DNA of 64,000 bases from Desulfoscipio sp. XC116 (GTDB lineage: Bacteria; Bacillota; Desulfotomaculia; Desulfotomaculales; Desulfallaceae): the NCBI RefSeq assembly GCF_039851975.1, contig NZ_CP156660.1, positions 2,237,035-2,301,034 on the forward strand, in the 5' to 3' direction. Position 1 is the stretch's first letter; each line of letters starts with the position of its first letter. Made by a program: the position numbers and the translations under genes. Shown in pieces: positions 1-64,000 of the stretch. The notes under the pieces were generated by a model. It made no database searches. It had not been told where the DNA came from and worked only from the letters and a program-made list of their open reading frames with translations.

Positions 1-2493
1 TTTACCGGCATGCAGGCTTCGGCCCACCAAATCCTTACTTACTCCGGCCACCAGGTTAACCTTACCACCGGACGCCGCACCCAGTACAATAACCCCGGAG
101 CCCATTTTATCCCGCAACAGATCCAGCATGGCCCGCAAGCTGTCCATATCGGAGGCATTGGAACGGGCCGCCAGCACTTTAATACCTCCCACTTCCTGGG
201 CGGCATCCAACATGCTATGCACTTCGTAGCGGGCCAGGCGCGCCCGCATTGCCTCGGCCTCCCTTTCCATGCTGCGCAGTTCCTGAACCAGCGTTTCCAC
301 CCGGTGCACCAATTCGTGAGCCGGTGCTTTCACCGTCCGGGCAATCAGGTTTAGCTGGTCTTCCTTGGCCCGCAGGTAATCTATAGCCCCCTGTCCGGTG
401 ACCGCCTCCACCCGGCGCAAACCGGAGCCCACGCTGCTCTCACCCAACAGCCTGAACATGCCTACCTCGGCAGTGGAAGCAACATGCGTACCGCCGCAAA
501 GTTCCAGGCTAAAATCCCCCATTTTTACCACTCTGACCCGGTCACCGTATTTTTCATCGAACAAGGCCATGGCCCCCATGTCCCTAGCCTCGTCCAAAGT
601 GGATGCTAAAGTTTGCACCTTAAGGTTATTTAAAATAGCTTCGTTGACTATCCGCTCCACCCGGTCCAGCTCATCGGGGGTAATAGAGGAGAAATGGGTA
701 AAGTCAAACCGCAGCCGGTCCGGAGCCACCAATGATCCTGCCTGGTTAACATGTTCACCCAGCACTTCTTTAAGGGCTTTATGCAGTAAATGTGTGGCCG
801 AGTGATTACGGGCAATGTTCATGCGCCGTCTGATGTCGACCTGTACCGTCATTTCGTCATGAACCCGGATGATACCCCCGGTTACCCGGCCACGGTGCAA
901 GTGCAGCCCTTCCACCGGCCTGGTTACCATCTCAACGGCCACCTCGGTGCTCTCGGCGCTTACCTTGGCATGGTCGCTCACCTGGCCGCCGGATTCGGCG
1001 TAGCAAGGAGTAATATCCAACACCAGCTCCACTTCCTGACCGGCCCCGGCCTGTTCCACCCGGCGGTCGTCAACAAAAATTGCTTTGATAACGGATTTAC
1101 TCGATAAGGCTTCATAACCGACAAATACAGTCTCACCTATTTGACCCAGCAGAGTTTTTAAATGAGCAGCCTTTTCAGATATATATTCGGTCTCCTGACG
1201 GGCACTGCGGGCCCTGTTGCGCTGCTGTTCCATTGCCTTGGCAAAGCCTTCCTGCTCTACGGTCAGGCCGTTTTCCCCGGCAATTTCCTCGGTTAATTCC
1301 AAAGGAAAACCATACGTGTCATACAGCCGAAAGGCTTGCCCGCCGTTAATATAATTAAGACCGGTCTGTTTGGCTTCCTGAATAAGCCTCGTAAGCATAT
1401 CAGTACCCTGAGCCAGCGTTTCTCCAAACCTTTCCTCTTCGGTCTTAACTACTCTGATTACCAGCTCGCGATTTTTCACCAGTTCTTGATAAGTGTCGCC
1501 CATTTTATCAATAACCGCTCCGGCCACCCGGTACAAGAAAGGCTCAGCCACGCCCAGCACCCGGCCAAAACGCACAGCCCGGCGCAGCAAACGACGCAGC
1601 ACATAACCCCGGCCCTCGTTGGAAGGCAAAGCACCGTCTGAAACGGCAAAGGATACCGCCCGGGCATGATCGGCAATCACCTTAAGGGCCAAATCGATAT
1701 CATCGCCCGAGCCGTAGCGCCTGCCGGTCAACTCCCCGGTAAAGTCCATAATATCCCGCAGCAGGTCGGTGTCAAAATTGGTTCTAACATTTTGCAGCAC
1801 CGAGGCTACCCGCTCCAGACCCATGCCTGTGTCAATGCCTTTGTTTTGCAAGGTTGTGTAGTTACCCTCTTCATCGCGGAAAAATTGGATAAACACCAGG
1901 TTCCATATTTCCAAATACCGGTCGCAATCACAGCCTACAGCACAATCGGGGGAACCACAACCCCGCTCGGCGCCTAAATCGTAATAAATTTCCGAACAGG
2001 GGCCGCAGGGACCCACCCCTATTTCCCAAAAGTTTGTATCTTTACCCATACGCACAATCCTGTTATCCGCAATACCCACATCTTGACGCCAAATATCATA
2101 AGCTTCATCGTCGTCTTCATATATGGATATCCATAATTTTTCGGCAGCCAGTCCCAAATGCTTTGTAACAAACTCCCAAGCCCAGTTGATGGCTTCTTGC
2201 TTAAAATAATCGCCAAAGGAGAAATTACCCAGCATTTCGAAAAAAGTATGGTGCCGGGCAGTGCGCCCCACCACGTCTATGTCGGGTGTACGCAAACATT
2301 TCTGGCAGGTGGTGGCCCGGGTCACCTCGGGCTTGGCCGCGCCGGTAAAATACGGTTTAAAGGGCACCATCCCCGCTGCCGTCCACAAAATGCTGGGGTC
2401 GTTATGAGGAATTAAAGATGCGCTGGGTAATATTTTGTGGCCTTTGCTCTCAAAAAATTTTAGATACATTTCCCTTATTTCTTTGCCCGTCAA
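1..2493 (-). CDS. alaS: Alanyl-tRNA synthetase, 3' end outside the window
   Basis: Charges tRNA-Ala with alanine in the cytoplasm. 831 codons are present and the frame runs off the left edge at a C-terminal LVGRSLHAGK stretch, so roughly 45 residues are missing compared with a usual ~875. Visible parts are the class II catalytic core (HHTFFEMLGNFSFGDYFK, GPCGPCSEIYYD), the editing-domain zinc ligands HSATH and CGGTH, and the C-terminal DHHA1 region. I choose the TTG at 2491-2493 because a GAGGGGGT ribosome site lies 7 bases upstream and the protein then begins MTGKEIREMYLKFFESKGH, the usual AlaRS start. A T-box leader with its own promoter precedes it. Confidence 0.97.
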   Translation of the reverse strand, partial: MTGKEIREMYLKFFESKGHKILPSASLIPHNDPSILWTAAGMVPFKPYFTGAAKPEVTRATTCQKCLRTPDIDVVGRTARHHTFFEMLGNFSFGDYFKQEAINWAWEFVTKHLGLAAEKLWISIYEDDDEAYDIWRQDVGIADNRIVRMGKDTNFWEIGVGPCGPCSEIYYDLGAERGCGSPDCAVGCDCDRYLEIWNLVFIQFFRDEEGNYTTLQNKGIDTGMGLERVASVLQNVRTNFDTDLLRDIMDFTGELTGRRYGSGDDIDLALKVIADHARAVSFAVSDGALPSNEGRGYVLRRLLRRAVRFGRVLGVAEPFLYRVAGAVIDKMGDTYQELVKNRELVIRVVKTEEERFGETLAQGTDMLTRLIQEAKQTGLNYINGGQAFRLYDTYGFPLELTEEIAGENGLTVEQEGFAKAMEQQRNRARSARQETEYISEKAAHLKTLLGQIGETVFVGYEALSSKSVIKAIFVDDRRVEQAGAGQEVELVLDITPCYAESGGQVSDHAKVSAESTEVAVEMVTRPVEGLHLHRGRVTGGIIRVHDEMTVQVDIRRRMNIARNHSATHLLHKALKEVLGEHVNQAGSLVAPDRLRFDFTHFSSITPDELDRVERIVNEAILNNLKVQTLASTLDEARDMGAMALFDEKYGDRVRVVKMGDFSLELCGGTHVASTAEVGMFRLLGESSVGSGLRRVEAVTGQGAIDYLRAKEDQLNLIARTVKAPAHELVHRVETLVQELRSMEREAEAMRARLARYEVHSMLDAAQEVGGIKVLAARSNASDMDSLRAMLDLLRDKMGSGVIVLGAASGGKVNLVAGVSKDLVGRSLHAGK

Positions 2494-2539
2494 AAGCAAT
2501 ACCCCCTCAAATTGCAAGTTGTCATGCACACCGGGTAGC

Positions 2540-2731
2540 AAAAAAGCCTTTCTTCCCCGGCCAGGGACGGAAAGGCTCCGCGGCACCACCCTGCTTGACA
2601 AGTTCCCGATATCGGGAAATTGGTGTTATCAAAACAATAACGCTGTTCGGCGGCGAAACTTAACTTAGTTCAATCTCGCATGGCAGGAAAAGGACACTTT
2701 CCTTTCCCATAATTTTACGGTATTGATTTGC
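2540..2731 (-). promoter_or_regulatory. T-box riboswitch leader of alaS
   Basis: The leader contains the T-box consensus AGGGTGGTGCCGCGG (2578-2592) followed at once by a terminator stem (AGCCTTTC pairing with GAAAGGCT, 2540-2577) and a run of T. In known T-boxes, uncharged tRNA pairs with this segment and prevents termination, so alaS would be induced when alanyl-tRNA is short. From the predicted start of transcription the leader is about 190 nt, on the short side for the class. I did not resolve the specifier loop. Confidence 0.87.
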
Positions 2732-2737
2732 GCTATA

Positions 2738-2767
2738 ATTATACAAAATTAGCACAAATCATGTCAA
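2738..2767 (-). promoter_or_regulatory. Sigma-A promoter of the alaS leader
   Basis: TTGACA (2762-2767), an 18 bp spacer and TATAAT (2738-2743) on the minus strand, both perfect hexamers, place the transcription start near 2731, just before the T-box leader. Confidence 0.8.
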
Positions 2768-2797
2768 GAAGAGCCTACTAATGGCATACGGCATACC

Positions 2798-3856
2798 CTA
2801 CGAATTATACTCGGGCCAAAGCCTGTATATGGCGAAAAGATAAACAACTCGTAAAACAGCAGCCACAGGCACGGCTAAAATTAAACCGGTCAGCCCGAAA
2901 AGCTGCCCCCCGGCCAGTAATACAAGTATTACAAACAAAGGATGCAGGCCCACCCGATCTCCCAATATCTTGGGGGAAATGATGCTGGCCTCCACTTGCT
3001 GGATCACCACAAAGGCAATGATGACTTTGAGCACCATCCACTTGGACACCAGCATGGCCAGGGCTATAGCCGGTATGGCCCCAATCAGCGGGCCGAAGTA
3101 GGGAATCAAATTGGTAATGCCGGCGAATATGCCCAGCATCAGGGCAAATTCCATATTTAAAAGGGCCAGGACAATGCCGGTCATCATCCCGGTGATAACA
3201 CTTACCAACAGGTAGCCCCGGATAAAATTATGCAGCACCCGGCTCACTTCACTGCCCAGATCCAGCACATCCTTCCGCCGGCGGGACGGAATAAACATGG
3301 CCGCCCGCTCAGTAAATATTTCCACATCTTTCAGCAAGTAATAGGCAAAAATGGGAGCCAGGATAATGTTAAAGATATATCCGGCCAGGCCGATGATTAT
3401 CTGCACCACTCGTTCCGCCATTTGAACCAGCATTTGCTCCAGCCAAATAATGCGCTCGTCAATAATCCGGCGCACGGCATCGGGAATGCCGGCCCGGGCA
3501 TATTCCACCTGCAGCGATGCTGTAAACTTTTGCACCTGGGAGGTATAACCGGGCACCATCTCGGCGATCATATTCAACTGAGCGATGATATGCGGCATGC
3601 CATACAGTACCAGACCGGCCGCCATAAAGAACATGGCGGTATACACAATTAATATGGACATAGTCCGCGATGTACCCCGACTTTCCACCATACGCACCAG
3701 CGGGTACAAAAGATAAGCCAGCACCACCGCCAGCAGGAAAGACAAAAAAATGCCCCTGATCAGATAGATGAAATACAACACCATGACCACCAACAAGAGA
3801 GACAAAACCACCCGGCAATTTAGTTTTTTATGCCACCAGGACAATACAGCCACCAC
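2798..3856 (-). CDS. AI-2E family transporter (PF01594-type permease)
   Basis: A 352-residue membrane protein with about seven hydrophobic segments. An N-terminal pair is followed by a long amphipathic stretch (roughly 110-150) and a C-terminal cluster with the family-typical YFGPLIGAIPA and PKILGDRVGLHPLFVI blocks. Members move varied substrates, including autoinducer-2 and ions or osmolytes; the substrate here cannot be read. The GTG start is the first in frame but has a poor ribosome site, so the true start could be a few codons away. It lies between the alaS T-box promoter and two small genes on the same strand. Confidence 0.88.
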   Translation of the reverse strand: MVAVLSWWHKKLNCRVVLSLLLVVMVLYFIYLIRGIFLSFLLAVVLAYLLYPLVRMVESRGTSRTMSILIVYTAMFFMAAGLVLYGMPHIIAQLNMIAEMVPGYTSQVQKFTASLQVEYARAGIPDAVRRIIDERIIWLEQMLVQMAERVVQIIIGLAGYIFNIILAPIFAYYLLKDVEIFTERAAMFIPSRRRKDVLDLGSEVSRVLHNFIRGYLLVSVITGMMTGIVLALLNMEFALMLGIFAGITNLIPYFGPLIGAIPAIALAMLVSKWMVLKVIIAFVVIQQVEASIISPKILGDRVGLHPLFVILVLLAGGQLFGLTGLILAVPVAAVLRVVYLFAIYRLWPEYNS

Positions 3857-3899
3857 CCAGCAAAAAAGTGAGGATTAATTCTCCCCACTTTTATTGAAG

Positions 3900-4097
3900 T
3901 CATTTCTTTTTTATCAGTCCGCTTACGGTACGGGATACTTCCCTGATCACACGATCGGTAGTCCGGCGGGGGTATCTCCGCCTGATTTTACTTATGTCAA
4001 ACATACTGGCCGGCTTGCGCTGCGGTCTTTTAATCATGGACATTACAGCGCCTAAAACACTGCCGGTGACCAAACCACGCCAAAAACCACGCTGCAT
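3900..4097 (-). CDS. Small basic protein with N-terminal Gly-rich hydrophobic segment
   Basis: 65 residues if read from the ATG at 4095-4097, which has an AGGGGGTG ribosome site 6 bases upstream. An earlier in-frame GTG overlaps that site and is unlikely. The first ~20 residues (RGFWRGLVTGSVLGAVMSM) form a glycine-spaced hydrophobic helix like the start of YtxH-type proteins. The rest is strongly basic (RRRYPRRTTDRVIREVSRTV) and ends in KKK. It is probably a membrane-anchored small protein; I do not recognise a named family. It is followed at 43 bases by the AI-2E transporter and may be cotranscribed with it. Confidence 0.7.
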   Translation of the reverse strand: MQRGFWRGLVTGSVLGAVMSMIKRPQRKPASMFDISKIRRRYPRRTTDRVIREVSRTVSGLIKKK

Positions 4098-4125
4098 AAA
4101 TTTCACCCCCTACATTTATAAGCCT

Positions 4126-4299
4126 TTACAAAAGCATTTCGTTCTGGGGATCAAAGGCCACCAAACTGCCGTCCTCCGCCACCTCGTAAACGCTGACCCC
4201 CTCTTTATTCAAGCGGTATTCCACACAGCAATCCCAGCAATAATACTGGTCCACGCCTACCTTGCCGGTGGCCTTGCCGCCGCACACAGGGCAATGCAA
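4126..4299 (-). CDS. Small zinc-ribbon protein
   Basis: 57 residues if started at the TTG at 4297-4299, which has GGGAGG 6 bases upstream; in-frame ATGs 15-21 bases further out sit before or inside that site. It carries two Cys pairs, CPVC and CWDC, spaced about 20 residues apart, the pattern of a single zinc ribbon, then an acidic tail. No enzyme motif is visible. It precedes the small basic protein gene by about 28 bases on the same strand. The function is unknown. Confidence 0.7.
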   Translation of the reverse strand: MHCPVCGGKATGKVGVDQYYCWDCCVEYRLNKEGVSVYEVAEDGSLVAFDPQNEMLL

Positions 4300-4503
4300 G
4301 CTATCGCCTCCCATATACAAATACTTAATTCAGATGACCTTCTTCATCCTTGAGTATAAGAATCCGTTCTAACCGCTGTATCGCAGAAGTTGTTATCCGG
4401 TAGTTTAGCGCCGTTTATCTCCCGTTCATAAAAGCGGAAGCATTAATTTAATTATGCCCATTTCTTTAAATAAAATGCCCGGTCTGTGAATGGTTTTCAA
4501 AAC

Positions 4504-4557
4504 AAAAAGAGCTGTTGCACAACGAGCTAAATAATTCGTAAGGCAACAGCTCTTTAT
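4504..4557 (-). terminator. Intrinsic terminator downstream of mnmA
   Basis: An 11 bp perfect stem (AGAGCTGTTGC with its complement, 4508-4518 and 4543-4553) encloses a 24-nt loop and is followed on the minus strand by TTTTTGTTTT. It would end the iscR-nifS-nifU-mnmA transcript. The remainder of 4300-4626 shows no gene that I can support. Confidence 0.75.
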
Positions 4558-4626
4558 AAAGATACCGGATTATTATCGGCATAATTCGCTGAATTTAATT
4601 TTATAAAGAAAAGAGAGCATCACTTA

Positions 4627-5718
4627 CTACCCCAAAATACTTCCTCCGCCCAGCAGATAGTCGTCGCGGTAAAACACTACCGCCTGACCCGGCGCAATGG
4701 CCCGCTGCGGGGCGGCAAAGTCCACTTGCACCCGGCCGCCCGGCAAGGGAGTGATAGTGGCCGGGGCCGGTTTGCTCTTATACCGAATTTGCGCCTGTAC
4801 TTGTTCGGGGCCGGTTAAGCCGGCTATGGATACAAAGTTTAAATCTTCAGCCAGCAAAGTTGTTCTGTCCAATGCTTCCTCCGTGCCTATTATGACAGCA
4901 TTGCGGACCGGGTCAATATCCACCACGTAAACCCGCTCGCCCATGGCAAGTCCCAAGCCCCGCCGCTGGCCGATGGTATAAAAGGCAATACCCTCATGCC
5001 TGCCCACCTCCCGGCCGGCTAAATCTAAGAACGGACCGGGCTTTATAGCATTGCCGTCAACGTTTTCCCGCAAAAAGTTACGATAGTTATTATCGTGTAC
5101 AAAACATATTTCCTGGCTTTCCGGCTTTTCAGCCACCTTCAGCCCCCGCTCGGCGGCCATGCGCCGCACTTCGTCCTTGGTATACGCGCCCAGCGGCATC
5201 AGTGTATGGGCCAACTGCTGCTGGGTAAGATTGTATAAAAAATAAGTTTGATCCTTACGAGGGTCACGGGCTTTTTTTACTATGTAGCGGCCGGTGCTCT
5301 CTGCGCGGCCGATCCGGGCATAATGCCCCGTAGCCAGATAATCGGCGCCAAGAGCCAAAGCTTTTTTCAGCAGCGCTTCGAATTTGATAATACGGTTACA
5401 TACCACGCACGGATTGGGTGTTCTGCCGGTCAGGTACTCCCGGCAGAAGTTTTCCACCACCGATTGGCGGAATAAGTCATAAAAATTAAGTACGTAATAG
5501 GGTATATCAAGTTTGTTGGCTACGGACCGGGCGTCTTCCACCGCGGCCAGCGAACAGCAGCCTACAAAATCCCCGGCCGCTTCGGTGCGTCCGGGATCCC
5601 ATATCTGCATAGTGGTTCCAATAACCTCGTAACCCTGTTCAATTAAAAGAGCGGCGGTGACAGAGCTGTCCACGCCGCCGCTCATGGCTACCACGACCAT
5701 TTTTTTGTCTTTATCCAA
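4627..5718 (-). CDS. mnmA: tRNA-specific 2-thiouridylase
   Basis: Makes 2-thiouridine at the wobble position of Lys, Glu and Gln tRNAs, taking sulfur from a cysteine desulfurase relay. 363 residues, full length. The PP-loop ATP motif SGGVDSS is at 13-19, the first catalytic cysteine at C104 (NPCVVC) and the second at C205 (SQEICFV). ATGHYAR and YTIGQRRGLG are also family signatures. The start is a TTG (5716-5718) with AGGTGAT upstream. It is the last gene of the iscR-nifS-nifU cluster, whose desulfurase is the likely sulfur donor. Confidence 0.97.
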   Translation of the reverse strand: MDKDKKMVVVAMSGGVDSSVTAALLIEQGYEVIGTTMQIWDPGRTEAAGDFVGCCSLAAVEDARSVANKLDIPYYVLNFYDLFRQSVVENFCREYLTGRTPNPCVVCNRIIKFEALLKKALALGADYLATGHYARIGRAESTGRYIVKKARDPRKDQTYFLYNLTQQQLAHTLMPLGAYTKDEVRRMAAERGLKVAEKPESQEICFVHDNNYRNFLRENVDGNAIKPGPFLDLAGREVGRHEGIAFYTIGQRRGLGLAMGERVYVVDIDPVRNAVIIGTEEALDRTTLLAEDLNFVSIAGLTGPEQVQAQIRYKSKPAPATITPLPGGRVQVDFAAPQRAIAPGQAVVFYRDDYLLGGGSILG

Positions 5719-5740
5719 GGTATCACCTGTAATTTATTAA

Positions 5741-5846
5741 ATTCCAAGACTCCCATTTCTATACGGGGGAGTTCCTATTTTTTACTTCAGGTGGGGCAAA
5801 ATCCCCATCTGAAGCGCATGTTTAGCTTTAGCCGAATGAGTTTTAC
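5741..5846. repeat. Dispersed intergenic repeat, copy A (after nifU)
   Basis: About 105 bp with three potential hairpins: an imperfect ACTCCC/GGGAGT pair, an ACTTCAGGTGGGG/CCCCATCTGAAG pair, and a degenerate TAGCTTTAGCC segment. It matches the repeat at 8401-8503 almost base for base apart from small indels. The TAA stop of nifU is formed inside the end of the repeat. The hairpin layout recalls the ends of IS200/IS605-type elements or their non-autonomous derivatives (inference). It may also serve as a 3' UTR structure. Confidence 0.75.
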
Positions 5847-6214
5847 TTTTGTTTGCTCCGGTAATTCTCAATAGCGGCATGCAGCGCGTCCGCCGCCAAA
5901 TTGGAACAGTGCATTTTCTTGGGGGGAAGACCGCCCAGAGCTTCAGCCACAGTTTTATTACTTAGCTGCAGTGCTTCCTCAATAGTCTTACCTTTGGCCA
6001 TTTCCGTCACCATGCTGCTGGTGGCAATGGCGGCCCCGCAGCCGAATGTTTTAAATTTGATATCGGTAATTACTTCATTATTGTCAATTTTGAGGTATAT
6101 CTTCATAATATCCCCGCAGGTGGGATTACCGACCTGACCTACTCCATCGGCCCCGGCAATTTCACCTACATTGCGCGGATTTTCAAAATGATCCATCACC
6201 TTATCGGTATACAT
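5843..6214 (-). CDS. nifU: Fe-S cluster assembly scaffold NifU/IscU
   Basis: Scaffold on which NifS-derived sulfur and iron form a [2Fe-2S] or [4Fe-4S] cluster before delivery to client proteins. 123 residues from the ATG at 6212-6214, which has GGGGAGG upstream; an upstream in-frame TTG overlaps that site. The three cluster-binding cysteines are C33 (NPTCGD), C59 (FGCGAA) and C103 (MHCSNLA). The C-terminal NFU domain found in long NifU proteins is absent, so this is the short IscU-like form. It follows nifS with a gap of about 315 bases. Confidence 0.95.
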   Translation of the reverse strand: MYTDKVMDHFENPRNVGEIAGADGVGQVGNPTCGDIMKIYLKIDNNEVITDIKFKTFGCGAAIATSSMVTEMAKGKTIEEALQLSNKTVAEALGGLPPKKMHCSNLAADALHAAIENYRSKQK

Positions 6215-6529
6215 ACCCCGCATCCTCCCCAAATATTTTTTACCGGCGGTAAGACCTTTATACTAAAAGCAGTAAGAACCCTCCGCGGTATTTAATTTAA
6301 TAGGATACCCCGACGTAAATACAGCATGGCTGCGTCACAGATTACTTATTGGCAATAGAGCAATAAAAATTATATATACCTGCACGTGGCGCGCCAGTTC
6401 CCGATTTACCGGTTATAACAATTGAACATGTCTGCGTGCCGCTTTGCCGCACCCGCTGTGCGGCATCGCAATGCACCCGCATGTTATTTATAATATTAAG
6501 TTAGAGCCTTGCCTGACAAGAGATTGCAG
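6215..6529. other. nifS-nifU intergenic region
   Basis: 315 bases between two genes expected to be cotranscribed. I see no coding potential. A GC-rich region around 6430-6475 can fold (TGCCGCxxxGCCGCA-type inverted repeats), but it lacks a T-run, so it does not look like a terminator. It could be an RNA-processing site. Confidence 0.4.
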
Positions 6530-7753
6530 CTACCTATGACAGGAACTGCTCGCTTTACAGGCCGCGCAGCTGCTTTCCATGGTAAATTCGTTTTCCTGGT
6601 CCAGCGGCGACATGGCCCGCAAGCGTTCCACAATAGGCGGCATAATCTCCATAAAATAATCTATATCCTCCAAGGTATTATCCCGGCCCAGGGTAAGTCG
6701 GATGGAACCATGGGCCACCTCATGGGGAATTCCCATAGCCAACAGCACATGAGACGGCTCCAGCGAACCCGAAGTACAGGCTGAACCGCTGGAAGCGGCA
6801 ATGCCTTTCATGTCCAGGCTGAGCAGCATAGACTCGCCCTCGATATATTCAAAGCAAAAACTGGCGTGGTTGGCCAGACGTTTGGTGGGATGTCCGGTCA
6901 GCCGCACATTGGGAATCTTGTCCATAACTTCATTGATTAACTTGTCCCTCAAACCGGCCAGATAAGCAGATTCTTTTTCCAGATTCTGTACGGCTAATGC
7001 ACAGGCTTTACCCAAAGCAATGATACCGGGTACATTCTCGGTACCGGCCCGGCGCAGCCTTTCCTGAGCGCCGCCATGAAACAGCGATTGCCTCCAGCGG
7101 GTGCCTTTGCGAATATACAGCGCGCCTACACCCTTGGGACCGTATATTTTATGGGCGCTGATGGAAAGTAAATCCACACCCAGTTCATCAACGTTAACCG
7201 GAATTTTGCCCATGCTCTGGACGGCATCGGTGTGAAAAGGTATACCTTTTTCCCGGGCCAGCGCAGCTAATTCTTTAATGGGCTGAATAGTGCCCACTTC
7301 ATTGTTGGCATGCATAATTGAAATCAATACTGTTTTATCGGTAATGGCATTGGCTAAATCCTCAACGCTAACCATGCCGTACTCATCCACCGGTAAAACG
7401 GTAACTGTGAAACCTTGCTTGCCCAGTGCTTTAAACGTGTTTATTACAGCATGGTGCTCCACGGCAGAAGTAATAATGTGATTGCCTCTGTTTTTGCTAA
7501 TCATGGCTACACCGTGGATGGCCATATTATCCGATTCGGTACCGCCGCTGGTAAAAACAATTTCCTCCGGCCTGGCACCAATGGCAACCGCCACCTTTTC
7601 CCGGGCCTCATCAATCGCTTTGCGCACCTGGCGCCCAAAATAATGCAGACTGGTAGGATTACCGAAGTTACCAGTCAGATAATCCTGCATTGCCTCCGCA
7701 ACTTCCGGGCGAACCGGCGTTGTAGCACTATGGTCGAAGTATACTCTGCGCAC
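6530..7753 (-). CDS. nifS: Cysteine desulfurase NifS/IscS
   Basis: PLP enzyme that removes sulfur from cysteine and passes it to NifU and MnmA. 407 residues. The PLP lysine is K202 in SAHKIYGPKG. The persulfide cysteine is C326 in SSGSACTSGS. HANNEVGTIQ and the N-terminal YFDHSATTPVRPEV block are classic for the family. The C-terminus adds a short Cys-rich tail (CAACKASSSC) beyond the usual end, which might carry sulfur or bind a metal (inference). The start is GTG with AAAGGAGG upstream. It is the second gene of the iscR operon. Confidence 0.96.
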   Translation of the reverse strand: MRRVYFDHSATTPVRPEVAEAMQDYLTGNFGNPTSLHYFGRQVRKAIDEAREKVAVAIGARPEEIVFTSGGTESDNMAIHGVAMISKNRGNHIITSAVEHHAVINTFKALGKQGFTVTVLPVDEYGMVSVEDLANAITDKTVLISIMHANNEVGTIQPIKELAALAREKGIPFHTDAVQSMGKIPVNVDELGVDLLSISAHKIYGPKGVGALYIRKGTRWRQSLFHGGAQERLRRAGTENVPGIIALGKACALAVQNLEKESAYLAGLRDKLINEVMDKIPNVRLTGHPTKRLANHASFCFEYIEGESMLLSLDMKGIAASSGSACTSGSLEPSHVLLAMGIPHEVAHGSIRLTLGRDNTLEDIDYFMEIMPPIVERLRAMSPLDQENEFTMESSCAACKASSSCHR

Positions 7754-7783
7754 CGCTACATTTCCTCCTTTTAGGCTTATTAA

Positions 7784-8224
7784 TCATGTCTTATGCGCTT
7801 TATTACTTATAATTTCGGCATCACGCAACATGTCAGCCAGACTGATGGAATCCATTACCTCGGCCAGCTTGTCCCGCACCCGGGTCCATACTACCCTGGT
7901 AATGCAAAATTCCGCCTGATCGCATTCTGTCGGCTCCACTTCACTGACGCAATCCACCGGTGCAATGGGTCCCTCCATGGCTCTTATAATATCACCCACT
8001 GTTATGCTGTCCGGGTTCCGAGCCAGAATGTAACCGCCCTGAGACCCGCGCACACTTTTTACCAGGCCGGCCTTTCGTAAAATAGCTATTAGCTGTTCCA
8101 GGTAATTGTCGGATATATTTTGACGCTCGGCCACCGTTTTCAGCGGGGTGGGTTCGGTTCCAAAATGCTCTGCCAGATCAAACATAGCCTTCAGCCCGTA
8201 ATGCCCTCGTGTGGATAGGCGCAA
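7784..8224 (-). CDS. iscR: Rrf2-family Fe-S regulator (IscR-like)
   Basis: Winged-helix repressor expected to sense Fe-S status and control the downstream nifS-nifU-mnmA genes. 146 residues from the TTG at 8222-8224, which is preceded by a G-rich ribosome site; an upstream GTG would add nine residues encoded by that site. The HTH covers about residues 1-70 (STRGHYGLKAMFDLA, SVRGSQGGYILAR). Three cysteines, C92, C101 and C107, sit where IscR proteins bind a [2Fe-2S] cluster, though the first spacing (8 residues) is longer than the 5 in E. coli IscR. Confidence 0.92.
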   Translation of the reverse strand: MRLSTRGHYGLKAMFDLAEHFGTEPTPLKTVAERQNISDNYLEQLIAILRKAGLVKSVRGSQGGYILARNPDSITVGDIIRAMEGPIAPVDCVSEVEPTECDQAEFCITRVVWTRVRDKLAEVMDSISLADMLRDAEIISNKAHKT

Positions 8225-8278
8225 TTTTCCACCCCCCCATTTAATTCGCACTATTTAACTCGGAATTAGTTCAAAGAT

Positions 8279-8307
8279 ATCTTAGCATTCCGATCGGAAT
8301 TTGTCAA
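8279..8307 (-). promoter_or_regulatory. iscR promoter with palindromic operator in the spacer
   Basis: TTGACA (8302-8307), a 17 bp spacer and TAAGAT (8279-8284) on the minus strand. The spacer contains the perfect 14 bp palindrome ATTCCGATCGGAAT (8287-8300), and a related half-site (AATTCCGAG) lies just downstream. Placement inside the promoter suggests autorepression by the Rrf2 protein. Confidence 0.75.
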
Positions 8308-8400
8308 TAACGGGATCGGGCTTAACTTTCCCGAAGTAACCACTAAAAGCTTGCGCGAAAAAGTAGGTTTGGGACTTTTCAGCATCGCCCGGTTTAATCA

Positions 8401-8503
8401 AATTTCAAGACTCCCACTTCTATGGAGTTTCTATTTTTACTTCAGGTGGGGCGGGATCCCCATCTAAAGCCCCAATGTTCAGCTTTAGCTGAACGAATTT
8501 TAC
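8401..8503. repeat. Dispersed intergenic repeat, copy B (after rarA)
   Basis: Second copy of the repeat at 5741-5846, in the same orientation. It has a clean GTTCAGCTTTAGCTGAAC hairpin, an ACTTCAGGTGGGG/CCCCATCTAAAG hairpin and a CAAGACTCCCA end. As in copy A, the stop codon of the preceding minus-strand gene (here rarA) falls in the terminal TTTTAC of the repeat. Confidence 0.75.
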
Positions 8504-9855
8504 CGTTCCTTCTTGACATTCTGCAGCCGCTGCCACAATGCCTTTTCCCGCTCCTGCCCGGATGGCCGGTAAAATTGTGCGTTAAGCATATTGTCAGGCA
8601 AATACTGCTGTTCGATCCAATGCCCGTCGTAATCATGCGGGTACATATAAGTCCGCCCGTGGCCCAATTTCTCAGCTCCGCTGTAACTGGTATCCCGCAA
8701 GTGCGGGGGAACCGGCTCAACTTTTTCCTGGCGCACCGCCTTAAGCGCCGCTTCGATACCCAAATAGGCGGCGTTGCTTTTGGGTGCCATGGCCATATAC
8801 AAGGCGGCCTCGGCAAGAATTATCCGCGCTTCCGGCATACCGATACGCTCCACCGCCTGAGCCGCCGCGGCAGCCACCACCAACGCCTGGGGGTCGGCCA
8901 GGCCTACATCCTCCGCGGCCTGAATCATAATGCGGCGGGCAATGAAAACCGGGTTGTCACCCGCATGCAGCAGCCGGGCCAGCCAATACAAAGCAGCCTG
9001 GGGGTCTGACCCCCGCATGCTTTTAATAAACGCGGAGGTAACATCATAATGCTCATCCGCCCGGTTAAACTGGATAATCCGGTTTTGACAAACACCCTGT
9101 ACCACTTCACTTGTTATTCGCCTACGGCCGTCTTCGCCGGGCGGAGTGGTTAACACGCTCATTTCCAGCACATTCAGTGCGGCCCGGGCGTCACCGTTGG
9201 CAAAGATGATTATCTTTTGCAGAACATCATCGGGCAGATCCACCCGGTAGCTGCCCAAACCCCGTTCTTCATCCGCCAGTGCCCGGCGCACAATGCCGGC
9301 CAGCCCTTTGGCGGAAAGCGGTTCCAGCCGGTAAAGCAAGGACCGGGAAAGCAGCGGACGATTAACCGCGAACATGGGATTTTCGGTAGTTGAACCGATG
9401 AGTATAACCGTGCCATCCTCCACGAAGGGCAGCAACGCATCCTGCTGAGCCTTGTTGAAGCGGTGAATTTCATCAATAAAAAGCACGGTACGCCGCCTGT
9501 ACATGCCCAGGCGGTCCCGGGCCTGATCAACTACCTTGCGTATGTCCGCCACCCCGGCCATGACAGCGTTAATTTTTTCGAAATGCGCACTGGTCATACT
9601 GGCAATAATATGTGCTAAAGTAGTTTTACCGGTACCGGGCGGACCGAAAAATATCAATGATTGTAAACCATCATTTTTAATCAATTGCCTTAACGGGCGC
9701 CCCGTGCCCACCAGACTGCTTTGTTCCTCGAACTCATCCAGCGTGCAAGGCCGCATGCGCACGGCCAGCGGTGCCGAGCGGCTCATGTGACGACGCGCGG
9801 CTTGTTGGAACATATCTTCCACAATTTTACCCCCCATCAAGAAAAGCGCGCTCAT
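8500..9855 (-). CDS. rarA: Replication-associated recombination protein A (MgsA)
   Basis: AAA+ ATPase of the clamp-loader superfamily that acts at stalled replication forks. 451 residues, the usual length. Walker A GPPGTGKTT is at 71-79, Walker B LFIDEIHRFN near 125-134, the sensor segment is GSTTENP, and the C-terminal tetramerisation region includes KSMRGSDPQAALYWLARLL and the YPHDYDGHW block typical of RarA. The ATG start has GGAGGGAG five bases away. It is transcribed separately from the iscR operon, divided by repeat copy B and the iscR promoter region. Confidence 0.95.
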   Translation of the reverse strand: MSALFLMGGKIVEDMFQQAARRHMSRSAPLAVRMRPCTLDEFEEQSSLVGTGRPLRQLIKNDGLQSLIFFGPPGTGKTTLAHIIASMTSAHFEKINAVMAGVADIRKVVDQARDRLGMYRRRTVLFIDEIHRFNKAQQDALLPFVEDGTVILIGSTTENPMFAVNRPLLSRSLLYRLEPLSAKGLAGIVRRALADEERGLGSYRVDLPDDVLQKIIIFANGDARAALNVLEMSVLTTPPGEDGRRRITSEVVQGVCQNRIIQFNRADEHYDVTSAFIKSMRGSDPQAALYWLARLLHAGDNPVFIARRIMIQAAEDVGLADPQALVVAAAAAQAVERIGMPEARIILAEAALYMAMAPKSNAAYLGIEAALKAVRQEKVEPVPPHLRDTSYSGAEKLGHGRTYMYPHDYDGHWIEQQYLPDNMLNAQFYRPSGQEREKALWQRLQNVKKER

Positions 9856-9974
9856 TTAACTCCCTCCGGCGCGCTTTTCAACACTTTAATCCTTTGCGCT
9901 TGCATAAATTGGGGACATCCCTAAAAAGATATGTGTCCCCCGACCGCTAATGGCAAGTATAATTTCCTAAATTG

Positions 9975-10004
9975 CAAAAAGCCAGGAACATTCCCGTTCC
10001 TGGC
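9975..10004 (-). terminator. Terminator of trxA
   Basis: A perfect GCCAGGAAC stem with a short loop, followed on the minus strand by TTTTT, 16 bases beyond the trxA stop. Confidence 0.8.
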
Positions 10005-10019
10005 TTGCTCGTTATATCG

Positions 10020-10349
10020 TTATATATGCTTATCAAGTATAGACTGTAATTCTTTTTTAGTCCTAAATCCAACAATTCTTTCCACTTCGTTGCCACCCTT
10101 GAAAACAATTAAGGTGGGTATGCTCACTACGCTGAAACTGGAGGGAATGGACTTGCTTTCATCGACATTCAACTTAGCTACCTGCACCTTGCCCTCGTAT
10201 TCTGCCGCTATTTCTTCAACTACAGGGGCAATCATTTTGCAAGGTCCGCACCACTCGGCCCAAAAATCCACCAATACGGGCGTTTTGGCATTGCTGATAA
10301 AGTCCTGAAAATTAGCTTCCCCCAGAATGCTAATTTTGTCACTGGCCAC
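10020..10349 (-). CDS. trxA: Thioredoxin
   Basis: Small cytoplasmic disulfide reductase. 109 residues from the GTG at 10347-10349, chosen because AAAGGAG sits 8 bases upstream and it gives the normal thioredoxin length; a far upstream TTG would add 15 polar residues. The redox motif is WCGPC (C34, C37) in VDFWAEWCGPCKMIAP, and the cis-proline is in VVSIPTL. It is flanked by its own terminator and by tcdA upstream on the same strand. Confidence 0.96.
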   Translation of the reverse strand: MASDKISILGEANFQDFISNAKTPVLVDFWAEWCGPCKMIAPVVEEIAAEYEGKVQVAKLNVDESKSIPSSFSVVSIPTLIVFKGGNEVERIVGFRTKKELQSILDKHI

Positions 10350-10493
10350 TGGCATCTCTCCTTTATCTTTATTCTCTGTATCTTTAAGCTTCAACTACCA
10401 AACATATCAGTAGTATATGTAAATCCTTATTTGATATATGCAAACAGCATATCTACATAAACTATAATATCCGTCAGGTGATCAAATGTCAAT

Positions 10494-11411
10494 TCATACA
10501 GCGGGAAAAACACCCAAACCCAGTAATTTGTCGGTGACAAAAGCAGCCATTATTAATCCCGCCACCGACGGTACAAAAGCAATACTGCCGGTTGAAACGA
10601 CAGTTTGAGCGCCGTTGGCGGTCGGCAGCAACGCACCTGTTCCGGAGGCTGCCGCTGCCGCCGGTACAGCGTTCGGAACCGGCGCACCCGCTCCGAAATT
10701 CTCCGCTACATTGGCGAAAGACGAAAATACATCCGGCTTGAGGTCCGCAGACCCGGAAGAACTCTCCGCAGAAGTATACTGCACAGCAGCACGCTTCACT
10801 CCGGCAGCCGCGGACACGCCGACAGGTCGGGCTGTGGAATAAACCACGGGAACATCGGCGGTAATCCCGGCAGCCCGCATTTTTTTGCGCATTACTCTGG
10901 CCAGGGGACAAACCGATGTTTTCCATATACTATCAATTTTAAACGATGTGGGGTCTAATTTATTCCCGGCGCCCATTGCGGAAATGACAGGCAAATTGCG
11001 TTCGACGCACCCGGCAATTAAAGCCGCCTTGTTGTCCACATCGTCTATGGCGTCCACCACAAAGTCCAGAGCCCGGTTATCCAGCATATCGGAAGCCAAA
11101 TCGGGGGTAAATCTTTGCTGACGGGTTTGCAGCTGTAAAGCGGGATTAATTTGACGCAAGCGCTCCTCCATGACTTTCGTCTTAGCCAGGCCAACCGTTC
11201 CGGACATGGCGTGCAGCTGGCGATTGATATTGGTAATATCAACGGTATCATGATCCACCAACAAAAGAGCGCCTACCCCGGAACGGGCCAGCGCCTCCGC
11301 AGTGAAGGAACCCACACCTCCCAGGCCGAATATCGCTACTTTGCAGACGGCCAGTTTTTCCAGTCCCGTGCTGCCGATCAGCAGCTCTGTCCTGGCAAAT
11401 CTTCGCGGCAT
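10494..11411 (-). CDS. tcdA: tRNA threonylcarbamoyladenosine dehydratase, with an unusual internal insert
   Basis: ThiF/E1-like enzyme that cyclises t6A to ct6A at position 37 of ANN-decoding tRNAs using ATP. 305 residues from the ATG at 11409-11411 (GAGGTG 7 bases upstream). The ATP loop GLGGVGS is at 29-35, followed by D54 and the NRQ block, with DAIDDVDNKAAL at about 120 and the C-terminal GSIAFVPSVAGL hydrophobic segment. Known members are about 240-250 residues. The excess is an Ala/Ser/Gly/Pro-rich insert at about 197-272, between the VVYSTARP and GSIAF blocks, which looks disordered. Reading frame and flanking motifs are intact. Confidence 0.88.
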   Translation of the reverse strand: MPRRFARTELLIGSTGLEKLAVCKVAIFGLGGVGSFTAEALARSGVGALLLVDHDTVDITNINRQLHAMSGTVGLAKTKVMEERLRQINPALQLQTRQQRFTPDLASDMLDNRALDFVVDAIDDVDNKAALIAGCVERNLPVISAMGAGNKLDPTSFKIDSIWKTSVCPLARVMRKKMRAAGITADVPVVYSTARPVGVSAAAGVKRAAVQYTSAESSSGSADLKPDVFSSFANVAENFGAGAPVPNAVPAAAAASGTGALLPTANGAQTVVSTGSIAFVPSVAGLIMAAFVTDKLLGLGVFPAV

Positions 11412-11535
11412 TTTAATACACCTCGTCACTTCCGGTTTAAAACATTATAAAATTTCACATTGCCATACTCCAAAGCTTTAACTTTAGTTACCCTAATATA
11501 ATACCAGATTATTTAGCTCCAAAATTGCTGATAAT

Positions 11536-11586
11536 GCAAAGTTTCCAGAAGTCAATTGCTTTGCAGCAACTAGACCCTGGAAACTA
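11536..11586 (-). terminator. Terminator downstream of the 6S RNA gene
   Basis: An AGTTTCCAG/CTGGAAACT stem closes a partly paired loop at 11538-11584. The T-tract on the minus side is weak (TTTGCATT), so confidence is moderate. On the plus strand it is followed by ATTTTAAAA. Confidence 0.5.
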
Positions 11587-11599
11587 TTTTAAAAAACGT

Positions 11600-11793
11600 T
11601 ACAACCCCATGGTGCCGACAATCCCCAAAGTTTTACTGAACCTGTTCTCACAGGTGGGTGCCCTCCTGCATGATTCACGTTTCCTCCATGCAGAGTCTTA
11701 CATTCCACATCCAGAGGCCGGGCTCCCTTAACATTGGTGTTGGCTCAAAACTTCAGGTTGACCTCGCACACCGCAGGGTGTATTTCTTTTGTT
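11600..11793 (-). ncRNA. ssrS: 6S RNA
   Basis: A roughly 190-nt non-coding gene on the minus strand. It begins CACCCTGCGGTGTGCG, contains GAGCCAACACC about 50 nt in and a GGGAGCCC segment after that, and its 3' end (GGCACCATGGGGTTGT) pairs back to the 5' end to form the long closing helix of 6S RNA around an open central region. These blocks match what I know of Firmicutes 6S RNAs, which bind the sigma-A holoenzyme. A promoter (TTGCGA, 18 bp, TAAGAT) lies just upstream. The exact ends are estimates. Confidence 0.82.
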
Positions 11794-11799
11794 AACATA

Positions 11800-11829
11800 A
11801 TCTTAACATAAAATGTTGCTTTATCGCAA
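11800..11829 (-). promoter_or_regulatory. Promoter of the 6S RNA gene
   Basis: TTGCGA (11824-11829), an 18 bp spacer and TAAGAT (11800-11805) on the minus strand. The predicted start is near 11793, a few bases before the closing helix. Confidence 0.6.
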
Positions 11830-11897
11830 GTGCAAACGACTATTGTACCGCTGGGATTATTTATTAGTCATAATTGTCTTTTTAATGCATAATAAGG

Positions 11898-13697
11898 TTA
11901 TTTTTTGTCGGTTGCTTTTTTAACCGTGCTTTTAATGTGCAGTTCCCTAAGCTGGCGATCATCCACCGCTCCGGGAGCCAGGGTCATTAAATCAGTGGCA
12001 CTTTGGGTTTTGGGGAACGGTATGACATCACGAATAGTCTTCTTCCCGGTCAACAGCATGACCAGGCGGTCAAACCCGAAAGCTATGCCTCCATGAGGCG
12101 GGGTCCCGTACTCAAAGGCCTCCAGCATGTAAAAGAATTTTTCGTGAGCCTCTTCCTTGGTGTGCCCAATGGCGTCAAACATCATTTCCTGCACATCCCG
12201 ACGGTGAATCCTAATGCTGCCGCCGCCCACTTCAATACCGTTTAACACTATATCATAGGCCCGCGCCCGCACCCGGCCCGGGTCGCTCTGCAATAAGGGG
12301 ATATCCTCCTCCCGCGGCGAAGTAAACGGATGATGCATAGCCACCCAACGTTTTTCCTCATCGTCGTATTCCAGCAGGGGAAAATCAGTAACCCACAGGA
12401 AGTTAAACTTATCTTGCGGTATTATATCCAGCTTCTCGGCCAAATGTACGCGGAGCGCTCCCAGGGCAGCCGCCACCACATCCGGTTGATCAGCTACAAA
12501 TAACAATAAATCACCTTCCCGTGCGTTGAAACGGTCTAAAACAGTGGCAATTTCCCGCTCATTAAAAAATTTGGCAATGGGCGACTTAACTCCACCAGCA
12601 GTGACAATAAAATAGGCCAGCCCGCGGGCACGGTAAATGGCGGCAAATTTGGTAAGATCATCAATATCCTTGCGGCTGTACCCGCCGCAGCCGGCGGCAT
12701 TAATACCCCGCACCCGCCCGCCGTTTTCCACCGCCGAGGTGAATACCTTAAATCCACAGCCCGAAGCTATATCGGTGATATCTATCAATTCCATACCAAA
12801 CCGGGTATCGGGCTTGTCCGAGCCAAAACGATCCATGGCTTCCTGATAGGTCAAGCGCGTAAACGGCGTAGGTACATCAAGTCCTATCATTTCACGGCAC
12901 AGCCTGGCAACCATCTCTTCCATCAGTAAAAGCACATCTTCAACATCCACGAAGGACATTTCCAGATCTATCTGAGTGAATTCAGGCTGCCGGTCGGCCC
13001 GCAAGTCTTCATCCCTGAAGCAGCGCACAATCTGAAAATACCGATCCATCCCCGATACCATTAAAATTTGTTTGAATAACTGGGGAGATTGGGGCAAAGC
13101 GTAAAAACGGCCGGGATTCAAGCGACTGGGCACCAAAAAGTCCCTGGCTCCCTCGGGGGTGCTGCGGGTCAGCATGGGTGTTTCAATTTCCCAAAAGCCA
13201 TGCTCATCCAGAAAATCACGTGCCGCCTTGGCGGCTCGGTGACGCATCTGCATGGCATGCTGCATTTCCGGCCGGCGCAAATCCAAATAACGATAGCGTA
13301 AGCGCAAGTTCTCATCCACATCCACGCCGTCCTCAATATAAAACGGCGGTGTTTTAGCCCGGTTTAGTACGCGCAGCTCATCCACCAGCACTTCAATTTC
13401 CCCGGTGGCTAAATTGGGGTTGACCGTTCCCTCGGGCCTCATGGATACCCGCCCGGTAACCGCCAGCACATATTCACTGCGCACGCCCTCCGCCTTTTCA
13501 AAGGACGCACTGTTAATATCGGGACTGAATACCACTTGTACCAGCCCGGTGCGGTCACGTAAATCAACAAAAATTAAACCGCCGTGGTCACGACGGGTAT
13601 TTACCCAACCCATCAGGGTAACCGCCCTGTCATTGTCTCCGGCGGTTAATTCCCCGCAATAATGGCTGCGTTTCATGCCCTGCATAGATTCAGACAT
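11898..13697 (-). CDS. aspS: Aspartyl-tRNA synthetase
   Basis: Class II enzyme that aspartylates tRNA-Asp. 599 residues, the normal bacterial length with the inserted GAD domain. The N-terminal OB fold includes [15 protein letters not shown]. Further motifs are QSPQLFKQ, motif 2 [18 protein letters not shown], and motif 3 [15 protein letters not shown] near 555-570. The ATG start has GGGAGGT upstream. Whether it also charges tRNA-Asn cannot be read from the window. It follows hisS on the same strand, an arrangement common in Firmicutes. Confidence 0.97.
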
Positions 13698-13844
13698 TTG
13701 TGCAATTACCTCCCTGCATAATACCGATGGCTTATATTTGCGTATATAGTCATAAATCCACCGGCAAGTTTAAAGCTGCTTATTCATCTCTTCACTATAT
13801 ACCGCCGCATGATCCATAATTAACTCCCCGGGCAAAGCAAACAT

Positions 13845-15098
13845 CTAGCTATGTAATGCCCGGATAGCTTCGTCTTTAGAGATTTCCCGCTGGCTGCCCG
13901 CTATCATATCACGCAAAACGACACTGCCTTTTTGCAATTCATTTTCACCAATAATAACGGCATAACGCACACCCATTTTACCGGCGTATTTCATCTGAGC
14001 CTTGAGACTGCGCCCCTGGTAATCCATATCGGCGGCAATACCGGCGGCCCGTAAACGAGCCAGCAATGAGAAACCTTCCCGGATGGCCCGGTCCCCTATC
14101 GCCGCTAAAAATACTACAGGGCCAACCTTAATGTCCGGCAATTTGCCGCGCTGTTCCAGGGCTAGCAAAATCCGTTCCAAACCAAGAGCAAAACCGATAC
14201 CCGGCGTAGGCGGTCCGCCGCATGCTTCCACCAAGCCGTTGTAACGTCCGCCCCCGCCGATAGAACTTTGGGCGCCGATTCCCGGGGCCATTATTTCAAA
14301 GGCAGTGTGGGTATAATAATCCAGACCCCGCACCAGCCGCTTGTCCAGGATATACGGTATGCCAAGGTCCTGCATATGCTGCCGCACTTTTTCAAAATGC
14401 GCCCGGCAATCCGGGCATAGGCAATCCGCCGTGGTGGGCGCCTCCCGGGCCAGCTCGGCGCAGCGGCTCGCCTTACAATCCAGTATACGCAATGGATTTC
14501 TTGTAAACCTGTCTTGACAGTTGGTGCATAGCTCATTAAGCACGGGCTGAAAATATTGCTGCAGTTTTTCTCGCACTACGGCACGGCACTCGGGACAACC
14601 CAGGCTGTTTATGTGCAGTTCCAGGTCATCCAGTCCCAGCCGGCCATAAAAATCCATGGCCAAAGCCATTACCTCGGCATCTGCCGCAGGCTGCTGAGCA
14701 CCAAACACTTCTATCCCAAACTGGTGAAACTGCCGGAGACGTCCGGCCTGCGGACGGTCATATCTAAACATGGGCCCTATGTAATAGGTTTTTACGGGCT
14801 GCGGCCCGGCGTGGAGTTTATCCTCCAGGTAAGCCCGCACCACGGATGCCGTGCCTTCGGGCCGCAAGGTAATACTTCGCTCACCCCGGTCCCGGAAGGT
14901 GTACATTTCTTTTTCCACTATATCAGTGCTTTCTCCCACCCCGCGAATAAATAACTCCGTATGTTCAAATATCGGGGTGCGAATCTCCCGGTAGCCGTAC
15001 TCCCGGCACACCCGGGCCGCCACATTTTCTATGTACTGCCAATTTTCAGTCTGGCCCGGAAGAATATCGGCGGTCCCCCGCGGCCGTGTGGTCAACAT
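13845..15098 (-). CDS. hisS: Histidyl-tRNA synthetase
   Basis: Class II enzyme that charges tRNA-His. 417 residues from the ATG at 15096-15098; AAAGGAGG lies 12 bases upstream and an earlier in-frame TTG overlaps it. Motif 1 covers the PRGTADILPG start, motif 2 is FRYDRPQAGRLRQFHQFG, and the histidine-binding RGLDYYTHTAFE and GGGRYNGL are present, followed by the C-terminal anticodon-binding domain. The leader holds a promoter and a hairpin with a T-run that could attenuate transcription. Confidence 0.97.
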   Translation of the reverse strand: MLTTRPRGTADILPGQTENWQYIENVAARVCREYGYREIRTPIFEHTELFIRGVGESTDIVEKEMYTFRDRGERSITLRPEGTASVVRAYLEDKLHAGPQPVKTYYIGPMFRYDRPQAGRLRQFHQFGIEVFGAQQPAADAEVMALAMDFYGRLGLDDLELHINSLGCPECRAVVREKLQQYFQPVLNELCTNCQDRFTRNPLRILDCKASRCAELAREAPTTADCLCPDCRAHFEKVRQHMQDLGIPYILDKRLVRGLDYYTHTAFEIMAPGIGAQSSIGGGGRYNGLVEACGGPPTPGIGFALGLERILLALEQRGKLPDIKVGPVVFLAAIGDRAIREGFSLLARLRAAGIAADMDYQGRSLKAQMKYAGKMGVRYAVIIGENELQKGSVVLRDMIAGSQREISKDEAIRALHS

Positions 15099-15146
15099 GT
15101 TATATTGGCGCCTCCTTTGCAAACCGGAGCCTAATTATTTTGAAGA

Positions 15147-15183
15147 ACAGAAAACTCCCGTAACCGGTAATCGGAAACGGGAG
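15147..15183 (-). terminator. Possible attenuator terminator in the hisS leader
   Basis: A CTCCCGT/ACGGGAG stem (15154-15183) is followed on the minus strand by TTTTCTGTT and lies between the promoter at 15220-15248 and the hisS start. A terminator inside a leader implies regulated read-through. No T-box consensus is visible, so the signal is unknown. Confidence 0.55.
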
Positions 15184-15219
15184 AGCAAAGCAGTGTCCTG
15201 CCGTGCATACCTGAATCCA

Positions 15220-15248
15220 ATTTTATGTAATATCTCGACTTTTGTCAA
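15220..15248 (-). promoter_or_regulatory. Promoter of hisS-aspS
   Basis: TTGACA (15243-15248), a 17 bp spacer and TAAAAT (15220-15225) on the minus strand. This is a near-consensus sigma-A promoter with a leader of about 115 nt. Confidence 0.75.
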
Positions 15249-15542
15249 CCTGCCCCGTCCGTTAAATGAACTTTAAATGAACAGATCCATTCAATACGTT
15301 TTATGGCATCTCCGGCGTCTCATATCGGACTGTTTACGCCATTAAGATTGCTTCACCGCTACCAAACGACGGATAGTTCCTTTGCATATATTAGCTTAAA
15401 AACCAGGTATACTATTGCTCACTGGCGATAACACAGCTGAAATGTTATAATTTCATAAATATAATGTTTTGCATTAAACACGGAAGGCTATGTTTCTATA
15501 ACTTTACTCTTAGGATTCATAAATTAACAGAGGTGACTTACA

Positions 15543-15758
15543 ATGATTACCATGGAATTAGTGGAAAGAATTAATTATCTGGCCCGCAAAAAACGCTATG
15601 AAGGGCTGACCGATGAGGAAAAGAATGAACAGCAAAAGCTGCGCAGTCAATATTTGGACGGTATCCGACAGCAGATAGTTGACGCCATGGAAGGGGCCGG
15701 GTATACAAAAAAACACGACACCCGATGCGGGTGCCATAACTGTAAGCAACACCAGTAA
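15543..15758 (+). CDS. DUF896 family protein (YnzC-like)
   Basis: 71 residues. The first ~55 (ELVERINYLARKKRYEGLTDEE, KLRSQYLDGIRQQI) match the three-helix DUF896/UPF0291 family, whose B. subtilis member YnzC lies in an SOS-controlled operon. The tail adds a CGCHNCK cluster after the usual end, which might bind a metal (inference). The ribosome site AGAGGTGA is 6-7 bases before the ATG. It is a lone plus-strand gene between minus-strand neighbours. I saw no clear LexA box in the ~240 bases upstream. Confidence 0.85.
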   Translation: MITMELVERINYLARKKRYEGLTDEEKNEQQKLRSQYLDGIRQQIVDAMEGAGYTKKHDTRCGCHNCKQHQ

Positions 15759-15956
15759 ATATCAGCCAACTTAATATAAACAAAAAGCCCGGTTTATCGA
15801 CTATTGAGATGAATTTGCCGCCACATAAGCGCAATAGGATACGCCAACCAAACAGCCGGCACCCATCAAAGCAACGGAAGCTTTCCTAAAAGTGATTTTT
15901 ACTGTAGTGCCGCACATATACCGCGCAGGCTGCAAAATGGTCACCGGGATGGTTGA

Positions 15957-17648
15957 TCAACCGCCCAAGTCCAGCACCCACCCCCTTAACGCTTTGCGGT
16001 CCACCCGGCCGTCCGGCGTTTGGGGAATGACTGTCTTGACCGCAAACTCTCTGGGCGCGGCATGGGCCGCCAGGCCGTTTTTGACAAAAACGCGCAGTTC
16101 CTCGCCCAACTGTTCCGACCACCGGCAGCCAGGCCGCAACACTATATAGGCCTTAATAATTTCGCCCCTTATTTTATCCGGCTTACCGGCAACACCGGCA
16201 TCTTGAACAGCCGGGTGTTCACGTAATTTTTCCTCCACCTCCCATGGGCCGACCCGCTCTCCGGCGGTGTTGATCACACCGTCTACCCGGCCCTGGAAAT
16301 AAAAATAGCCGTCCTCGTCTTTATACGCGGCATCTCCTGAAATAAACCAGGGGGCCAGTTTAAAGTAGTCTTCGTATTTCGCCCGGTCTCCCCATACGTC
16401 CCGGGCCATAGCGGGCCAACCCCGGTGTACGGCCAGATTGCCCACCTGGTAAGGCGGCAGCTCCCTGCCGGCATCATCCACCACCGCAGCCTTTACACCG
16501 GGCACGGGCCGGCCAATGGAACCCATCTTGATATCCAGGCAGCGCAGGCTGCAAATCATATTCATTCCCGTCTCGCTCATCCACCAGGTATCATAAACAG
16601 GAATACCAAAGGTATCCATACACCACTGCATTACATCTCCGGTAAGCGGCTCACCCACGCTAAGCAAGTGCCGCACGCTGCTCAGGTCATACTGCCCGTA
16701 AACCGCCCGGCCTGCGGCGATAATCATCCGCCAGGCAGTCGGCGCACTGTACCATACACTCACCTTATATTTTTCCAGCGCCCGGCACCAGCCGGCCGCA
16801 TCAAAGCGCCCGCCTTTAACCAGCACCGGCACACCATGCAGCCAGGGTGCTATAAAACCATAAGCAATGCCCGTGATCCAGCCGGGGTCGGCGGTGCACC
16901 AGTACACGTCGCCTTCTTTTAAATCATGCACCCAGGCGGCGGTATTCCACAAGCCCAGCATGATATCGTGCACATGTACCAGGCCCTTGGGACGCCCGTC
17001 CGCACCGGCGGCGTACAGTATAAACAGAGGATCCTCCCTGGTTAGCCAGCGGCACTGAGCTGCGGAAGGTGCAGCAGCCACTTCGTTGTGCCAATCCAAA
17101 ACGCTATCCTTGTCTGCCACCGCACCCCGGGTGACAAAAACTGTCCGCAGCTCGGGCAAATGCTGCCGAGGAACCCGGGGCAGCAAATCAGCAGTGGTCA
17201 CCAGCGCCCGGGCACCGCTGCCCTGCAGCCGTTCCCGCACTGCGTCCTCCATAAACGCCTCAAAAAGAGGCACCACAATAACCCCTCTTTTGGCAGCTCC
17301 CAGAAAACTGATATACAGCTCCGGACTGCGTGGCAAAAACAAACCCAGCCGATCACCCCGCTGCAAGCCGTACTTGTCCAAAGTGTTGGCGAACCGGTTG
17401 ACCTGCTCGTTTAACTGATTAAACGTATAGCTTTCCTGCCCGTCATCCGCATCGTAGTAAAGCGCCACCCGATCGCCCAGTCCGCGAGCGATATTGTCGT
17501 CCAGCACCCGGTAGGCAATATTCACACCGACAGCATCCCCGTAAAATTCCCGGGCCTGTTCTGTAAAGCTAAAGGTGCTATAAGTTAGCTCATAGTCCCG
17601 CAAATTATGGTTACCCGGCAAAGCATCAATTACTTTTGGCTTACCCAT
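15957..17648 (-). CDS. Acyl/acetyl-CoA synthetase-like protein with altered catalytic motifs
   Basis: 563 residues, ANL superfamily, closest by eye to AcsA-type AMP-forming acetyl-CoA synthetases. The fold markers are present: DPGWITGIAYG, WYSAPTAWRM, WWMSETGMN, ISGDAAYKDEDGYFYFQGR. Two active-site elements depart from the family. The phosphate loop, usually YTSGTTGKPKG, reads YAAGADGRPKG (about residue 217). The C-terminal segment, usually ending in SGK with the catalytic lysine, reads TPDGRVDRKALR. The protein may be weakly active, may use another chemistry, or may be regulatory. The ATG start has an excellent G-rich ribosome site. It is monocistronic. Confidence 0.85.
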   Translation of the reverse strand: MGKPKVIDALPGNHNLRDYELTYSTFSFTEQAREFYGDAVGVNIAYRVLDDNIARGLGDRVALYYDADDGQESYTFNQLNEQVNRFANTLDKYGLQRGDRLGLFLPRSPELYISFLGAAKRGVIVVPLFEAFMEDAVRERLQGSGARALVTTADLLPRVPRQHLPELRTVFVTRGAVADKDSVLDWHNEVAAAPSAAQCRWLTREDPLFILYAAGADGRPKGLVHVHDIMLGLWNTAAWVHDLKEGDVYWCTADPGWITGIAYGFIAPWLHGVPVLVKGGRFDAAGWCRALEKYKVSVWYSAPTAWRMIIAAGRAVYGQYDLSSVRHLLSVGEPLTGDVMQWCMDTFGIPVYDTWWMSETGMNMICSLRCLDIKMGSIGRPVPGVKAAVVDDAGRELPPYQVGNLAVHRGWPAMARDVWGDRAKYEDYFKLAPWFISGDAAYKDEDGYFYFQGRVDGVINTAGERVGPWEVEEKLREHPAVQDAGVAGKPDKIRGEIIKAYIVLRPGCRWSEQLGEELRVFVKNGLAAHAAPREFAVKTVIPQTPDGRVDRKALRGWVLDLGG

Positions 17649-17776
17649 TATCTAAAACCCCCCCTCCCCTTATTCAATTACCATAATAATGATCAATATT
17701 CCTGCAATTGTGAATTTTTTTTAAACTTTATGTATACTAATTACTGCAACATGCATATCTCAGGCCCGGCGTTGGA

Positions 17777-17811
17777 AAAACCCGGGCTGTCCGACAAAAT
17801 TGCCCGGGTTA
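17777..17811 (-). terminator. Terminator downstream of the hydrolase pair
   Basis: An AACCCGGGC/GCCCGGGTT stem with a 14-nt loop; the minus strand continues TTTTTCC. It would end transcription from the MBL-fold genes at 18020-19305. Confidence 0.65.
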
Positions 17812-17831
17812 CCTGGTACTGCAAGTGTTAA

Positions 17832-17972
17832 TTACTTTTTGAATAAAGCTCCGCCGTCTTGATAGATCCGGTTAAACGCGCCGCTATTCGTGTAGTGTAC
17901 TTCTACTGCGCCAAAGAGCGGCAAACCCATCTTAAAGCGATAAACAATACTTTTCGCTGTAATGCCGGCTGT
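17832..17972 (-). pseudogene. Short open remnant of unknown origin
   Basis: 47 codons open between stops, ending VHYTNSGAFNRIYQDGG then ALFKK and stop. The sequence looks protein-like but has no convincing start; the only ATG gives 32 residues with no ribosome site. It is probably the 3' end of a decayed gene. I do not recognise the family. Confidence 0.3.
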
Positions 17973-18019
17973 TTACTATAAATACACAGGTAGGGATACC
18001 TGATTTTTGCGGTTAACGT

Positions 18020-18637
18020 TTATAAAAAAGGATTGTGTTTTTTCTCGCTGCCAATAGTGGAAGCCGGGCCATGACCGGGGTAGACCCTGGTTCCATCCGG
18101 GAATACCAGCAACTTAGTCTTAATGGAATTGATCAGTACATTGTGATTGCCACCGGGAAAATCGGAACGCCCCACCGACCCGGCGAACAGGGTATCACCG
18201 GTGATTAAAACATTTCCCGCCTTTAGAGAGATACCGCCCGGGGTATGGCCGGGGGTATGGATAACTTCAACGGCCACCTCGCCCACCTGGATTATGTCCC
18301 CTTCTTCCAACAGACGCTCGGCTTCCTTTAACTTTAGCGCCGCCCCCATGAACATGGATAGATTTTGCGCCGGGTTGGTGAGCATACCGGCATCCTGGGT
18401 GTGCATGAGCACCTCCGCGCCGGTAGCCTCACGCACCTCTTCAAGCGCCGCAATATGGTCCACATGCCCGTGCGTGAGAATAATATACTTACATTCAAGT
18501 TTCAGCGCTTGCAGCCGTTTTAAAATACGCCCGCCCTCGGCACCGGGGTCCACCACCGCTCCCACTCCGGTTTTATCACAGCCAATTATGTAGCAATTGG
18601 CATCCATGGGGCCGACCCCGAATCCTTCAAATATCAA
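18020..18637 (-). CDS. MBL-fold metallo-hydrolase (glyoxalase II-like), copy 1
   Basis: 205 residues. The metal-binding set is complete: THGHVDH at about 55-61, the HTPGHTPG histidine near 130, GDTLFAGSVGRSD with the bridging aspartate, and YPGHGPAST at the end. The family comprises YcbL/GloB-like hydrolases acting on thioesters such as S-lactoylglutathione or related small-molecule thiols; the substrate here is unknown. The start is TTG with GGGAGG upstream. It is a tandem duplicate of the next gene upstream (18691-19305), with matching blocks throughout and a gap of 53 bases. Confidence 0.92.
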   Translation of the reverse strand: MIFEGFGVGPMDANCYIIGCDKTGVGAVVDPGAEGGRILKRLQALKLECKYIILTHGHVDHIAALEEVREATGAEVLMHTQDAGMLTNPAQNLSMFMGAALKLKEAERLLEEGDIIQVGEVAVEVIHTPGHTPGGISLKAGNVLITGDTLFAGSVGRSDFPGGNHNVLINSIKTKLLVFPDGTRVYPGHGPASTIGSEKKHNPFL

Positions 18638-18690
18638 TATAACAACCTCCCGTTTGGTAAATTTAATTTAGCCACAGAACGCCTGCCCGC

Positions 18691-19305
18691 TTATAGAAAC
18701 GGGTTAAATCTTTTTTCAGCGCCAATGGTTGAGGCAGGACCGTGGCCGGGATAAACCTTGGTCTCATCGGCGAAGTCCAATAGCTTGTTTTTTATGGAAC
18801 TGATCAATGCTTGGTGACTGCCCTCCGGCAGATCGGTACGCCCTACCGAGCAGGCAAAAAGAGTATCCCCCGTCATTAATATATTGCCGGTCTTGAGGCA
18901 AATGCCACCGGGAGTATGACCGGGCGTGTGCAGTACTTCCAAGATAATACCGCCTACCTGTATTTTGTCCCCGTCTTTCAGCAGCCGGTCCGCTCCCGGA
19001 AGTTTCAGGGAATCCACGGGCAAAACCGAATACCGGGCCGGGTTGGCCAGCCTTTCAGCGTCACCGGCATGCATGAGCACCTCGGCACCGGTGGCCGCAT
19101 GCACTTCATCCAGTGCGCCGATATGGTCAACGTGGCCGTGGGTGAGAATGATGTATTTGCATTGTAATTGCAAGTTTTTTAGTTTGTCCAGAATAATTTC
19201 GCCTTCGTCGCCGGGGTCTATTACCGCTCCAATCCCGGTTTCAGAGCAACCAATTATGTAACAATTCGTGGCTAAGGGGCCTACTTCGATTCGTTCAAAA
19301 ATCAA
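18691..19305 (-). CDS. MBL-fold metallo-hydrolase (glyoxalase II-like), copy 2
   Basis: 204 residues, collinear with the downstream paralogue: the same MIFE start, THGHVDHIGALDEV, HTPGHTPGGI, GDTLFACSVGRTDLPEG and YPGHGPASTIGAEK. All metal ligands are kept, so both copies should be active. The TTG start has GGAGGG upstream. Divergence is strongest in the loop near 75-100, which shapes the substrate pocket in this fold, hinting at different substrates (inference). Confidence 0.92.
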   Translation of the reverse strand: MIFERIEVGPLATNCYIIGCSETGIGAVIDPGDEGEIILDKLKNLQLQCKYIILTHGHVDHIGALDEVHAATGAEVLMHAGDAERLANPARYSVLPVDSLKLPGADRLLKDGDKIQVGGIILEVLHTPGHTPGGICLKTGNILMTGDTLFACSVGRTDLPEGSHQALISSIKNKLLDFADETKVYPGHGPASTIGAEKRFNPFL

Positions 19306-19362
19306 AAGATATCCCTCCGATTAATTTTTATTATACCGCAAAAAGATGAAAATACAGTTAGT

Positions 19363-19447
19363 TTGTCATTGCAAGGAGCGAAGGACGCAGCAATCTCATA
19401 TTGGGTTGTTAACGTTACTTCAGATTGCTTCGCTACGCTCGCAGTTG
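19363..19447. repeat. Dispersed REP/MITE-like imperfect inverted repeat
   Basis: The arms GTCATTGCAAGGAGCGAAG / AGCAATCT and AGATTGCTTCGCTACGCTCGC form a long imperfect inverted repeat in the gap between an MBL gene and relA. Repeats of this GTCATTGCGAGGAGCGAAG type are scattered in many anaerobe genomes. Only one copy lies in this window. Confidence 0.6.
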
Positions 19448-19578
19448 GAAAAGATGGCAAGGGATGGTTAATCACTTTTTTTCAGGATAGAATTATTAAA
19501 ACGGACATTACTTGTTTAATATATGACTTTAGCTAAAAGCATATTAAGCTATCCGCATAATAGTTAGTTTAAGAAAGT

Positions 19579-21756
19579 TTAAGCCTGACCCCGGCGGTGC
19601 ACACTGTATACATCCTGTACGCGGCTGAACCGGCTGACGACATAATCAAGCTGATCCATATTTCTTATTTCCAATATCATTTCCACAACTCCGGTATTGT
19701 CCTTGCGCCCCCGGGCGGTCACCCAGTTGGCGCTCATTTTTAGTTCCATCAGTATGGCCATAATATCACTGAGCAGCCCGGCCCGGTCCGCACCCACTAT
19801 TTCCAGGCGCACCTGGAAAGGAGAATGGAAATCTTTGTCCCAGGCCACTTCCACCAAACGGTCGGGCTCATTTAGCAGAGATTCGACATTGGAACAATCT
19901 TCACGGTGGATGGATACTCCCCTGCCACGGGTGATATAACCCACAATATCATCGCCGGGCACCGGGTTGCAACAATGCGCCAGTCTTATTAAAAGGTTAT
20001 CAATGCCCCGCACCCGGATTCCCTGGGTAGGCTTGCCCCAGGAGGGCAAAGGGCGGGCTTCCGACTGCTGCAGCAATACTCTGATATCTTCGCTAACCTG
20101 AGCCTTTTTATCTTCCCGGACCGCTTCCTCCCGCAGTTTGTTGACCAGACTGGCCGCGGAAACAGTGTTGTCGCCCACCGCGGCATAAACGTCCTCCAAG
20201 CTGGTTAAGTTCATTTTTTGGCCATGTTCAATTAGCTTATCGCTTTTAACAGCGTCGGGTTCCAGGCCGTATTTTTTTATTTCCCGTTCCAGCAGCTCGC
20301 GGCCTTTGGCTATATTGTCTTCCCGCTGTTCCTTTTTAAACCACTGCCTGATTTTTGTTTTAGCCTGGGATGTTTTAACGACTTTCTGCCAGTCCCGGCT
20401 GGGACCGTGACCCTGTTTGGAAGTCAGCACTTCCACCCGGTCGCCGTTTTTCAGGGTATAATCCAGAGGCACTATTTTATTGTTCACTTTTGCCCCTACG
20501 CAATTATGTCCCACCTGAGTGTGCACCCGGTAGGCAAAATCCAGCGGTGTGGAGCCCGCGGGAAATTCCATCACATCGCCCTTGGGAGTGAATACAAATA
20601 CCACATCGGCAAAAAGATCTATCTTGAGACTTTCCATAAATTCACTGGCGTCTTTAAGATCCTTTTCCAAATCCAGTATCTGCCGCAGCCAGCTGAGCTT
20701 ACGATCAAAATCACCGTCCTTGCCCCCGCCCTCTTTATAGCGCCAGTGGGCGGCGATGCCGTACTCCGAAGTCCGGTGCATTTCCCAGGTCCTGATTTGT
20801 ATTTCCAGGGGATCGCCCTGGGGACTAACCACAGTAGTATGCAGCGACTGGTACATATTAGATTTGGGCATGGCTATGTAATCCTTAAAACGGCCGGGAA
20901 TAGGCACCCATAATGTGTGCACCGTGCCCAAAACGGCATAACAATCCCGCACTGAATCCACCAGTACTCTGACCGCCATCACATCGTATATCTGGCTAAA
21001 TTCCAGCTGCTGCTTCTGCATCTTTATGTATATGCTGTAAAGGTTCTTGGGCCTGCCCTGAATTTCCGCGTTGATGTTTACTTCCAGCATTTTTTTGTGC
21101 AGCACGGAAATAATAGTACGAATATAATCCTCCCGCTTATTGCGAGTGCGCGCGACCAAATCGGCCAGTTCATAATATTTTTCCGGATTGCTGTAGCGAA
21201 AGGCCAGATCCTCCAGCTCCCACTTCAGCCGGTATATACCCAGCCGGTGGGCCAGCGGCGCAAATATCTCCAGCGTTTCCAGCGCTATTTCCCGCTGCTT
21301 GCGCTCCTGGTGGTATTGCAGCGTGCGCATGTTATGCAGCCGGTCAGCAAGTTTTATCAGCACCACCCGGATATCCCGCGCCATGGCTAAAAACATTTTA
21401 CGCAGGTTTTCCACCTGGCGTTCTTCCTTGGAGCGATACTCCAGGCGGCTTAACTTGGTCACCCCGTCCACCAGCTGAGCCACTTCCCGGCTAAAACGCT
21501 TTTCTATATCCTCCAAGGTGATCCCGGTATCCTCCACTGTATCATGCAGTAAACCCGCCACCAGCGTATCCATATCCATTTCCAGATCGGCCAAAATGGT
21601 GGCAATGGCCACCGGGTGATTAATGTACGGCTCCCCGGAGATGCGCTTTTGCCCGGCATGCGCCTGGTCTGCAAAAACAAAAGCCCGCTTTAAGAGCTGC
21701 AGATCGGCATTGGGATTGTATAAAATTACTTTATGAATTACATCTTGTAAAGACAT
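19579..21756 (-). CDS. relA: Bifunctional (p)ppGpp synthetase/hydrolase
   Basis: 725 residues, full-length Rel. The N-terminal HD hydrolase domain has HDTVEDTG near 70-77 and an intact KLADRLHNMRTL. The synthetase domain has RVLVDSVRDCY and RFKDYIAMPKSNMYQSLHT. TGS (VFTPKGDVMEFPAGSTPLDFAY), a helical/zinc-finger-like segment with HCCNPVPGDDIVGYITRG, and the C-terminal ACT domain follow. Both active sites look intact, so it should make and degrade the alarmone. It starts 3 bases after the recJ stop, so the two are cotranscribed. Confidence 0.96.
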   Translation of the reverse strand: MSLQDVIHKVILYNPNADLQLLKRAFVFADQAHAGQKRISGEPYINHPVAIATILADLEMDMDTLVAGLLHDTVEDTGITLEDIEKRFSREVAQLVDGVTKLSRLEYRSKEERQVENLRKMFLAMARDIRVVLIKLADRLHNMRTLQYHQERKQREIALETLEIFAPLAHRLGIYRLKWELEDLAFRYSNPEKYYELADLVARTRNKREDYIRTIISVLHKKMLEVNINAEIQGRPKNLYSIYIKMQKQQLEFSQIYDVMAVRVLVDSVRDCYAVLGTVHTLWVPIPGRFKDYIAMPKSNMYQSLHTTVVSPQGDPLEIQIRTWEMHRTSEYGIAAHWRYKEGGGKDGDFDRKLSWLRQILDLEKDLKDASEFMESLKIDLFADVVFVFTPKGDVMEFPAGSTPLDFAYRVHTQVGHNCVGAKVNNKIVPLDYTLKNGDRVEVLTSKQGHGPSRDWQKVVKTSQAKTKIRQWFKKEQREDNIAKGRELLEREIKKYGLEPDAVKSDKLIEHGQKMNLTSLEDVYAAVGDNTVSAASLVNKLREEAVREDKKAQVSEDIRVLLQQSEARPLPSWGKPTQGIRVRGIDNLLIRLAHCCNPVPGDDIVGYITRGRGVSIHREDCSNVESLLNEPDRLVEVAWDKDFHSPFQVRLEIVGADRAGLLSDIMAILMELKMSANWVTARGRKDNTGVVEMILEIRNMDQLDYVVSRFSRVQDVYSVHRRGQA

Positions 21757-21759
21757 AGT

Positions 21760-24474
21760 CTACGCCCCACTTGCTTTTACATTGAGGTTAATCCAGTTAA
21801 GCCCGTTCGATTTTATATTATGAAACCAGTTAAAGGTAGGTGATGCGGACAATTCCATTTTTTTGCCTTTTAGAGGTAATAATTTATATTGTAGCATATC
21901 CTCCTGCCAATGATATTGCAATAAGCCCAAATCGGCAAATATTGTCGCCGCTACAATCAGCGATATACACGAGTGCATATCATAACCCGCCGCGGACATC
22001 CGCTCCAGCACTCCGACTTTGCTGCAGGCGCCTTGACCGCCGGGCGCTAAAGAACGCAACAGCGCATAGTAGTGAACCAACACATCTCTTTCCGGCGCCA
22101 ATTCTTCCAGGTGCTTGCGATTTTCCTCCCAGTCTTCCGCTCCGTAAAGGAATTCAATACCGGCCGGAGCTTGAACACCAAGCAGTGTTTTAAGTCGCTG
22201 CCAGTCTTCCGCCGTGACCGGGGGACGCATCAGCAAAACCTTGTCGAAGGGGATTTCAGCCGCCCCTTGTTCCCCAAGACAGGCCGGTGTGGCCGCTGCT
22301 AACTTAATATCTTGGTTTTGTATTTTAGTAAACTGATCATTTATGTAATCACGGGACATAAAACCATGTAAATAAGCAGCCCTACCGGCAAATTGGGTAT
22401 TATGCTTTTCGATATAACGGTATGCCTGCAGCGCGTGACAGGCGGAATTGACGACCAGCAATATACAGCCGCCGGAAGGACTCAGGCGGGCCAATCTTTT
22501 TTCCCTGAACGCGCCTGCCGGTACCGGACACCGTGCCGGCGGGAAAGCATAAGCATCCGGATCACCGGCCGTAAAAGTATGCTCCGGCAGAGTACTGGAC
22601 GTATCCGCTAATAAAGCATGCATTTCAGGTGGCAGCCGGCAATCCCGGCTGCTTAAATATTGCTTCAATAAGCCGGTAATAGCTTCCGGAACGAAAATAA
22701 GATCACCGCCGGAAGACATACTATTTTCCCGCCACTGTCCGTCCTGCCGCCCACAGTTTTCTTTAAGCGGCTCCAAATGCACATCTTGCACTTTAACCTG
22801 TAATGTTTGACGGCCCTGCCAGGCATTAACGGTAGGCGTAAAAGCAACGCTGACTTCCTTGGCCGCGGCCAGCTCTTCAGCAAACCGGCCCAAGTTGAAA
22901 CCGATGCCGTCCATGGAAACGCTGCGGTCACCAAGCAGCATTTTAAGATGCGCGTTATTTTTACCGACCCCACGGCAATTAATCAGTCTGGTCTGCCGCA
23001 GAGCAAACAGCGGCCCTGGATTGCCGTGACCGTACGGAGCCAGCTGTTCTATTTCGTTAATTAATTCGTAAGTAATATCCTGCAGTGAAACCAGGGCATC
23101 CAGTTCCATAACCGGGGCGGCATCCGCCGCGCACAAGTGAACAGCTGCATAATCATTGATTTTTTCTCTAAATGCGTCTATTTGCTCCACCGGCAGCGAA
23201 AAACCGGCCGCCATAGCGTGCCCCCCGTAACCGGCCAGATAACCGGCGCAATACTCCAGGGCGTTATACAAATGGAAACCGCCGGCACTTCGGGCCGAGC
23301 CTTTGCCCAATCCATTGTCACAGGCGATCAGCAGCACCGGCTTATAAAAACGATCCGCCAACCGGGATGCCACAATACCGATAACACCCGGGTGCCAATT
23401 GGCGGATGCCAGCACCAGCACATCCCGGGCGGCCAGTTCCGGGTCCGCCTCCAGCATGCCCAGCGCCTCGGATAGGGTTACAGCTTCCAAGCCTTGCCGC
23501 TCCTGGTTGGCTTCGTTTAATGACCAGGCCATTTCCAGGGCCGCGTCATAATCGTCACTCAACAGCATTTCCACGGCCAAACCGGCATTGTCCAAACGCC
23601 CGGCCGCATTAATGCGAGGGGCCAGTATAAATCCCACTTCCCAGGCTGTCATGGTTTTTTCTTTAATGCCCGCGACCTGACAAAGAGCCTGCAAACCCGG
23701 CCTGGTGGGCTGACCCAGAGATGACAATCCATGCTTAACTAAAATACGGTTTTCCCCATGCAGCGGCACAATATCAGCTATGGTACCCAAACAGACCAGG
23801 TCCAGGTATTCCTCCCAGCTAAAAGGAGTGCCTCTGCCGGCCAGCAGCGCCTGCACCAGTTTAAAGGCCACTCCCACCCCGGCCAGATCACTAAAGGGAT
23901 ACCGGCAATCTTTACGTTTGGGATTAACTACCGCCGCGGCCCCGGGCAACTCGGGAGGCGGCTCGTGGTGATCGGTTATAATCACAACAGGCCCGCCGCT
24001 GCGATTAGCTTCGTCCACCTCAGCAGCGGCGCTGATGCCGCAATCTACGGTGAGCACAAGGCTAATGCCGGATTCCCGGGCCTTCTGCAGCACCGAGGTA
24101 TGCACCCCATATCCTTCGCCAAGCCTATGCGGTATATAATACTCCACACTACCCCCCAGACGGCGCAAGACATGTACCAGCAAAGCGGTTCCCGTGACTC
24201 CGTCCACGTCGTAATCACCGTAAACTAAAATTTTATCACCCCGGTCCAGAACAGCGGAGATAATTTCCACCGCCCGGGGCAGGTCACGCATCAACTCCGG
24301 CGGGTGCAGCTTTTGAAATGATACATTTAAGAATTCCCGGGCCGCCCTTACGGTATATATGCCCCGGTTAATTAAAAGCTGGGCCATCAATGGAGATACG
24401 CCCAGTCTCCTGGCCAGCATAAACTGCAATACGGGCTCGGATGCTTTAATCAGCCATTTTTTCCGCTTTTGCAT
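21760..24474 (-). CDS. recJ: Single-stranded-DNA exonuclease RecJ, long form
   Basis: 5'-3' ssDNA exonuclease for RecF-pathway and mismatch repair. 904 residues from the ATG at 24472-24474 (GGAGG four bases upstream); an earlier ATG gives nine more residues without a ribosome site. DHH motifs: VYGDYDVDGVTG near 78, VLTVDCGIS, ITDHHEPP. The DHHA1 domain has GGHAMAAGFSL near 410, then an OB-fold. The last ~320 residues are an extra C-terminal domain of the type found in Firmicutes RecJ. It is cotranscribed with relA. Confidence 0.94.
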   Translation of the reverse strand: MQKRKKWLIKASEPVLQFMLARRLGVSPLMAQLLINRGIYTVRAAREFLNVSFQKLHPPELMRDLPRAVEIISAVLDRGDKILVYGDYDVDGVTGTALLVHVLRRLGGSVEYYIPHRLGEGYGVHTSVLQKARESGISLVLTVDCGISAAAEVDEANRSGGPVVIITDHHEPPPELPGAAAVVNPKRKDCRYPFSDLAGVGVAFKLVQALLAGRGTPFSWEEYLDLVCLGTIADIVPLHGENRILVKHGLSSLGQPTRPGLQALCQVAGIKEKTMTAWEVGFILAPRINAAGRLDNAGLAVEMLLSDDYDAALEMAWSLNEANQERQGLEAVTLSEALGMLEADPELAARDVLVLASANWHPGVIGIVASRLADRFYKPVLLIACDNGLGKGSARSAGGFHLYNALEYCAGYLAGYGGHAMAAGFSLPVEQIDAFREKINDYAAVHLCAADAAPVMELDALVSLQDITYELINEIEQLAPYGHGNPGPLFALRQTRLINCRGVGKNNAHLKMLLGDRSVSMDGIGFNLGRFAEELAAAKEVSVAFTPTVNAWQGRQTLQVKVQDVHLEPLKENCGRQDGQWRENSMSSGGDLIFVPEAITGLLKQYLSSRDCRLPPEMHALLADTSSTLPEHTFTAGDPDAYAFPPARCPVPAGAFREKRLARLSPSGGCILLVVNSACHALQAYRYIEKHNTQFAGRAAYLHGFMSRDYINDQFTKIQNQDIKLAAATPACLGEQGAAEIPFDKVLLMRPPVTAEDWQRLKTLLGVQAPAGIEFLYGAEDWEENRKHLEELAPERDVLVHYYALLRSLAPGGQGACSKVGVLERMSAAGYDMHSCISLIVAATIFADLGLLQYHWQEDMLQYKLLPLKGKKMELSASPTFNWFHNIKSNGLNWINLNVKASGA

Positions 24475-24644
24475 TTTTCCTCCGTCATCTAAACTTACCA
24501 TTCATTATAAATCAAGGGTTAAATTTATGGCAACCAGTGTCTAACACTACAGCGAAAAGTATAGTTTATCAAACTTTAAGAGGGGGTTGCCGCTTCTCAA
24601 CGTAATAGAAATACACTACCCCCAATAACGGTGCCGTTTTAGCT

Positions 24645-24701
24645 GGTGCCGGGTGTTAAAAGTTGAAAATCTAAGATTTTCAACTTTTAACACCCGGCAC
24701 C
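24645..24701. repeat. Perfect 57 bp palindrome
   Basis: Two 28 bp arms (24645-24672 and 24674-24701) are exact reverse complements around a single A. The arms start GGTGCCGGGTGTTAAAAG. There is no T-run beyond the stem, so it is not a normal terminator. A second, partial GGTGCCG lies at 24629. It occupies the recJ-sbcC gap, where the other ~290 bases show nothing codable. Confidence 0.9.
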
Positions 24702-24827
24702 TATCGGGATAGCGAAAGCTTTGCTCAAAGAACAATTTGCGCCGCGGTACTATAAGCTTGCTAACCTTCCCGCCCATGCCGTTCCGCTCCGGCGGCGCCA
24801 CTTTGTTTAACGGTCGGGTCCCGCGCA

Positions 24828-27800
24828 TCAAGCCAGCTTAAAGCATGCTTTACTGCCTCTTTTGGTGGCCCCGATCTCCAGCCGGGCATCGATTAAATCT
24901 TTAAGTTCCGGCACATGGGAGATAATACCGACCAAACGCCCGCCTTTTTGCAGGTCCATTAAGGCCCGCATGGCTAAATCCAGAGATTCGGGGTCCAAAG
25001 TGCCGAATCCTTCATCCACAAAAATAGTGTCTAAATGCATGCCGCCCGCATAGGACTGCACCACGTCGGCCAGTCCCAAAGCCAGGGACAGCGAAGCCAG
25101 AAAGGTTTCACCGCCGGACAAAGTGGCCACTCCCCGCGCCACCCCGGTATAAGTATCAAACACTTCCAGTTCCAACCCCCCGGCAGCGTTGCTGCGAGCC
25201 CGCTCCAGAGTGCGCTGCAGGTGATAGCGCCCACGGCTCATCAGTTTCAAGCGCTGGGTGGCGGCCACCGTTACGTCGTCCAGCAAGGCCCCCAGCACAA
25301 AACGCTGGAATGTCAATCCATACTTATTTTTACCGTTGGCCGCTTCGGAAAGGCGCCCCCACACCGAATACTTGTTTTCTAACGCTTCAATTTCATTTTG
25401 TAAAGCAACTATCGTTTTTAGCCAATTATTCTCCTGCTTAATCAGCGAACGCAGCTGCGTATCCTGCTGCAAAGCCTCATCCCGGGCCTTTTCCGCCACT
25501 GCTAACAAACCGGCCATTTTTTCCAAATCGGGCTCGGTTAAACCAGCGGCCCGCTGTACGGCCCGATTTAGGCGGTCCCGGACGGCCCCCAGATCAGTGT
25601 CGAATTCCTTGATGAGTTTCTCCAGCCTCTGCATTTGTTCCGGGGTTCGCTTGGCCCGCGTATAATCCGGCATATCAGAAAAACCCGCTGTTTTCAAGCG
25701 TGCACCGAAAAGCTCCGCCGCCTCCCGCGCCCGGGTCCGGGCCGCCTGCGCAGCGCTTTGGGCCTCGGCGGCCGCGGTTTCGGCCTTGACCAGCTCTTGG
25801 CCGGTCACCTCGGCGGCTTTCCTGACCTGTTCCAGAACAGCCTCCAGCCGTTCCCGCCTGCTTATGGCAGCCTGGCGGGCTTTGTTTAGCGCGTGTAAAT
25901 CGCGCAGTTCCCCGGGAATAGCGGATTCCCGCTCCCGCACCACCGCCTGGGCGGACTTACAGACCGCACCGGCATCTTGCAGTTCCTTTTCCAACAGCTC
26001 CAGCCGCTCCCGGGCGGTTTTTTCTCCGATCTTCAGCGCCTCCAGTTCCCCGGCCAGGGATGCCGCCGCTGCCTCGGCCCGTAATGCCCGGTCCCACATT
26101 TGTTTGGCTTTACCGGCGGCAGCATCAAGAGCGGCCGGGTCGGCACCGGCCCGCTCGCCCAGCTCATTTTCCAGGTCTGTAACCTTGCTCTCCACAGTCG
26201 CTTTTTCAGTGGCAACAAGGCTGGCTTTGTTTCTGACTTTGTCGCGATAAAGTTCCAGATTATTTAATTGCTGCTGCCGGGCCTTGACTTCTTCCTCGGA
26301 GGGTACGCCGCTTGCGCTGCCGGCCGGATGGGGGTGTTCAAGAGAACCGCAAACCGGACATGGCCGCCCCGCGGCTAACGCGCCCGCCAATACGGCGGCC
26401 TGTCCACTGTGCCACGCTTTCTGCAACACGGACAGTTCATCCTTGGCCCTGGCATAATTATTTTCCGCCTGCCGGCATGTTTGCTCGGCTGAGACAAATG
26501 TTTTACGAATTGAGCCGAGCCGCCGGCGCAGTTCCTCCAAGTTTTTTCTTTTGTTACTGATTTGCTCCGCTTCCCGGCAGGCCGCTTCCAGCGCATAGGC
26601 CCGGGCGGCCTGGTTGGCAGCGTCATCGCGCAGCTTGGTTTTTTCTTCAATGACAGACTGCCCGGCTGTTAAAGAGGCTTTTGCTTTGATATATGTATCT
26701 TCCAGTGCCTTGGCCCTCCGGTATGCCGCCGTGAGCTCCTCGCGGGCCCGGGCCAGGGAACCCGCCTTGCCGGTCAGGTCATCCAAGCGATTGACTTCGC
26801 GCGCGACCGTTTCCCGCTCGGCTTCTTTGTCTTTTTCCACGGCCCAGTTCCGCAGGGCTGTTTCCCTGGCTTCGCGAGCCTGTTTCAGTTCGGCATTCCG
26901 GGCGGCAAGAGTTTTTTCGGCAGCGGCGAATTCCCCGCGCCGGACCAGCACAGCGTTTTCCGCATCCACCAAACCGGCTGCCTGGCGGGCCCCGGACAAA
27001 TCTTGCCGGGCGGCCTCCACACTTGGAGCTTTTTGCTCCAGTTCCGTCATTGCGGCCAGGGCATGTTTCTGCTCGTCAAGCAATTCACGGGCCTTTTGCC
27101 CGGCGGCCAGCCGTTCCTGCGCCTGTTTAGCCGCCATGCGGCTTTGGGCTGCCTTTTCCGCTACAGCCTCCAGCTCCAGCGCATGATCTTGCAGCCGCTT
27201 GCTTAGTTCCTCCGGGCCTTCTGCATTGGCCTGCTGCAATATCCATTTTCTCTGCTCCCGTACTTTTTCCACCTTTTTTTTAATATCCAGGGCTGTTTCC
27301 TTAAGGCGTTCTTCCACCAGACGATATAACTCAATATGGAAAAGAGTTTCCAATATAACCTGGCGCTCTTTGGAATCCGCCAGCAACAGCTTGCGGAATT
27401 CGCCCTGAGGAAGCATCACCACCTGGCGAAACTGACCGCTTTTAAAGCCCAGCAGATTTTCCACCGCTGTCCGAACCTTTACCCACCCGCCGGCCAGCAC
27501 CGTACCTTCCCAAGCATCGGCAACCGGGCCGGTTCTTCTCCACAGAGTGGCATCAGAACGCACAGCGGTGGTCCCCGTACCGTGTTTTTTAGGCCGCTCT
27601 TGCTCCGGGCGGCGTTTGACGCGATAAACATCAGCCCCAACAGCAAAATCAAAAGTTACTTCCGTAACCGCATCCGCAGCGGCATGGTCACTGCGCATCT
27701 GCCTGCCGTCCCGCTGAGCACCGCTGCTATCGCCGTATAGAGCAAAGCACATAGCGTCAAGAATGGTAGTTTTACCCGCACCGGTAGGCCCGTGGATTAA

Positions 27801-27893
27801 AAAGAAAGAGCGATCGCCCAATTCCGTAAAATTAAGCTTCTGTTCCCCGGCATAGGGTCCAAAAGCGCTCATAACCAGCCGCAGCGGCCTCAT
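24828..27893 (-). CDS. sbcC: Exonuclease subunit SbcC
   Basis: ATPase subunit of the SbcCD nuclease that opens hairpins and clears DNA ends. 1021 residues, SMC/Rad50 layout: Walker A GPTGAGKTT near 35-43, a long coiled coil with a zinc hook CPVCGSLEH at about the midpoint, a returning coiled coil, the signature TLSGGETFLASLSLALG, and Walker B TIFVDEGFGTLD. The ATG overlaps the sbcD stop by four bases (ATGA), indicating translational coupling. Confidence 0.96.
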   Translation of the reverse strand: MRPLRLVMSAFGPYAGEQKLNFTELGDRSFFLIHGPTGAGKTTILDAMCFALYGDSSGAQRDGRQMRSDHAAADAVTEVTFDFAVGADVYRVKRRPEQERPKKHGTGTTAVRSDATLWRRTGPVADAWEGTVLAGGWVKVRTAVENLLGFKSGQFRQVVMLPQGEFRKLLLADSKERQVILETLFHIELYRLVEERLKETALDIKKKVEKVREQRKWILQQANAEGPEELSKRLQDHALELEAVAEKAAQSRMAAKQAQERLAAGQKARELLDEQKHALAAMTELEQKAPSVEAARQDLSGARQAAGLVDAENAVLVRRGEFAAAEKTLAARNAELKQAREARETALRNWAVEKDKEAERETVAREVNRLDDLTGKAGSLARAREELTAAYRRAKALEDTYIKAKASLTAGQSVIEEKTKLRDDAANQAARAYALEAACREAEQISNKRKNLEELRRRLGSIRKTFVSAEQTCRQAENNYARAKDELSVLQKAWHSGQAAVLAGALAAGRPCPVCGSLEHPHPAGSASGVPSEEEVKARQQQLNNLELYRDKVRNKASLVATEKATVESKVTDLENELGERAGADPAALDAAAGKAKQMWDRALRAEAAAASLAGELEALKIGEKTARERLELLEKELQDAGAVCKSAQAVVRERESAIPGELRDLHALNKARQAAISRRERLEAVLEQVRKAAEVTGQELVKAETAAAEAQSAAQAARTRAREAAELFGARLKTAGFSDMPDYTRAKRTPEQMQRLEKLIKEFDTDLGAVRDRLNRAVQRAAGLTEPDLEKMAGLLAVAEKARDEALQQDTQLRSLIKQENNWLKTIVALQNEIEALENKYSVWGRLSEAANGKNKYGLTFQRFVLGALLDDVTVAATQRLKLMSRGRYHLQRTLERARSNAAGGLELEVFDTYTGVARGVATLSGGETFLASLSLALGLADVVQSYAGGMHLDTIFVDEGFGTLDPESLDLAMRALMDLQKGGRLVGIISHVPELKDLIDARLEIGATKRGSKACFKLA

Positions 27894-29083
27894 AGCCGCA
27901 CCCCCTTATCCCGGCGAAACGCCTCCGCCACCTGGTCCACCGGACCATCCTGCCGGTAAATATGTTCTACCGTCTCCGCAAGCGCCTTTTGCTGTTCCGG
28001 AGACAGCTCCTCACCGGCAACCTGCCGGAAAAAAGAAGAGAATAAATCCATCTCGCTCAAGCGGCGGTGGTCGCCGCCCGGCCCGCGCAAATCACCGCCC
28101 GAAGTCAGATAAGGACGTTCAATGTGCAGTACATGGGGGTACACTTCCCGCAGCTTACCGATGACATCCAGTATCGCACCCGAGTCCCGCAAAGTCACCA
28201 TTATATAATCCTCTTTGCCGGCCCCGTCGGGCGGTCCGGCCAGCAAATCGCTCAGATAGCCGTCCCAACAGCGCACATCCCGGCGCGGGCACAGGGGAAA
28301 GGGTTCCCACCTGATGTCCCCCGCGGCATCCATTTCCACCAGAGTCACCGATTTTTTATGAGCCGCCTCGGAAAAGGAATATTTCATCAAAGAGCCGGCA
28401 TAGCGAATGTGCTCACCCCCGGCCGATTGGGATTTATGCAAATGACCCAGGGCTGCATAGTTAAAGTTTTGAAAGTGGGCCGCCGAAACTTTGTCCGTCC
28501 CACCAATAGAAAGCGGCCGCTCCGATTCACTTCCCTCACCGCCCGCCACAAAAGCATGGGCCAGGGCTACCTTACGCGCACCCGGCGGTACCCGGGAGGT
28601 CCACCGGCCGATTAGCGCAGCCATAGCGCGATCGTGTTCCTGCACATCCTGCAGCCCCAATAGTTCCCGTACAACGGGAGGATCTGCATAAGGCACGGGA
28701 CAAAAATACACCGGTCCATGGGCATCTTCAATAATCACCGGCGCAAAAGCGGTATCCGGCTGCCCGGTTATGTAAAGGCCCTGGCGGGCCAGCAAACGAT
28801 GGCCAAAGCCCAGCCGCTGCGAGCTGTCGTGGTTGCCGGCAATGATTAAAACAGGCACCCGGCAGTCCATGATTATCCGGTATAGTACTTCATCCAATAG
28901 TTGAACCGCTTCGTGCGGAGGCACGGAGCGGTCATAAATATCCCCGGCAATCAAAACCGCATCCGGTTTAACATCCTCAACCAGCTTGATAAATTGCTCC
29001 AAAATATAGGCCTGATCATCGGTTAAATGCACACCGTGAAAAATACGGCCCAAATGCCAATCGGCCGTATGTATAAACCGCAT
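27890..29083 (-). CDS. sbcD: Exonuclease subunit SbcD
   Basis: Mre11-type Mn-dependent nuclease subunit. 397 residues. Phosphoesterase motifs run in order: HTADWHLG at 5-12, AGDIYDRSVPP, GNHDSSQRLG, then ALGHLHKSQ. The capping domain follows and contacts SbcC. The start ATG has a GGTGATGAGGG ribosome region. It is first in the sbcDC operon. Confidence 0.96.
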   Translation of the reverse strand: MRFIHTADWHLGRIFHGVHLTDDQAYILEQFIKLVEDVKPDAVLIAGDIYDRSVPPHEAVQLLDEVLYRIIMDCRVPVLIIAGNHDSSQRLGFGHRLLARQGLYITGQPDTAFAPVIIEDAHGPVYFCPVPYADPPVVRELLGLQDVQEHDRAMAALIGRWTSRVPPGARKVALAHAFVAGGEGSESERPLSIGGTDKVSAAHFQNFNYAALGHLHKSQSAGGEHIRYAGSLMKYSFSEAAHKKSVTLVEMDAAGDIRWEPFPLCPRRDVRCWDGYLSDLLAGPPDGAGKEDYIMVTLRDSGAILDVIGKLREVYPHVLHIERPYLTSGGDLRGPGGDHRRLSEMDLFSSFFRQVAGEELSPEQQKALAETVEHIYRQDGPVDQVAEAFRRDKGVRL

Positions 29084-29489
29084 CCCTCATCACCCCGTTA
29101 ATTAAATAAACATCGTTAAAACCAAAACCGGAGCTGGCGCTGGCCACACCCCGGTGCAAATATATCAGATATATTTTAAAGCTAAGCATATGCCATTATC
29201 AACAGGTTTTTAGTCGCTACTGTTTTCAATCATTTATTAACTAATATTTCGTCATCTTTTTGCTTTTACCTTTTTTGTAAAATGGTTATCTATTTGGGCA
29301 GTAAATACTGCGATAATAATAGCAGATGCCGTTTTTTGTCCTATTTACTTGCCCCTGCAGCCCCAAGACCGCGAAAAACTCAAATTAAAAATTTAAAAAC
29401 TTGCCGCATAAGATAGAATAACCTTCTTTAAAATGCCACCGATGTGCAATATAATATTAAGGCTGGTTATAAAAGTGAGGTAAACGGAA
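29084..29489. other. Divergent intergenic region sbcD / MFS transporter
   Basis: 406 bases that must hold two divergent promoters. I find no near-consensus pair of hexamers, no repeat and no coding segment. Confidence 0.4.
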
Positions 29490-30602
29490 ATGCAGCAAAC
29501 AAATTCTGTGCAGCTGGTTAGTTCGGTAAATTTTTTTATGAACTTTGCCATTCAGGGATCGCTTATTTATATTCCCTTACTGGGTGCCCAAATGGGCGCT
29601 TCGGATTTTCAGGTAGGATTAATCGGAGCCTGCTACGGCGGCTCATACCTGCTGTCCTCCCTCTATTTCGGCCGCCAATCCGACCGGTTGGGCAGACTGG
29701 GCTTCGTCCGCATAGGACTGCTGCTCTGCGCCATAGCCTTTGCCTCCCAATTATTGGCCGGTCAGATACTCACGCTTGGCCTGGCCCGGGCCGGAGTGGG
29801 CCTGGCCCTGGGGGTAAGCACCGCTGCCCTGGTCGCCTACGCTTTTGAGTCCGGGGCTAATATGGGGCGTTATAGTTCCTATGGCTCGCTTGGTTGGATA
29901 GCAGGCGCTTTACTGGCCGCTTATTTTAATAATATTAACTATCTTTTCGCAGTCAGCTCTCTTTGCTGCGCGATTGCTTTTTTCATTTCTTTGCGGTTTC
30001 CCCAAGAAACCGTAAAAAAGCCAAAAGCCTCCCGGGCACAAACGCCCAGCCTTAAAAGTGTTTTCAAGCATGGCTGGCCTGTTTACCTGGCTGTTTTTTT
30101 GCGCCATCTGGGAGCCGCGGCGGTGTGGATTATCCTGCCCCTTTATTTTATTTCCCTGGGATTGGATCGCTTTTGGGTGGGTATATTGTGGGGAATTAAT
30201 TTTGCTGTACAGTTTATCGTTATGCGCCATTTGGAACGTTTCAATCCCCATTCCATTTTCGCCTTTGGACAGATACTGTCCATTGTTGTTTTTATCTCTT
30301 ACGCATTGGTGCATCAGCTTTGGCTTCTAATTATCATTCAAATACTGCTGGGAGTCACCTGGGCCTGTCTCTATGTCGGCGCCCTGCTGCTGGTACTGAA
30401 AACCGGTGAGGATAAAGGAACCGCCAGTGGTATTTTTCAGGCCACGCTTAACCTTTGCAATGCCGTCGGACCTTTTCTGGGCGGTGTTATAGCTCATGGA
30501 TGGGGGTATAACGGAGTGATGATATTTGCAGCCGCTCTGGGGGCAGCCGGACTTGTAATAGCCGTCCCCAAGGTGCAGAAACAACAGGCAGTTCACCAGT
30601 GA
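29490..30602 (+). CDS. Major facilitator superfamily transporter
   Basis: 370 residues, about 11-12 predicted transmembrane helices. The loop 2-3 signature is degenerate but recognisable (FGRQSDRLGRLGFVRIG near 63-79), and a charged cytoplasmic linker near 170-190 (KPKASRAQTPSLKS) separates the two six-helix halves. It is probably a drug or metabolite exporter; the substrate is not predictable. The ribosome site GTGAGGT is 8 bases before the ATG. It is monocistronic and convergent with the antiporter gene. Confidence 0.88.
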   Translation: MQQTNSVQLVSSVNFFMNFAIQGSLIYIPLLGAQMGASDFQVGLIGACYGGSYLLSSLYFGRQSDRLGRLGFVRIGLLLCAIAFASQLLAGQILTLGLARAGVGLALGVSTAALVAYAFESGANMGRYSSYGSLGWIAGALLAAYFNNINYLFAVSSLCCAIAFFISLRFPQETVKKPKASRAQTPSLKSVFKHGWPVYLAVFLRHLGAAAVWIILPLYFISLGLDRFWVGILWGINFAVQFIVMRHLERFNPHSIFAFGQILSIVVFISYALVHQLWLLIIIQILLGVTWACLYVGALLLVLKTGEDKGTASGIFQATLNLCNAVGPFLGGVIAHGWGYNGVMIFAAALGAAGLVIAVPKVQKQQAVHQ

Positions 30603-30676
30603 ACCAAATATTTATCAAGCCGGTTGTAATATATCTCATGCTTTATCCAAGTCGGCAGCAAAAGCTCCGGTTATTT

Positions 30677-32143
30677 TTATGCTCCTCTTTTTGACGATCT
30701 CTTTCTGGGGATAAAAACCTTTTTAACACTCTCGCGTTTAGCTTTAGAAACCATGACGTACAAAATATCACCTAAAAGTATCTTTGTACCCCCATATGGT
30801 GTAACAACCCTGTCATTGCGTATTATCGCGGCAATCAAAACGTCATTCGGCAAGTCCAGATCCTGCACTTCCCGATCTAAGGCATTTGACTCTTCCTTGA
30901 TTAGAATTTCCATTATTTCCGTATTGGTCTTGCCCATGGAAACAAGTTCAAGAGTGTGGGTGGGGGTTACCTTTTCACCCGCTGAAAGCCCTAACAAGTT
31001 GGCTAAATGGGGAATAGTTGAGCCCTGGATAAGAGCCGAGGTGAGCACGACAAAAAATACCACATTAAAGATTAAGCCGCTGTTTTCCAAGCCGGCAACC
31101 AGGGGGTAGGTTGCCAGAACAATGGGGACAGCGCCCCTTAACCCCGACCAGGATACAAATATTTTATCTTTCAGAGAGTAACCCATCTTAAGCGTACTAA
31201 TATACACCGCAATCGGCCTGGCCACGAAAATTAACAAAGCTGAAATAATAATTCCCTGCCAGGTTACCTGCAAAAGTTCACGGGGGAAAACCAACAGCCC
31301 CAGCAAAGTAAACAGGAGAATCTGAGACATCCAGGCAAATCCTTCATGAAAACGTAAAATTGGTTGGCGAAAGGTTATATCGGCATTTCCCACCCATAGA
31401 CCAGCCACATATACGGCAAGAATGCCGCTCCCGTGCAGCAACGCGGCGGAACCATAGGTAAAGATAGCAAAACCCAACGCTAAAATAGGGTATAAACCGG
31501 AAGTATCAAAATTAATTTTATTGATACTCCATACTGCCAGTTTACCCATTAAAATACCTGTGACTACCCCAAGGCCCATTTGCCAGAAGAAACCCCAAAC
31601 AACCCCTAAAACGTTCATATCAGGCATTTGGATCAACTGAATGAAGGAAATAGTCAAAAACACAGCCATGGGATCATTGGAACCGGATTCAGCTTCCAAG
31701 GTTGTTTTTAACCTTGGTTTAATATTTTTATCCCCGAGAACCGCAAAGACCGCGGCGGCATCGGTTGAACCCACAATGGCACCAAACAATAGCCCCTCCA
31801 GCCAGGTAATATCCAGGATATATTTAGCAAAAACCGCAATGGACAGTGAAGTAAACAGAACACCAACGGTAGCCAAAGAAATGGAAGGCAGAAGAACCGG
31901 GCGCACCTGTTCCCATCGTGTCTGCATACCGCCCTCAAACAAAATCACAATTAGCGCCATCATTGCGCCTAATTGAGCTAAGGAGGCATTATCAAAATAA
32001 ATAAAATTATTCAGGAACATGCCCACGGCTACATATAAAATAAGCGAGGGAACACCCAAGCGCGCAGAAAATCTGGTTGTAATAATACCCACAATAAGCA
32101 AAACAGCAAATAGAAATATTATTTTGTCCGTTACAATACTCAA
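30677..32143 (-). CDS. CPA1-type cation/proton antiporter with TrkA-C domain (NhaP2/CvrA-like)
   Basis: 488 residues. About 12 membrane helices over residues 1-390 carry GAIVGSTDAAAVFAVL and AESGSNDPMAVFLT, the core aspartates of CPA1 exchangers, and WSGLRGAVPIVLAT. The C-terminal ~90 residues form a TrkA-C-like ligand-binding domain (LPNDVLIAAIIRNDRVVTPYG), as in NhaP2/CvrA potassium/proton antiporters. The likely role is K+ or Na+ export coupled to pH or osmotic homeostasis. The TTG start has AGAGGTGA upstream. Confidence 0.92.
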   Translation of the reverse strand: MSIVTDKIIFLFAVLLIVGIITTRFSARLGVPSLILYVAVGMFLNNFIYFDNASLAQLGAMMALIVILFEGGMQTRWEQVRPVLLPSISLATVGVLFTSLSIAVFAKYILDITWLEGLLFGAIVGSTDAAAVFAVLGDKNIKPRLKTTLEAESGSNDPMAVFLTISFIQLIQMPDMNVLGVVWGFFWQMGLGVVTGILMGKLAVWSINKINFDTSGLYPILALGFAIFTYGSAALLHGSGILAVYVAGLWVGNADITFRQPILRFHEGFAWMSQILLFTLLGLLVFPRELLQVTWQGIIISALLIFVARPIAVYISTLKMGYSLKDKIFVSWSGLRGAVPIVLATYPLVAGLENSGLIFNVVFFVVLTSALIQGSTIPHLANLLGLSAGEKVTPTHTLELVSMGKTNTEIMEILIKEESNALDREVQDLDLPNDVLIAAIIRNDRVVTPYGGTKILLGDILYVMVSKAKRESVKKVFIPRKRSSKRGA

Positions 32144-32250
32144 AACTCACCTCTCTTTCATTCTATTTATTAATTATATCACAAAAGGCCTTCCGCTTCC
32201 AGCATACGTCCATATCCCGGTAAAACGATAGCCATAACCCGACATACAAC

Positions 32251-32288
32251 AAAAGAACGCCTTACGGAACCCCGCAAGACGTTCTTTT
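32251..32288 (-). terminator. Terminator of the enoate reductase gene
   Basis: A long stem AAAAGAACGxCTT/AAGxCGTTCTTTT surrounds a 12-nt loop and ends in TTTT on the minus strand, directly after the gene at 32294. Confidence 0.75.
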
Positions 32289-32293
32289 ACAAT

Positions 32294-34312
32294 TTACTGC
32301 AGCATTTGCTCCTGCTCCCGATAAGGTTGCCGCACAGGGAACGGCTGGTACGGATAGGCAAGCGTCTCCGCCCGGGTTAGGCTGTGCGCCGTCAAAAAGC
32401 CGTCACTAATAGCGTGATTCAACTTGCGCGGCTGCTTGGCGTCACCGATAACAAACACCCGCATGCCCCGTTGTCTTAATTCTTCCCCCAGGTGGTTTAT
32501 CGGCCGTGCCCCCACAGAGAGCACCACGTGGGTACAGGGAAGCCAGTGTTCCCGCCAGGCGCGGTCCACGGCTACCACACCGTCGGCTTTGATTTCCCGT
32601 ATATTTAAACCGGTAACGGCACGCACGCCGGTTTTACGCAGCTCATCCAAAAGCGACTGCCGGTTGATGGGCTCCGTGTCCACGGCCAGCTCATCCTCCA
32701 TTTCCGCCACAGTTACGTCTACCCCGCGGTGTTTCAGATAAAGTCCCGTCTCGCAGCCTACACTGCCGCCGCCTACCACAACCACCCGGCTGCCTACTTC
32801 ATATTTGCCGGACAGCAAATCCCAAGCCGTGGTAACAGTGGGATAGTGGACACCGGGAATATCCGGCACCAGCGGAGCGGCCCCCGTGGCCACTATGACG
32901 GCATCCACATTCATACCCTGCAGCATGTCGGCGCCAACCTCGGTGTTTAAGTGAATTTCCACACCCAGTTTGTGAATCTGCGTTTGCAGGTAGTCGATGG
33001 ACCACCTTATTTTATCTTTACCCGGCGGCACACAGGCTATTAACACCTGGCCGCCCAGCTCGGATTGTTTTTCAAACAGCGATACCCGGTGTCCCGCAGC
33101 AGCCAGAACCCGGGCCGCCTCCATCCCGGCAGGCCCCCCGCCCGCCACCGCAAAATGCATGGGGGAAAGGGTAGAGGTAATCTGCGGATATTCAAGCTCC
33201 CGACCGGCCACCGGGTTTACCGTACAGCGCACATGCAGGTTCTTAAACACCCGTTCGCCAATGCACCAGATATTACAGGTAATGCACTTCCTGATATCTT
33301 CGGTCCGCCCTTCCAGCGCTTTAGAGGGCCATTCGGGGTCGGCTATGAGGGTGCGCCCCAGGGCCACAAAATCAGCCCGCCCATCGGCAATAACTCCTTC
33401 CGCCACCTCGGGAGTACGAATGACCCCCACGGCAATCACAGGTATGTGTACTTCCCTTTTGATATTTTCCGCCAAATAAACCCGCCAGCCCTCGGTATAA
33501 CTCATGGGCTCCAATATGGTATTCATAGAAGCATAAACACCGGAGGAGATATCCAAGGCATCCACTCCCGCATCCTGCAGCAGGCGGGCTATTTGTTTAG
33601 CCTCGTCAAGGTGAACACCGCCTTCCACGAATTCATCGGCGCTCATGCGAAACAGCACGGGAAAGTTACCGCCCAGTTTATTCTTGATACCCCGTGCTAT
33701 TTCCAGCGGAAAGCGCATCCGACCGTTCAAATCACCACCGTAGAGGTCGGAGCGCCGGTTACTGAAGGGGGACATGAACTGGCCGATCAGATAGCCATGT
33801 GCACCGTGCAGTTCCACACCGTCGTAACCGGCATTGCGCGCACGGGCGGCCGCCCTGATGAACATTTCCGCCAGGTCCTGTATTTCCTCAATGGTCAGTT
33901 CCCTGGGCACTACCTGCAAGTATGGGTCCGGTATGGCGGAAGGCGCCACCGGCTGCAAACCATAGGTGGTTTCGGGGGTGGTCTGGCGCCCGGCATGATG
34001 CAGCTGGGTTATTATCTTGGCACCGTGCTCCTTAACCGCCTCCACCAGTTCGTTATGCCCGGCTATGTACGAGTCGTCGGATATACACAGCTCATTGGCA
34101 ATGGCATTGCCCTGGGGTGAATCCACGCAGTTTATTTCGGTAATGATTAATCCCACGCCGCCCTTGGCCCTCGCCCGGTAATAATGTATCATGGCCGGTG
34201 TGACAGCGCCGTTTTCATTGGCCAGGTTGGTGCCCATGGGAGGCATTACTGTACGGTTGCGAATGCGCATATGGCCGATTTGGCCTTCCTTAAAGAGATT
34301 GGGAAACCTCAA
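32294..34312 (-). CDS. 2,4-dienoyl-CoA reductase-like NADH:flavin oxidoreductase (FadH family)
   Basis: 672 residues. The N-terminal old-yellow-enzyme TIM barrel (about 1-340) binds FMN and has HHAGRQT, DGVELHGAHGYLIGQFMSP and NRRSDLYGGDLNGR. Four cysteines near 345-365 (CITCNIWC, then C in HVRCTVNP) would hold a [4Fe-4S] cluster. The C-terminal half has the FAD loop AGGGPAGMEAARVL and an NAD loop VVGGGSVGCETG. Relatives reduce enoyl/dienoyl-CoA or enoates. The TTG start has AGGAGG 8 bases upstream. It is monocistronic, so the substrate is not indicated by context. Confidence 0.92.
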   Translation of the reverse strand: MRFPNLFKEGQIGHMRIRNRTVMPPMGTNLANENGAVTPAMIHYYRARAKGGVGLIITEINCVDSPQGNAIANELCISDDSYIAGHNELVEAVKEHGAKIITQLHHAGRQTTPETTYGLQPVAPSAIPDPYLQVVPRELTIEEIQDLAEMFIRAAARARNAGYDGVELHGAHGYLIGQFMSPFSNRRSDLYGGDLNGRMRFPLEIARGIKNKLGGNFPVLFRMSADEFVEGGVHLDEAKQIARLLQDAGVDALDISSGVYASMNTILEPMSYTEGWRVYLAENIKREVHIPVIAVGVIRTPEVAEGVIADGRADFVALGRTLIADPEWPSKALEGRTEDIRKCITCNIWCIGERVFKNLHVRCTVNPVAGRELEYPQITSTLSPMHFAVAGGGPAGMEAARVLAAAGHRVSLFEKQSELGGQVLIACVPPGKDKIRWSIDYLQTQIHKLGVEIHLNTEVGADMLQGMNVDAVIVATGAAPLVPDIPGVHYPTVTTAWDLLSGKYEVGSRVVVVGGGSVGCETGLYLKHRGVDVTVAEMEDELAVDTEPINRQSLLDELRKTGVRAVTGLNIREIKADGVVAVDRAWREHWLPCTHVVLSVGARPINHLGEELRQRGMRVFVIGDAKQPRKLNHAISDGFLTAHSLTRAETLAYPYQPFPVRQPYREQEQMLQ

Positions 34313-34437
34313 CGTGTATTCCTCCTCAAATGTATTTGATGGTAGTATTATAAGTTGGAGGAATATTTAAACATGATTTTGCAAAAGAAACCGGACAAAT
34401 GGGAACGGTTCTTAATTGCCGCACTCTGGCGCACACG

Positions 34438-34469
34438 CAAAAAACCAGGGCAACAAATGCCCTGGTCTT
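34438..34469 (-). terminator. Terminator of the zinc-ribbon gene
   Basis: A GACCAGGGCA/TGCCCTGGT stem with a short loop, followed by TTTTTT on the minus strand, 17 bases past the stop at 34486. Confidence 0.8.
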
Positions 34470-34485
34470 CAAGCGGTCTTTTATT

Positions 34486-34782
34486 TTACCAGTTATTGCG
34501 GGATCTGTAGCAATCACGGCAGTATACGGGCTTGTCACCGCGAGGCTGGAAAGGCACCTGAGTTTCTTTACCACAGGCCGAACAAACCGCATCATACATT
34601 TGGCGTCTTTCACGGCCATAACTATTACCGCCCCGGTTGGCAGCTTTACGGGCAGCGCGGCACTCGGGGCAACGGCCGGGTTCATTGGCAAAGCCCTTGT
34701 CGGCATAAAACTGCTGCTCGGAAGCAGTAAAAACAAATTCAGCACCACAGTCCTTACAAGTTAAAGTCTTGTCTTCAAACAT
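34486..34782 (-). CDS. Zinc-ribbon domain protein (CxxC-x-CxxC family)
   Basis: 98 residues with four CxxC pairs: CKDC near 9, CPEC near 38, CSAC near 68 and CRDC near 88. This makes two zinc ribbons: an N-terminal zf-trcl-like one (LTCKDCGAEFVFTASEQQFY) and a C-terminal one (VCSACGKETQVPF, PVYCRDCY). The linker is basic (RKAANRGGNSYGRERRQ) and may contact nucleic acid. The family is widespread in Clostridia with no settled function. The ATG has GGAGGAGG upstream, and it has its own terminator. Confidence 0.88.
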   Translation of the reverse strand: MFEDKTLTCKDCGAEFVFTASEQQFYADKGFANEPGRCPECRAARKAANRGGNSYGRERRQMYDAVCSACGKETQVPFQPRGDKPVYCRDCYRSRNNW

Positions 34783-34935
34783 GAAAAAAAACCTCCTCCA
34801 TTTGATTGCCCGTGCCGGGGATTTACAGGTTTATTCTTCCCCAGCCAGCAACAATAGAGAAAGCTACACCGTAATTCCAAGCATTTTATCGAGCTACATG
34901 CATTATAACTTGAGTTTCAAAAATTTGCAACATAT

Positions 34936-36090
34936 TTAACCAAAAGTTATTAGTATATCTATAATTTCGGACCGGCTGCCCACTCTGACAGGCGGTCCCC
35001 ATGTGCCAAATCCGCTGGTAACAATAACCTGTAAATTTCCCTTGCGCAAATACCCCCAATCAACTTCGAACATACGAGCTGTGACAATATTAAAGGGAAA
35101 GAGCTGGCCATGGTGCGTGTGTCCCGAAATCTGCAAATCCACCCCCAGGTCCTCCGGTTCATTTAAGTTTACAGGCTGATGATCAATTACAATAACCGGC
35201 TGTGCATTATCAATACCTTGTACAATTGTTTTTAAATCACTTCGCTGACGACCTCTATAATATCCGCTATACAAATCATCTCTTCCCACTACATAAAAAC
35301 TATCCGCCACCTTGACAGCTTCATCCCGCAAAACCTTAACCCCCGCCTTTTCCAGGCCGGTAATTATTTCCGCCCCATGCCCGCCTATATACTCATGGTT
35401 TCCCGGCACAGCATAAATACCATGGCGGGGCGCCAGTTTGCGAAGGGTATGACCCATACTTTGTTGGATAAATAACAGCGGATCTTCATCCACTATATCG
35501 CCGGGCAAAAGTATCATATCCGGGTTTAAATCAATAATTGTATCGACTAAACCGCTTAATCGCCCATTGTGCACAATGTTTCCCAGATGCAAATCGGAGA
35601 CTGCCACTATGTGTAATTGTTTAACAGTGCCGGCCTGTTTGGGAATGCTTATGTCATAATGGATTACCTGCGGATTCCCGGCATTCCGCCAGCCGTAGCC
35701 CACAATAACCAAAACAATCATCACTACACCCAAACCGATCATAAGTGCGGAGGGAGATTGGTCGAATCCCCCCGGAGGCAAAAACGCAAAGTATTTATCT
35801 ATAAAACGCACTAATTCCAATAACCCAATAACTATAGCCAAATAAACCATGACCGCCATCCAATAAGAACCTAATACAATTAGAAACCGAGATATTTCCG
35901 GAGCCATAAACTTTTTACATAAACGACCTAATATAAAGGATAAAACGATAAACCAGAACACCAGCCAATACAAACAGGCGGGAACATGGGCTATATACTT
36001 TCCGGCCAACTGCCACATACGTAAGCCTATCCAAAAATTAAGCAGCCCGTATAGTAAAATAATTATTGCAAAGACCAAAATTCGAATCAT
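34936..36090 (-). CDS. Membrane-anchored metallophosphoesterase (YkuE-like)
   Basis: 384 residues from the ATG at 36088-36090; an ATG seven codons earlier lacks a ribosome site. About four membrane helices fill residues 1-140. The calcineurin-like domain follows: VSDLHLG, PGDIVDE, PGNHEYIGGH and SGHTHHGQLFP, all metal ligands present. Relatives include UDP-diacylglucosamine and lipid-linked phosphatases at the cytoplasmic membrane. The substrate here is unknown. It is monocistronic. Confidence 0.9.
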   Translation of the reverse strand: MIRILVFAIIILLYGLLNFWIGLRMWQLAGKYIAHVPACLYWLVFWFIVLSFILGRLCKKFMAPEISRFLIVLGSYWMAVMVYLAIVIGLLELVRFIDKYFAFLPPGGFDQSPSALMIGLGVVMIVLVIVGYGWRNAGNPQVIHYDISIPKQAGTVKQLHIVAVSDLHLGNIVHNGRLSGLVDTIIDLNPDMILLPGDIVDEDPLLFIQQSMGHTLRKLAPRHGIYAVPGNHEYIGGHGAEIITGLEKAGVKVLRDEAVKVADSFYVVGRDDLYSGYYRGRQRSDLKTIVQGIDNAQPVIVIDHQPVNLNEPEDLGVDLQISGHTHHGQLFPFNIVTARMFEVDWGYLRKGNLQVIVTSGFGTWGPPVRVGSRSEIIDILITFG

Positions 36091-36290
36091 AACGGTATCC
36101 CGTTCCTTCATCTTTAGTAGGTAGCGTCCGACTGAATCAAGGGGTGCAGCACATTAATTATATACTATTTAAATTATTTTGGTTAAACACCAAACCTTTC
36201 CCTGAAATACCGGTTGGAAAAGATTATTGATTGCTTTCCGGCCCGCGGGCAAACAAAGGCCGGCAGCTCATCAAGCAGAAAGAACAGCCT

Positions 36291-36319
36291 TTCACGTTAC
36301 TTCCCCATTATGCTATACT
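36291..36319 (+). promoter_or_regulatory. Candidate promoter of prfC
   Basis: TTCACG (36291-36296), a 17 bp spacer and TATACT (36314-36319) on the plus strand, about 73 bases before the prfC ATG. The -35 matches consensus at four of six positions. Confidence 0.5.
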
Positions 36320-36391
36320 ATAGGATAGTATTGGGATAGTTTAAACTTCCATAATGAGATTGGGTTTTTGAATATAATCCGGAGGAACTTA

Positions 36392-37999
36392 ATGAACCAG
36401 CAAACAGCAAAGACAAACATTAATGAACTGGAATATGAGATTGCCCGGCGACGCACTTTCGCCATTATCTCCCACCCCGACGCCGGTAAAACCACTCTGA
36501 CAGAAAAGCTATTGCTTTACGCAGGCGCCGTTGACCTGGCAGGTGCCGTACGGGCCCGTAAGAACCAGCAGCATGCCACCGCCGACTGGATGGAGCTGGA
36601 ACAGCAGAGGGGCATATCCATCACCACTGCCGCGCTGCAATTCGACTGCCGGGGATACCGGATCAATCTTCTGGACACCCCCGGTCACCAGGACTTTAGC
36701 GAGGACACCTACAGAACATTAATGGTTACCGACAGCGCAGTAATGGTACTGGATAGCGCCAAAGGGATAGAACCTCAGACTAAAAAATTATTCCAGGTTT
36801 GCCGACTGCGGCACACTCCTATTCTCACTTTTATTAATAAGCTGGATCGACCGGGACGTGACCCATTAAGCCTGTTAGATCAAATAGAACAAGAATTGGG
36901 CATCGGCCCTGTGCCCATGAATTGGCCCATCGGCAACGGGCCGACCTTCAAAGGAGTATACGATATTTTAAAACAACAAGTACTGCTGTTTGGGCGAACT
37001 GATCACGGACAGCAGCGGGCCCCCGTGCAGGTGCATGACCTCTACGATCCCCTGCTGGCAGAATTACTGGGCCTTGATGAGTATAGACAGCTGGTAGAAG
37101 AAATTGAGCTTCTGGCCGCGGCAGGGGCATCCTTCAGCCTGAAGGATTTCCTGGCCGGTGAAATCACCCCGGTATTTTTCGGCAGCGCCATCAATAACTT
37201 CGGTTTGGAGCCTTTTTTACAGGCACTCCTTGATTTAGCTCCGGCACCCGGGCCACGCATGAGCAGCCAAGGCATAATAGAGCCGACTAACCGGGAATTC
37301 ACCGGACAGATTTTTAAAATTCAGGCCAATATGGACCCGCAGCATCGGGACCGGGTGGCCTTTCTAAGAGTGTGCTCCGGCCGCTTTGAAAAAGATATGC
37401 AACTGTATCATTCACGCCTGCAGCGGAAAGTACGCATGACCAGAGCTTACCGGTTCTTTGCAAGAGAGCGGGAAATAGTGGAGGAAGCGTTTCCCGGCGA
37501 TGTGGTGGGATTAGCCAACCCGGGTCTTTTTAATATCGGTGATACTTTATGTTCGGGAAAGCTTATTAAATTTGACGACATACCCCGTTTTACACCTGAA
37601 CATTTTTGCATTCTGCACAACCAGCAAATAGCAAAATATAAGCAATTCAACAAGGGTATTGAGCAACTGGAAGAAGAAGGCGCTATCCAAGTGCTTTTCT
37701 TTACGGACAGTTTGCGTAAAGAACCGGTACTGGCAGCGGTTGGCGAATTGCAATTCGACGTGGTAGTGGCACGGCTGGACTCGGAATACAGAGTAGAAAC
37801 CACCACGGAAAGGTTGCCTTTCACATGTGCCCGCTGGGCTTTATGCAGCCCGGAAAAGCAAACCGGCATTGTCTGGCCCAGCCGAAGCAGGCTGGCTTAC
37901 GACCGCGAAGGACGACTGGTGGCCTTGTTCTCCTCCGACTGGGAGATAGCCTTTTGCCTGGAGAAAAACCCCGGCCTGATTCTGGAGGAATTAGGGTAA
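36392..37999 (+). CDS. prfC: Peptide chain release factor 3
   Basis: Translational GTPase that removes RF1/RF2 from the ribosome after termination. 535 residues from the ATG at 36392, which has GGAGGAACTTA directly upstream; an upstream ATG has no ribosome site. G1 HPDAGKTTL (about 29), G2/switch RGISITT, G3 DTPGHQDFSEDTY, G4 NKLDRPGRDP; the C-terminal domain III contains FFTDSLRKEPVLAAVGELQFDVV. It is followed by two small genes on the same strand. Confidence 0.95.
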   Translation: MNQQTAKTNINELEYEIARRRTFAIISHPDAGKTTLTEKLLLYAGAVDLAGAVRARKNQQHATADWMELEQQRGISITTAALQFDCRGYRINLLDTPGHQDFSEDTYRTLMVTDSAVMVLDSAKGIEPQTKKLFQVCRLRHTPILTFINKLDRPGRDPLSLLDQIEQELGIGPVPMNWPIGNGPTFKGVYDILKQQVLLFGRTDHGQQRAPVQVHDLYDPLLAELLGLDEYRQLVEEIELLAAAGASFSLKDFLAGEITPVFFGSAINNFGLEPFLQALLDLAPAPGPRMSSQGIIEPTNREFTGQIFKIQANMDPQHRDRVAFLRVCSGRFEKDMQLYHSRLQRKVRMTRAYRFFAREREIVEEAFPGDVVGLANPGLFNIGDTLCSGKLIKFDDIPRFTPEHFCILHNQQIAKYKQFNKGIEQLEEEGAIQVLFFTDSLRKEPVLAAVGELQFDVVVARLDSEYRVETTTERLPFTCARWALCSPEKQTGIVWPSRSRLAYDREGRLVALFSSDWEIAFCLEKNPGLILEELG

Positions 38000-38049
38000 C
38001 AGTTAAAAAAAACCATGCAAGCAGACTAAATGCCGGGAAGTGACGGGAC

Positions 38050-38223
38050 GTGTATAAATTCGGGGATTTAATTCTATGCCTGGGAGTCTTTCTATTCTTT
38101 CTGGGAGGCGTGGCTCTGGCTTTTGGGGTATTAACCGCTAATAGTCCATTATTGCCTGTTATCGCTGCCTTTTCATTAATATTAATAGCTATTGGCGGTT
38201 TTATTAAGAAAAGAAATGCATAG
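38050..38223 (+). CDS. Small two-helix membrane protein
   Basis: 57 residues from a GTG at 38050. Two hydrophobic helices (CLGVFLFFLGGVALAFGVL and PVIAAFSLILIAIGGFI) are separated by a short NSPLL turn, with a basic KKRNA end. The ribosome site is modest (GGGAAGTGACGGG). It sits 50 bases after prfC and 12 before the DUF327 gene, and codon use is like its neighbours. I do not recognise a family. Confidence 0.6.
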   Translation: MYKFGDLILCLGVFLFFLGGVALAFGVLTANSPLLPVIAAFSLILIAIGGFIKKRNA

Positions 38224-38235
38224 AAGGGATAACCA

Positions 38236-38658
38236 TTGAAAATTTCCGTATTAGATAAGAACATAAGCAAAGGGTTTAGAACCAGTGTCGTAAAAGTAAA
38301 TAAAAGTAAGGAATTTCAAGACTCCTTGGACATGGCCAAAAGAGATCAGCAGCACCAGGAAATTAATAAAATGATTAAAAAGATAAAAGCATCTGGTAAT
38401 AAATTAAAAAATACCCGCAGTATTGTGGATGTAAGAATTTATAAGCAGCACATCGCCGATTATCTAAATCATGTATTGAACTACTGCTATTCTATATCGC
38501 ACTCCCGTGGATATCAGGGTCTGCTTTCGAGGGTGGAAATAATTAATCAGAAACTTGAGGAACTAACTCAGGAAATATTGAACGAACAGAAGCAAAATAT
38601 TGTCATAGCCGGTAAGATAGATGAAATAACCGGGTTATTAATAGATTTTCACACTTAA
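38236..38658 (+). CDS. DUF327 family protein (YaaR-like)
   Basis: 140 residues, all helical by composition. NTRSIVDVRIYKQHIADYLN and the regular heptads after it match the YaaR/DUF327 family of uncharacterised Firmicutes proteins. The TTG start has AGAAGGGAT upstream. It is the last gene of a small prfC-downstream group and ends before a terminator shared with the convergent acyl-CoA dehydrogenase. Confidence 0.8.
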   Translation: MKISVLDKNISKGFRTSVVKVNKSKEFQDSLDMAKRDQQHQEINKMIKKIKASGNKLKNTRSIVDVRIYKQHIADYLNHVLNYCYSISHSRGYQGLLSRVEIINQKLEELTQEILNEQKQNIVIAGKIDEITGLLIDFHT

Positions 38659-38706
38659 AAAAAGCAATATAAATAGTATTCAACAGTTATTTTCCGGTTA
38701 AAAATG

Positions 38707-38732
38707 CATGCCCGTGTTTATTTACACGGGCA
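38707..38732. terminator. Terminator between convergent genes
   Basis: A GCCCGTG/CACGGGC stem with a 7-8 nt loop. The minus strand continues ATGCATTTTT, which suits the acyl-CoA dehydrogenase gene; the plus side lacks a T-run. Confidence 0.6.
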
Positions 38733-38797
38733 TCGATAATAGTATTAAATAATATCCCTTGGAAAATCCTTATTACCCTAATTTTGACCGCTGGATA

Positions 38798-39937
38798 TTA
38801 CCTTAAAATATTGGCTGCTATTACCATCCGCTGCACTTCGCTGGTTCCTTCATAAATCTCGGTTATTTTAGCATCCCGCATCATGCGCTCCACCGGGTAC
38901 TCCCTTGTATAACCGTAACCGCCAAATATTTGAACTGCCTTGGTGGTAACAGCCATGGCGGTTTCCGAGGCAAACAGCTTGGCCATGGCTGCTTCCTTGC
39001 TATAAGGCAATTTGCTGTCTTTTAAATATGCAGCCCGGTAAATCAGCAAGCGCGCAGCTTCAATACCGGTTGCCATATCCGCAAGCATCCATTGTATACC
39101 TTGGTTAGCGGAAATAGGTTTATTAAACTGTTCCCGTATCTTGCTGTATTTTATTGCCTCCTCATAAGCTCCCTGTGCAATACCAAGGGCCTGGGCCGCT
39201 ATGCCTATACGTCCGCCGTCCAAGGTCATCATAATTATTTTAAAGCCCGCCCCCTCTTGACCAAGTAAATTGGCTTTGGGAATACGGCAGTTCTCAAACA
39301 CCAGCTCATAGGTAGCCGAACCCCGAATACCCATTTTATGTTCCTTTTTACCGAAAGAAAAGCCGGGCGTTCCTTTTTCAACAATAAAGGCCGACAGTCC
39401 CTTGTGTTTTTTTGATTTATCAGTGGCGGCTATAATTACATAGATATCGGCGACATAACCATTGGTGATAAATATTTTGCTGCCGTTTAAAATATATTCA
39501 TCACCGTCCGTAACAGCAGTTGTCTTAGTGGCACCCGCGTCGGACCCGGCGGCTGGTTCGGTTAGGCCCATAGCACCTATACTTTCACCGCTTGCCAGAG
39601 GTTTTAAGAATTTTTCCTTTTGCTCCTCAGTACCAAAAGCGTAAATAGGCCAGGCGCAAAGGGAGGTATGGGCTGAAACAAGCACCCCGCTGGACGCGCA
39701 GACGCGGCTTAGTTCTTCTACCGCAATGGCATAGCTCAGGTTATCCATTCCGGCACCTTCATACTCTTCGGGATACGGTATGCCCGAAAGCCCCATCTCC
39801 GCCATATTCCTCCATAAGGCGTAGTCGTATTCTTCCTTCTCATCCATTTCAGCAGCCTTGGGGGCTATCTCATTTTCAGCAAAGTCCCGTACCGTTTTAC
39901 GCATTAATTCCTGTTCTTCATTTAATTTAAAAATCAC
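38798..39937 (-). CDS. Short-chain acyl-CoA dehydrogenase (butyryl-CoA dehydrogenase-like)
   Basis: FAD enzyme that oxidises short acyl-CoA (or reduces enoyl-CoA with an electron-transfer flavoprotein). 379 residues from the GTG at 39935-39937, chosen for AGGAGG 7 bases upstream and the family length; an earlier ATG encodes through the ribosome site. [15 protein letters not shown] (substrate loop), [19 protein letters not shown], and the catalytic glutamate in [10 protein letters not shown] near the C-terminus are present. It follows the CoA-transferase by 40 bases, so both lie under the sigma-54 promoter at 41401. Confidence 0.95.
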
Positions 39938-39977
39938 TTCAATTCCTCCTTTGCTTTTGTGATACATATTTTTACAA

Positions 39978-41345
39978 CTATATCAACCGCATTTGACGCG
40001 CTGCTGAACGTAATTCCGAGCGGAAATCCGGGTGAGCAATGGATATCATCGCCAACGCCCTTTCCCTGGCTGTTTTACCACGAAGTTTAGCTACGCCGTA
40101 TTCGGTAACAATATGATCAACATCATTTTTAGAGCAACTTACCACCGCCCCTTGCTTCAAAACCGGCACTATCTTAGAAATTGTCCCCTGTTTGGCTGTG
40201 GAATTTAGAGCGATAAAACCTTTACCGCCGGGAGAGCAAAGACAGCCCCGGGCAAAGTCCGCCTGTCCGCCGGTGGCGCTATACTGCTTTGGGCCTATGG
40301 TTTCTGAAGCGCACTGACCCAGTAAATCTACCTCAAGAGTAGCATTAATAGAAACCATTTTGCAGTTTTGGCCGATTACGTATGGATCATTTACATAAGA
40401 TACCGGATACAGCTCAACCATAGGATTATCATTTAAAAAATCGTAAAGCCGCCTGGTGCCGGCCGCAAAGCTGCCAATTATCTTACCCGGATGCAGCGTT
40501 TTTTTCCTGCCTGTCACCGTGCCACGCTCAACCAGGTCAACCATCCCATCTGTAATCATTTCGGTATGAATACCCAGATTCCTTTTATTGCTCAGCGCCA
40601 TGGCCACGGCATTCGGCATGCCCCCGATGCCCAGTTGAATAGTGGAGCCATTCTCAACCATTTCTGCAATGTACGATCCAATTATCTGATCTGTTTCTGT
40701 AATGGGCGGTATGGGAATTTCCGGAACAGCAACCTTGCTTTCTATAACATAGTCCACCTCTGAGATATGAATAAGACTGTCTCCACGAGTCCGGGGCATA
40801 TTGGGGTTAACCTCAAGAATCATTATTCGGGCCTGTGCCGCCGCGGTTGAAGTATAATCCACAGAAAGCCCCAGGCTAAAATATCCTCGCTGATCCATGG
40901 GTGAAACCGTTCCCATAAACACATCCACCTGGATATAATTTCTGAAAAGCTCCGGATAATCATGAAAATTACCGGGCATAAAGTCAGCCAGTCCTTCATT
41001 AACGGCCCGGCGGCTTGGCTCGCTTGTAAACCATGATACATGCCGAAAGCTATCAGCCATGTCCGGCTCCAAATAAGCCGCTTTTCTTAACGGCAGCATC
41101 TGGTGAACTTTAACGTTTTCAACTTCACCCTTCCGGCCCGCCATAGCATCTACCAGAGACACCGGTTCCCCACAGCCCAGGGAGAGTACAATATTATCTC
41201 CGGATTTGATCAGTTGTACCGCTTGCTCCGCGGTAACCAGTTTATTTTTATATAAATCCCACACTGTTTTGCGGCCACTGGGATAAATATATAATCTTTG
41301 CCCCGTATCACTACCGATCAATTCCCTGGTTAATTCTAATGGCAT
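39978..41345 (-). CDS. Acetyl-CoA hydrolase/4-hydroxybutyrate (butyryl) CoA-transferase family
   Basis: 455 residues. It moves CoA between acetate and another short acid. The N-terminal AcetylCoA_hydro domain has VLSLGCGEP near 52. The C-terminal domain has [13 protein letters not shown], the catalytic glutamate in [12 protein letters not shown], and [13 protein letters not shown] followed by PGGKGFIAL, the CoA-site glycines. With the dehydrogenase it would activate and oxidise, or form, a C4-C5 acid. The ATG start has AGGGGGAAG upstream. A -24/-12 promoter lies about 45-55 bases before it. Confidence 0.93.
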
Positions 41346-41400
41346 GTTTGACTTCCCCCTTTGTCAATCAATTATGATTAATTAAACTAAAGGCAAAATA

Positions 41401-41416
41401 AGCAAAAGTCATACCA
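41401..41416 (-). promoter_or_regulatory. Sigma-54 (-24/-12) promoter of the CoA-transferase operon
   Basis: The minus strand reads TGGTATGACTTTTGCT, which fits TGGYRYRNNNNTTGCW at every constrained position, with GG and GC exactly 10 bases apart. The expected transcript start is near 41390, leaving a ~45-nt leader. The next gene is a sigma-54 activator. Confidence 0.88.
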
Positions 41417-41504
41417 TGCTCTTTTTTTAGTAAACTACCCCCGGTTTATCCATACTTTATTTATACTGTACATCTTTAAGTGATCACGCCGTAGACATTA
41501 AAAA

Positions 41505-41540
41505 TTCAAAGGCTGCCCCCAAAAGGGAGCAACCTTTGAA
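41505..41540 (-). terminator. Terminator of the sigma-54 activator gene
   Basis: A CAAAGG-GC-CCC / GGG-GC-CCTTTG stem (41507-41538), with TTTTT following on the minus strand. Confidence 0.7.
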
Positions 41541-41598
41541 AAATACCGTTCGTGTCTACTTCGTGGATATTGTAAACTAAGTAAGCAAATAATATTAG

Positions 41599-43347
41599 CT
41601 ATCCATTAATTTTGTAACGCTTCATCTTTTTATAAAGACCGGCTCTGGAAATTCCAAGGCTTAATGCCGCCTGTATTTTATTACCGCCGCTGTTGGTCAG
41701 GGCCTCAAGTATGGCTTCTCTCTCAATTTCTTCAATTAATTGCGGCAGGCTGCCCTGATTAAGCCTGCTCCTTTTTTCTATATTTTGCAGGTACATGGGA
41801 AGGTGCTCTTTTTTTATCTTGTTATCATCCAGCACGTTGAAAGCCCTTTCCACAACATTCTCCAACTCCCTGATATTGCCGGGCCAGCGATAATTGCGCA
41901 GTATGGACGTAACTTCGGGATCAATGCCTTCCACCCTGCACCCAAACTGTCTATTATATTTTTCTATAAAATATTGCAGCAGCAACTCCAGGTCGTCCAT
42001 CCTTTTACGCAAAGGCGGTATGTTTAAAGTTACTACGTTTATCCGGTAATATAAATCCTCCCTGAATTCATTATTGGCGATCATTTCCTCCAAGTTGCGA
42101 TTTGTGGCGGCAATAATTCTCACATCTACATGGCGTGGCTTAGTATCGCCAAGTCTTTCTATTTCCTTTTCCTGCAGCACCCGCAGCAGCTTGGACTGCA
42201 TTTTAATTGACATATCCCCTATTTCATCAAGAAATATAACCCCCCTATGGGCAAGCTCAAATTTACCAATCTGCCCGCCTTTTTTGGCGCCGGTAAAAGC
42301 CCCTTCCCGGTAGCCAAAAAGTTCGGATTCCAAAAGGCTTTCCGGCACTGCGGCACAATTTACCTTGATAAAGGGGCCCCGGTTGCGCCTGCTCTCCGTG
42401 TACATGGCATGAGCAAAAAGTTCTTTGCCTGTGCCGCTTTCTCCCCGTATGAGCAGGGTAGATTGGCTGTTGACCACTTTCCTGGCGGTTTCCTTTAGAG
42501 CCACAAAGGCTTGATTCTCACCGATAATTTGATCAAAGGTAAATTTATCCCGCTGAACCCGGTTCAGCTCGTCCTTGTAAAAATCAAGCTGACTGCGCAA
42601 GCTTTGTATTTTCTCCGACAGTGCATATAGATCGGAAATCTTTTTAAAAACCACGGTTCCCAGAGCGCCCACTATCCTGCCGTTTTTCTTTATCGGAACC
42701 CGGTTGGCAATAATAGTTTGGCCGTTTAAATTGGCTACATATCCATATTCGGCCTCGCCGGTCTCCATTGCCCTAGGGAATAATGGGTTGCCGTAAACCT
42801 CTTTAACATGCCTGCCGATAATCTCTTCCACCTTTTTATTAAAGAAACTGGCAAATGCCTGGTTGGTCATGGTAATGATATAGTCCCTGTTTACCGCTAC
42901 AATACCATCACTGGAAAGCTCAAGGATATTACTTAATGTTTCCTGCAGCTCTTTAATGTTCTCATTTCTGGCAGTTAACTCATTAACAATATTCTGTATA
43001 TCCGTAACATCCTGAAAAATCGCCACCGCGCCAACAATTTCCCCATCCACTATAATGGGATTGCGGTTAGTTAAATAAGTGCCTTTTTTTAAGGACATCC
43101 TGCGACCGGTCTGAGGTTTTCCATCTGCTAAAACATCCAACAGCCCGGTAGTGGGAAAAAACTCTTTAACATGCCTGCCCAGTATTTGCTCCGCAGGCTG
43201 TCCGAGGAATTTTTCCACCTGGCAATTGCAATAAAAAATTTTACCTGATGGCTCAACGGCTATAACTGCATTGCTGGCGGAATTCAAGATATCTCTAAGA
43301 CCTATTTTTCTGCCGGTTTTAATGATAACCATCCTCCAAATACGCAT
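41599..43347 (-). CDS. Sigma-54-dependent transcriptional activator with two PAS domains
   Basis: 582 residues: PAS (about 15-120), PAS (about 125-240), a short coiled linker, AAA+ domain with Walker A GESGTGKE near 296, the sigma-54 contact loop GAFTGA, Walker B FLDEIGDM and the arginine-finger region, then a Fis-type HTH ending ISRAGLYKKMKRY. It responds to a cytoplasmic small-molecule or redox signal through PAS (family knowledge). It probably drives the neighbouring CoA-transferase/dehydrogenase operon. The start is uncertain: the best ribosome site (GGAGG, 43328-43332) overlaps the M6 ATG and is correctly spaced only for an ATT. Confidence 0.93.
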   Translation of the reverse strand: MRIWRMVIIKTGRKIGLRDILNSASNAVIAVEPSGKIFYCNCQVEKFLGQPAEQILGRHVKEFFPTTGLLDVLADGKPQTGRRMSLKKGTYLTNRNPIIVDGEIVGAVAIFQDVTDIQNIVNELTARNENIKELQETLSNILELSSDGIVAVNRDYIITMTNQAFASFFNKKVEEIIGRHVKEVYGNPLFPRAMETGEAEYGYVANLNGQTIIANRVPIKKNGRIVGALGTVVFKKISDLYALSEKIQSLRSQLDFYKDELNRVQRDKFTFDQIIGENQAFVALKETARKVVNSQSTLLIRGESGTGKELFAHAMYTESRRNRGPFIKVNCAAVPESLLESELFGYREGAFTGAKKGGQIGKFELAHRGVIFLDEIGDMSIKMQSKLLRVLQEKEIERLGDTKPRHVDVRIIAATNRNLEEMIANNEFREDLYYRINVVTLNIPPLRKRMDDLELLLQYFIEKYNRQFGCRVEGIDPEVTSILRNYRWPGNIRELENVVERAFNVLDDNKIKKEHLPMYLQNIEKRSRLNQGSLPQLIEEIEREAILEALTNSGGNKIQAALSLGISRAGLYKKMKRYKING

Positions 43348-43409
43348 AACTTTTTGTCGAGTTTAAACCATTATAACACCTCATTAACAAATAAGGACCT
43401 TATAATAAG

Positions 43410-43471
43410 CGGTTATCGTTTGTTGTTAATGGCAATATACCCCTCCAAAAAGCAAAAACCGGACTTTACCG
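43410..43471. repeat. Direct repeat flanking the toxin-antitoxin pair, left copy
   Basis: 62 bp identical to 44211-44274 except for a 2-base indel. It begins CGGTTATC and ends GGACTTTACCG. Confidence 0.9.
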
Positions 43472-43525
43472 GTGCAGATTTTTTTAACGTAGTCGTGCAT
43501 GGCATATCCGTCCCGGCTTTAGTAT

Positions 43526-43840
43526 CTACCTTATCAACCATCCGTAATCTTGCCTGCAATACACAATATAATCAACGTACACTATTTGATCTTTAATCTG
43601 ATACAAAATCAAATACCAGTTTTCCACGAACATTTTATGATATTTATTGGGCGGGATAAATTCAGCCTCGAAAAATGGATAACGCTCCGGCATTTGATGT
43701 AGGGAACACATGGCGTTCATCAGATTGTTTTTCACTTTGCGGGCGGCGGAAGGACTTTTCTGCAGCAAAAAACGGACATGGCCCGCCAGCATCTGACGGG
43801 CACGGTCGGAAACGGTCACCTTATATTGAAGCTTTTTCAT
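43526..43840 (-). CDS. RelE/ParE-family toxin
   Basis: 104 residues from the ATG at 43838-43840, which overlaps the antitoxin gene by 20 bases, the usual toxin-antitoxin arrangement. The sequence has the RelE-superfamily pattern: an N-terminal strand (LQYKVTVSDRAR), two helices with LLQKSPSAARKVKNNL, then PERYPFFE and a C-terminal strand set VENWYLILYQIKDQIVYVDYIV with RQD at the end. Known members cleave ribosome-bound mRNA or inhibit gyrase; which applies here is not predictable. Confidence 0.85.
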   Translation of the reverse strand: MKKLQYKVTVSDRARQMLAGHVRFLLQKSPSAARKVKNNLMNAMCSLHQMPERYPFFEAEFIPPNKYHKMFVENWYLILYQIKDQIVYVDYIVYCRQDYGWLIR

Positions 43841-44108
43841 GCTCCACCTCGTTAATGATGCTTTCCAGATAGCCGTCCAGTTCTTCCAATGTTGTTCCGA
43901 CACGACCAGCCAAACGGTCTTCCTCAACGGCCAGCAGCTCTTCCCGCAGCTTCAGCATTTTTTCACGACGGGTAAACGCCTCTATATCCATGACCACGAG
44001 ATCGCCCTCACCGTTTTTAGTAAGATACACCGGTTCTCCGGTGGATTTGCATAAGGCTGCTATCTCATTATAGTTCTGCCGGATGCTTGCGGATGGTTTA
44101 ATCTGCAT
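43821..44108 (-). CDS. Phd/YefM-family antitoxin
   Basis: 95 residues. The N-terminal DNA-binding part (IKPSASIRQNYNEIAALCK, EPVYLTKNGEGDLVVMDIEAF) is typical of Phd/YefM. The C-terminal acidic helix (EEDRLAGRVGTTLEELDGYL) would cover the toxin. The ATG has AAGGGGTT upstream. It is first in the operon, expected to autorepress with the toxin. Confidence 0.88.
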   Translation of the reverse strand: MQIKPSASIRQNYNEIAALCKSTGEPVYLTKNGEGDLVVMDIEAFTRREKMLKLREELLAVEEDRLAGRVGTTLEELDGYLESIINEVEHEKASI

Positions 44109-44210
44109 AACACCAACCCCTTATAGCAAAATTCTGACCATATTATATTTCTATTATACTACGAAACTCGGCTGCAGCCAAGTAACCATCCGGAATTTCC
44201 AAAGTGAAAC

Positions 44211-44274
44211 CGGTTATCTTGTTTGTTGTTAATGGCAATATACCCCTCCAAAAAGCAAAAACCGGACTTTACCG
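44211..44274. repeat. Direct repeat flanking the toxin-antitoxin pair, right copy
   Basis: 64 bp partner of 43410-43471. Repeat-to-repeat distance is about 800 bp, with the toxin-antitoxin pair as the only content. The remaining ~270 bases up to the response-regulator gene show no gene. Confidence 0.9.
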
Positions 44275-44548
44275 ATTTAATATAGATCATGATCATCAGG
44301 GGTATTAAAACCATATGACCAGGTCCGACCCAATAGTTTTACCCCAGGATCTGTTGATGTGCAGTGCAAACTGGACAATGAACCTTGAAACAACTACAAT
44401 ATATAACCGCCCGATAATTATCTATTGACTATCTATAGATAAAAATTGCATAAAATAATTGTTTTCAAAGGTATAGTTACAGTAGCCTGAAGTTTGATAT
44501 AGTTAAAGATATAGGATTTCTAGCTGCTATAAGGAGTCAATAATATTA

Positions 44549-45256
44549 ATGCAATATTTTAAACAAGGAAGCACAAAACACCTGATACTTATAGTAGACG
44601 ATGAACCGGATCTGCTTAGCGGTCTGAATAGTATCTTAACTGCTGCCAATTTTAGAGTAGTCACCGCCAGGGACGGCGGAGAAGCCCTGTCTATTTTCAG
44701 GTCGGAAATACCCGATCTTGTTATCTTGGATCTCATGCTTCCTGTTATGGATGGCTTGGAGGTTTGTCGGGAATTGCGAAAAACCTCTGATGTACCAATC
44801 ATTATGCTGACTGCCCGGGACGATAGCCTTGACAAAATTTTAGGACTGGAATTCGGCGCCGATGACTATGTGACAAAGCCCTTTAATGGACGGGAGTTGG
44901 TGGCACGCATCAGATCAATACTGCGTCGCACCAACAGACAATACCGGGGCCCTTCCATATTAGTGGGCAATGGAAGGGTTCGCATTAATCTTAACGAGCA
45001 AACCGTTGTTGTAGACAGCCGGCAAATTAACCTAACTCCCACAGAGTTTGATTTAATTACCCAGTTAGCTCGTCACCCCGGGCAGGTTTTTTCACGCAGC
45101 AGTCTGCTGGAAATTGTCTGGGGCTACGATTTTCCAGGTGATTTGCGAACAGTAGATGTGCATGTGAGGAGATTGCGCCGGAAAATAGAGGCAGACCCGG
45201 CTAATCCAACGATCATTTTGACAAGGTTTGGTGTAGGCTATGTTTTGGCCAAGTAG
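44549..45256 (+). CDS. OmpR/PhoB-family response regulator
   Basis: 235 residues. The receiver domain (about 10-125) has the acidic pair D17-D18, phospho-acceptor D61 in VILDLMLPVMDG and the VTKPF lysine near 111. The C-terminal winged helix has LTPTEFDLITQLARHPGQVFSR and VDVHVRRLRRKI. The ribosome site AAGGAGT is about 12 bases before the ATG. The kinase gene overlaps its end by 17 bases, so they are coupled. Confidence 0.95.
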   Translation: MQYFKQGSTKHLILIVDDEPDLLSGLNSILTAANFRVVTARDGGEALSIFRSEIPDLVILDLMLPVMDGLEVCRELRKTSDVPIIMLTARDDSLDKILGLEFGADDYVTKPFNGRELVARIRSILRRTNRQYRGPSILVGNGRVRINLNEQTVVVDSRQINLTPTEFDLITQLARHPGQVFSRSSLLEIVWGYDFPGDLRTVDVHVRRLRRKIEADPANPTIILTRFGVGYVLAK

Positions 45257-46676
45257 GAAATTTAATCTAAATAGCCTGCGCTGGCGTTTGGCCCTTAGCT
45301 ACGCTATTATATCCATAGTCGTTACCGCTCTTCTGACGGGCATGGCGGTGCGGACTTCTATTAATAAATCAATGGCTTCACAAAAAGAGAAAGCTATTTC
45401 CTCAATAGCAGGAATTGAAGCAGCATTTTCCGACTCTCTGATATCTTCATTAGACCCCGCCCAAACAGCTAGACAGCTTGGGTTATCTGCCGGCGGGCGG
45501 ATTTTATGGCTGGGGCCGGACGATCGGGTTAGGGTGGATAGCTATGGTGACACCAGTTTAAGTGGCCGATCTCTCACTCTACCGCCTCAACTAAAGAATG
45601 CTAAAACTGCCAACGCTCAAATTTTTGATACGGGGAAAACGTGGGCAGCCTACACAACAGCACCTTTAAGCATCACTGACAAACCATTGGGCCGCCTATT
45701 ACTTATACAAGATCTTTCAACACTACGACAGGAGTATACCCAGTTACAACAGCGGCTTTGGCTGCTTGGCGGATTATTTTCAATTTTACTGGCGGCTTTA
45801 GGATTGCTTCTGGCCAACTCTATGTCGAGACCACTGGAAGACCTTACCCAGGCCATAGAACGGGTTAAGGCAGGAGAATTAAATCAATCGGTACCCGTAA
45901 CCGGAAGCCTAGAGACTATAGCTTTAGCAGCGGCCTTTAATAACATGGCCGCCCGGATTGCCGGCTTGGACGAGCAAAGACGTGCCTTTATAGCTGATGC
46001 CGCACATGAATTGCGCACTCCTCTGGCCTCTCTACAGGCTCTGGCCGAAGGAATGAATCAGAGTTCCGCACCTAGACCAAAGGAACTTGCTGCTTTTGTC
46101 CGGCAAACTAAACGGCTTAGCCGTTTAGTTTGCAGTCTGCTGCTTCTGGCGAGACTAGATAACCCGGAGTTGCAAATAACGAAAGTACCAGTTATGGTTG
46201 CCGGCCTGATAGAGGAAGCTATTTGGGTAATAAAACCTCTGGCGGCGGAACGGCAAATTAAATTATGCATTGAAACCTCAAAGGAAATCTTAATTGCAGG
46301 TGACCCCGACTGGTTACATCGGGCTCTGGTAAATGTCCTTAGCAATGCTGTTTACTACACTCCGGCCGGCGGTCTTATTCACTTAAGAACAGGGGTAGAA
46401 CAAGACTTGGCTTACATCATTATTAAAGATTCGGGACCAGGAGTGTCACCCGATGTGTTAGCTCAACTGGGAACAAGGTTTTACCGCCCAGCCACCGCCA
46501 GAGAGAGAAGTTCCGGCGGCACGGGCCTTGGTCTGTCCATTGCCAAGGAAATACTAACTCTACATAAAGGCCGATTGGAATTTGCCTCGCCCCCTGATCA
46601 GGGACTTATTGTTAGCATGCTTATCCCGGTGCTGCCCTCAGAGATACTAGATTCCGATTCTGTAACAACTTTGTAA
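45240..46676 (+). CDS. Membrane sensor histidine kinase
   Basis: 478 residues: membrane helices at about 15-36 and 173-193 enclose an extracytoplasmic sensor domain of ~135 residues. Then HAMP, HisKA with the phosphorylated H256 in AHELRTPLASL, and an HATPase with N, G1 and G2 boxes (NVLSNAVYYT, DSGPGV, GTGLGLSIA). It pairs with the response regulator upstream. The signal is unknown. A set of direct repeats starts at its stop codon. Confidence 0.94.
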   Translation: MFWPSRKFNLNSLRWRLALSYAIISIVVTALLTGMAVRTSINKSMASQKEKAISSIAGIEAAFSDSLISSLDPAQTARQLGLSAGGRILWLGPDDRVRVDSYGDTSLSGRSLTLPPQLKNAKTANAQIFDTGKTWAAYTTAPLSITDKPLGRLLLIQDLSTLRQEYTQLQQRLWLLGGLFSILLAALGLLLANSMSRPLEDLTQAIERVKAGELNQSVPVTGSLETIALAAAFNNMAARIAGLDEQRRAFIADAAHELRTPLASLQALAEGMNQSSAPRPKELAAFVRQTKRLSRLVCSLLLLARLDNPELQITKVPVMVAGLIEEAIWVIKPLAAERQIKLCIETSKEILIAGDPDWLHRALVNVLSNAVYYTPAGGLIHLRTGVEQDLAYIIIKDSGPGVSPDVLAQLGTRFYRPATARERSSGGTGLGLSIAKEILTLHKGRLEFASPPDQGLIVSMLIPVLPSEILDSDSVTTL

Positions 46677-46700
46677 CATCTCGTAACAGGATTGTAAAAT
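46661..46700 (+). promoter_or_regulatory. Four direct repeats, candidate response-regulator operator and promoter
   Basis: GTAACA, GTAACA, GTAACA and GTAAAA begin at 46662, 46673, 46683 and 46694, spacings of 11, 10 and 11 bp. This same-face layout is typical of OmpR/PhoB dimers. TTGTAA (46671) and TAAAAT (46695), 18 bp apart, could be a promoter for the beta-propeller gene. Confidence 0.6.
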
Positions 46701-46737
46701 CATAGTGTTATAACTGAGGTAAGGAGGTTGATGCAAG

Positions 46738-48120
46738 ATGAAAATTAATCGTTTTGTCCGCCCCGCCATGCAAGGAATAGTAATAGGCGGACTCATTACC
46801 GCGGTGCTTTGGCTAAACCAACCTATACACCTGCCCTATTTCAATCAACTGGAAGCAACGGCCCAGGCACAATCCCAAGACACCGAACAAACCCCCACTT
46901 TAAGGGAACAACCTGAAGTAAATAGCGCCGCCTTCAAGGGGCAGGGCAAGCTTGCCTTTATATCAAAAGGTTTGCTCTATGTCCTTGACGGCAGTACCTC
47001 AAAGGTAAAACAACTTACGGAATTCGGCAGTGCTCTGGAGCCCACTTGGTCTCATGACGGCGAATGGTTGGCTTTTAAACTTATAACCGATAAAAGCGCT
47101 ATGACCGGACCACTGTGGCTGGTTCGCAAGGACGGTACCCGGGCCCACCAGGTGCAAGGATTACCCGGAACAGTTATGACAGGGAAATTTGACTGGTCCC
47201 CCGCTTCTAACCTACTGGCCGTGAGCACGGAAGATGGTTTATGGTTGGTGCCGACGGAGGGCAAGCCCCACCGGCTTATTGCTAAACAGGGCGGTTATCC
47301 GACTTTCAGCTGGTCGCCCGATGGTAAGGCTTTAGCCTATAATGATACACTTCCTTATAAGGTGTACCATGCCGCTGATGATGTACTTTTAACTGTGGAT
47401 ATTAAGGGTGGACAACCGGTTAAACACTTGCAAACTTCCGGAGCGGGTATAACACTGGCCGGTTGGCAGCCGGACGGTAAGGGACTTCTTTATTGGGTGA
47501 ATCCCAGTCGTGGGGCTTCCGCCGCAACCGATGGCCTGGAGCTATGGAGCCTCCAACTGGCCGAGTCAAAGTCCAGCCCCCTTACAACAGGTTTACCCAA
47601 TAAAGAATGGCAGTCCTTTTCACCTCAGGGACAACTTCTGACAGTGGAAGGCAGCGATCGTATTGTCTGGGCTAACAAAAGCATTGCTGTAGTCGATCCG
47701 CGGACCGGTCGGCTGCAACATATAGCAAGCCCCGACGGTTGTGTTGCCATTGATCCTGACTTCTCACCCGACGGTAAAAATATAGCCTATGTTGCCGCCA
47801 AAAATCTGGGCAGAGATGTTTGGGGCTTTGATAAAACGGATGATCTTGATGCTTGGGTAAATTCGCGGACCCTTTATATAGCCAATGCCGACGGCTCTAA
47901 TGCCCGTGCCCTGCCAACAGCGGGACAGGGTATCTATCAACCTGCCTGGTCCAAAGATGGACGCCATATTTTATTTATCAAGGATAACGCTCTTTGGAGT
48001 ATCAATATAGAGGGCGGAAACCCCGAAAAAATATTTGAGCCGGTCTCTGAGCAAAAAGATCAGTTCGGTTTTTATGGCTTTACATCATACCAGGATACTT
48101 TTTCCTGGTTTAAAGGTTAA
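46738..48120 (+). CDS. Secreted/anchored TolB-like beta-propeller protein
   Basis: 460 residues. The N-terminal signal anchor (PAMQGIVIGGLITAVLWL) precedes a linker and then repeated PD40/WD40-like blades, each with a WSPD or SPDGK core (PTWSHDGEWLAF, FSWSPDGKALAYN, WQPDGKGLLYW, FSPDGKNIAYV, WSKDGRHILFI). It is probably outside the membrane. The AAGGAGG site is 10 bases before the ATG. It is third gene with the two-component system, so it may be a sensor accessory or the target output. Confidence 0.88.
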   Translation: MKINRFVRPAMQGIVIGGLITAVLWLNQPIHLPYFNQLEATAQAQSQDTEQTPTLREQPEVNSAAFKGQGKLAFISKGLLYVLDGSTSKVKQLTEFGSALEPTWSHDGEWLAFKLITDKSAMTGPLWLVRKDGTRAHQVQGLPGTVMTGKFDWSPASNLLAVSTEDGLWLVPTEGKPHRLIAKQGGYPTFSWSPDGKALAYNDTLPYKVYHAADDVLLTVDIKGGQPVKHLQTSGAGITLAGWQPDGKGLLYWVNPSRGASAATDGLELWSLQLAESKSSPLTTGLPNKEWQSFSPQGQLLTVEGSDRIVWANKSIAVVDPRTGRLQHIASPDGCVAIDPDFSPDGKNIAYVAAKNLGRDVWGFDKTDDLDAWVNSRTLYIANADGSNARALPTAGQGIYQPAWSKDGRHILFIKDNALWSINIEGGNPEKIFEPVSEQKDQFGFYGFTSYQDTFSWFKG

Positions 48121-48188
48121 TATCTAACAAGGGAGATCTACATAAAAAATTAGCCTTAGCACTGTGTTGCCGGTCACTATTCAACCGA

Positions 48189-48345
48189 CAGCAGAACCAA
48201 CGGAAATCGATGGCTCTCGCTAGGAGGACAAAGCTCTACGAGAGAGCAAACTGAGCGCCTAACGGGGTTCTGCCGGGGATAGCGAAGGGGTGACCTAGTT
48301 TGCCTGCCCCTCCGCTATCCCTGGCATCTATCCCGGAGGAGAACA
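48189..48345. other. Highly structured intergenic element
   Basis: GCAGAACC (48190) pairs with GGGGTTCTGC and encloses a GGCTCTCG/CGAGAGAGC hairpin. Right after it, GGGGATAGCG-AGGGG pairs with CCCCT-CGCTATCCC to make a stem of about 14 bp. It is GC-rich in an AT-rich gap and has no open frame. It could be a structured RNA, such as an omega/HEARO-like relic or a new motif, or a mobile-element end. I cannot assign it. Confidence 0.5.
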
Positions 48346-48437
48346 AAAGCGTAAAACTCAATTACTTGTTTTTTACATGGCCGTCTCTGATTCTATCTTA
48401 TCACCAAAGTATATGGTAAATGGGAGATGCAATTTTT

Positions 48438-48500
48438 CTAATATTTAACTGGCATAGTCTACTTTTTGGCTGTCTCAACAGTGGCCAGTTAAATATTTTT
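48438..48500 (+). terminator. Long inverted repeat with T-run
   Basis: AATATTTAACTGGC and its exact complement (14 bp arms) flank a ~30-nt loop, followed by TTTTTTTC on the plus strand. It is plausibly the end of the transcript from the two-component/propeller operon or from the structured element. Confidence 0.55.
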
Positions 48501-48825
48501 TTCAGTGCATCGTCTGTTGGATAGGCAGTTTAGTTTTGGTTACCTTTTCAGTAGTTGCCTGTGATAACCCTTAATGATAGTGGTAGTATAAATCATTTTG
48601 TTGCAACAGCAATATTAAAAAATGATCACTATCTTAATATCATCGGGTGTGACCCTTTTAAGGGCTAGCTAGGCAATCAATGCAACATCATGGCCTGAAC
48701 GAAGTGAAAGCTAGTGCGCAGGTCAAGTATTAAGCACTTATAGGGCTGGGTCAAGACCACCCCTTTTAGAAGTGGTCTTAACTCTGTCTCAACCTTATAC
48801 TTTCTAAATATTAGATTTTAGCACT
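48501..48825. other. Non-coding gap with two inverted repeats
   Basis: Contains a GATAGTG...CACTATC inverted repeat with a nested ATCATTTT/AAAATGAT pair (48573-48634) and an AAGACCAC/GTGGTCTT hairpin (about 48754-48780). No gene is supported. Confidence 0.4.
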
Positions 48826-49022
48826 TTAAAACTTTAAAGAAGCATACACTTGAGCATTGCCAATATAGGATTTCTCCAAAATATATCTTCTGCCATCTGG
48901 TGTAGGGACTTTTTTGGGCCATTCTTCTCTTGTAACGTTGTTCCCATTAGTAAAACTAACCCAGGTATTGGCACTGTTTTTATATTTCATTTCGGATGCA
49001 AATACTTGATTATGCTTTACAC
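48826..49022 (-). pseudogene. C-terminal part of the transposon-split orphan-family gene
   Basis: 64 codons beginning at KHNQVFASEMKYKN and ending VYASLKF. They align with the last ~65 residues of the intact paralogue at 61537-62199 (NIQYRNSSGTWVT, GKIIASLKR). The N-terminal part lies at 52009-52471, beyond the transposon. Joining the two at the shared SV codons gives about 218 residues, against 220 in the paralogue, so the gene was intact until insertion. The longer open frame through the transposon end is artefactual. Confidence 0.88.
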
Positions 49023-49199
49023 TGTTCCTGCCGCCCTGTAATGCCCGAAAGCTGATGGTGTTGCCTGTCCAGAAGTTGCCATATATAATGACCATATCAT
49101 GAAGAAAGGAAAGACGCCCCTTTTTTTGGTGTACTGCTGCAGCAACAGCAATACCAGGGGCGCCACCACGTATGGTCATTTTAACAGAATATGAGCTAA

Positions 49200-49721
49200 T
49201 TGAAAACCTTGAAAAAAGTGTTTTTTGTAAAGAGCGCGGAGCAGATTCCCTGTCCCTGTTGTAACGGGCCACTGGATGTCATCGGCAGCCGGCAACGCAA
49301 GTACATAAATGGCCTTGGCGATCAGATCGTGCTCATCATTCGCCGGCTCCGTTGTGAACACTGCCGTCGGATCCATCACGAACTTCCGGATATACTCGTC
49401 CCGTACAAACGCCACAGCAGAAAAAGCATTGAGGCGGTCATAGCCGGAGACACCGCACTGACCGTCACCGCTGACGAATCCACATTAGGCCGTTGGCGCA
49501 GTTGGTTTAGTGAAATGTATTATCACTTCCTGGGTTGCCTGGCCTCCATCGCTACCTTACTCGGTAACCAATCTGTGAAAGAATCGTCCTGTCTTTCCCA
49601 GTCTGCGCTCACAAGGATTTGGGACTATGTTGGCAACGCCACCGGCTGGCTGGCCAGAGTTGTCCGATCAGTGGCAAACACAAATTGTTGGGTACATACC
49701 CGTTCTGCATTCCCGTCCTGA
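49200..49721 (+). CDS. DUF6431-like zinc-finger protein of the transposon
   Basis: 173 residues. Two CxxC pairs, CPCC near 18 and CEHC near 52, are followed by RRIHHELPDILVPYKRH, a block I associate with the DUF6431 family. A helical region follows, then an Ala/Ser-rich end. The TTG start has no good ribosome site. The position just inside the left end suggests a role in end recognition or regulation (inference). Confidence 0.7.
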   Translation: MKTLKKVFFVKSAEQIPCPCCNGPLDVIGSRQRKYINGLGDQIVLIIRRLRCEHCRRIHHELPDILVPYKRHSRKSIEAVIAGDTALTVTADESTLGRWRSWFSEMYYHFLGCLASIATLLGNQSVKESSCLSQSALTRIWDYVGNATGWLARVVRSVANTNCWVHTRSAFPS

Positions 49722-49738
49722 CGGTCAGGATATAAACT

Positions 49739-49773
49739 CATGCTAAGCCTAAAAATTAGGGGGTTTTAGCATG
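49739..49773 (+). promoter_or_regulatory. Hairpin covering the transposase start codon
   Basis: CATGCTAA and TTAGCATG pair across a loop that contains the AGGGGG ribosome site. The transposase ATG (49771) lies in the 3' arm. The structure could hold back translation. Confidence 0.55.
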
Positions 49774-51123
49774 AAAGACCAACAAAAGGCCGAAGAGATT
49801 GCCGCTCAGCGGATGCAACTACTATCCCCGCTGCTAGCGGACGGGCTTGATGCGGCCAAAATCAGGGAAATTAAGAAAGATATCTGCCAGCAGACCGGAC
49901 TATCCGAGCGTACGCTGCGCAGATACCTGGCCCAGTACCGGGCAGTCGGCTTTAGGGGACTAAAACCTAAAGGCAAAGGCCGGCAAACCGAAGAAGCTAT
50001 ACCATCAAATATCCTAACTCAGGCCATCCTGTTGCGTCGTGAGGTGCCCGGTCGCAGCATCGCTCAGATCATTCAGATTATGGAATGGGAAGGGCTGATC
50101 CAGGAAGGGCGGATTAAACGCAGCACCCTGCAGGAGAAGTTGGCCGAGAAAGGCTACAGCACAAGACAGATGCGCATGTACTCCGACAGCGGCGTGGCGG
50201 CTCGGCGATTCCAAAAGAAGCACCGCAACCAGCTCGTACATTCCGACATCAAATACGGCCCCTACCTGCCAATCGGCAAGGATGGCGCTAAAAAGCAGGT
50301 CTACCTGGTCACCTTCATCGACGATGCCACCCGCTTTGTGCTGCACGGCGAGTTCTACCCGACGCTGGATCAGGTCATTGTAGAAGATTGCTTCCGTAAA
50401 GCGATTCACAAATACGGAGTTCCCGAAGCGGTATATTTCGACAACGGTAGCCAGTATCGCACTAAATGGATGCATCGCACCTGCAGCAAATTAGGCACCC
50501 GGCTAGTATTTGCAAAACCGTACTCTCCGGAGGCAACCGGTAAAGTAGAAAGGTTTAACCGGGTGGTGGACGCCTTCTTAGGCGAGGCCAAACTGGAAAA
50601 ACCACAATCGCTGGACAAGTTAAATGAGCTGTTTTGGGTCTGGCTGGAGGAGTGCTACCACAACAAGCCGCATTCCGGGCTAGATGGTAGCGCCAGCCCG
50701 CATGCTGCCTACCGCAGTGACAACAAGGCACTAAGGTATTTGGATCCACAAACCATCGCTAACGCCTTTTTGCACTGTGAAAAACGGAAAGTGGACAAGG
50801 CTGGCTGCATCAGCTTTAACGGCAATAAGTACGAAGTCGGGCTGCCGTTTATCGGGTGTAAAGTGCAAGTCATCTACGACCCCGCTAACATCACTGAACT
50901 GACTATTGAATATGAAGGGCACGCACCCTGGACAGCTAGGCAGTTAGTAATCGGCCAGCGAGCCGGGAAACGCCCCCCGCTGCCGGAACACCTGCAGCCC
51001 AAGCCCGCCGAATCGTCGCGACTCCTGGCTGCAGCCGCCCTGAAAAACCAGCAGCGTAAAGAGCAGCAGGCTCCAGCCATTTCTTTTAGAGCCGTGAACA
51101 AGGAGGATAACAGTCATGTTTGA
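49771..51123 (+). CDS. DDE transposase (integrase core, rve type)
   Basis: 450 residues. N-terminal HTH (TGLSERTLRRYLAQYR, about 48-63) and a second HTH (RSIAQIIQIMEWEG). The retroviral-integrase-like core has the first aspartate in HSDIKYGP (near 154), the second in YFDNGSQYR (near 230), and the glutamate in GKVERFNRVV (near 265). A Mu-like beta-barrel and a basic Gln-rich tail follow. It overlaps the ATPase gene by 8 bases. Full length, so potentially active. Confidence 0.92.
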   Translation: MKDQQKAEEIAAQRMQLLSPLLADGLDAAKIREIKKDICQQTGLSERTLRRYLAQYRAVGFRGLKPKGKGRQTEEAIPSNILTQAILLRREVPGRSIAQIIQIMEWEGLIQEGRIKRSTLQEKLAEKGYSTRQMRMYSDSGVAARRFQKKHRNQLVHSDIKYGPYLPIGKDGAKKQVYLVTFIDDATRFVLHGEFYPTLDQVIVEDCFRKAIHKYGVPEAVYFDNGSQYRTKWMHRTCSKLGTRLVFAKPYSPEATGKVERFNRVVDAFLGEAKLEKPQSLDKLNELFWVWLEECYHNKPHSGLDGSASPHAAYRSDNKALRYLDPQTIANAFLHCEKRKVDKAGCISFNGNKYEVGLPFIGCKVQVIYDPANITELTIEYEGHAPWTARQLVIGQRAGKRPPLPEHLQPKPAESSRLLAAAALKNQQRKEQQAPAISFRAVNKEDNSHV

Positions 51124-51916
51124 ATCCTTCTACGGCCTGTCTAAAACACCGTTCTCCCGGGACATCCCAACGGATCAGTTGTACCAATCGCTGATGCTAG
51201 ATGAGACACTGGGCCGATTGGAATATGCCGCCCGTAGGCAACTTTTCGCCGTGGTTACCGGTGACTGCGGTACCGGTAAAACAACCACCATCCGCCTGTT
51301 CAAGGCCTCTTTAAATCCGGCCATGTTCATGGTGATGTATCTGGCGGACTCCAAACTTACCCCCCGGCATTTCTACAAGGGCCTATTGGAACAGCTAGGC
51401 TGTGAAGCCAAGTTTTATCGCGGCGACGCCAAGCGCCAGTTGCACCGGGAAGTCGAACTCATGCGCGGTATTCAGCAACTGCAGCCGGTTGTTATCGTAG
51501 ACGAAGCGCATCTTTTGGACAAAGAAATGCTGGAAGAGGTACGATTCTTGTTGAACTTTAAAATGGATGCCCAAAGTCCTATGGCCCTGATCTTGGTGGG
51601 TCAGAGCGAACTGTGGGATAAGTTCCAGCTTCAAGCGTACGCCGCCATCCGCCAACGGATCGACCTGCAGTGTAAACTGCCGCACCTGGACCGTTCCCAA
51701 GTCGGGGAATATATTAATCGGCACCTGGCTTATGCCGGCGCCGAACACGATATCTTTTCAGATAATGCGGTTGATCAGGTGTTCCGGTATTCCAGCGGTG
51801 CAGTCAGGCTTGTTAACAAAGTCTGCACCCATTGCTTGCTCTATGGAGCTCAAAACGGTCGTCGGATTATTGATGATCACATGGTGAAGTTGGTTATCCA
51901 GGGAGAATTGTTATAA
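51116..51916 (+). CDS. ExeA/TniB-like AAA ATPase of the transposon
   Basis: 266 residues. The N-terminal FYGLSKTPFSRDIPTDQLY block, Walker A GDCGTGKTT near 48, Walker B VVIVDEAHLLD near 128 and sensor-1 LILVGQSEL identify the ExeA/TniB group. In ATPase-assisted transposons such proteins choose the target and activate the transposase. Translation is coupled by the 8-base overlap with the transposase gene. Confidence 0.92.
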   Translation: MFESFYGLSKTPFSRDIPTDQLYQSLMLDETLGRLEYAARRQLFAVVTGDCGTGKTTTIRLFKASLNPAMFMVMYLADSKLTPRHFYKGLLEQLGCEAKFYRGDAKRQLHREVELMRGIQQLQPVVIVDEAHLLDKEMLEEVRFLLNFKMDAQSPMALILVGQSELWDKFQLQAYAAIRQRIDLQCKLPHLDRSQVGEYINRHLAYAGAEHDIFSDNAVDQVFRYSSGAVRLVNKVCTHCLLYGAQNGRRIIDDHMVKLVIQGELL

Positions 51917-52008
51917 TTCTCCCTTCCCCGGGCCGGTGGGCACTAAGTCCGTCAATTCACGGACAACTAACACCGTCTATTGCTGGACGTTACAGATCGT
52001 CAGTAACA

Positions 52009-52471
52009 TTACACTCCAAATCGCTAACGGAACAGCAACTCCAGTTGATTGATAAGACGCAATAATTAAACGAGCTTCGTTGCTATAACTGCCACTTGGT
52101 AAAGTATTGTTAAAAGTCCTAACCGGGCTGTCATTTACTTTAAAAACTACTTTGTCCTGACTATCTCTTTCTATAGATATTTTTACGGTAGTTCCATCAG
52201 CATATAAACTACCATATTTCGGAACTCCTTCTCCGTTAGAGAAAACACGCCATTTTAACACGCCGTTTTGTTTCCAACCATCTTGATCTTTACAGGATAA
52301 GCCACATTCATAGGTACCAATGCCAACATAAAAATTAATATAGTCCCATATTAATGGTAACGTTTTAGCAGGACTGCCACTTGGTAGAGTTATTTTTGCT
52401 TGAAAACCTTTATCGGCAAGATTACCTGTTTTAATTTTAACTAATTTAGCATACTCAGTAGTCTCACTCAT
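52009..52471 (-). pseudogene. N-terminal part of the transposon-split orphan-family gene
   Basis: 154 codons from ATG to PLAIWSV, after which the frame enters the transposon and stops within about ten codons. It aligns with the N-terminal 155 residues of the paralogue at 61537: TEYAKLVK vs TEYAKVIR, INFYVGIGTYECGLS vs INFYLAVIGSSTGYECGLS, and ARLIIAS vs ARLIIAA. There is no signal peptide or membrane segment; the composition suggests an all-beta fold. AAGGAGA lies 8 bases before the ATG, and promoter P1 lies 45 bases before it. Confidence 0.88.
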
Positions 52472-52515
52472 TTACCGCATCTCCTTTTTATTTCTATTTA
52501 GCCGGCTATGTATAA

Positions 52516-52544
52516 TAAAGACAAAAAAATGGTTGAAATGTAAA
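52516..52544 (-). promoter_or_regulatory. Regulon promoter P1
   Basis: TTTACA (52539-52544), 16 bp, GTCTTTA (52516-52522), continuing TTAT. It lies 45 bases before the split orphan-family gene. Confidence 0.75.
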
Positions 52545-52550
52545 CGTTGG

Positions 52551-52594
52551 TCACCAAAAAAAAATTAAGCCCGTTTACATCCGAGCTTAATTTA
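52551..52594 (-). terminator. Terminator of the gene at 52666
   Basis: An AATTAAGC/GCTTAATT stem, followed by about ten T on the minus strand. It separates the copper-amine-oxidase-N-like gene from promoter P1. Confidence 0.75.
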
Positions 52595-52665
52595 AGAGAA
52601 GTTACCATATTTGAAGTTATGTGCGAAACTCATATATCATTTAGCATACGGCTTGAACATCCGTT

Positions 52666-53826
52666 TTATGGAGTCAGCTTTTCATGGCTCTGGCTTGTTA
52701 AACTGACTTTGTAACGCCCAGTGTTATTTCTTTTCTCTTTAAAGTCGCTAGTACCTAAACTATAAAAACCGGAAATATAAATACCATCATCTTTAATTTG
52801 CCAATTATCCCTTTCAGCCGTAAAACTACCAATGGGCCCTTCCTTCAAGATGCAACCATAAACATATCCCTTTACGCCTATATATTCACTACTATAATCT
52901 TGTAGACTTAATTTCAGCAAATTACTGTGTTCATCTACAGCAAACCACTGGTCGATTCCCGGACCACTAACTAAAATATACATATAATCATTGGTAAACT
53001 TTATATCAAAAATTGCTTCAGAATAAATTAGCTTTAGTTTTCCATCTTTAAACAAATAAATGTAATCATAAGGGGCTCCTTCTGGCTCATTATGGAAGAC
53101 CAAGTATTCTTTTCCTGAAATATTGTACCAATGACATGGGGCACCTTCATACGGATTATAACTTTTAAAATGATATTCACTAATACCACTACCCCAATTT
53201 TTCAAATACAGTTCTCCATCATTCTTATAATAAACAAGTAAGATGTTGTCTGCATATAAGATTTTTTTACCTTCAATAACCCAGGAAAATAGCGTATAAT
53301 AGCTATTATAATCATAATTTTCAATCCATTCAGGAGAGCCGGCTATAATAATTAGGTTATAATCTTGAATATAACTCACCGATTTTCCTAAAGCTTCACC
53401 AATAGCCCGCAAAGGTAAACAAGTACGGCCACTGTAGGTTTTAGCTGCTACGTCTAACTCTTTTTTGGCCCCATTAACATACATGTTCTTGCTGCCTAAG
53501 AAAAGTTCTAATTTTTGACTATTTAGCATTACAGTAACCTTATTATCTTGCGAAGTCCAATCCACCTTAGCGCCGAAAGCTTCGCCAATTGTGCGCAGTG
53601 GAGCCATGGTACGGCCATATTCAACAAATGGCTTATCTCCACTGGCCTCATTACCGTTTACAAAGAATCTCTCTTGTCCTATCTCCATAATGATAATACC
53701 GGTAAAATCTTCTTTCGATAAATTCATGTTGTAATCAAAGAGGGAAGCTGCATGCGCAATAGGTGAAAAGATAGCAAATAAGCCCCAAAAAGCAATGAAC
53801 ATAAAACCCATATATTTCCCCACCAT
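52666..53826 (-). CDS. Secreted protein with copper-amine-oxidase N-terminal-like domain, copy 1
   Basis: 386 residues from the ATG at 53824-53826 (GAGGAGA 5-8 bases upstream). The signal peptide FMFIAFWGLFAIFSPIAHA ends at AHA. Two ~60-residue stalk repeats follow, of the type named copper amine oxidase N: FVEYGRTMAPLRTIGEAFGA then RTCLPLRAIGEALGKSV. The rest (about 170-386) is rich in Tyr and Asp and looks like a beta-propeller/DUF5050-like sensor fold. This domain name does not imply oxidase activity. A weak GTCTTTT sits upstream without a matching -35. Confidence 0.82.
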   Translation of the reverse strand: MVGKYMGFMFIAFWGLFAIFSPIAHAASLFDYNMNLSKEDFTGIIIMEIGQERFFVNGNEASGDKPFVEYGRTMAPLRTIGEAFGAKVDWTSQDNKVTVMLNSQKLELFLGSKNMYVNGAKKELDVAAKTYSGRTCLPLRAIGEALGKSVSYIQDYNLIIIAGSPEWIENYDYNSYYTLFSWVIEGKKILYADNILLVYYKNDGELYLKNWGSGISEYHFKSYNPYEGAPCHWYNISGKEYLVFHNEPEGAPYDYIYLFKDGKLKLIYSEAIFDIKFTNDYMYILVSGPGIDQWFAVDEHSNLLKLSLQDYSSEYIGVKGYVYGCILKEGPIGSFTAERDNWQIKDDGIYISGFYSLGTSDFKEKRNNTGRYKVSLTSQSHEKLTP

Positions 53827-53908
53827 ATCCTTCTCCTCTACTATTTTTTTCAACTTTAACATAAAAGACTAAAATAAAATATTTAATTGATAATTATAGC
53901 CAACTAAT

Positions 53909-54343
53909 TCAATATGTTGACGTAGCGGAATGTAATGATTGAGTTTCCAACAAATTACCAGAAGCATTATAAACTTTAGCGGTAGCACATACCTGATAGG
54001 TGCCTCTAGCAACGTAATAATCCTCTTCTATATCGGCGATGGAGACCCCGGTCGCTGACGCAGACCATGTCTTAATTGTGCTCCAGCCACTGCCGGTAGA
54101 CTTTTGCAATTTGACAGTCAGCTTTGTTGTGTGCGAACTATTGTAAGCTGAAGCAAGCCCCATGCAGGTGGCTTTTCCCGACGAATTGATAGATAAGCCT
54201 GGACTTAACAATGAAATGTACGTGAATTGAGGAGTTATTAACTCTTGGGTCTTTACTTCTTTTGTCCCGTCAACCGCATAAGCAGGGATGATGGAAAAGA
54301 CAGCCATAAGGACAAAAATACCCATGCAAATAGATCTTTTCAT
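53909..54343 (-). CDS. Small secreted protein (DUF6147-like), copy 1
   Basis: 144 residues from the ATG at 54341-54343 (GGGAGG upstream). The signal peptide (ICMGIFVLMAVFSIIPAYA) ends AYA. The mature part has PQFTYISLLSPGLSINSSGKATC and Ser/Thr-rich beta strands (TTKLTVKLQKSTGSGWSTI, GTYQVCATAKVY), resembling clostridial proteins listed as DUF6147 (from memory, unsure). A truncated paralogue lies at 63438. Its expected regulon promoter is missing; the nearest upstream one (P2) is on the far side of the IS110 gene. Confidence 0.78.
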   Translation of the reverse strand: MKRSICMGIFVLMAVFSIIPAYAVDGTKEVKTQELITPQFTYISLLSPGLSINSSGKATCMGLASAYNSSHTTKLTVKLQKSTGSGWSTIKTWSASATGVSIADIEEDYYVARGTYQVCATAKVYNASGNLLETQSLHSATSTY

Positions 54344-54813
54344 AAAATAAGAACCTCCCTTAATAATCTTCAATTATCTTTAAATACCTTCGTTTTTCTT
54401 AGTTTTTCAATTTGTGCTTGGAGAGCTCGTCTCTTGTTATTTACATCAATGTGTAATTCTGGATGATGGCGTGTGACCTTCACCAAGGCCGCGTGTTTTT
54501 TGTATTGTGGCCAGTGGGATTCCACACCATCTCCCGGCAGCAAACCTCCCATGTCTTCCTGGGTCTCCGCCCGAAATTCCTTCGTCCTGCCTATCCAAGA
54601 GGTGGAACGTCAGTCATGCTCCTTAACCGGGTCTTTGCCCTAATGGAAAAATTCAACCTGACTGTCCCGGCTCTCCGTTCTCAAGGTGCGTTATAAAGCA
54701 TGTGGATAATGTTTGGGTCATTCACATCATCGTCTGGATGGGCTGCGGCACTCTCCACTCGGCGATGATGTGCTTATGTTGTTTCTATGTTTTGTTAGGA
54801 TGTCTCTACGTCT
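54344..54813. other. Gap between DUF6147 gene and IS110 transposase
   Basis: 470 bases. A minus-strand open stretch (54370-54552) ends in a basic, coiled-coil-like HIDVNNKRRALQAQIEKLRK segment with no start signal, possibly a gene relic. The plus strand has a Pro-rich open frame that I do not trust. One end of the IS110 element should fall here, but I cannot place it. Confidence 0.4.
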
Positions 54814-56094
54814 TTATGCGGCTGTTTTCACCGACTGTTGAATATCGCCCATCATCTTCTCCGGATTGTAATCAACGCCCTTGCTGAGAATGGCGTAGAA
54901 TACACGGATGAGTTTTCCACAGAGGGCAACAATGGATTGCATCTTGTTTAGCGGGTTCTTTTCCCTGGTCAGGTTGCGGTGGTGCAGTTCCCTAAACTCC
55001 GGATTCTTGCCCAGGATGGCGATCATGGTCATGAACAGCCCATGTCGTAACCGCTTCCGTCCCCGGTGACTGATGGTGGTCTTTCCTTTGTGCTTGCCGG
55101 AACTGTTCTCTACCAGGTTGAAGCCGGCCAGCTTTTGTATCTGCCGTGGGTCTTCGAACCTGTGGATATCACCGGTTTCACCGACAAAGGTTGTGGCTGT
55201 AACCAAACCAACTCCCTTGATGCCCAAGAGTTTGACTGCGTTCGGAACTTGAAGCAACAGTTCCAATATCAGTTGTTCCAAGCGTTCAAGCTGTACACAG
55301 TACAATTCGTACTCAGCAAGCAGGTTCTGCAAGCTGGCTTCTGAAGCTACATGGCCGTTGGTTCTGCCAATGCTGTTGGTTGCAGCTTTTACCAGCGCTT
55401 GTGCTCTTTTTATGCCCACAGAGCGCTTTACAACTGTCCTCCAGGTGGCCAGTATTTTGTCCGCGCCGGCTTCCAAAACCTTGGCTGGTGTAGAATATAT
55501 CCGAAGCGTCAGAAGCGCCGTTTTTCCTGTCCATTTCTTGAATACACCGTCAAACTCTGGAAACCGGATATCCAGCCAGCGAACAACCCTGTTGTGGATA
55601 GCAGTTAGCTGCTTTTGCAGCCGCTCTCTTTCATCCACCGCTTCCCGTAGTTCTTGATAGATCTTGTCCGGGATGTACACCTCCCGGTAACGCCCGTCTT
55701 TCACCAGCATGGCGATTGTCTTCGGGTCCTTGCGGTCATTCTTGGTGGGGCTGTTGTCATCCAGTTCCTTGGTGCGTTTGACATGGAATGGGTTGACTAT
55801 GGCCAGTTTATGGCCTTGGCGCTTGAGATGGTCACCCAATGAAAACCAGTAATGTCCAGTGGGCTCAAAGCCGGCGATGATTTCCGACTTTCCTTGCTGC
55901 TTGCAAATGTCCTGCATCCATCGGTCCAGGAGTTTAAATCCTTCCGCCGTGTTGCTGAATTTCAGCAGCTTACCCAGTTCAATCCCTCTGTAATCAAAGG
56001 CTCTGGCGTAGTGGGTTTCTTTCCCAATGTCGATTCCGACTACCAAGGTTTCAATTCTGATTTGCATAATCTTCTCGTTTTGTGTACGCTTCAT
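54814..56094 (-). CDS. IS110-family transposase (DEDD)
   Basis: 426 residues from the ATG at 56092-56094 (GAGGAGGCG 6-10 bases upstream). The N-terminal RuvC-like DEDD domain has D in VVGIDIGKETHYA, E in GFEPTGHYW and D/D in NDRKDPKTIAML. The C-terminal Transposase_20 domain has GIKGVGLVTATTFVGE and the serine-containing ENSSGKHKGKTTISHRG. The length is normal and there are no stops, so it may be active. IS110 elements are guided by a bridge RNA from the element's non-coding end, which should lie just upstream. Confidence 0.93.
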   Translation of the reverse strand: MKRTQNEKIMQIRIETLVVGIDIGKETHYARAFDYRGIELGKLLKFSNTAEGFKLLDRWMQDICKQQGKSEIIAGFEPTGHYWFSLGDHLKRQGHKLAIVNPFHVKRTKELDDNSPTKNDRKDPKTIAMLVKDGRYREVYIPDKIYQELREAVDERERLQKQLTAIHNRVVRWLDIRFPEFDGVFKKWTGKTALLTLRIYSTPAKVLEAGADKILATWRTVVKRSVGIKRAQALVKAATNSIGRTNGHVASEASLQNLLAEYELYCVQLERLEQLILELLLQVPNAVKLLGIKGVGLVTATTFVGETGDIHRFEDPRQIQKLAGFNLVENSSGKHKGKTTISHRGRKRLRHGLFMTMIAILGKNPEFRELHHRNLTREKNPLNKMQSIVALCGKLIRVFYAILSKGVDYNPEKMMGDIQQSVKTAA

Positions 56095-56233
56095 GTAGAG
56101 GCGCCTCCTCAATTTTGGTTTTGTGCCTTCTTTTGCGGGATTAGCACATTACCATTGTATTGATGGGCGTCTCTTTTTTCAAAGGTCGTTTTTAATGATT
56201 ACAGGAATGCTCCTTTTAAATGTCTTTCAATAA

Positions 56234-56262
56234 TAAAGACAACCAAGAAGGTTTTTTGCAAC
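56234..56262 (-). promoter_or_regulatory. Regulon promoter P2 (orphaned next to IS110)
   Basis: GTTGCA (56257-56262), 16 bp, GTCTTTA (56234-56240), then TTATT and an AAAAGGAG ribosome-like site, after which the IS110 region begins. The sequence resembles P9, which drives the second DUF6147 copy. Confidence 0.72.
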
Positions 56263-56302
56263 AAGATTTCTTTCCTTATTTATATTTTTCCTTCGTTAAA
56301 TT

Positions 56303-56446
56303 TATATATTTCACTCCTCCGGCCACCTTTATCGCCGTATCTTTTTCCGTCTGTGCCCAAATCATAAACATACGGTTACTTATTCCTGAAATAGTTATAA
56401 CCAGGAAGTGTTTCACTATAAGCGTTCTCTCATACCCCGTTGATAC
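56303..56446 (-). pseudogene. Decayed 3' end of an anti-sigma (DUF4367-like) gene
   Basis: 48 codons matching the end of the anti-sigma protein at 59622 (NRMFMIWAQTEKDTAIKVA vs NRMFVIRAQTGKDTAIKVA). The stop codon is lost and the upstream part is absent. It is followed by P2, as the intact gene and the 63719 copy are followed by P7 and P9. Confidence 0.82.
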
Positions 56447-56485
56447 TTATTATTTTTAAAATTAGAAGAAATGTAACCATTGAAG

Positions 56486-56890
56486 TCATTTTTTATCTGT
56501 ACCATCAATCTTTAAGAGAATGTCTTTGAGCTTTTGCGGAAACGGTATCTCCATTCTTGCGGCGTTTTCGAGTATGCTAATACCTTCATTGGATAGATAA
56601 AACATGATAAGCATTGTTCTTAGAAAACTGCCTGAACCAATTATATATTGGTCAATTATATTTCCTAGTGCAACCAAGGCAAATATCAATACCTTTTTGG
56701 AGATACCTTTAAATCCGATATTACTTGAAACTCTTTTCTCGTAGATTGCCAACAGCAAGCCGGTTAAATAATCAATCGCCATAAACGCAACCAGCGCATA
56801 AATTAGAGAGTCAACTTCCCCTATTATAGATCCTAAAATACATCCTAAAAGAACAATTATTATTTTAAAATTGTTTACAAACGTATCCAT
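56486..56890 (-). CDS. Holin of the TcdE/UviB (Holin_4_1) type
   Basis: 134 residues with about three to four membrane segments (IIIVLLGCILGSIIG, LIYALVAFMAIDYLTGLLLAIY, KVLIFALVALGNIID). The YLTGLLLAIYEKRVSSNIGFKGISKK block is typical of the family, and the C-terminus is charged. Relatives make membrane pores for phage lysis or release large toxins and bacteriocins without a signal peptide. It begins one base after the sigma-factor stop codon and so is cotranscribed and probably translationally coupled. No endolysin or phage structural genes are nearby. Confidence 0.86.
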   Translation of the reverse strand: MDTFVNNFKIIIVLLGCILGSIIGEVDSLIYALVAFMAIDYLTGLLLAIYEKRVSSNIGFKGISKKVLIFALVALGNIIDQYIIGSGSFLRTMLIMFYLSNEGISILENAARMEIPFPQKLKDILLKIDGTDKK

Positions 56891-56891
56891 T

Positions 56892-57446
56892 TTAGCTCAC
56901 CCTATGCAAGTTTTTTTCAAACCATTTTTTTAATTTTTGTAAAGCTCGTTTTTCCGTCTGGTTGACTGCTTGTCTACTAATTTTATAAATACCTGCAGTC
57001 TCCGTCACTGTATAGCCCAACAGATAGACCATCTTGACGATGGATAATTCCGATTCAGTCAGCACATGATCAATACCCGTCAATTCTAGTTTTAAATATG
57101 AGTCAGTGGTAGCCAATGCAGCTTCGGCATAATATAGTTCGCTATCGCTAAGAGCCGAATACGGCACAAAATCCTGAACTCTTTTCATGGCCAGCAACCT
57201 TTTTATATAGTTACTGCGAATAGAAGTACACATATAAGAAATAAGGATTCCCTCACTCGTATCGCGCATACAATCAATCCGAATATTATTGAGAAACTCG
57301 ATGAAATCAAAAAGGAGATCATTATAAGCATCATCATAATAAAGCTTATAAGCATACTTTTTTAATAATGGATCGAATTTTCCAATTAGTCTTAAAGTAG
57401 CACTGCTATCACCTGTTTGTGATTGGACAACCAGATCCTTAGTCAT
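56892..57446 (-). CDS. TcdR/UviA-like alternative sigma factor
   Basis: 184 residues from the ATG at 57444-57446 (AAGGGTGGT upstream); an earlier in-frame start lacks a site and crosses promoter P3. Region 2 is FDPLLKKYAYKLYYDDAYNDLLFDFIEF, then an arginine/lysine-rich stretch, and region 4 has a good HTH (GYTVTETAGIYKISRQAVNQTEKRALQKLKKW). Length, region-2 wording and the downstream holin resemble TcdR, BotR, TetR and UviA group-5 sigma factors of clostridial toxin and bacteriocin loci. Three copies of its presumed promoter precede it. Confidence 0.85.
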   Translation of the reverse strand: MTKDLVVQSQTGDSSATLRLIGKFDPLLKKYAYKLYYDDAYNDLLFDFIEFLNNIRIDCMRDTSEGILISYMCTSIRSNYIKRLLAMKRVQDFVPYSALSDSELYYAEAALATTDSYLKLELTGIDHVLTESELSIVKMVYLLGYTVTETAGIYKISRQAVNQTEKRALQKLKKWFEKNLHRVS

Positions 57447-57469
57447 TAGGCACACCACCCTTCGACTGC

Positions 57470-57498
57470 TAAAGAGATGGAATGCCAAACTTTGTAAA
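57470..57498 (-). promoter_or_regulatory. Regulon promoter P3, proximal sigma-gene promoter
   Basis: TTTACA (57493-57498), 16 bp, CTCTTTA (57470-57476), 24 bases before the sigma-factor ATG. It implies positive autoregulation. Confidence 0.75.
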
Positions 57499-57541
57499 CC
57501 CTAAAAATTAATTTTCCAACATCAATTTCACCTTCTTCAAT

Positions 57542-57590
57542 AAAAAAGGAACAGGAATCGCAGCAATTTAACTGCTTTCCTGCCCTTTTA
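57542..57590 (-). terminator. Terminator inside the sigma-gene leader
   Basis: The AAAAGG-AGGAA-GCAG stem pairs with CTGC-TTCCT-CCTTTT and is followed by TTTTTT on the minus strand. It lies between P4 and the sigma gene, so transcripts from P4 and P5 would stop here unless terminated conditionally. Confidence 0.7.
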
Positions 57591-57725
57591 CACTCTTTGA
57601 GATATAATATTTTTACGTTAGGAAACGCAATTTATTGCCAGCAAATAGCATACCGTTCATCCCATATATTTACTTTAATGACTCAATAATGAGTTATTTA
57701 CATTTTTATCTTTTCTTATATCTAT

Positions 57726-57754
57726 ATAAGACAATCCAAGAATTAATTTGCAAC
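57726..57754 (-). promoter_or_regulatory. Regulon promoter P4, middle sigma-gene promoter
   Basis: GTTGCA (57749-57754), 16 bp, GTCTTAT (57726-57732). It would make a ~175-nt RNA ending at the terminator at 57542. Confidence 0.6.
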
Positions 57755-57856
57755 ATTTCCTTTTATACTTTTCTACTTTTCCTCCGCTTTACACAGAAAA
57801 ATAAAAAAATAAGTCTTCCCCAAACAGGGAAAAGACACAGAAGTTGTTCACCATAA

Positions 57857-57885
57857 TAAAGAGAAAGAAGAAAGCATATTGTAAA
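57857..57885 (-). promoter_or_regulatory. Regulon promoter P5, distal sigma-gene promoter
   Basis: TTTACA (57880-57885), 16 bp, CTCTTTA (57857-57863) and TTAT after it. It is back to back with P6, 30 bases apart. Confidence 0.7.
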
Positions 57886-57915
57886 CAAAAAATTTAAAAA
57901 ACTTTTTAAATAGGT

Positions 57916-57944
57916 GTTGCAAAAAGCCTCATTGGTTGTCTTTT
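57916..57944 (+). promoter_or_regulatory. Regulon promoter P6
   Basis: GTTGCA (57916-57921), 16 bp, GTCTTTT (57938-57944) on the plus strand, divergent from P5 and pointing to the lipoprotein gene 500 bases away. Confidence 0.65.
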
Positions 57945-57948
57945 AATA

Positions 57949-58461
57949 GTAAAAGTACAATGTCCAATTTTAAGCACATATGGCTAATAAGCGCAGGGCT
58001 TGATAAATTGCTTGAAAACAATCTTTTTATTCAACAGAAGAAATATATTAACTAGGCTTTTACAATCTTTGGGCAAATACAAAACGTTGGCAATATTTAA
58101 CTATAATTAGTTTTATTGGCGGTTCTCAATCGGTAGAATGAATTACCCGCAAGTTTAAAGAAATTCCAGGAAATGAGGGGATCTACATGGTGTAACGCAA
58201 AGTAAAGTAAACGAAACTGATATTTCTAAATATATAGTACACATTTTAGCAATAAAGCAGTAAAAAGTCGGGATTTACTATTATGCATAAATATGGTATA
58301 ACTTAAAAATAATTATCAGGTGCGTTACTGCAAAATAGCAAAGCTCTTTGCTAAATATAACAATGCTACTAGGGGACTTATTTTATAGAAATTACCAAAA
58401 ATAATATAGGAAAAATTTAAAAGCAATCTAGAAAATATAAATTGAGGAGAGATAATAGCAC
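57949..58461 (+). other. Long leader or decayed region between P6 and the lipoprotein gene
   Basis: About 510 AT-rich bases. Only very short frames occur (for example ATGGTGTAA at 58188). An AGCAAAG/CTTTGCT palindrome lies near 58336-58353. It is possibly the remains of a small gene once served by P6. Confidence 0.4.
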
Positions 58462-59022
58462 ATGACATTAACATCTAAGCCAAATTTACGAAGATTTATG
58501 GTTTTAATACCAATATTCTTATTAATGATAACATTTGGGGTAATAATGGGATGCACAGACACAGAAACACCATCAGAACAGAATTCTGAAAGTATTCAAA
58601 TACTTTCAGGAGCAATAGATGTTGAAGGTAAAGGTATTAGCATAACATTTACAGATAATGAATCCAATAAAAACGATATGCGCTATATTGTTCACGATGA
58701 AGACATTATAGCAGTTGTAAACCAATTAAACGCTGCAGGAGCAGAAGTTATTTCTATCAATGATGAATGGTTGATTTCCACAAGCAAAATAAAAGCAAAT
58801 GGAATGTCGATTAAAGTAAATAACAATGATTATAACAGTCCCTTTATTATCAAAGCTATAGGAGATCCTGATGCTCTAAGTGATGCATTAAAAGCAGACA
58901 AAAGCTATGTTGGTTTATTACGCAATGATGTGGGGGTAAAAATAGAAAAGGAAGACAAATTGTTAATACCCAAATATAAAGAAAACATATATTTTCGGTT
59001 TGCCAAGCCAGTAAAAAATTAA
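58462..59022 (+). CDS. DUF881-like lipoprotein
   Basis: 186 residues. The lipoprotein signal ends in a lipobox-like VIMGC (C31). The domain IIAVVNQLNAAGAEVISIND, ISTSKIKANGMSIKVNN and SPFIIKAIGDPDALSDAL matches the DUF881 fold (YlxW/YlxX-like), but the N-terminal coiled coil usual for that family is missing. It is probably attached to the outer face of the membrane. The GAGGAG site lies about 14 bases before the ATG. It ends before a strong terminator; P6 is the only visible upstream promoter. Confidence 0.8.
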   Translation: MTLTSKPNLRRFMVLIPIFLLMITFGVIMGCTDTETPSEQNSESIQILSGAIDVEGKGISITFTDNESNKNDMRYIVHDEDIIAVVNQLNAAGAEVISINDEWLISTSKIKANGMSIKVNNNDYNSPFIIKAIGDPDALSDALKADKSYVGLLRNDVGVKIEKEDKLLIPKYKENIYFRFAKPVKN

Positions 59023-59055
59023 AGAATTCGTTGGTTTTTGTGGGAATATAATTAA

Positions 59056-59096
59056 AAATCTCCTTCCTGACTAAGAGCCAGGAAGGAGATTTTTTA
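59056..59096 (+). terminator. Terminator of the DUF881-like gene
   Basis: A perfect AATCTCCTTCCTG stem with an 8-nt loop and TTTTTTAG on the plus strand. Confidence 0.88.
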
Positions 59097-59140
59097 GTTT
59101 GTTTCGGCAACCACCGGGTAAGGTAGCTAAACCGGTAGTA

Positions 59141-59365
59141 TCAAAAACGAATGAGTGACCAACCTATTGGAAGAGACCGATCTAGATATTCTGTTATTAT
59201 CTGTCCATCAGATAACTTTCCAATAATATCATAATTTGTCCCGGGCCCCGACCGAACATTTAAATAACTTTCAGGGTCTTCCAGCGTAACAGTTACAGGC
59301 CACTCCGAACCTCTATTAGCTGGTCCTTCGTAAAGTAAATATCTTGAAGCAGCGTAACCTCTCAT
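59141..59365 (-). CDS. Short SH3b-domain protein
   Basis: 74 residues from an ATG with AAAGGAG upstream. YLNVRSGPGTNYDIIGKLSDGQII is the core of a bacterial SH3 (SH3_3) domain, which binds cell-wall peptide or glycan. There is no signal peptide, catalytic domain or membrane segment. As the product of a regulon promoter (P7, 67 bases upstream) next to a holin locus it could be cargo that reaches the wall by non-classical release (inference). Confidence 0.78.
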   Translation of the reverse strand: MRGYAASRYLLYEGPANRGSEWPVTVTLEDPESYLNVRSGPGTNYDIIGKLSDGQIITEYLDRSLPIGWSLIRF

Positions 59366-59431
59366 AATGCAACACTCCTTTCTTTAAAATCTAATTGAGA
59401 ATTTTTAACCGGTTATTTTCTTCTCACTGAA

Positions 59432-59460
59432 TAAAGACAACTTTTAGGCTTAAATGTAAA
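59432..59460 (-). promoter_or_regulatory. Regulon promoter P7
   Basis: TTTACA (59455-59460), 16 bp, GTCTTTA (59432-59438), TTC after it. It lies 67 bases before the SH3b gene. Confidence 0.75.
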
Positions 59461-59528
59461 CCCTCTTAAATAAAAACTTTTTATGAAGATAGTTCCTAAT
59501 TAAATAACACCCATTTATTTCACAGAAT

Positions 59529-59571
59529 AAAAAAACCTCCGAGCCATCAATTCACAATGATACTGGAGGCT
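59529..59571 (-). terminator. Terminator of the sigma/anti-sigma operon
   Basis: A CCTCC-AATCATT / AATTGAT-GGAGG type stem with TTTTTTT on the minus strand, just after the anti-sigma gene. Confidence 0.6.
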
Positions 59572-59618
59572 TTATTGGGCTATTAATTTCAAGATTAATA
59601 AGACTATATTTTCCCCCT

Positions 59619-59903
59619 TCGTTAATCTATATATTCCACCCCTTCGGCCACCTTTATCGCCGTGTCCTTTCCCGTCTGTGCCCGAATCACAAACATACGG
59701 TTATTCATTCCCCAGATGATTGTAACCAGGGAGTCTTTGACTACAAGCGTTCCCTCATGCCCGTTGATATCTACCGTTTCAAAGATGGAAGCATTCTCCG
59801 TATCCAGCGCAGGCTTGCTGCCTTCGCTTAATTCCGTATAAGTGATAAAAGAACCCTGCTGATTTTTGAATTCGATTTTTCTTAAAAGTTTACCGTTGGA
59901 AAT
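59619..59903 (-). repeat. 285 bp identical duplication, copy 1
   Basis: By eye, identical to 63716-64000 and probably extending beyond the window. It covers the anti-sigma C-terminus and stop. Identity at DNA level means a recent duplication or gene conversion. Confidence 0.88.
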
Positions 59904-60380
59904 AGCACTGACTTTAAATCCGGCCGGTATATAGGTCGGGATATAAGCTTTATGGCAGTTTATAATTAAACTGCCACTATCCGAACCGTTGTCCTTTAAT
60001 TCAAGGGACGTATATTCCGGTTGGATATCCATCAATAAATTCAATACCCTGACTTTCAATGCTTCTACGCTCGTCACGGCAATAGACGATAGAACAATCA
60101 CAATCAGCATGGCTACAGCAAATCTGTTTAAGGCCTTAAAAATACGTTGTGTTCTGGCATAAGTCAGCGGCTTTTTTAAATGAGCGTCCAGTTGTTGGCT
60201 AAACCTTTTGAATGCTTCTGCGGAAGGCAGGAATTCCACGGCATTTTTTAGCTTCTCTTTTTCTTCCAAAAAAAGTTTTCCTTCTTTTTCCGCAACGTCG
60301 TGCATAATCAATTTAAACAGACTATCTTCATATTCCTCATAAAGTTTTTTTCGAATTTGTTCCGGGTTGTTCTTCGGCAC
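59622..60380 (-). CDS. Anti-sigma factor-like membrane protein (DUF4367-like)
   Basis: 252 residues: a cytoplasmic part (1-90), one membrane helix (FAVAMLIVIVLSSIAVTSV, about 90-108) and an extracellular domain with YIPTYIPAGFKVSAIS, the usual DUF4367 block, ending NRMFVIRAQTGKDTAIKVAEGVEYID. It overlaps the sigma gene by 44 bases, so it is the likely anti-sigma partner. The GTG start has AAGGAG upstream. Its last 285 bases recur identically at 63716-64000. Confidence 0.86.
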   Translation of the reverse strand: MPKNNPEQIRKKLYEEYEDSLFKLIMHDVAEKEGKLFLEEKEKLKNAVEFLPSAEAFKRFSQQLDAHLKKPLTYARTQRIFKALNRFAVAMLIVIVLSSIAVTSVEALKVRVLNLLMDIQPEYTSLELKDNGSDSGSLIINCHKAYIPTYIPAGFKVSAISNGKLLRKIEFKNQQGSFITYTELSEGSKPALDTENASIFETVDINGHEGTLVVKDSLVTIIWGMNNRMFVIRAQTGKDTAIKVAEGVEYID

Positions 60381-60951
60381 GCATACTCATCTCCTTATCC
60401 ATGAGTTTTTGGGCTTCTCTTCGGGCCCTTGTCGAATATTGCCGCACACTGCCGGGAACTATCCCGAAAGTTTCTGATATTTCCGCATCAGTCATTCCCA
60501 ATATGTATTTAAAATACAATAGATCTTTCTGCTTTTTCGGAAGCCTTAATATGGCATTCCTTATTTCTTCCATCTCTTCCTGATGAATAATCCTATCTTC
60601 CGTGGTGTTTTCAAGGCTGGGAACCTTCCCGGCCAGATCCATATCTTCTCCATAATACGCATGTTTTTTCTGTACATCTCTGCGTTTTACAAAGTTAATT
60701 GCCACGCTCCTGGAAGTATAGACAACGTAAGCAGCTATCTTGCAACTGTCTAGAGTCCGAATTAAAGATATCTTTTCAATTAATTTCATGAAAGTATCGT
60801 TAATTAAATCTTCCACATTGTCCGCATCATGGGTAATATTATAAACAGTCTTTCTTACAATACCATAATAATCTCGATATAAGTTCAGCATAAAAGCCTT
60901 GTCATCTTCGCCTACTATTGCGGCTATTATCATCATGATCACTTGCATCAC
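60337..60951 (-). CDS. ECF-like sigma-70 family sigma factor
   Basis: 204 residues. Region 2 is FMLNLYRDYYGIVRKTVYNITHD followed by NVEDLINDTFMKLIEKI; region 4 is LPKKQKDLLYFKYILGMTDAEISETFGIVPGSVRQYSTRARREAQKLM. It is cotranscribed with the overlapping membrane anti-sigma gene, a surface-signal responsive pair. The motif shared by P1-P9 is not found on its own upstream strand, so those sites more likely belong to the other sigma factor. Confidence 0.88.
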   Translation of the reverse strand: MMQVIMMIIAAIVGEDDKAFMLNLYRDYYGIVRKTVYNITHDADNVEDLINDTFMKLIEKISLIRTLDSCKIAAYVVYTSRSVAINFVKRRDVQKKHAYYGEDMDLAGKVPSLENTTEDRIIHQEEMEEIRNAILRLPKKQKDLLYFKYILGMTDAEISETFGIVPGSVRQYSTRARREAQKLMDKEMSMRAEEQPGTNSKKTL

Positions 60952-61069
60952 ACCCTTTGTTATTGATTATACAGGCATTTAGAGAGTAATTGGCGACAAT
61001 AAACAAAACATCTTCAGTGAGCTAAAGTATGACTTGATAAAAAAATTATAGAAAAATTTAGAAATGAGT

Positions 61070-61098
61070 GTTGCAAATGTTTTTTTAGATTGTCTATA
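61070..61098 (+). promoter_or_regulatory. Regulon promoter P8
   Basis: GTTGCA (61070-61075), 16 bp, GTCTATA (61092-61098) on the plus strand, 440 bases before the intact orphan-family gene. Confidence 0.62.
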
Positions 61099-61536
61099 TA
61101 GATAAGAAAGCTTTAAAGGAAAATATTGCATATCAAAAATATACCTGAATCCAATTTGATTTTAGACAACAATTATCACAATACCATCGGCTTGGATGTG
61201 CCGCAGCTCCGTTCGAGCAGATGCTTCTTGAACTGCAGAGGAAAAAGAAGTTAACTTGGTTTTAATCAAAAGCCAATATGGTTTTTGATTAAAATAATAG
61301 AATCGAAGGAGAGGTGATTCATTTAAAACAAAAAGTCTAGATTCTACCATATTAATAAGACCCAATATAGTAATGCAATCACACTTATTTCTTCGCGCTC
61401 CTCCCGATCTCGTCAATTGCCAGGTTCAGTTAAATCGTATATCCGGAACAAGAAGATGCAGGAAATTTTCATGACAACTACAAATTTTAATCCATCTAAA
61501 AATAAAAAAATTACGAAAAATTAGGAGGGCTTAAAA
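61099..61536 (+). other. Long leader between P8 and the orphan-family gene
   Basis: 438 bases without a convincing gene. A GGAGAGGTG site at 61308 opens only eight codons. A plus-strand frame open to 61524 ends right before the next ribosome site but has no start signal. It may be a decayed gene. Confidence 0.4.
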
Positions 61537-62199
61537 ATGGGAACTCCAGCAACTGAATATGCAAAAGTTATTCGTTGGTGCGCCCCAAGCACTGTGTATG
61601 GAATTAAAACAACGATTACGCTTCCGACTCAAGCTTCGATTGGCGGCTCCAACGGCAACGGCTTTATTAACTTTTACCTTGCAGTAATCGGTTCGAGTAC
61701 AGGCTATGAGTGCGGTCTTTCTACTTACAAATCCAAAGCAGATGAGGATAAATGGCATTGGTTTTGGAACACTGGCTCCGCCAATGACGGAGGCAGTTAC
61801 AATATCGCAGGTAGTGCAGCTGTGCCGGTTGAACTTTCAATCAATGCCTCAAAGACACTGAATTTCAAAGTGAACGGCACAGTGGTCAAAACCTTTGTTG
61901 GGGCTACGGGAACGTTTAGTTCTTTAACATCGGCACGGCTTATTATCGCTGCCTGTGATCAAGACTTTGGCTCCAATGTTCCAAGTCCTCTTCCAAACTG
62001 GAATACGCTGCATTATCAAGTGACATGCAGCAATATCCAATATCGGAACAGCAGCGGGACCTGGGTTACCATTTCCGGAAGTCCTGACCCCACGGAATTC
62101 TGGCCAACGCCAAGTGCCAGTCATCCCCATACCGGAACACCGGCCGATTACACGCGCTCAGTCTCGACCGGGAAAATCATTGCCTCCCTTAAACGTTAA
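61537..62199 (+). CDS. Orphan-family protein, intact copy (predicted all-beta)
   Basis: 220 residues with no family that I recognise. The composition is rich in Ser, Thr, Gly, Asn and Trp with alternating hydrophobic strands: GIKTTITLPTQ, GFINFYLAVIGSSTGYECGL, LSINASKTLNFKVNGTVVKTF, ARLIIAA. This suggests a jelly-roll or lectin-like sandwich. The C-terminal ~65 residues (NIQYRNSSGTWVTISG) may be a second small domain. No signal peptide or membrane helix. AGGAGG lies 9 bases before the ATG, and it has its own terminator. A second copy was split by a transposon. Confidence 0.85.
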   Translation: MGTPATEYAKVIRWCAPSTVYGIKTTITLPTQASIGGSNGNGFINFYLAVIGSSTGYECGLSTYKSKADEDKWHWFWNTGSANDGGSYNIAGSAAVPVELSINASKTLNFKVNGTVVKTFVGATGTFSSLTSARLIIAACDQDFGSNVPSPLPNWNTLHYQVTCSNIQYRNSSGTWVTISGSPDPTEFWPTPSASHPHTGTPADYTRSVSTGKIIASLKR

Positions 62200-62204
62200 A
62201 TTTA

Positions 62205-62238
62205 TTAAAAAAAGCCCTGATTTCCAGGGCTTTTTTTG
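62205..62238. terminator. Bidirectional terminator
   Basis: AAAAAAAGCCCTG and CAGGGCTTTTTTT pair around a 5-nt loop. It serves the orphan-family gene and the convergent gene at 62261. Confidence 0.88.
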
Positions 62239-62260
62239 ATAAATTTCAATTTGTGATCCG

Positions 62261-63142
62261 TTACATATTTGCCGGTAGTTTTAGGATCAAATCGGAGTAT
62301 ATCTTCATACTGCCTGTAACTCGCCCTAATTCTCCATAATTGGCAATTGTTTTGTCTCCTATCCTTCCAAAACAAACAGAACCGCGACTAGCGGGAATCC
62401 TCGTAATCGTAATATCTCCAGCCGTTTTCACATAAGGTTCCCCCAGGGCGCCATCAAGAATTTGCCCGACAACCTCTGCTTTTCCGTTTTTAATTTCTAC
62501 AAAGGACTGAACGCGAGAATCCGAAAAAATGTAATTATCCGCTTTCCCTTCAGGGAAAACATAATCCTCACTATCATATGTCTTAGGGTCCTTGAAGCTT
62601 AAGATTTCAAAGTTTGCTGTCAAGGGCAATGAGATAGCCGCTTTGCGCGCAGCTTGCAAATCGTCAGTCTGAGTCAACACGTCAGAATTCATGGTGTAGT
62701 CTGCTGATTTAACAAAAACAATATCCCTAAGCGCTTCATATTGAACGTTATAACCCAACGCTTCCGCTACGAAACGTACGGGGACAAAGACACGATTGTT
62801 CTGTATTTGAGCCGACACGTCCAGTTGGATTGCAGTCGAATTTTTATAGGCAGTCTTACTGTTGATGGTGACTTTAACAAAGTTGCTGCTTTGATCGGAA
62901 ATGGTCGCTGTATTTGTCTTACTATCCCAGGTGTAGGTCAGTCCCAGTGAAGAGAGCGCTCTTATTGGAACAAGCAGCCGCCCGCTGCTAAGCACAGGAT
63001 GGGTATCCGTCTGTACAAATTCCCCGTTAACGTTAATTTCCGCTGGACGGGAAAGAGTATTTACTGCGGCAAACGCAGGGGCTGCAAAATTTTGCATGCC
63101 CAGCACTAAAGCTAAGATTAGTATAATCCCTTTTTTCTTCAC
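62261..63142 (-). CDS. Secreted protein with copper-amine-oxidase N-terminal-like domain, copy 2
   Basis: 293 residues from the GTG at 63140-63142 (GGAGG 8 bases upstream). The signal peptide (KKGIILILALVLGMQNFAAPAFA) ends AFA. The stalk domain has INVNGEFVQTDTHPV, GRLLVPIRALSSLGLTYTWD, and NNRVFVPVRFVAEALGYNV. A C-terminal domain of ~130 residues of unknown type follows. It shares only the stalk domain with the gene at 52666. No regulon promoter is visible in front of it. Confidence 0.83.
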   Translation of the reverse strand: MKKKGIILILALVLGMQNFAAPAFAAVNTLSRPAEINVNGEFVQTDTHPVLSSGRLLVPIRALSSLGLTYTWDSKTNTATISDQSSNFVKVTINSKTAYKNSTAIQLDVSAQIQNNRVFVPVRFVAEALGYNVQYEALRDIVFVKSADYTMNSDVLTQTDDLQAARKAAISLPLTANFEILSFKDPKTYDSEDYVFPEGKADNYIFSDSRVQSFVEIKNGKAEVVGQILDGALGEPYVKTAGDITITRIPASRGSVCFGRIGDKTIANYGELGRVTGSMKIYSDLILKLPANM

Positions 63143-63437
63143 CGTAGTATCCTCCATTTTCTTTGATAAATTCATGACGTTAAGCATAATTATTACATAC
63201 TTTGGTAAGTGGGGCGTTCTTTTGAATTAGTGTCCCCTTTTTTAGCATTCATGTCTTCTATACTAGAAAAGATTACTAAAAGTCATTATGCTGGTGATTA
63301 AATTTTTATCTATGATTTATCTATGATTATATTGATAAAAATTTAGAAGGGCAACGTCATTAAATTCCAATTTGTTCTCTTCTGATGCTACCGGTACCTG
63401 TTGTTCAAATGACTTCCATTCAGATTATTTAAGTTTC
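63143..63437. other. AT-rich gap
   Basis: 295 bases between the secreted protein gene and the truncated DUF6147 copy. No gene, repeat or promoter that I can support. Confidence 0.4.
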
Positions 63438-63629
63438 TCAACGTTTTCGTCCTATACAGGCAGCTTTCCCTGACGAGTTGATACCTGGACTTAACAACGA
63501 AATGTACGTGAATTGAGGAGCTGCCAATTCGTGTGTTCTTTCGTTTTTTGTCCCGTCAACCGCGTAAGCCGGAACGGTGGAGAAAACAGCCATAAGGACA
63601 ATAATAACCAGGCAGATAAATTTTTTCAA
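63438..63629 (-). pseudogene. Truncated DUF6147-like secreted protein, copy 2
   Basis: 63 codons from the TTG at 63627-63629 (AAAGGAGG upstream). The signal peptide and APQFTYISLLSPGINSSGKA match copy 1 (53909-54343); then the frame ends in CIGRKR and stop, and the following DNA no longer resembles copy 1. The 3' two-thirds were lost. P9 sits 34 bases before the start, so a short secreted peptide could still be made. Confidence 0.8.
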
Positions 63630-63662
63630 ACTAAAAACCTCCTTTAAAATATTTTTTAATAG

Positions 63663-63691
63663 TAAAGACAACAAAGAAGGTTTTTTGCAAC
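63663..63691 (-). promoter_or_regulatory. Regulon promoter P9
   Basis: GTTGCA (63686-63691), 16 bp, GTCTTTA (63663-63669), CTATT after it. The spacer is almost identical to that of P2. Confidence 0.75.
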
Positions 63692-63715
63692 AAGTTTTTT
63701 GCTTTTTATATCTCC

Positions 63716-64000
63716 TCGTTAATCTATATATTCCACCCCTTCGGCCACCTTTATCGCCGTGTCCTTTCCCGTCTGTGCCCGAATCACAAACATACGGTTA
63801 TTCATTCCCCAGATGATTGTAACCAGGGAGTCTTTGACTACAAGCGTTCCCTCATGCCCGTTGATATCTACCGTTTCAAAGATGGAAGCATTCTCCGTAT
63901 CCAGCGCAGGCTTGCTGCCTTCGCTTAATTCCGTATAAGTGATAAAAGAACCCTGCTGATTTTTGAATTCGATTTTTCTTAAAAGTTTACCGTTGGAAAT
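63716..64000 (-). repeat. 285 bp identical duplication, copy 2
   Basis: Partner of 59619-59903 in the same orientation; cut by the window end. Confidence 0.88.
63719..64000 (-). CDS. Anti-sigma factor-like protein, second copy (N-terminal part outside the window)
   Basis: The last 93 codons plus stop of a gene whose DNA is identical over this stretch to the anti-sigma gene at 59622 (ending KDTAIKVAEGVEYID). Whether the full gene and a partner sigma factor are also duplicated lies beyond the right edge. Confidence 0.85.
   Translation of the reverse strand: MSNGKLLRKIEFKNQQGSFITYTELSEGSKPALDTENASIFETVDINGHEGTLVVKDSLVTIIWGMNNRMFVIRAQTGKDTAIKVAEGVEYID

What the first reader, a model, noticed from the sequence alone, without database searches (positions are those of the whole stretch)
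52516..63691. A private regulon: nine promoters with an exact 16 bp spacer
Nine sites follow KTTRCA, 16 bp, STCTWWW: minus strand 52516, 56234, 57470, 57726, 57857, 59432, 63663; plus strand 57916, 61070. The spacer never varies and the -10 is GTCTTTA or CTCTTTA in six of nine. The -35 comes in two forms, TTTACA and GTTGCA. The sites precede the sigma gene, both orphan-family copies, the SH3b gene, the DUF881-like gene and the DUF6147 copy, and I saw none in the 48 kb of housekeeping DNA. From memory, TcdR-class promoters also use a TTTACA -35. This looks like one sigma factor running a local set of accessory genes.
Basis: partly seen in the sequence, partly recalled or inferred. Interest (0 to 1): 0.92.

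Follow-up and report, generated by a model that had tools for sequence, protein, structure and literature searches.

The report
Two interlocked sigma-factor regulons
The nine look-alike promoters are real and nearly private to this 11 kb region, but they fall into two sets that most likely answer to two different sigma factors encoded there: one related to the switches of clostridial toxin genes, sitting beside a holin and wall-active proteins that lack export signals, and one membrane-signal type that appears to feed into it.

Summary
Observation confirmed. All nine sites lie where stated. The motif occurs 17 times in the 4.26 Mb genome: nine within 11.2 kb, eight scattered, seven of those overlapping ORFs. 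Shuffles give 0.06.

Interpretation partly supported: there are two regulons, not one. The sites split cleanly into GTTTACA-N16-[C/G]TCTTTA (four) and TGTTGCAAA-N12-TTGTCTWWW (five), with no intermediates. Across related genomes the classes dissociate. GTTTACA sites follow the 56892 gene, a TcdR/BotR/UviA-like (group V) sigma factor with the SRQ motif, usually followed by a TcdE-type holin. TGTTGCA sites follow a second, ECF sigma factor (60337-60951) with its DUF4367 membrane protein, also in genomes lacking any TcdR-like sigma.

GTTTACA targets are mostly leaderless wall-active proteins; TGTTGCA targets mostly carry Sec or lipoprotein signals, plus regulators. A TGTTGCA promoter stands about 280 bp upstream of the tcdR-like gene in five loci, separated from the autoregulatory GTTTACA promoter by a conserved terminator with an alternative antiterminator. 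Model: ECF, attenuator, TcdR-like sigma, then holin plus leaderless wall proteins. All transcription and export steps are inferred. New variant of a known kind.

The parts
52516..52545 (-). class A promoter GTTTACA-N16-GTCTTTA, 44 bp before the orphan-family A gene
57470..57499 (-). class A promoter GTTTACA-N16-CTCTTTA just before the TcdR-like sigma gene (autoregulatory); spacer and flanks carry a conserved GGCATTCCA/TGGTATGCC dyad
   Evidence: same promoter before the orthologous gene in L020, L021, L046, L047, L129
57857..57886 (-). class A promoter GTTTACA-N16-CTCTTTA followed by a strong terminator; matches the promoter region of a CHAP gene in relative G022 (likely orphaned promoter)
59432..59461 (-). 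class A promoter GTTTACA-N16-GTCTTTA, 66 bp before the SH3b gene; same promoter-gene pair in L067
56234..56263 (-). class B promoter TGTTGCAAA-N12-TTGTCTTTA; separated from its DUF6147 gene by IS110
57726..57755 (-). class B promoter about 280 bp upstream of the TcdR-like gene; starts the leader RNA
   Evidence: conserved in five loci
57915..57944 (+). class B promoter, 517 bp before the DUF881 lipoprotein-like gene (one-mismatch homologue before DUF881 in G022)
61069..61098 (+). class B promoter divergent from the ECF gene, 438 bp before orphan-family B gene; divergent position conserved in G022, G096 and others
63663..63692 (-). class B promoter, 33 bp before a truncated DUF6147 gene, downstream of the second ECF-DUF4367 copy
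57526..57719 (-). leader RNA between the class B and class A promoters of the TcdR-like gene: conserved intrinsic terminator (-13 to -21 kcal/mol in five loci) with a competing antiterminator pairing
   Evidence: no Rfam family
56892..57446 (-). TcdR/BotR/UviA-like (group V) sigma factor, 184 aa, SRQ motif in region 4.2
56486..56890 (-). holin of the toxin secretion/phage lysis family (TIGR01593, Phage_holin_4_1)
60337..60951 (-). ECF (group IV) sigma factor; own upstream region has a conserved TATAAT
59622..60380 (-). DUF4367 protein with one probable membrane segment, overlapping the ECF gene: probable anti-sigma factor
   Evidence: topology read from sequence
51977..52471 (-). orphan-family A, leaderless; C-terminal part displaced by a transposon (remnant within ORF 48826-49272)
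61537..62199 (+). orphan-family B, leaderless, 36% identical to A; jelly-roll fold predicted at low confidence
59141..59365 (-). SH3b protein, 74 aa, leaderless
58462..59022 (+). DUF881 lipoprotein-like protein
53909..54373 (-).

Best explanation
The region holds two sigma-factor circuits joined in series. (1) An ECF sigma factor (60337-60951), probably held by the DUF4367 membrane protein encoded with it, transcribes class B promoters (TGTTGCAAA-N12-TTGTCTWWW). These precede small Sec-exported or lipid-anchored proteins and the leader of the tcdR-like gene. (2) The leader ends in an intrinsic terminator that competes with an antiterminator, so read-through into the tcdR-like gene is gated. 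(3) Once made, the TcdR-like group V sigma factor transcribes its own class A promoter (GTTTACA-N16-[C/G]TCTTTA), the holin co-encoded with it, and genes for leaderless wall-active proteins (SH3b and the orphan family here; SleB, CHAP, M14-SH3 and C39-SH3 proteins in relatives). (4) The holin would let those leaderless proteins out, as TcdE does for clostridial toxins. Shown by sequence: the two classes, their dissociation, gene content, conserved leader. Inferred: which sigma reads which class, the cascade, attenuation and export.
For: Sites real and local. Two classes with no intermediates and an extra discriminating base at -1: G 11/11 versus T 24/25. Dissociation: GTTGCA sites near the ECF-DUF4367 pair in genomes with no TcdR-like sigma (G096, G446, G289, G466) and at the second ECF locus of G022; no GTTTACA site in 153 kb of ECF-only loci nor genome-wide in those four genomes; TcdR-only G302 has TcdR, holin and TTTACA-N16-CTCTTTA before a leaderless SH3-C39 protein but no GTTGCA site. 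GTTGCA class and ECF co-occur over 398 genomes, p = 5e-9, and p = 3e-5 among TcdR-negative ones. TTTACA spacing out of sample: 13 at 16 bp. Class B promoter upstream of the tcdR-like gene in window, two G022 copies, Pelotomaculum and G296, with conserved terminator/antiterminator. Export-signal contrast of targets (hand-collapsed Fisher p = 0.002). Sigma identity: SRQ motif, sigma-70 region 4, fold matches to sigma factors. Holin above TIGR01593 cut-off.
Against: No transcript or protein data. GTTGCA sites also occur in genomes without a close ECF homologue (Pelotomaculum G101, four sites; G288; G017), so a diverged ECF or the TcdR-like sigma itself may read them there. The -10s are nearly the same, so cross-recognition is plausible. 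Pelotomaculum's TcdR locus has no holin, and one class A target there has a signal peptide. The leader is too conserved for covariation to test its structure (one compensatory pair). The ECF gene is not preceded by a class B promoter in its own direction.
Confidence: 0.62

Rival explanations
1. One regulon: the TcdR-like sigma reads all nine promoters and tolerates two -35 forms.
For: Same spacing and shared TTRCA / TCTTTA cores; both classes lie around TcdR-like genes in the window, L020, L021, L046 and L047; Pelotomaculum has four GTTGCA sites and no close ECF homologue.
Against: GTTGCA sites occur near the ECF-DUF4367 pair in genomes with no TcdR-like sigma, and a TcdR-only genome has none. 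Base -1 and the AAA after the hexamer separate the classes.
Confidence: 0.2
2. The sites are an echo of segment duplication: one ancestral promoter copied with its flanks, not a maintained motif.
For: ECF-DUF4367 is duplicated at 99.9% and 56234/63663 are in duplicated DNA.
Against: Only those flanks align; the other seven sites have unrelated spacers and flanks (25 non-redundant class B and 11 class A sites), yet keep hexamers and spacing across families of bacteria.
Confidence: 0.05
3. On function: the TcdR-like sigma, holin and leaderless enzymes form a self-lysis or bacteriocin-like module (as UviA/UviB with a bacteriocin), releasing contents by killing a subset of cells rather than by export.
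For: The holin family covers both roles; targets in relatives match phage endolysin families; GTTTACA targets lack signals.
Against: Several targets (SH3b alone, orphan family) have no recognised wall-lytic domain; I saw no bacteriocin or phage structural gene nearby. Lytic and non-lytic release cannot be told apart from sequence.
Confidence: 0.3

Closest known systems
Group V (TcdR/BotR/TetR/UviA/TpeR) sigma factors and their toxin or bacteriocin loci
   Same: SRQ motif in region 4.2, TTTACA -35, autoregulatory promoter, neighbouring TcdE/UviB-type holin, leaderless products (PMC4031146, PMC4885068)
   Different: Far below the cut-off of the BotR model; no toxin gene seen; targets are wall-active proteins; -10 is [C/G]TCTTTA; coupled to an ECF sigma and a leader attenuator; host is an environmental bacterium in the order of Pelotomaculum
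TcdE-type holin export and holin/endolysin (type 10) secretion
   Same: Holin of family TIGR01593 co-encoded with the sigma factor; leaderless endolysin-like partners in relatives (PMC3369941, PMC6200909, PMC9527704)
   Different: Export not tested; holin missing from the Pelotomaculum locus
ECF (group IV) sigma / membrane anti-sigma pairs
   Same: Two-domain sigma, overlapping gene for a probable single-pass membrane protein, 16-17 bp promoter spacing, exported targets
   Different: -35 is TGTTGCAAA rather than an AAC-type box; gene not preceded by its own class B promoter; I found no paper on DUF4367
SigD control of tcdR in C. difficile (PMC3865298)
   Same: Another sigma factor acting upstream of a TcdR-type sigma
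   Different: Here the upstream factor would be an ECF, with a terminator/antiterminator in between

Membership tests
Group V (TcdR-related) sigma factors | sigma-70 family protein with region 2 and region 4 | tested here: met
   Sigma70_r4 2.7e-10; sigma70-ECF superfamily model over residues 20-174, 37.9 bits, just under its 42.9 cut-off; AlphaFold model matches sigma factors in PDB
Group V (TcdR-related) sigma factors | Ser-Arg-Gln motif in region 4.2 | tested here: met
   ISRQAVNQT in the window protein; SRQ in 8 of 11 aligned homologues; motif described in PMC4031146
Group V (TcdR-related) sigma factors | promoters with TTTACA -35, including its own | tested here: met
   57470 precedes the gene; 13 further sites in relatives' loci, all at 16 bp; recognition itself not assayed
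Group V (TcdR-related) sigma factors | functional interchangeability with TcdR/UviA/BotR | not testable with these tools
   needs a transcription assay
BotR itself (TIGR03209) | score above curated cut-off | tested here: not met
   21.4 bits against 138.35: related, not BotR
Toxin secretion/phage lysis holin (TIGR01593) | score above curated cut-off | tested here: met
   92.8 bits against 40.2
Holin-dependent (TcdE-like / type 10) secretion | holin-dependent appearance of leaderless proteins outside the cell | not testable with these tools
   only gene content shown
ECF sigma factors (group IV) | only sigma2 and sigma4 domains | tested here: met
   Sigma70_r2 and Sigma70_r4_2; sigma70-ECF 75.3 bits over cut-off 42.9
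ECF sigma factors (group IV) | co-encoded membrane anti-sigma factor | tested here: inconclusive
   adjacent or overlapping DUF4367 gene next to the ECF gene in the loci mapped; binding not tested
ECF sigma factors (group IV) | positive autoregulation from own promoter motif | tested here: not met
   upstream region shows conserved TATAAT instead; class B site points the other way. PMC8103513 gives autoregulation as common (about 55%), no longer as a defining rule

The most novel reading that the evidence does not exclude
A membrane-signal-driven cascade (ECF sigma, attenuated leader, TcdR-type sigma, holin) that releases leaderless cell-wall proteins in environmental anaerobes, with toxin loci such as tcdR-tcdE being a later, specialised use of the same module.
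Probability: 0.3. Interest if true: 0.82.

Novelty: new variant of a known kind. Interest (0 to 1): 0.66.

Why it matters
TcdR-type sigma factors are known almost only as switches of clostridial toxins and bacteriocins. Here one, with its TcdE-type holin, sits in environmental anaerobes and points at wall-active proteins, which offers a view of what the module does apart from toxins. The two promoter classes give exact, testable predictions for two sigma specificities, and the conserved leader suggests that the TcdR-type sigma is gated by both a membrane signal and transcription attenuation. It is also a harmless model for studying holin-dependent release of leaderless proteins.

Tried and rejected
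Rfam search of the window and leader: only 6S RNA elsewhere. Viral contigs for the sigma and orphan families: none confirmed; three 29-31% matches in unannotated human faecal phage records, not followed. Phage origin of the window locus: not supported by neighbours. GTTGCA matches with 17-bp spacing about 160 bases into ECF genes: rejected as promoters, they encode the conserved YVVYTS stretch. Eight genome matches outside the locus: seven overlap ORFs, including a perfect GTTTACA site at C1:1922038 inside a transporter-like gene; rejected as regulon members. One whole-genome search was wasted by a miscounted spacer; searches cover the question. Orphan-family fold: jelly roll of the lectin/GH16/G1-peptidase kind, but mean pLDDT 60, so no function is claimed. 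A closer look at G101, G288 and G017 for an ECF homologue found only 20-29% matches; G452 has an ECF fragment at a contig end with its own GTTGCA site.
Full report
Checking the observation. A regular-expression scan finds all nine sites at the stated places, plus one match at +41784. Scanning spacers of 12-22 bp gives ten matches at 16 bp and at most one at any other length. In the 11.6 kb region nine are observed; 2000 dinucleotide-preserving shuffles give a mean of 0.058 and never more than 2. In the whole genome (4.26 Mb) the pattern occurs 17 times, nine of them in the 11 kb (binomial tail 1e-19); the reversed-pattern control gives 15, so the pattern by itself is loose and only its local density is remarkable. 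Seven of the eight outside matches, including 41784, overlap ORFs.

Two classes, not one. With refined patterns and up to two mismatches, the window yields exactly five class B (TGTTGCAAA-N12-TTGTCTWWW) and four class A (GTTTACA-N15-T[C/G]TCTTTW) sites, all perfect, and no intermediate apart from one two-mismatch match at 46312 in housekeeping DNA.

Two sigma genes. The 56892 gene encodes a sigma-70-type protein with ISRQAVNQT in region 4.2; SRQ is the published marker of the TcdR-related group V (PMC4031146; alignment). The next gene is a holin above the cut-off of the toxin secretion/phage lysis holin model TIGR01593. A second sigma factor, of ECF type, lies at 60337-60951, with an overlapping DUF4367 gene; this pair is duplicated at 99.9% across the window end.

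Dissociation in relatives. Over 113 genomes of the order the stricter GTTGCA pattern gives 23 matches against one in the reversed control. Over 398 genomes of the phylum, genomes with the full class B signature and genomes with a close ECF homologue coincide (6 of 8 against 12 of 398; p = 5e-9; among TcdR-negative genomes p = 3e-5). G096, G446, G289, G466 and the second ECF locus of G022 have class B sites near the ECF-DUF4367 pair and no TcdR-like gene there; none of those four genomes has any TTTACA-N16-[C/G]TCTTTA site, nor do 153 kb of ECF-only loci. Conversely G302 carries TcdR-like sigma, holin and TTTACA-N16-CTCTTTA before a leaderless SH3-C39 protein, another such site before the sigma gene with one changed base, and no GTTGCA site. 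Exceptions are Pelotomaculum (G101), G288 and G017, which have GTTGCA sites without a close ECF homologue. So the assignment ECF to class B and TcdR-like sigma to class A is the best reading but not proven.

Targets. Class A promoters mostly stand 14-66 bp (130 and 214 in two cases) before genes for proteins without signal peptides: the sigma factor, SH3b, orphan-family A, and in relatives a SleB-type hydrolase, a CHAP protein, an M14-SH3 and a C39-SH3 protein; one target in Pelotomaculum has a signal. Class B promoters stand before DUF6147-type proteins, lipoproteins and other exported proteins, a few regulators, and the tcdR-like gene. Collapsed by hand to families the contrast is 6:1 against 1:11 (p = 0.002); the hand-collapsing is a caveat. 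Orphan-family B, behind a class B site 438 bp away, is an exception.

The leader. In the window, both G022 copies, Pelotomaculum and G296, a class B promoter lies about 255-285 bp upstream of the class A promoter of the tcdR-like gene. The stretch between them is strongly conserved and ends in an intrinsic terminator (-13 to -21 kcal/mol) whose 5' arm can instead pair with an upstream element of similar stability. No Rfam family matches. Nearly all pairs are invariant, so covariation neither supports nor opposes it. The simplest reading is an attenuator that gates read-through from the ECF-type promoter into the tcdR-like gene; a small RNA that merely ends there is an alternative. The GGCATTCCA...TGGTATGCC dyad around the class A -10 of the sigma gene is also nearly invariant and may be an operator.

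How it most likely works. A membrane signal frees the ECF from the DUF4367 protein; class B genes are expressed; some transcripts pass the leader and make the TcdR-like sigma, which amplifies itself and turns on the holin and leaderless wall-active proteins; the holin releases them. The first step and the export step rest on the established behaviour of ECF/anti-sigma pairs and of TcdE-type holins (PMC8103513, PMC3369941, PMC6200909), not on data from this organism.

What it is not. I saw no toxin gene, phage structural gene or bacteriocin gene near the locus. The sigma is not BotR by its model. The host is an unnamed member of the order that includes Pelotomaculum (G101 contig 6 has the length, 78190 bases, of the P. 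terephthalicicum record behind L021).

Noticed in passing
window 48826-52471: Orphan-family A gene is split by a transposon (DDE transposase 49771-51123 and ATPase 51116-51916); its C-terminal part lies in ORF 48826-49272, intact copy in G022 (L046 8335-9000).
   Followed up: partly
window 54814-56112: IS110-type transposase inserted between promoter 56234 and its DUF6147-type gene.
   Followed up: yes
window 59619-61003 and the stretch across the window end (L018 254-1583): ECF-DUF4367 pair duplicated at 99.9% over 1385 bp, with part of DUF881 also duplicated (97%).
   Followed up: partly
L047 14214-14799: Second TcdR-like gene of G022 is interrupted, though its promoters, leader and holin are intact.
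   Followed up: no
L021 1-8758: In Pelotomaculum terephthalicicum the TcdR-like locus lies beside conjugation genes (VirB4-like ATPase and others), suggesting carriage on an integrative element.
   Followed up: no
window 11600-11782: 6S RNA (Rfam RF00013, 88 bits) on the minus strand.
   Followed up: no
L063 6960-7514: In G096 a class B promoter precedes a third, different ECF-like sigma gene, so the class B set may control further regulators.
   Followed up: no
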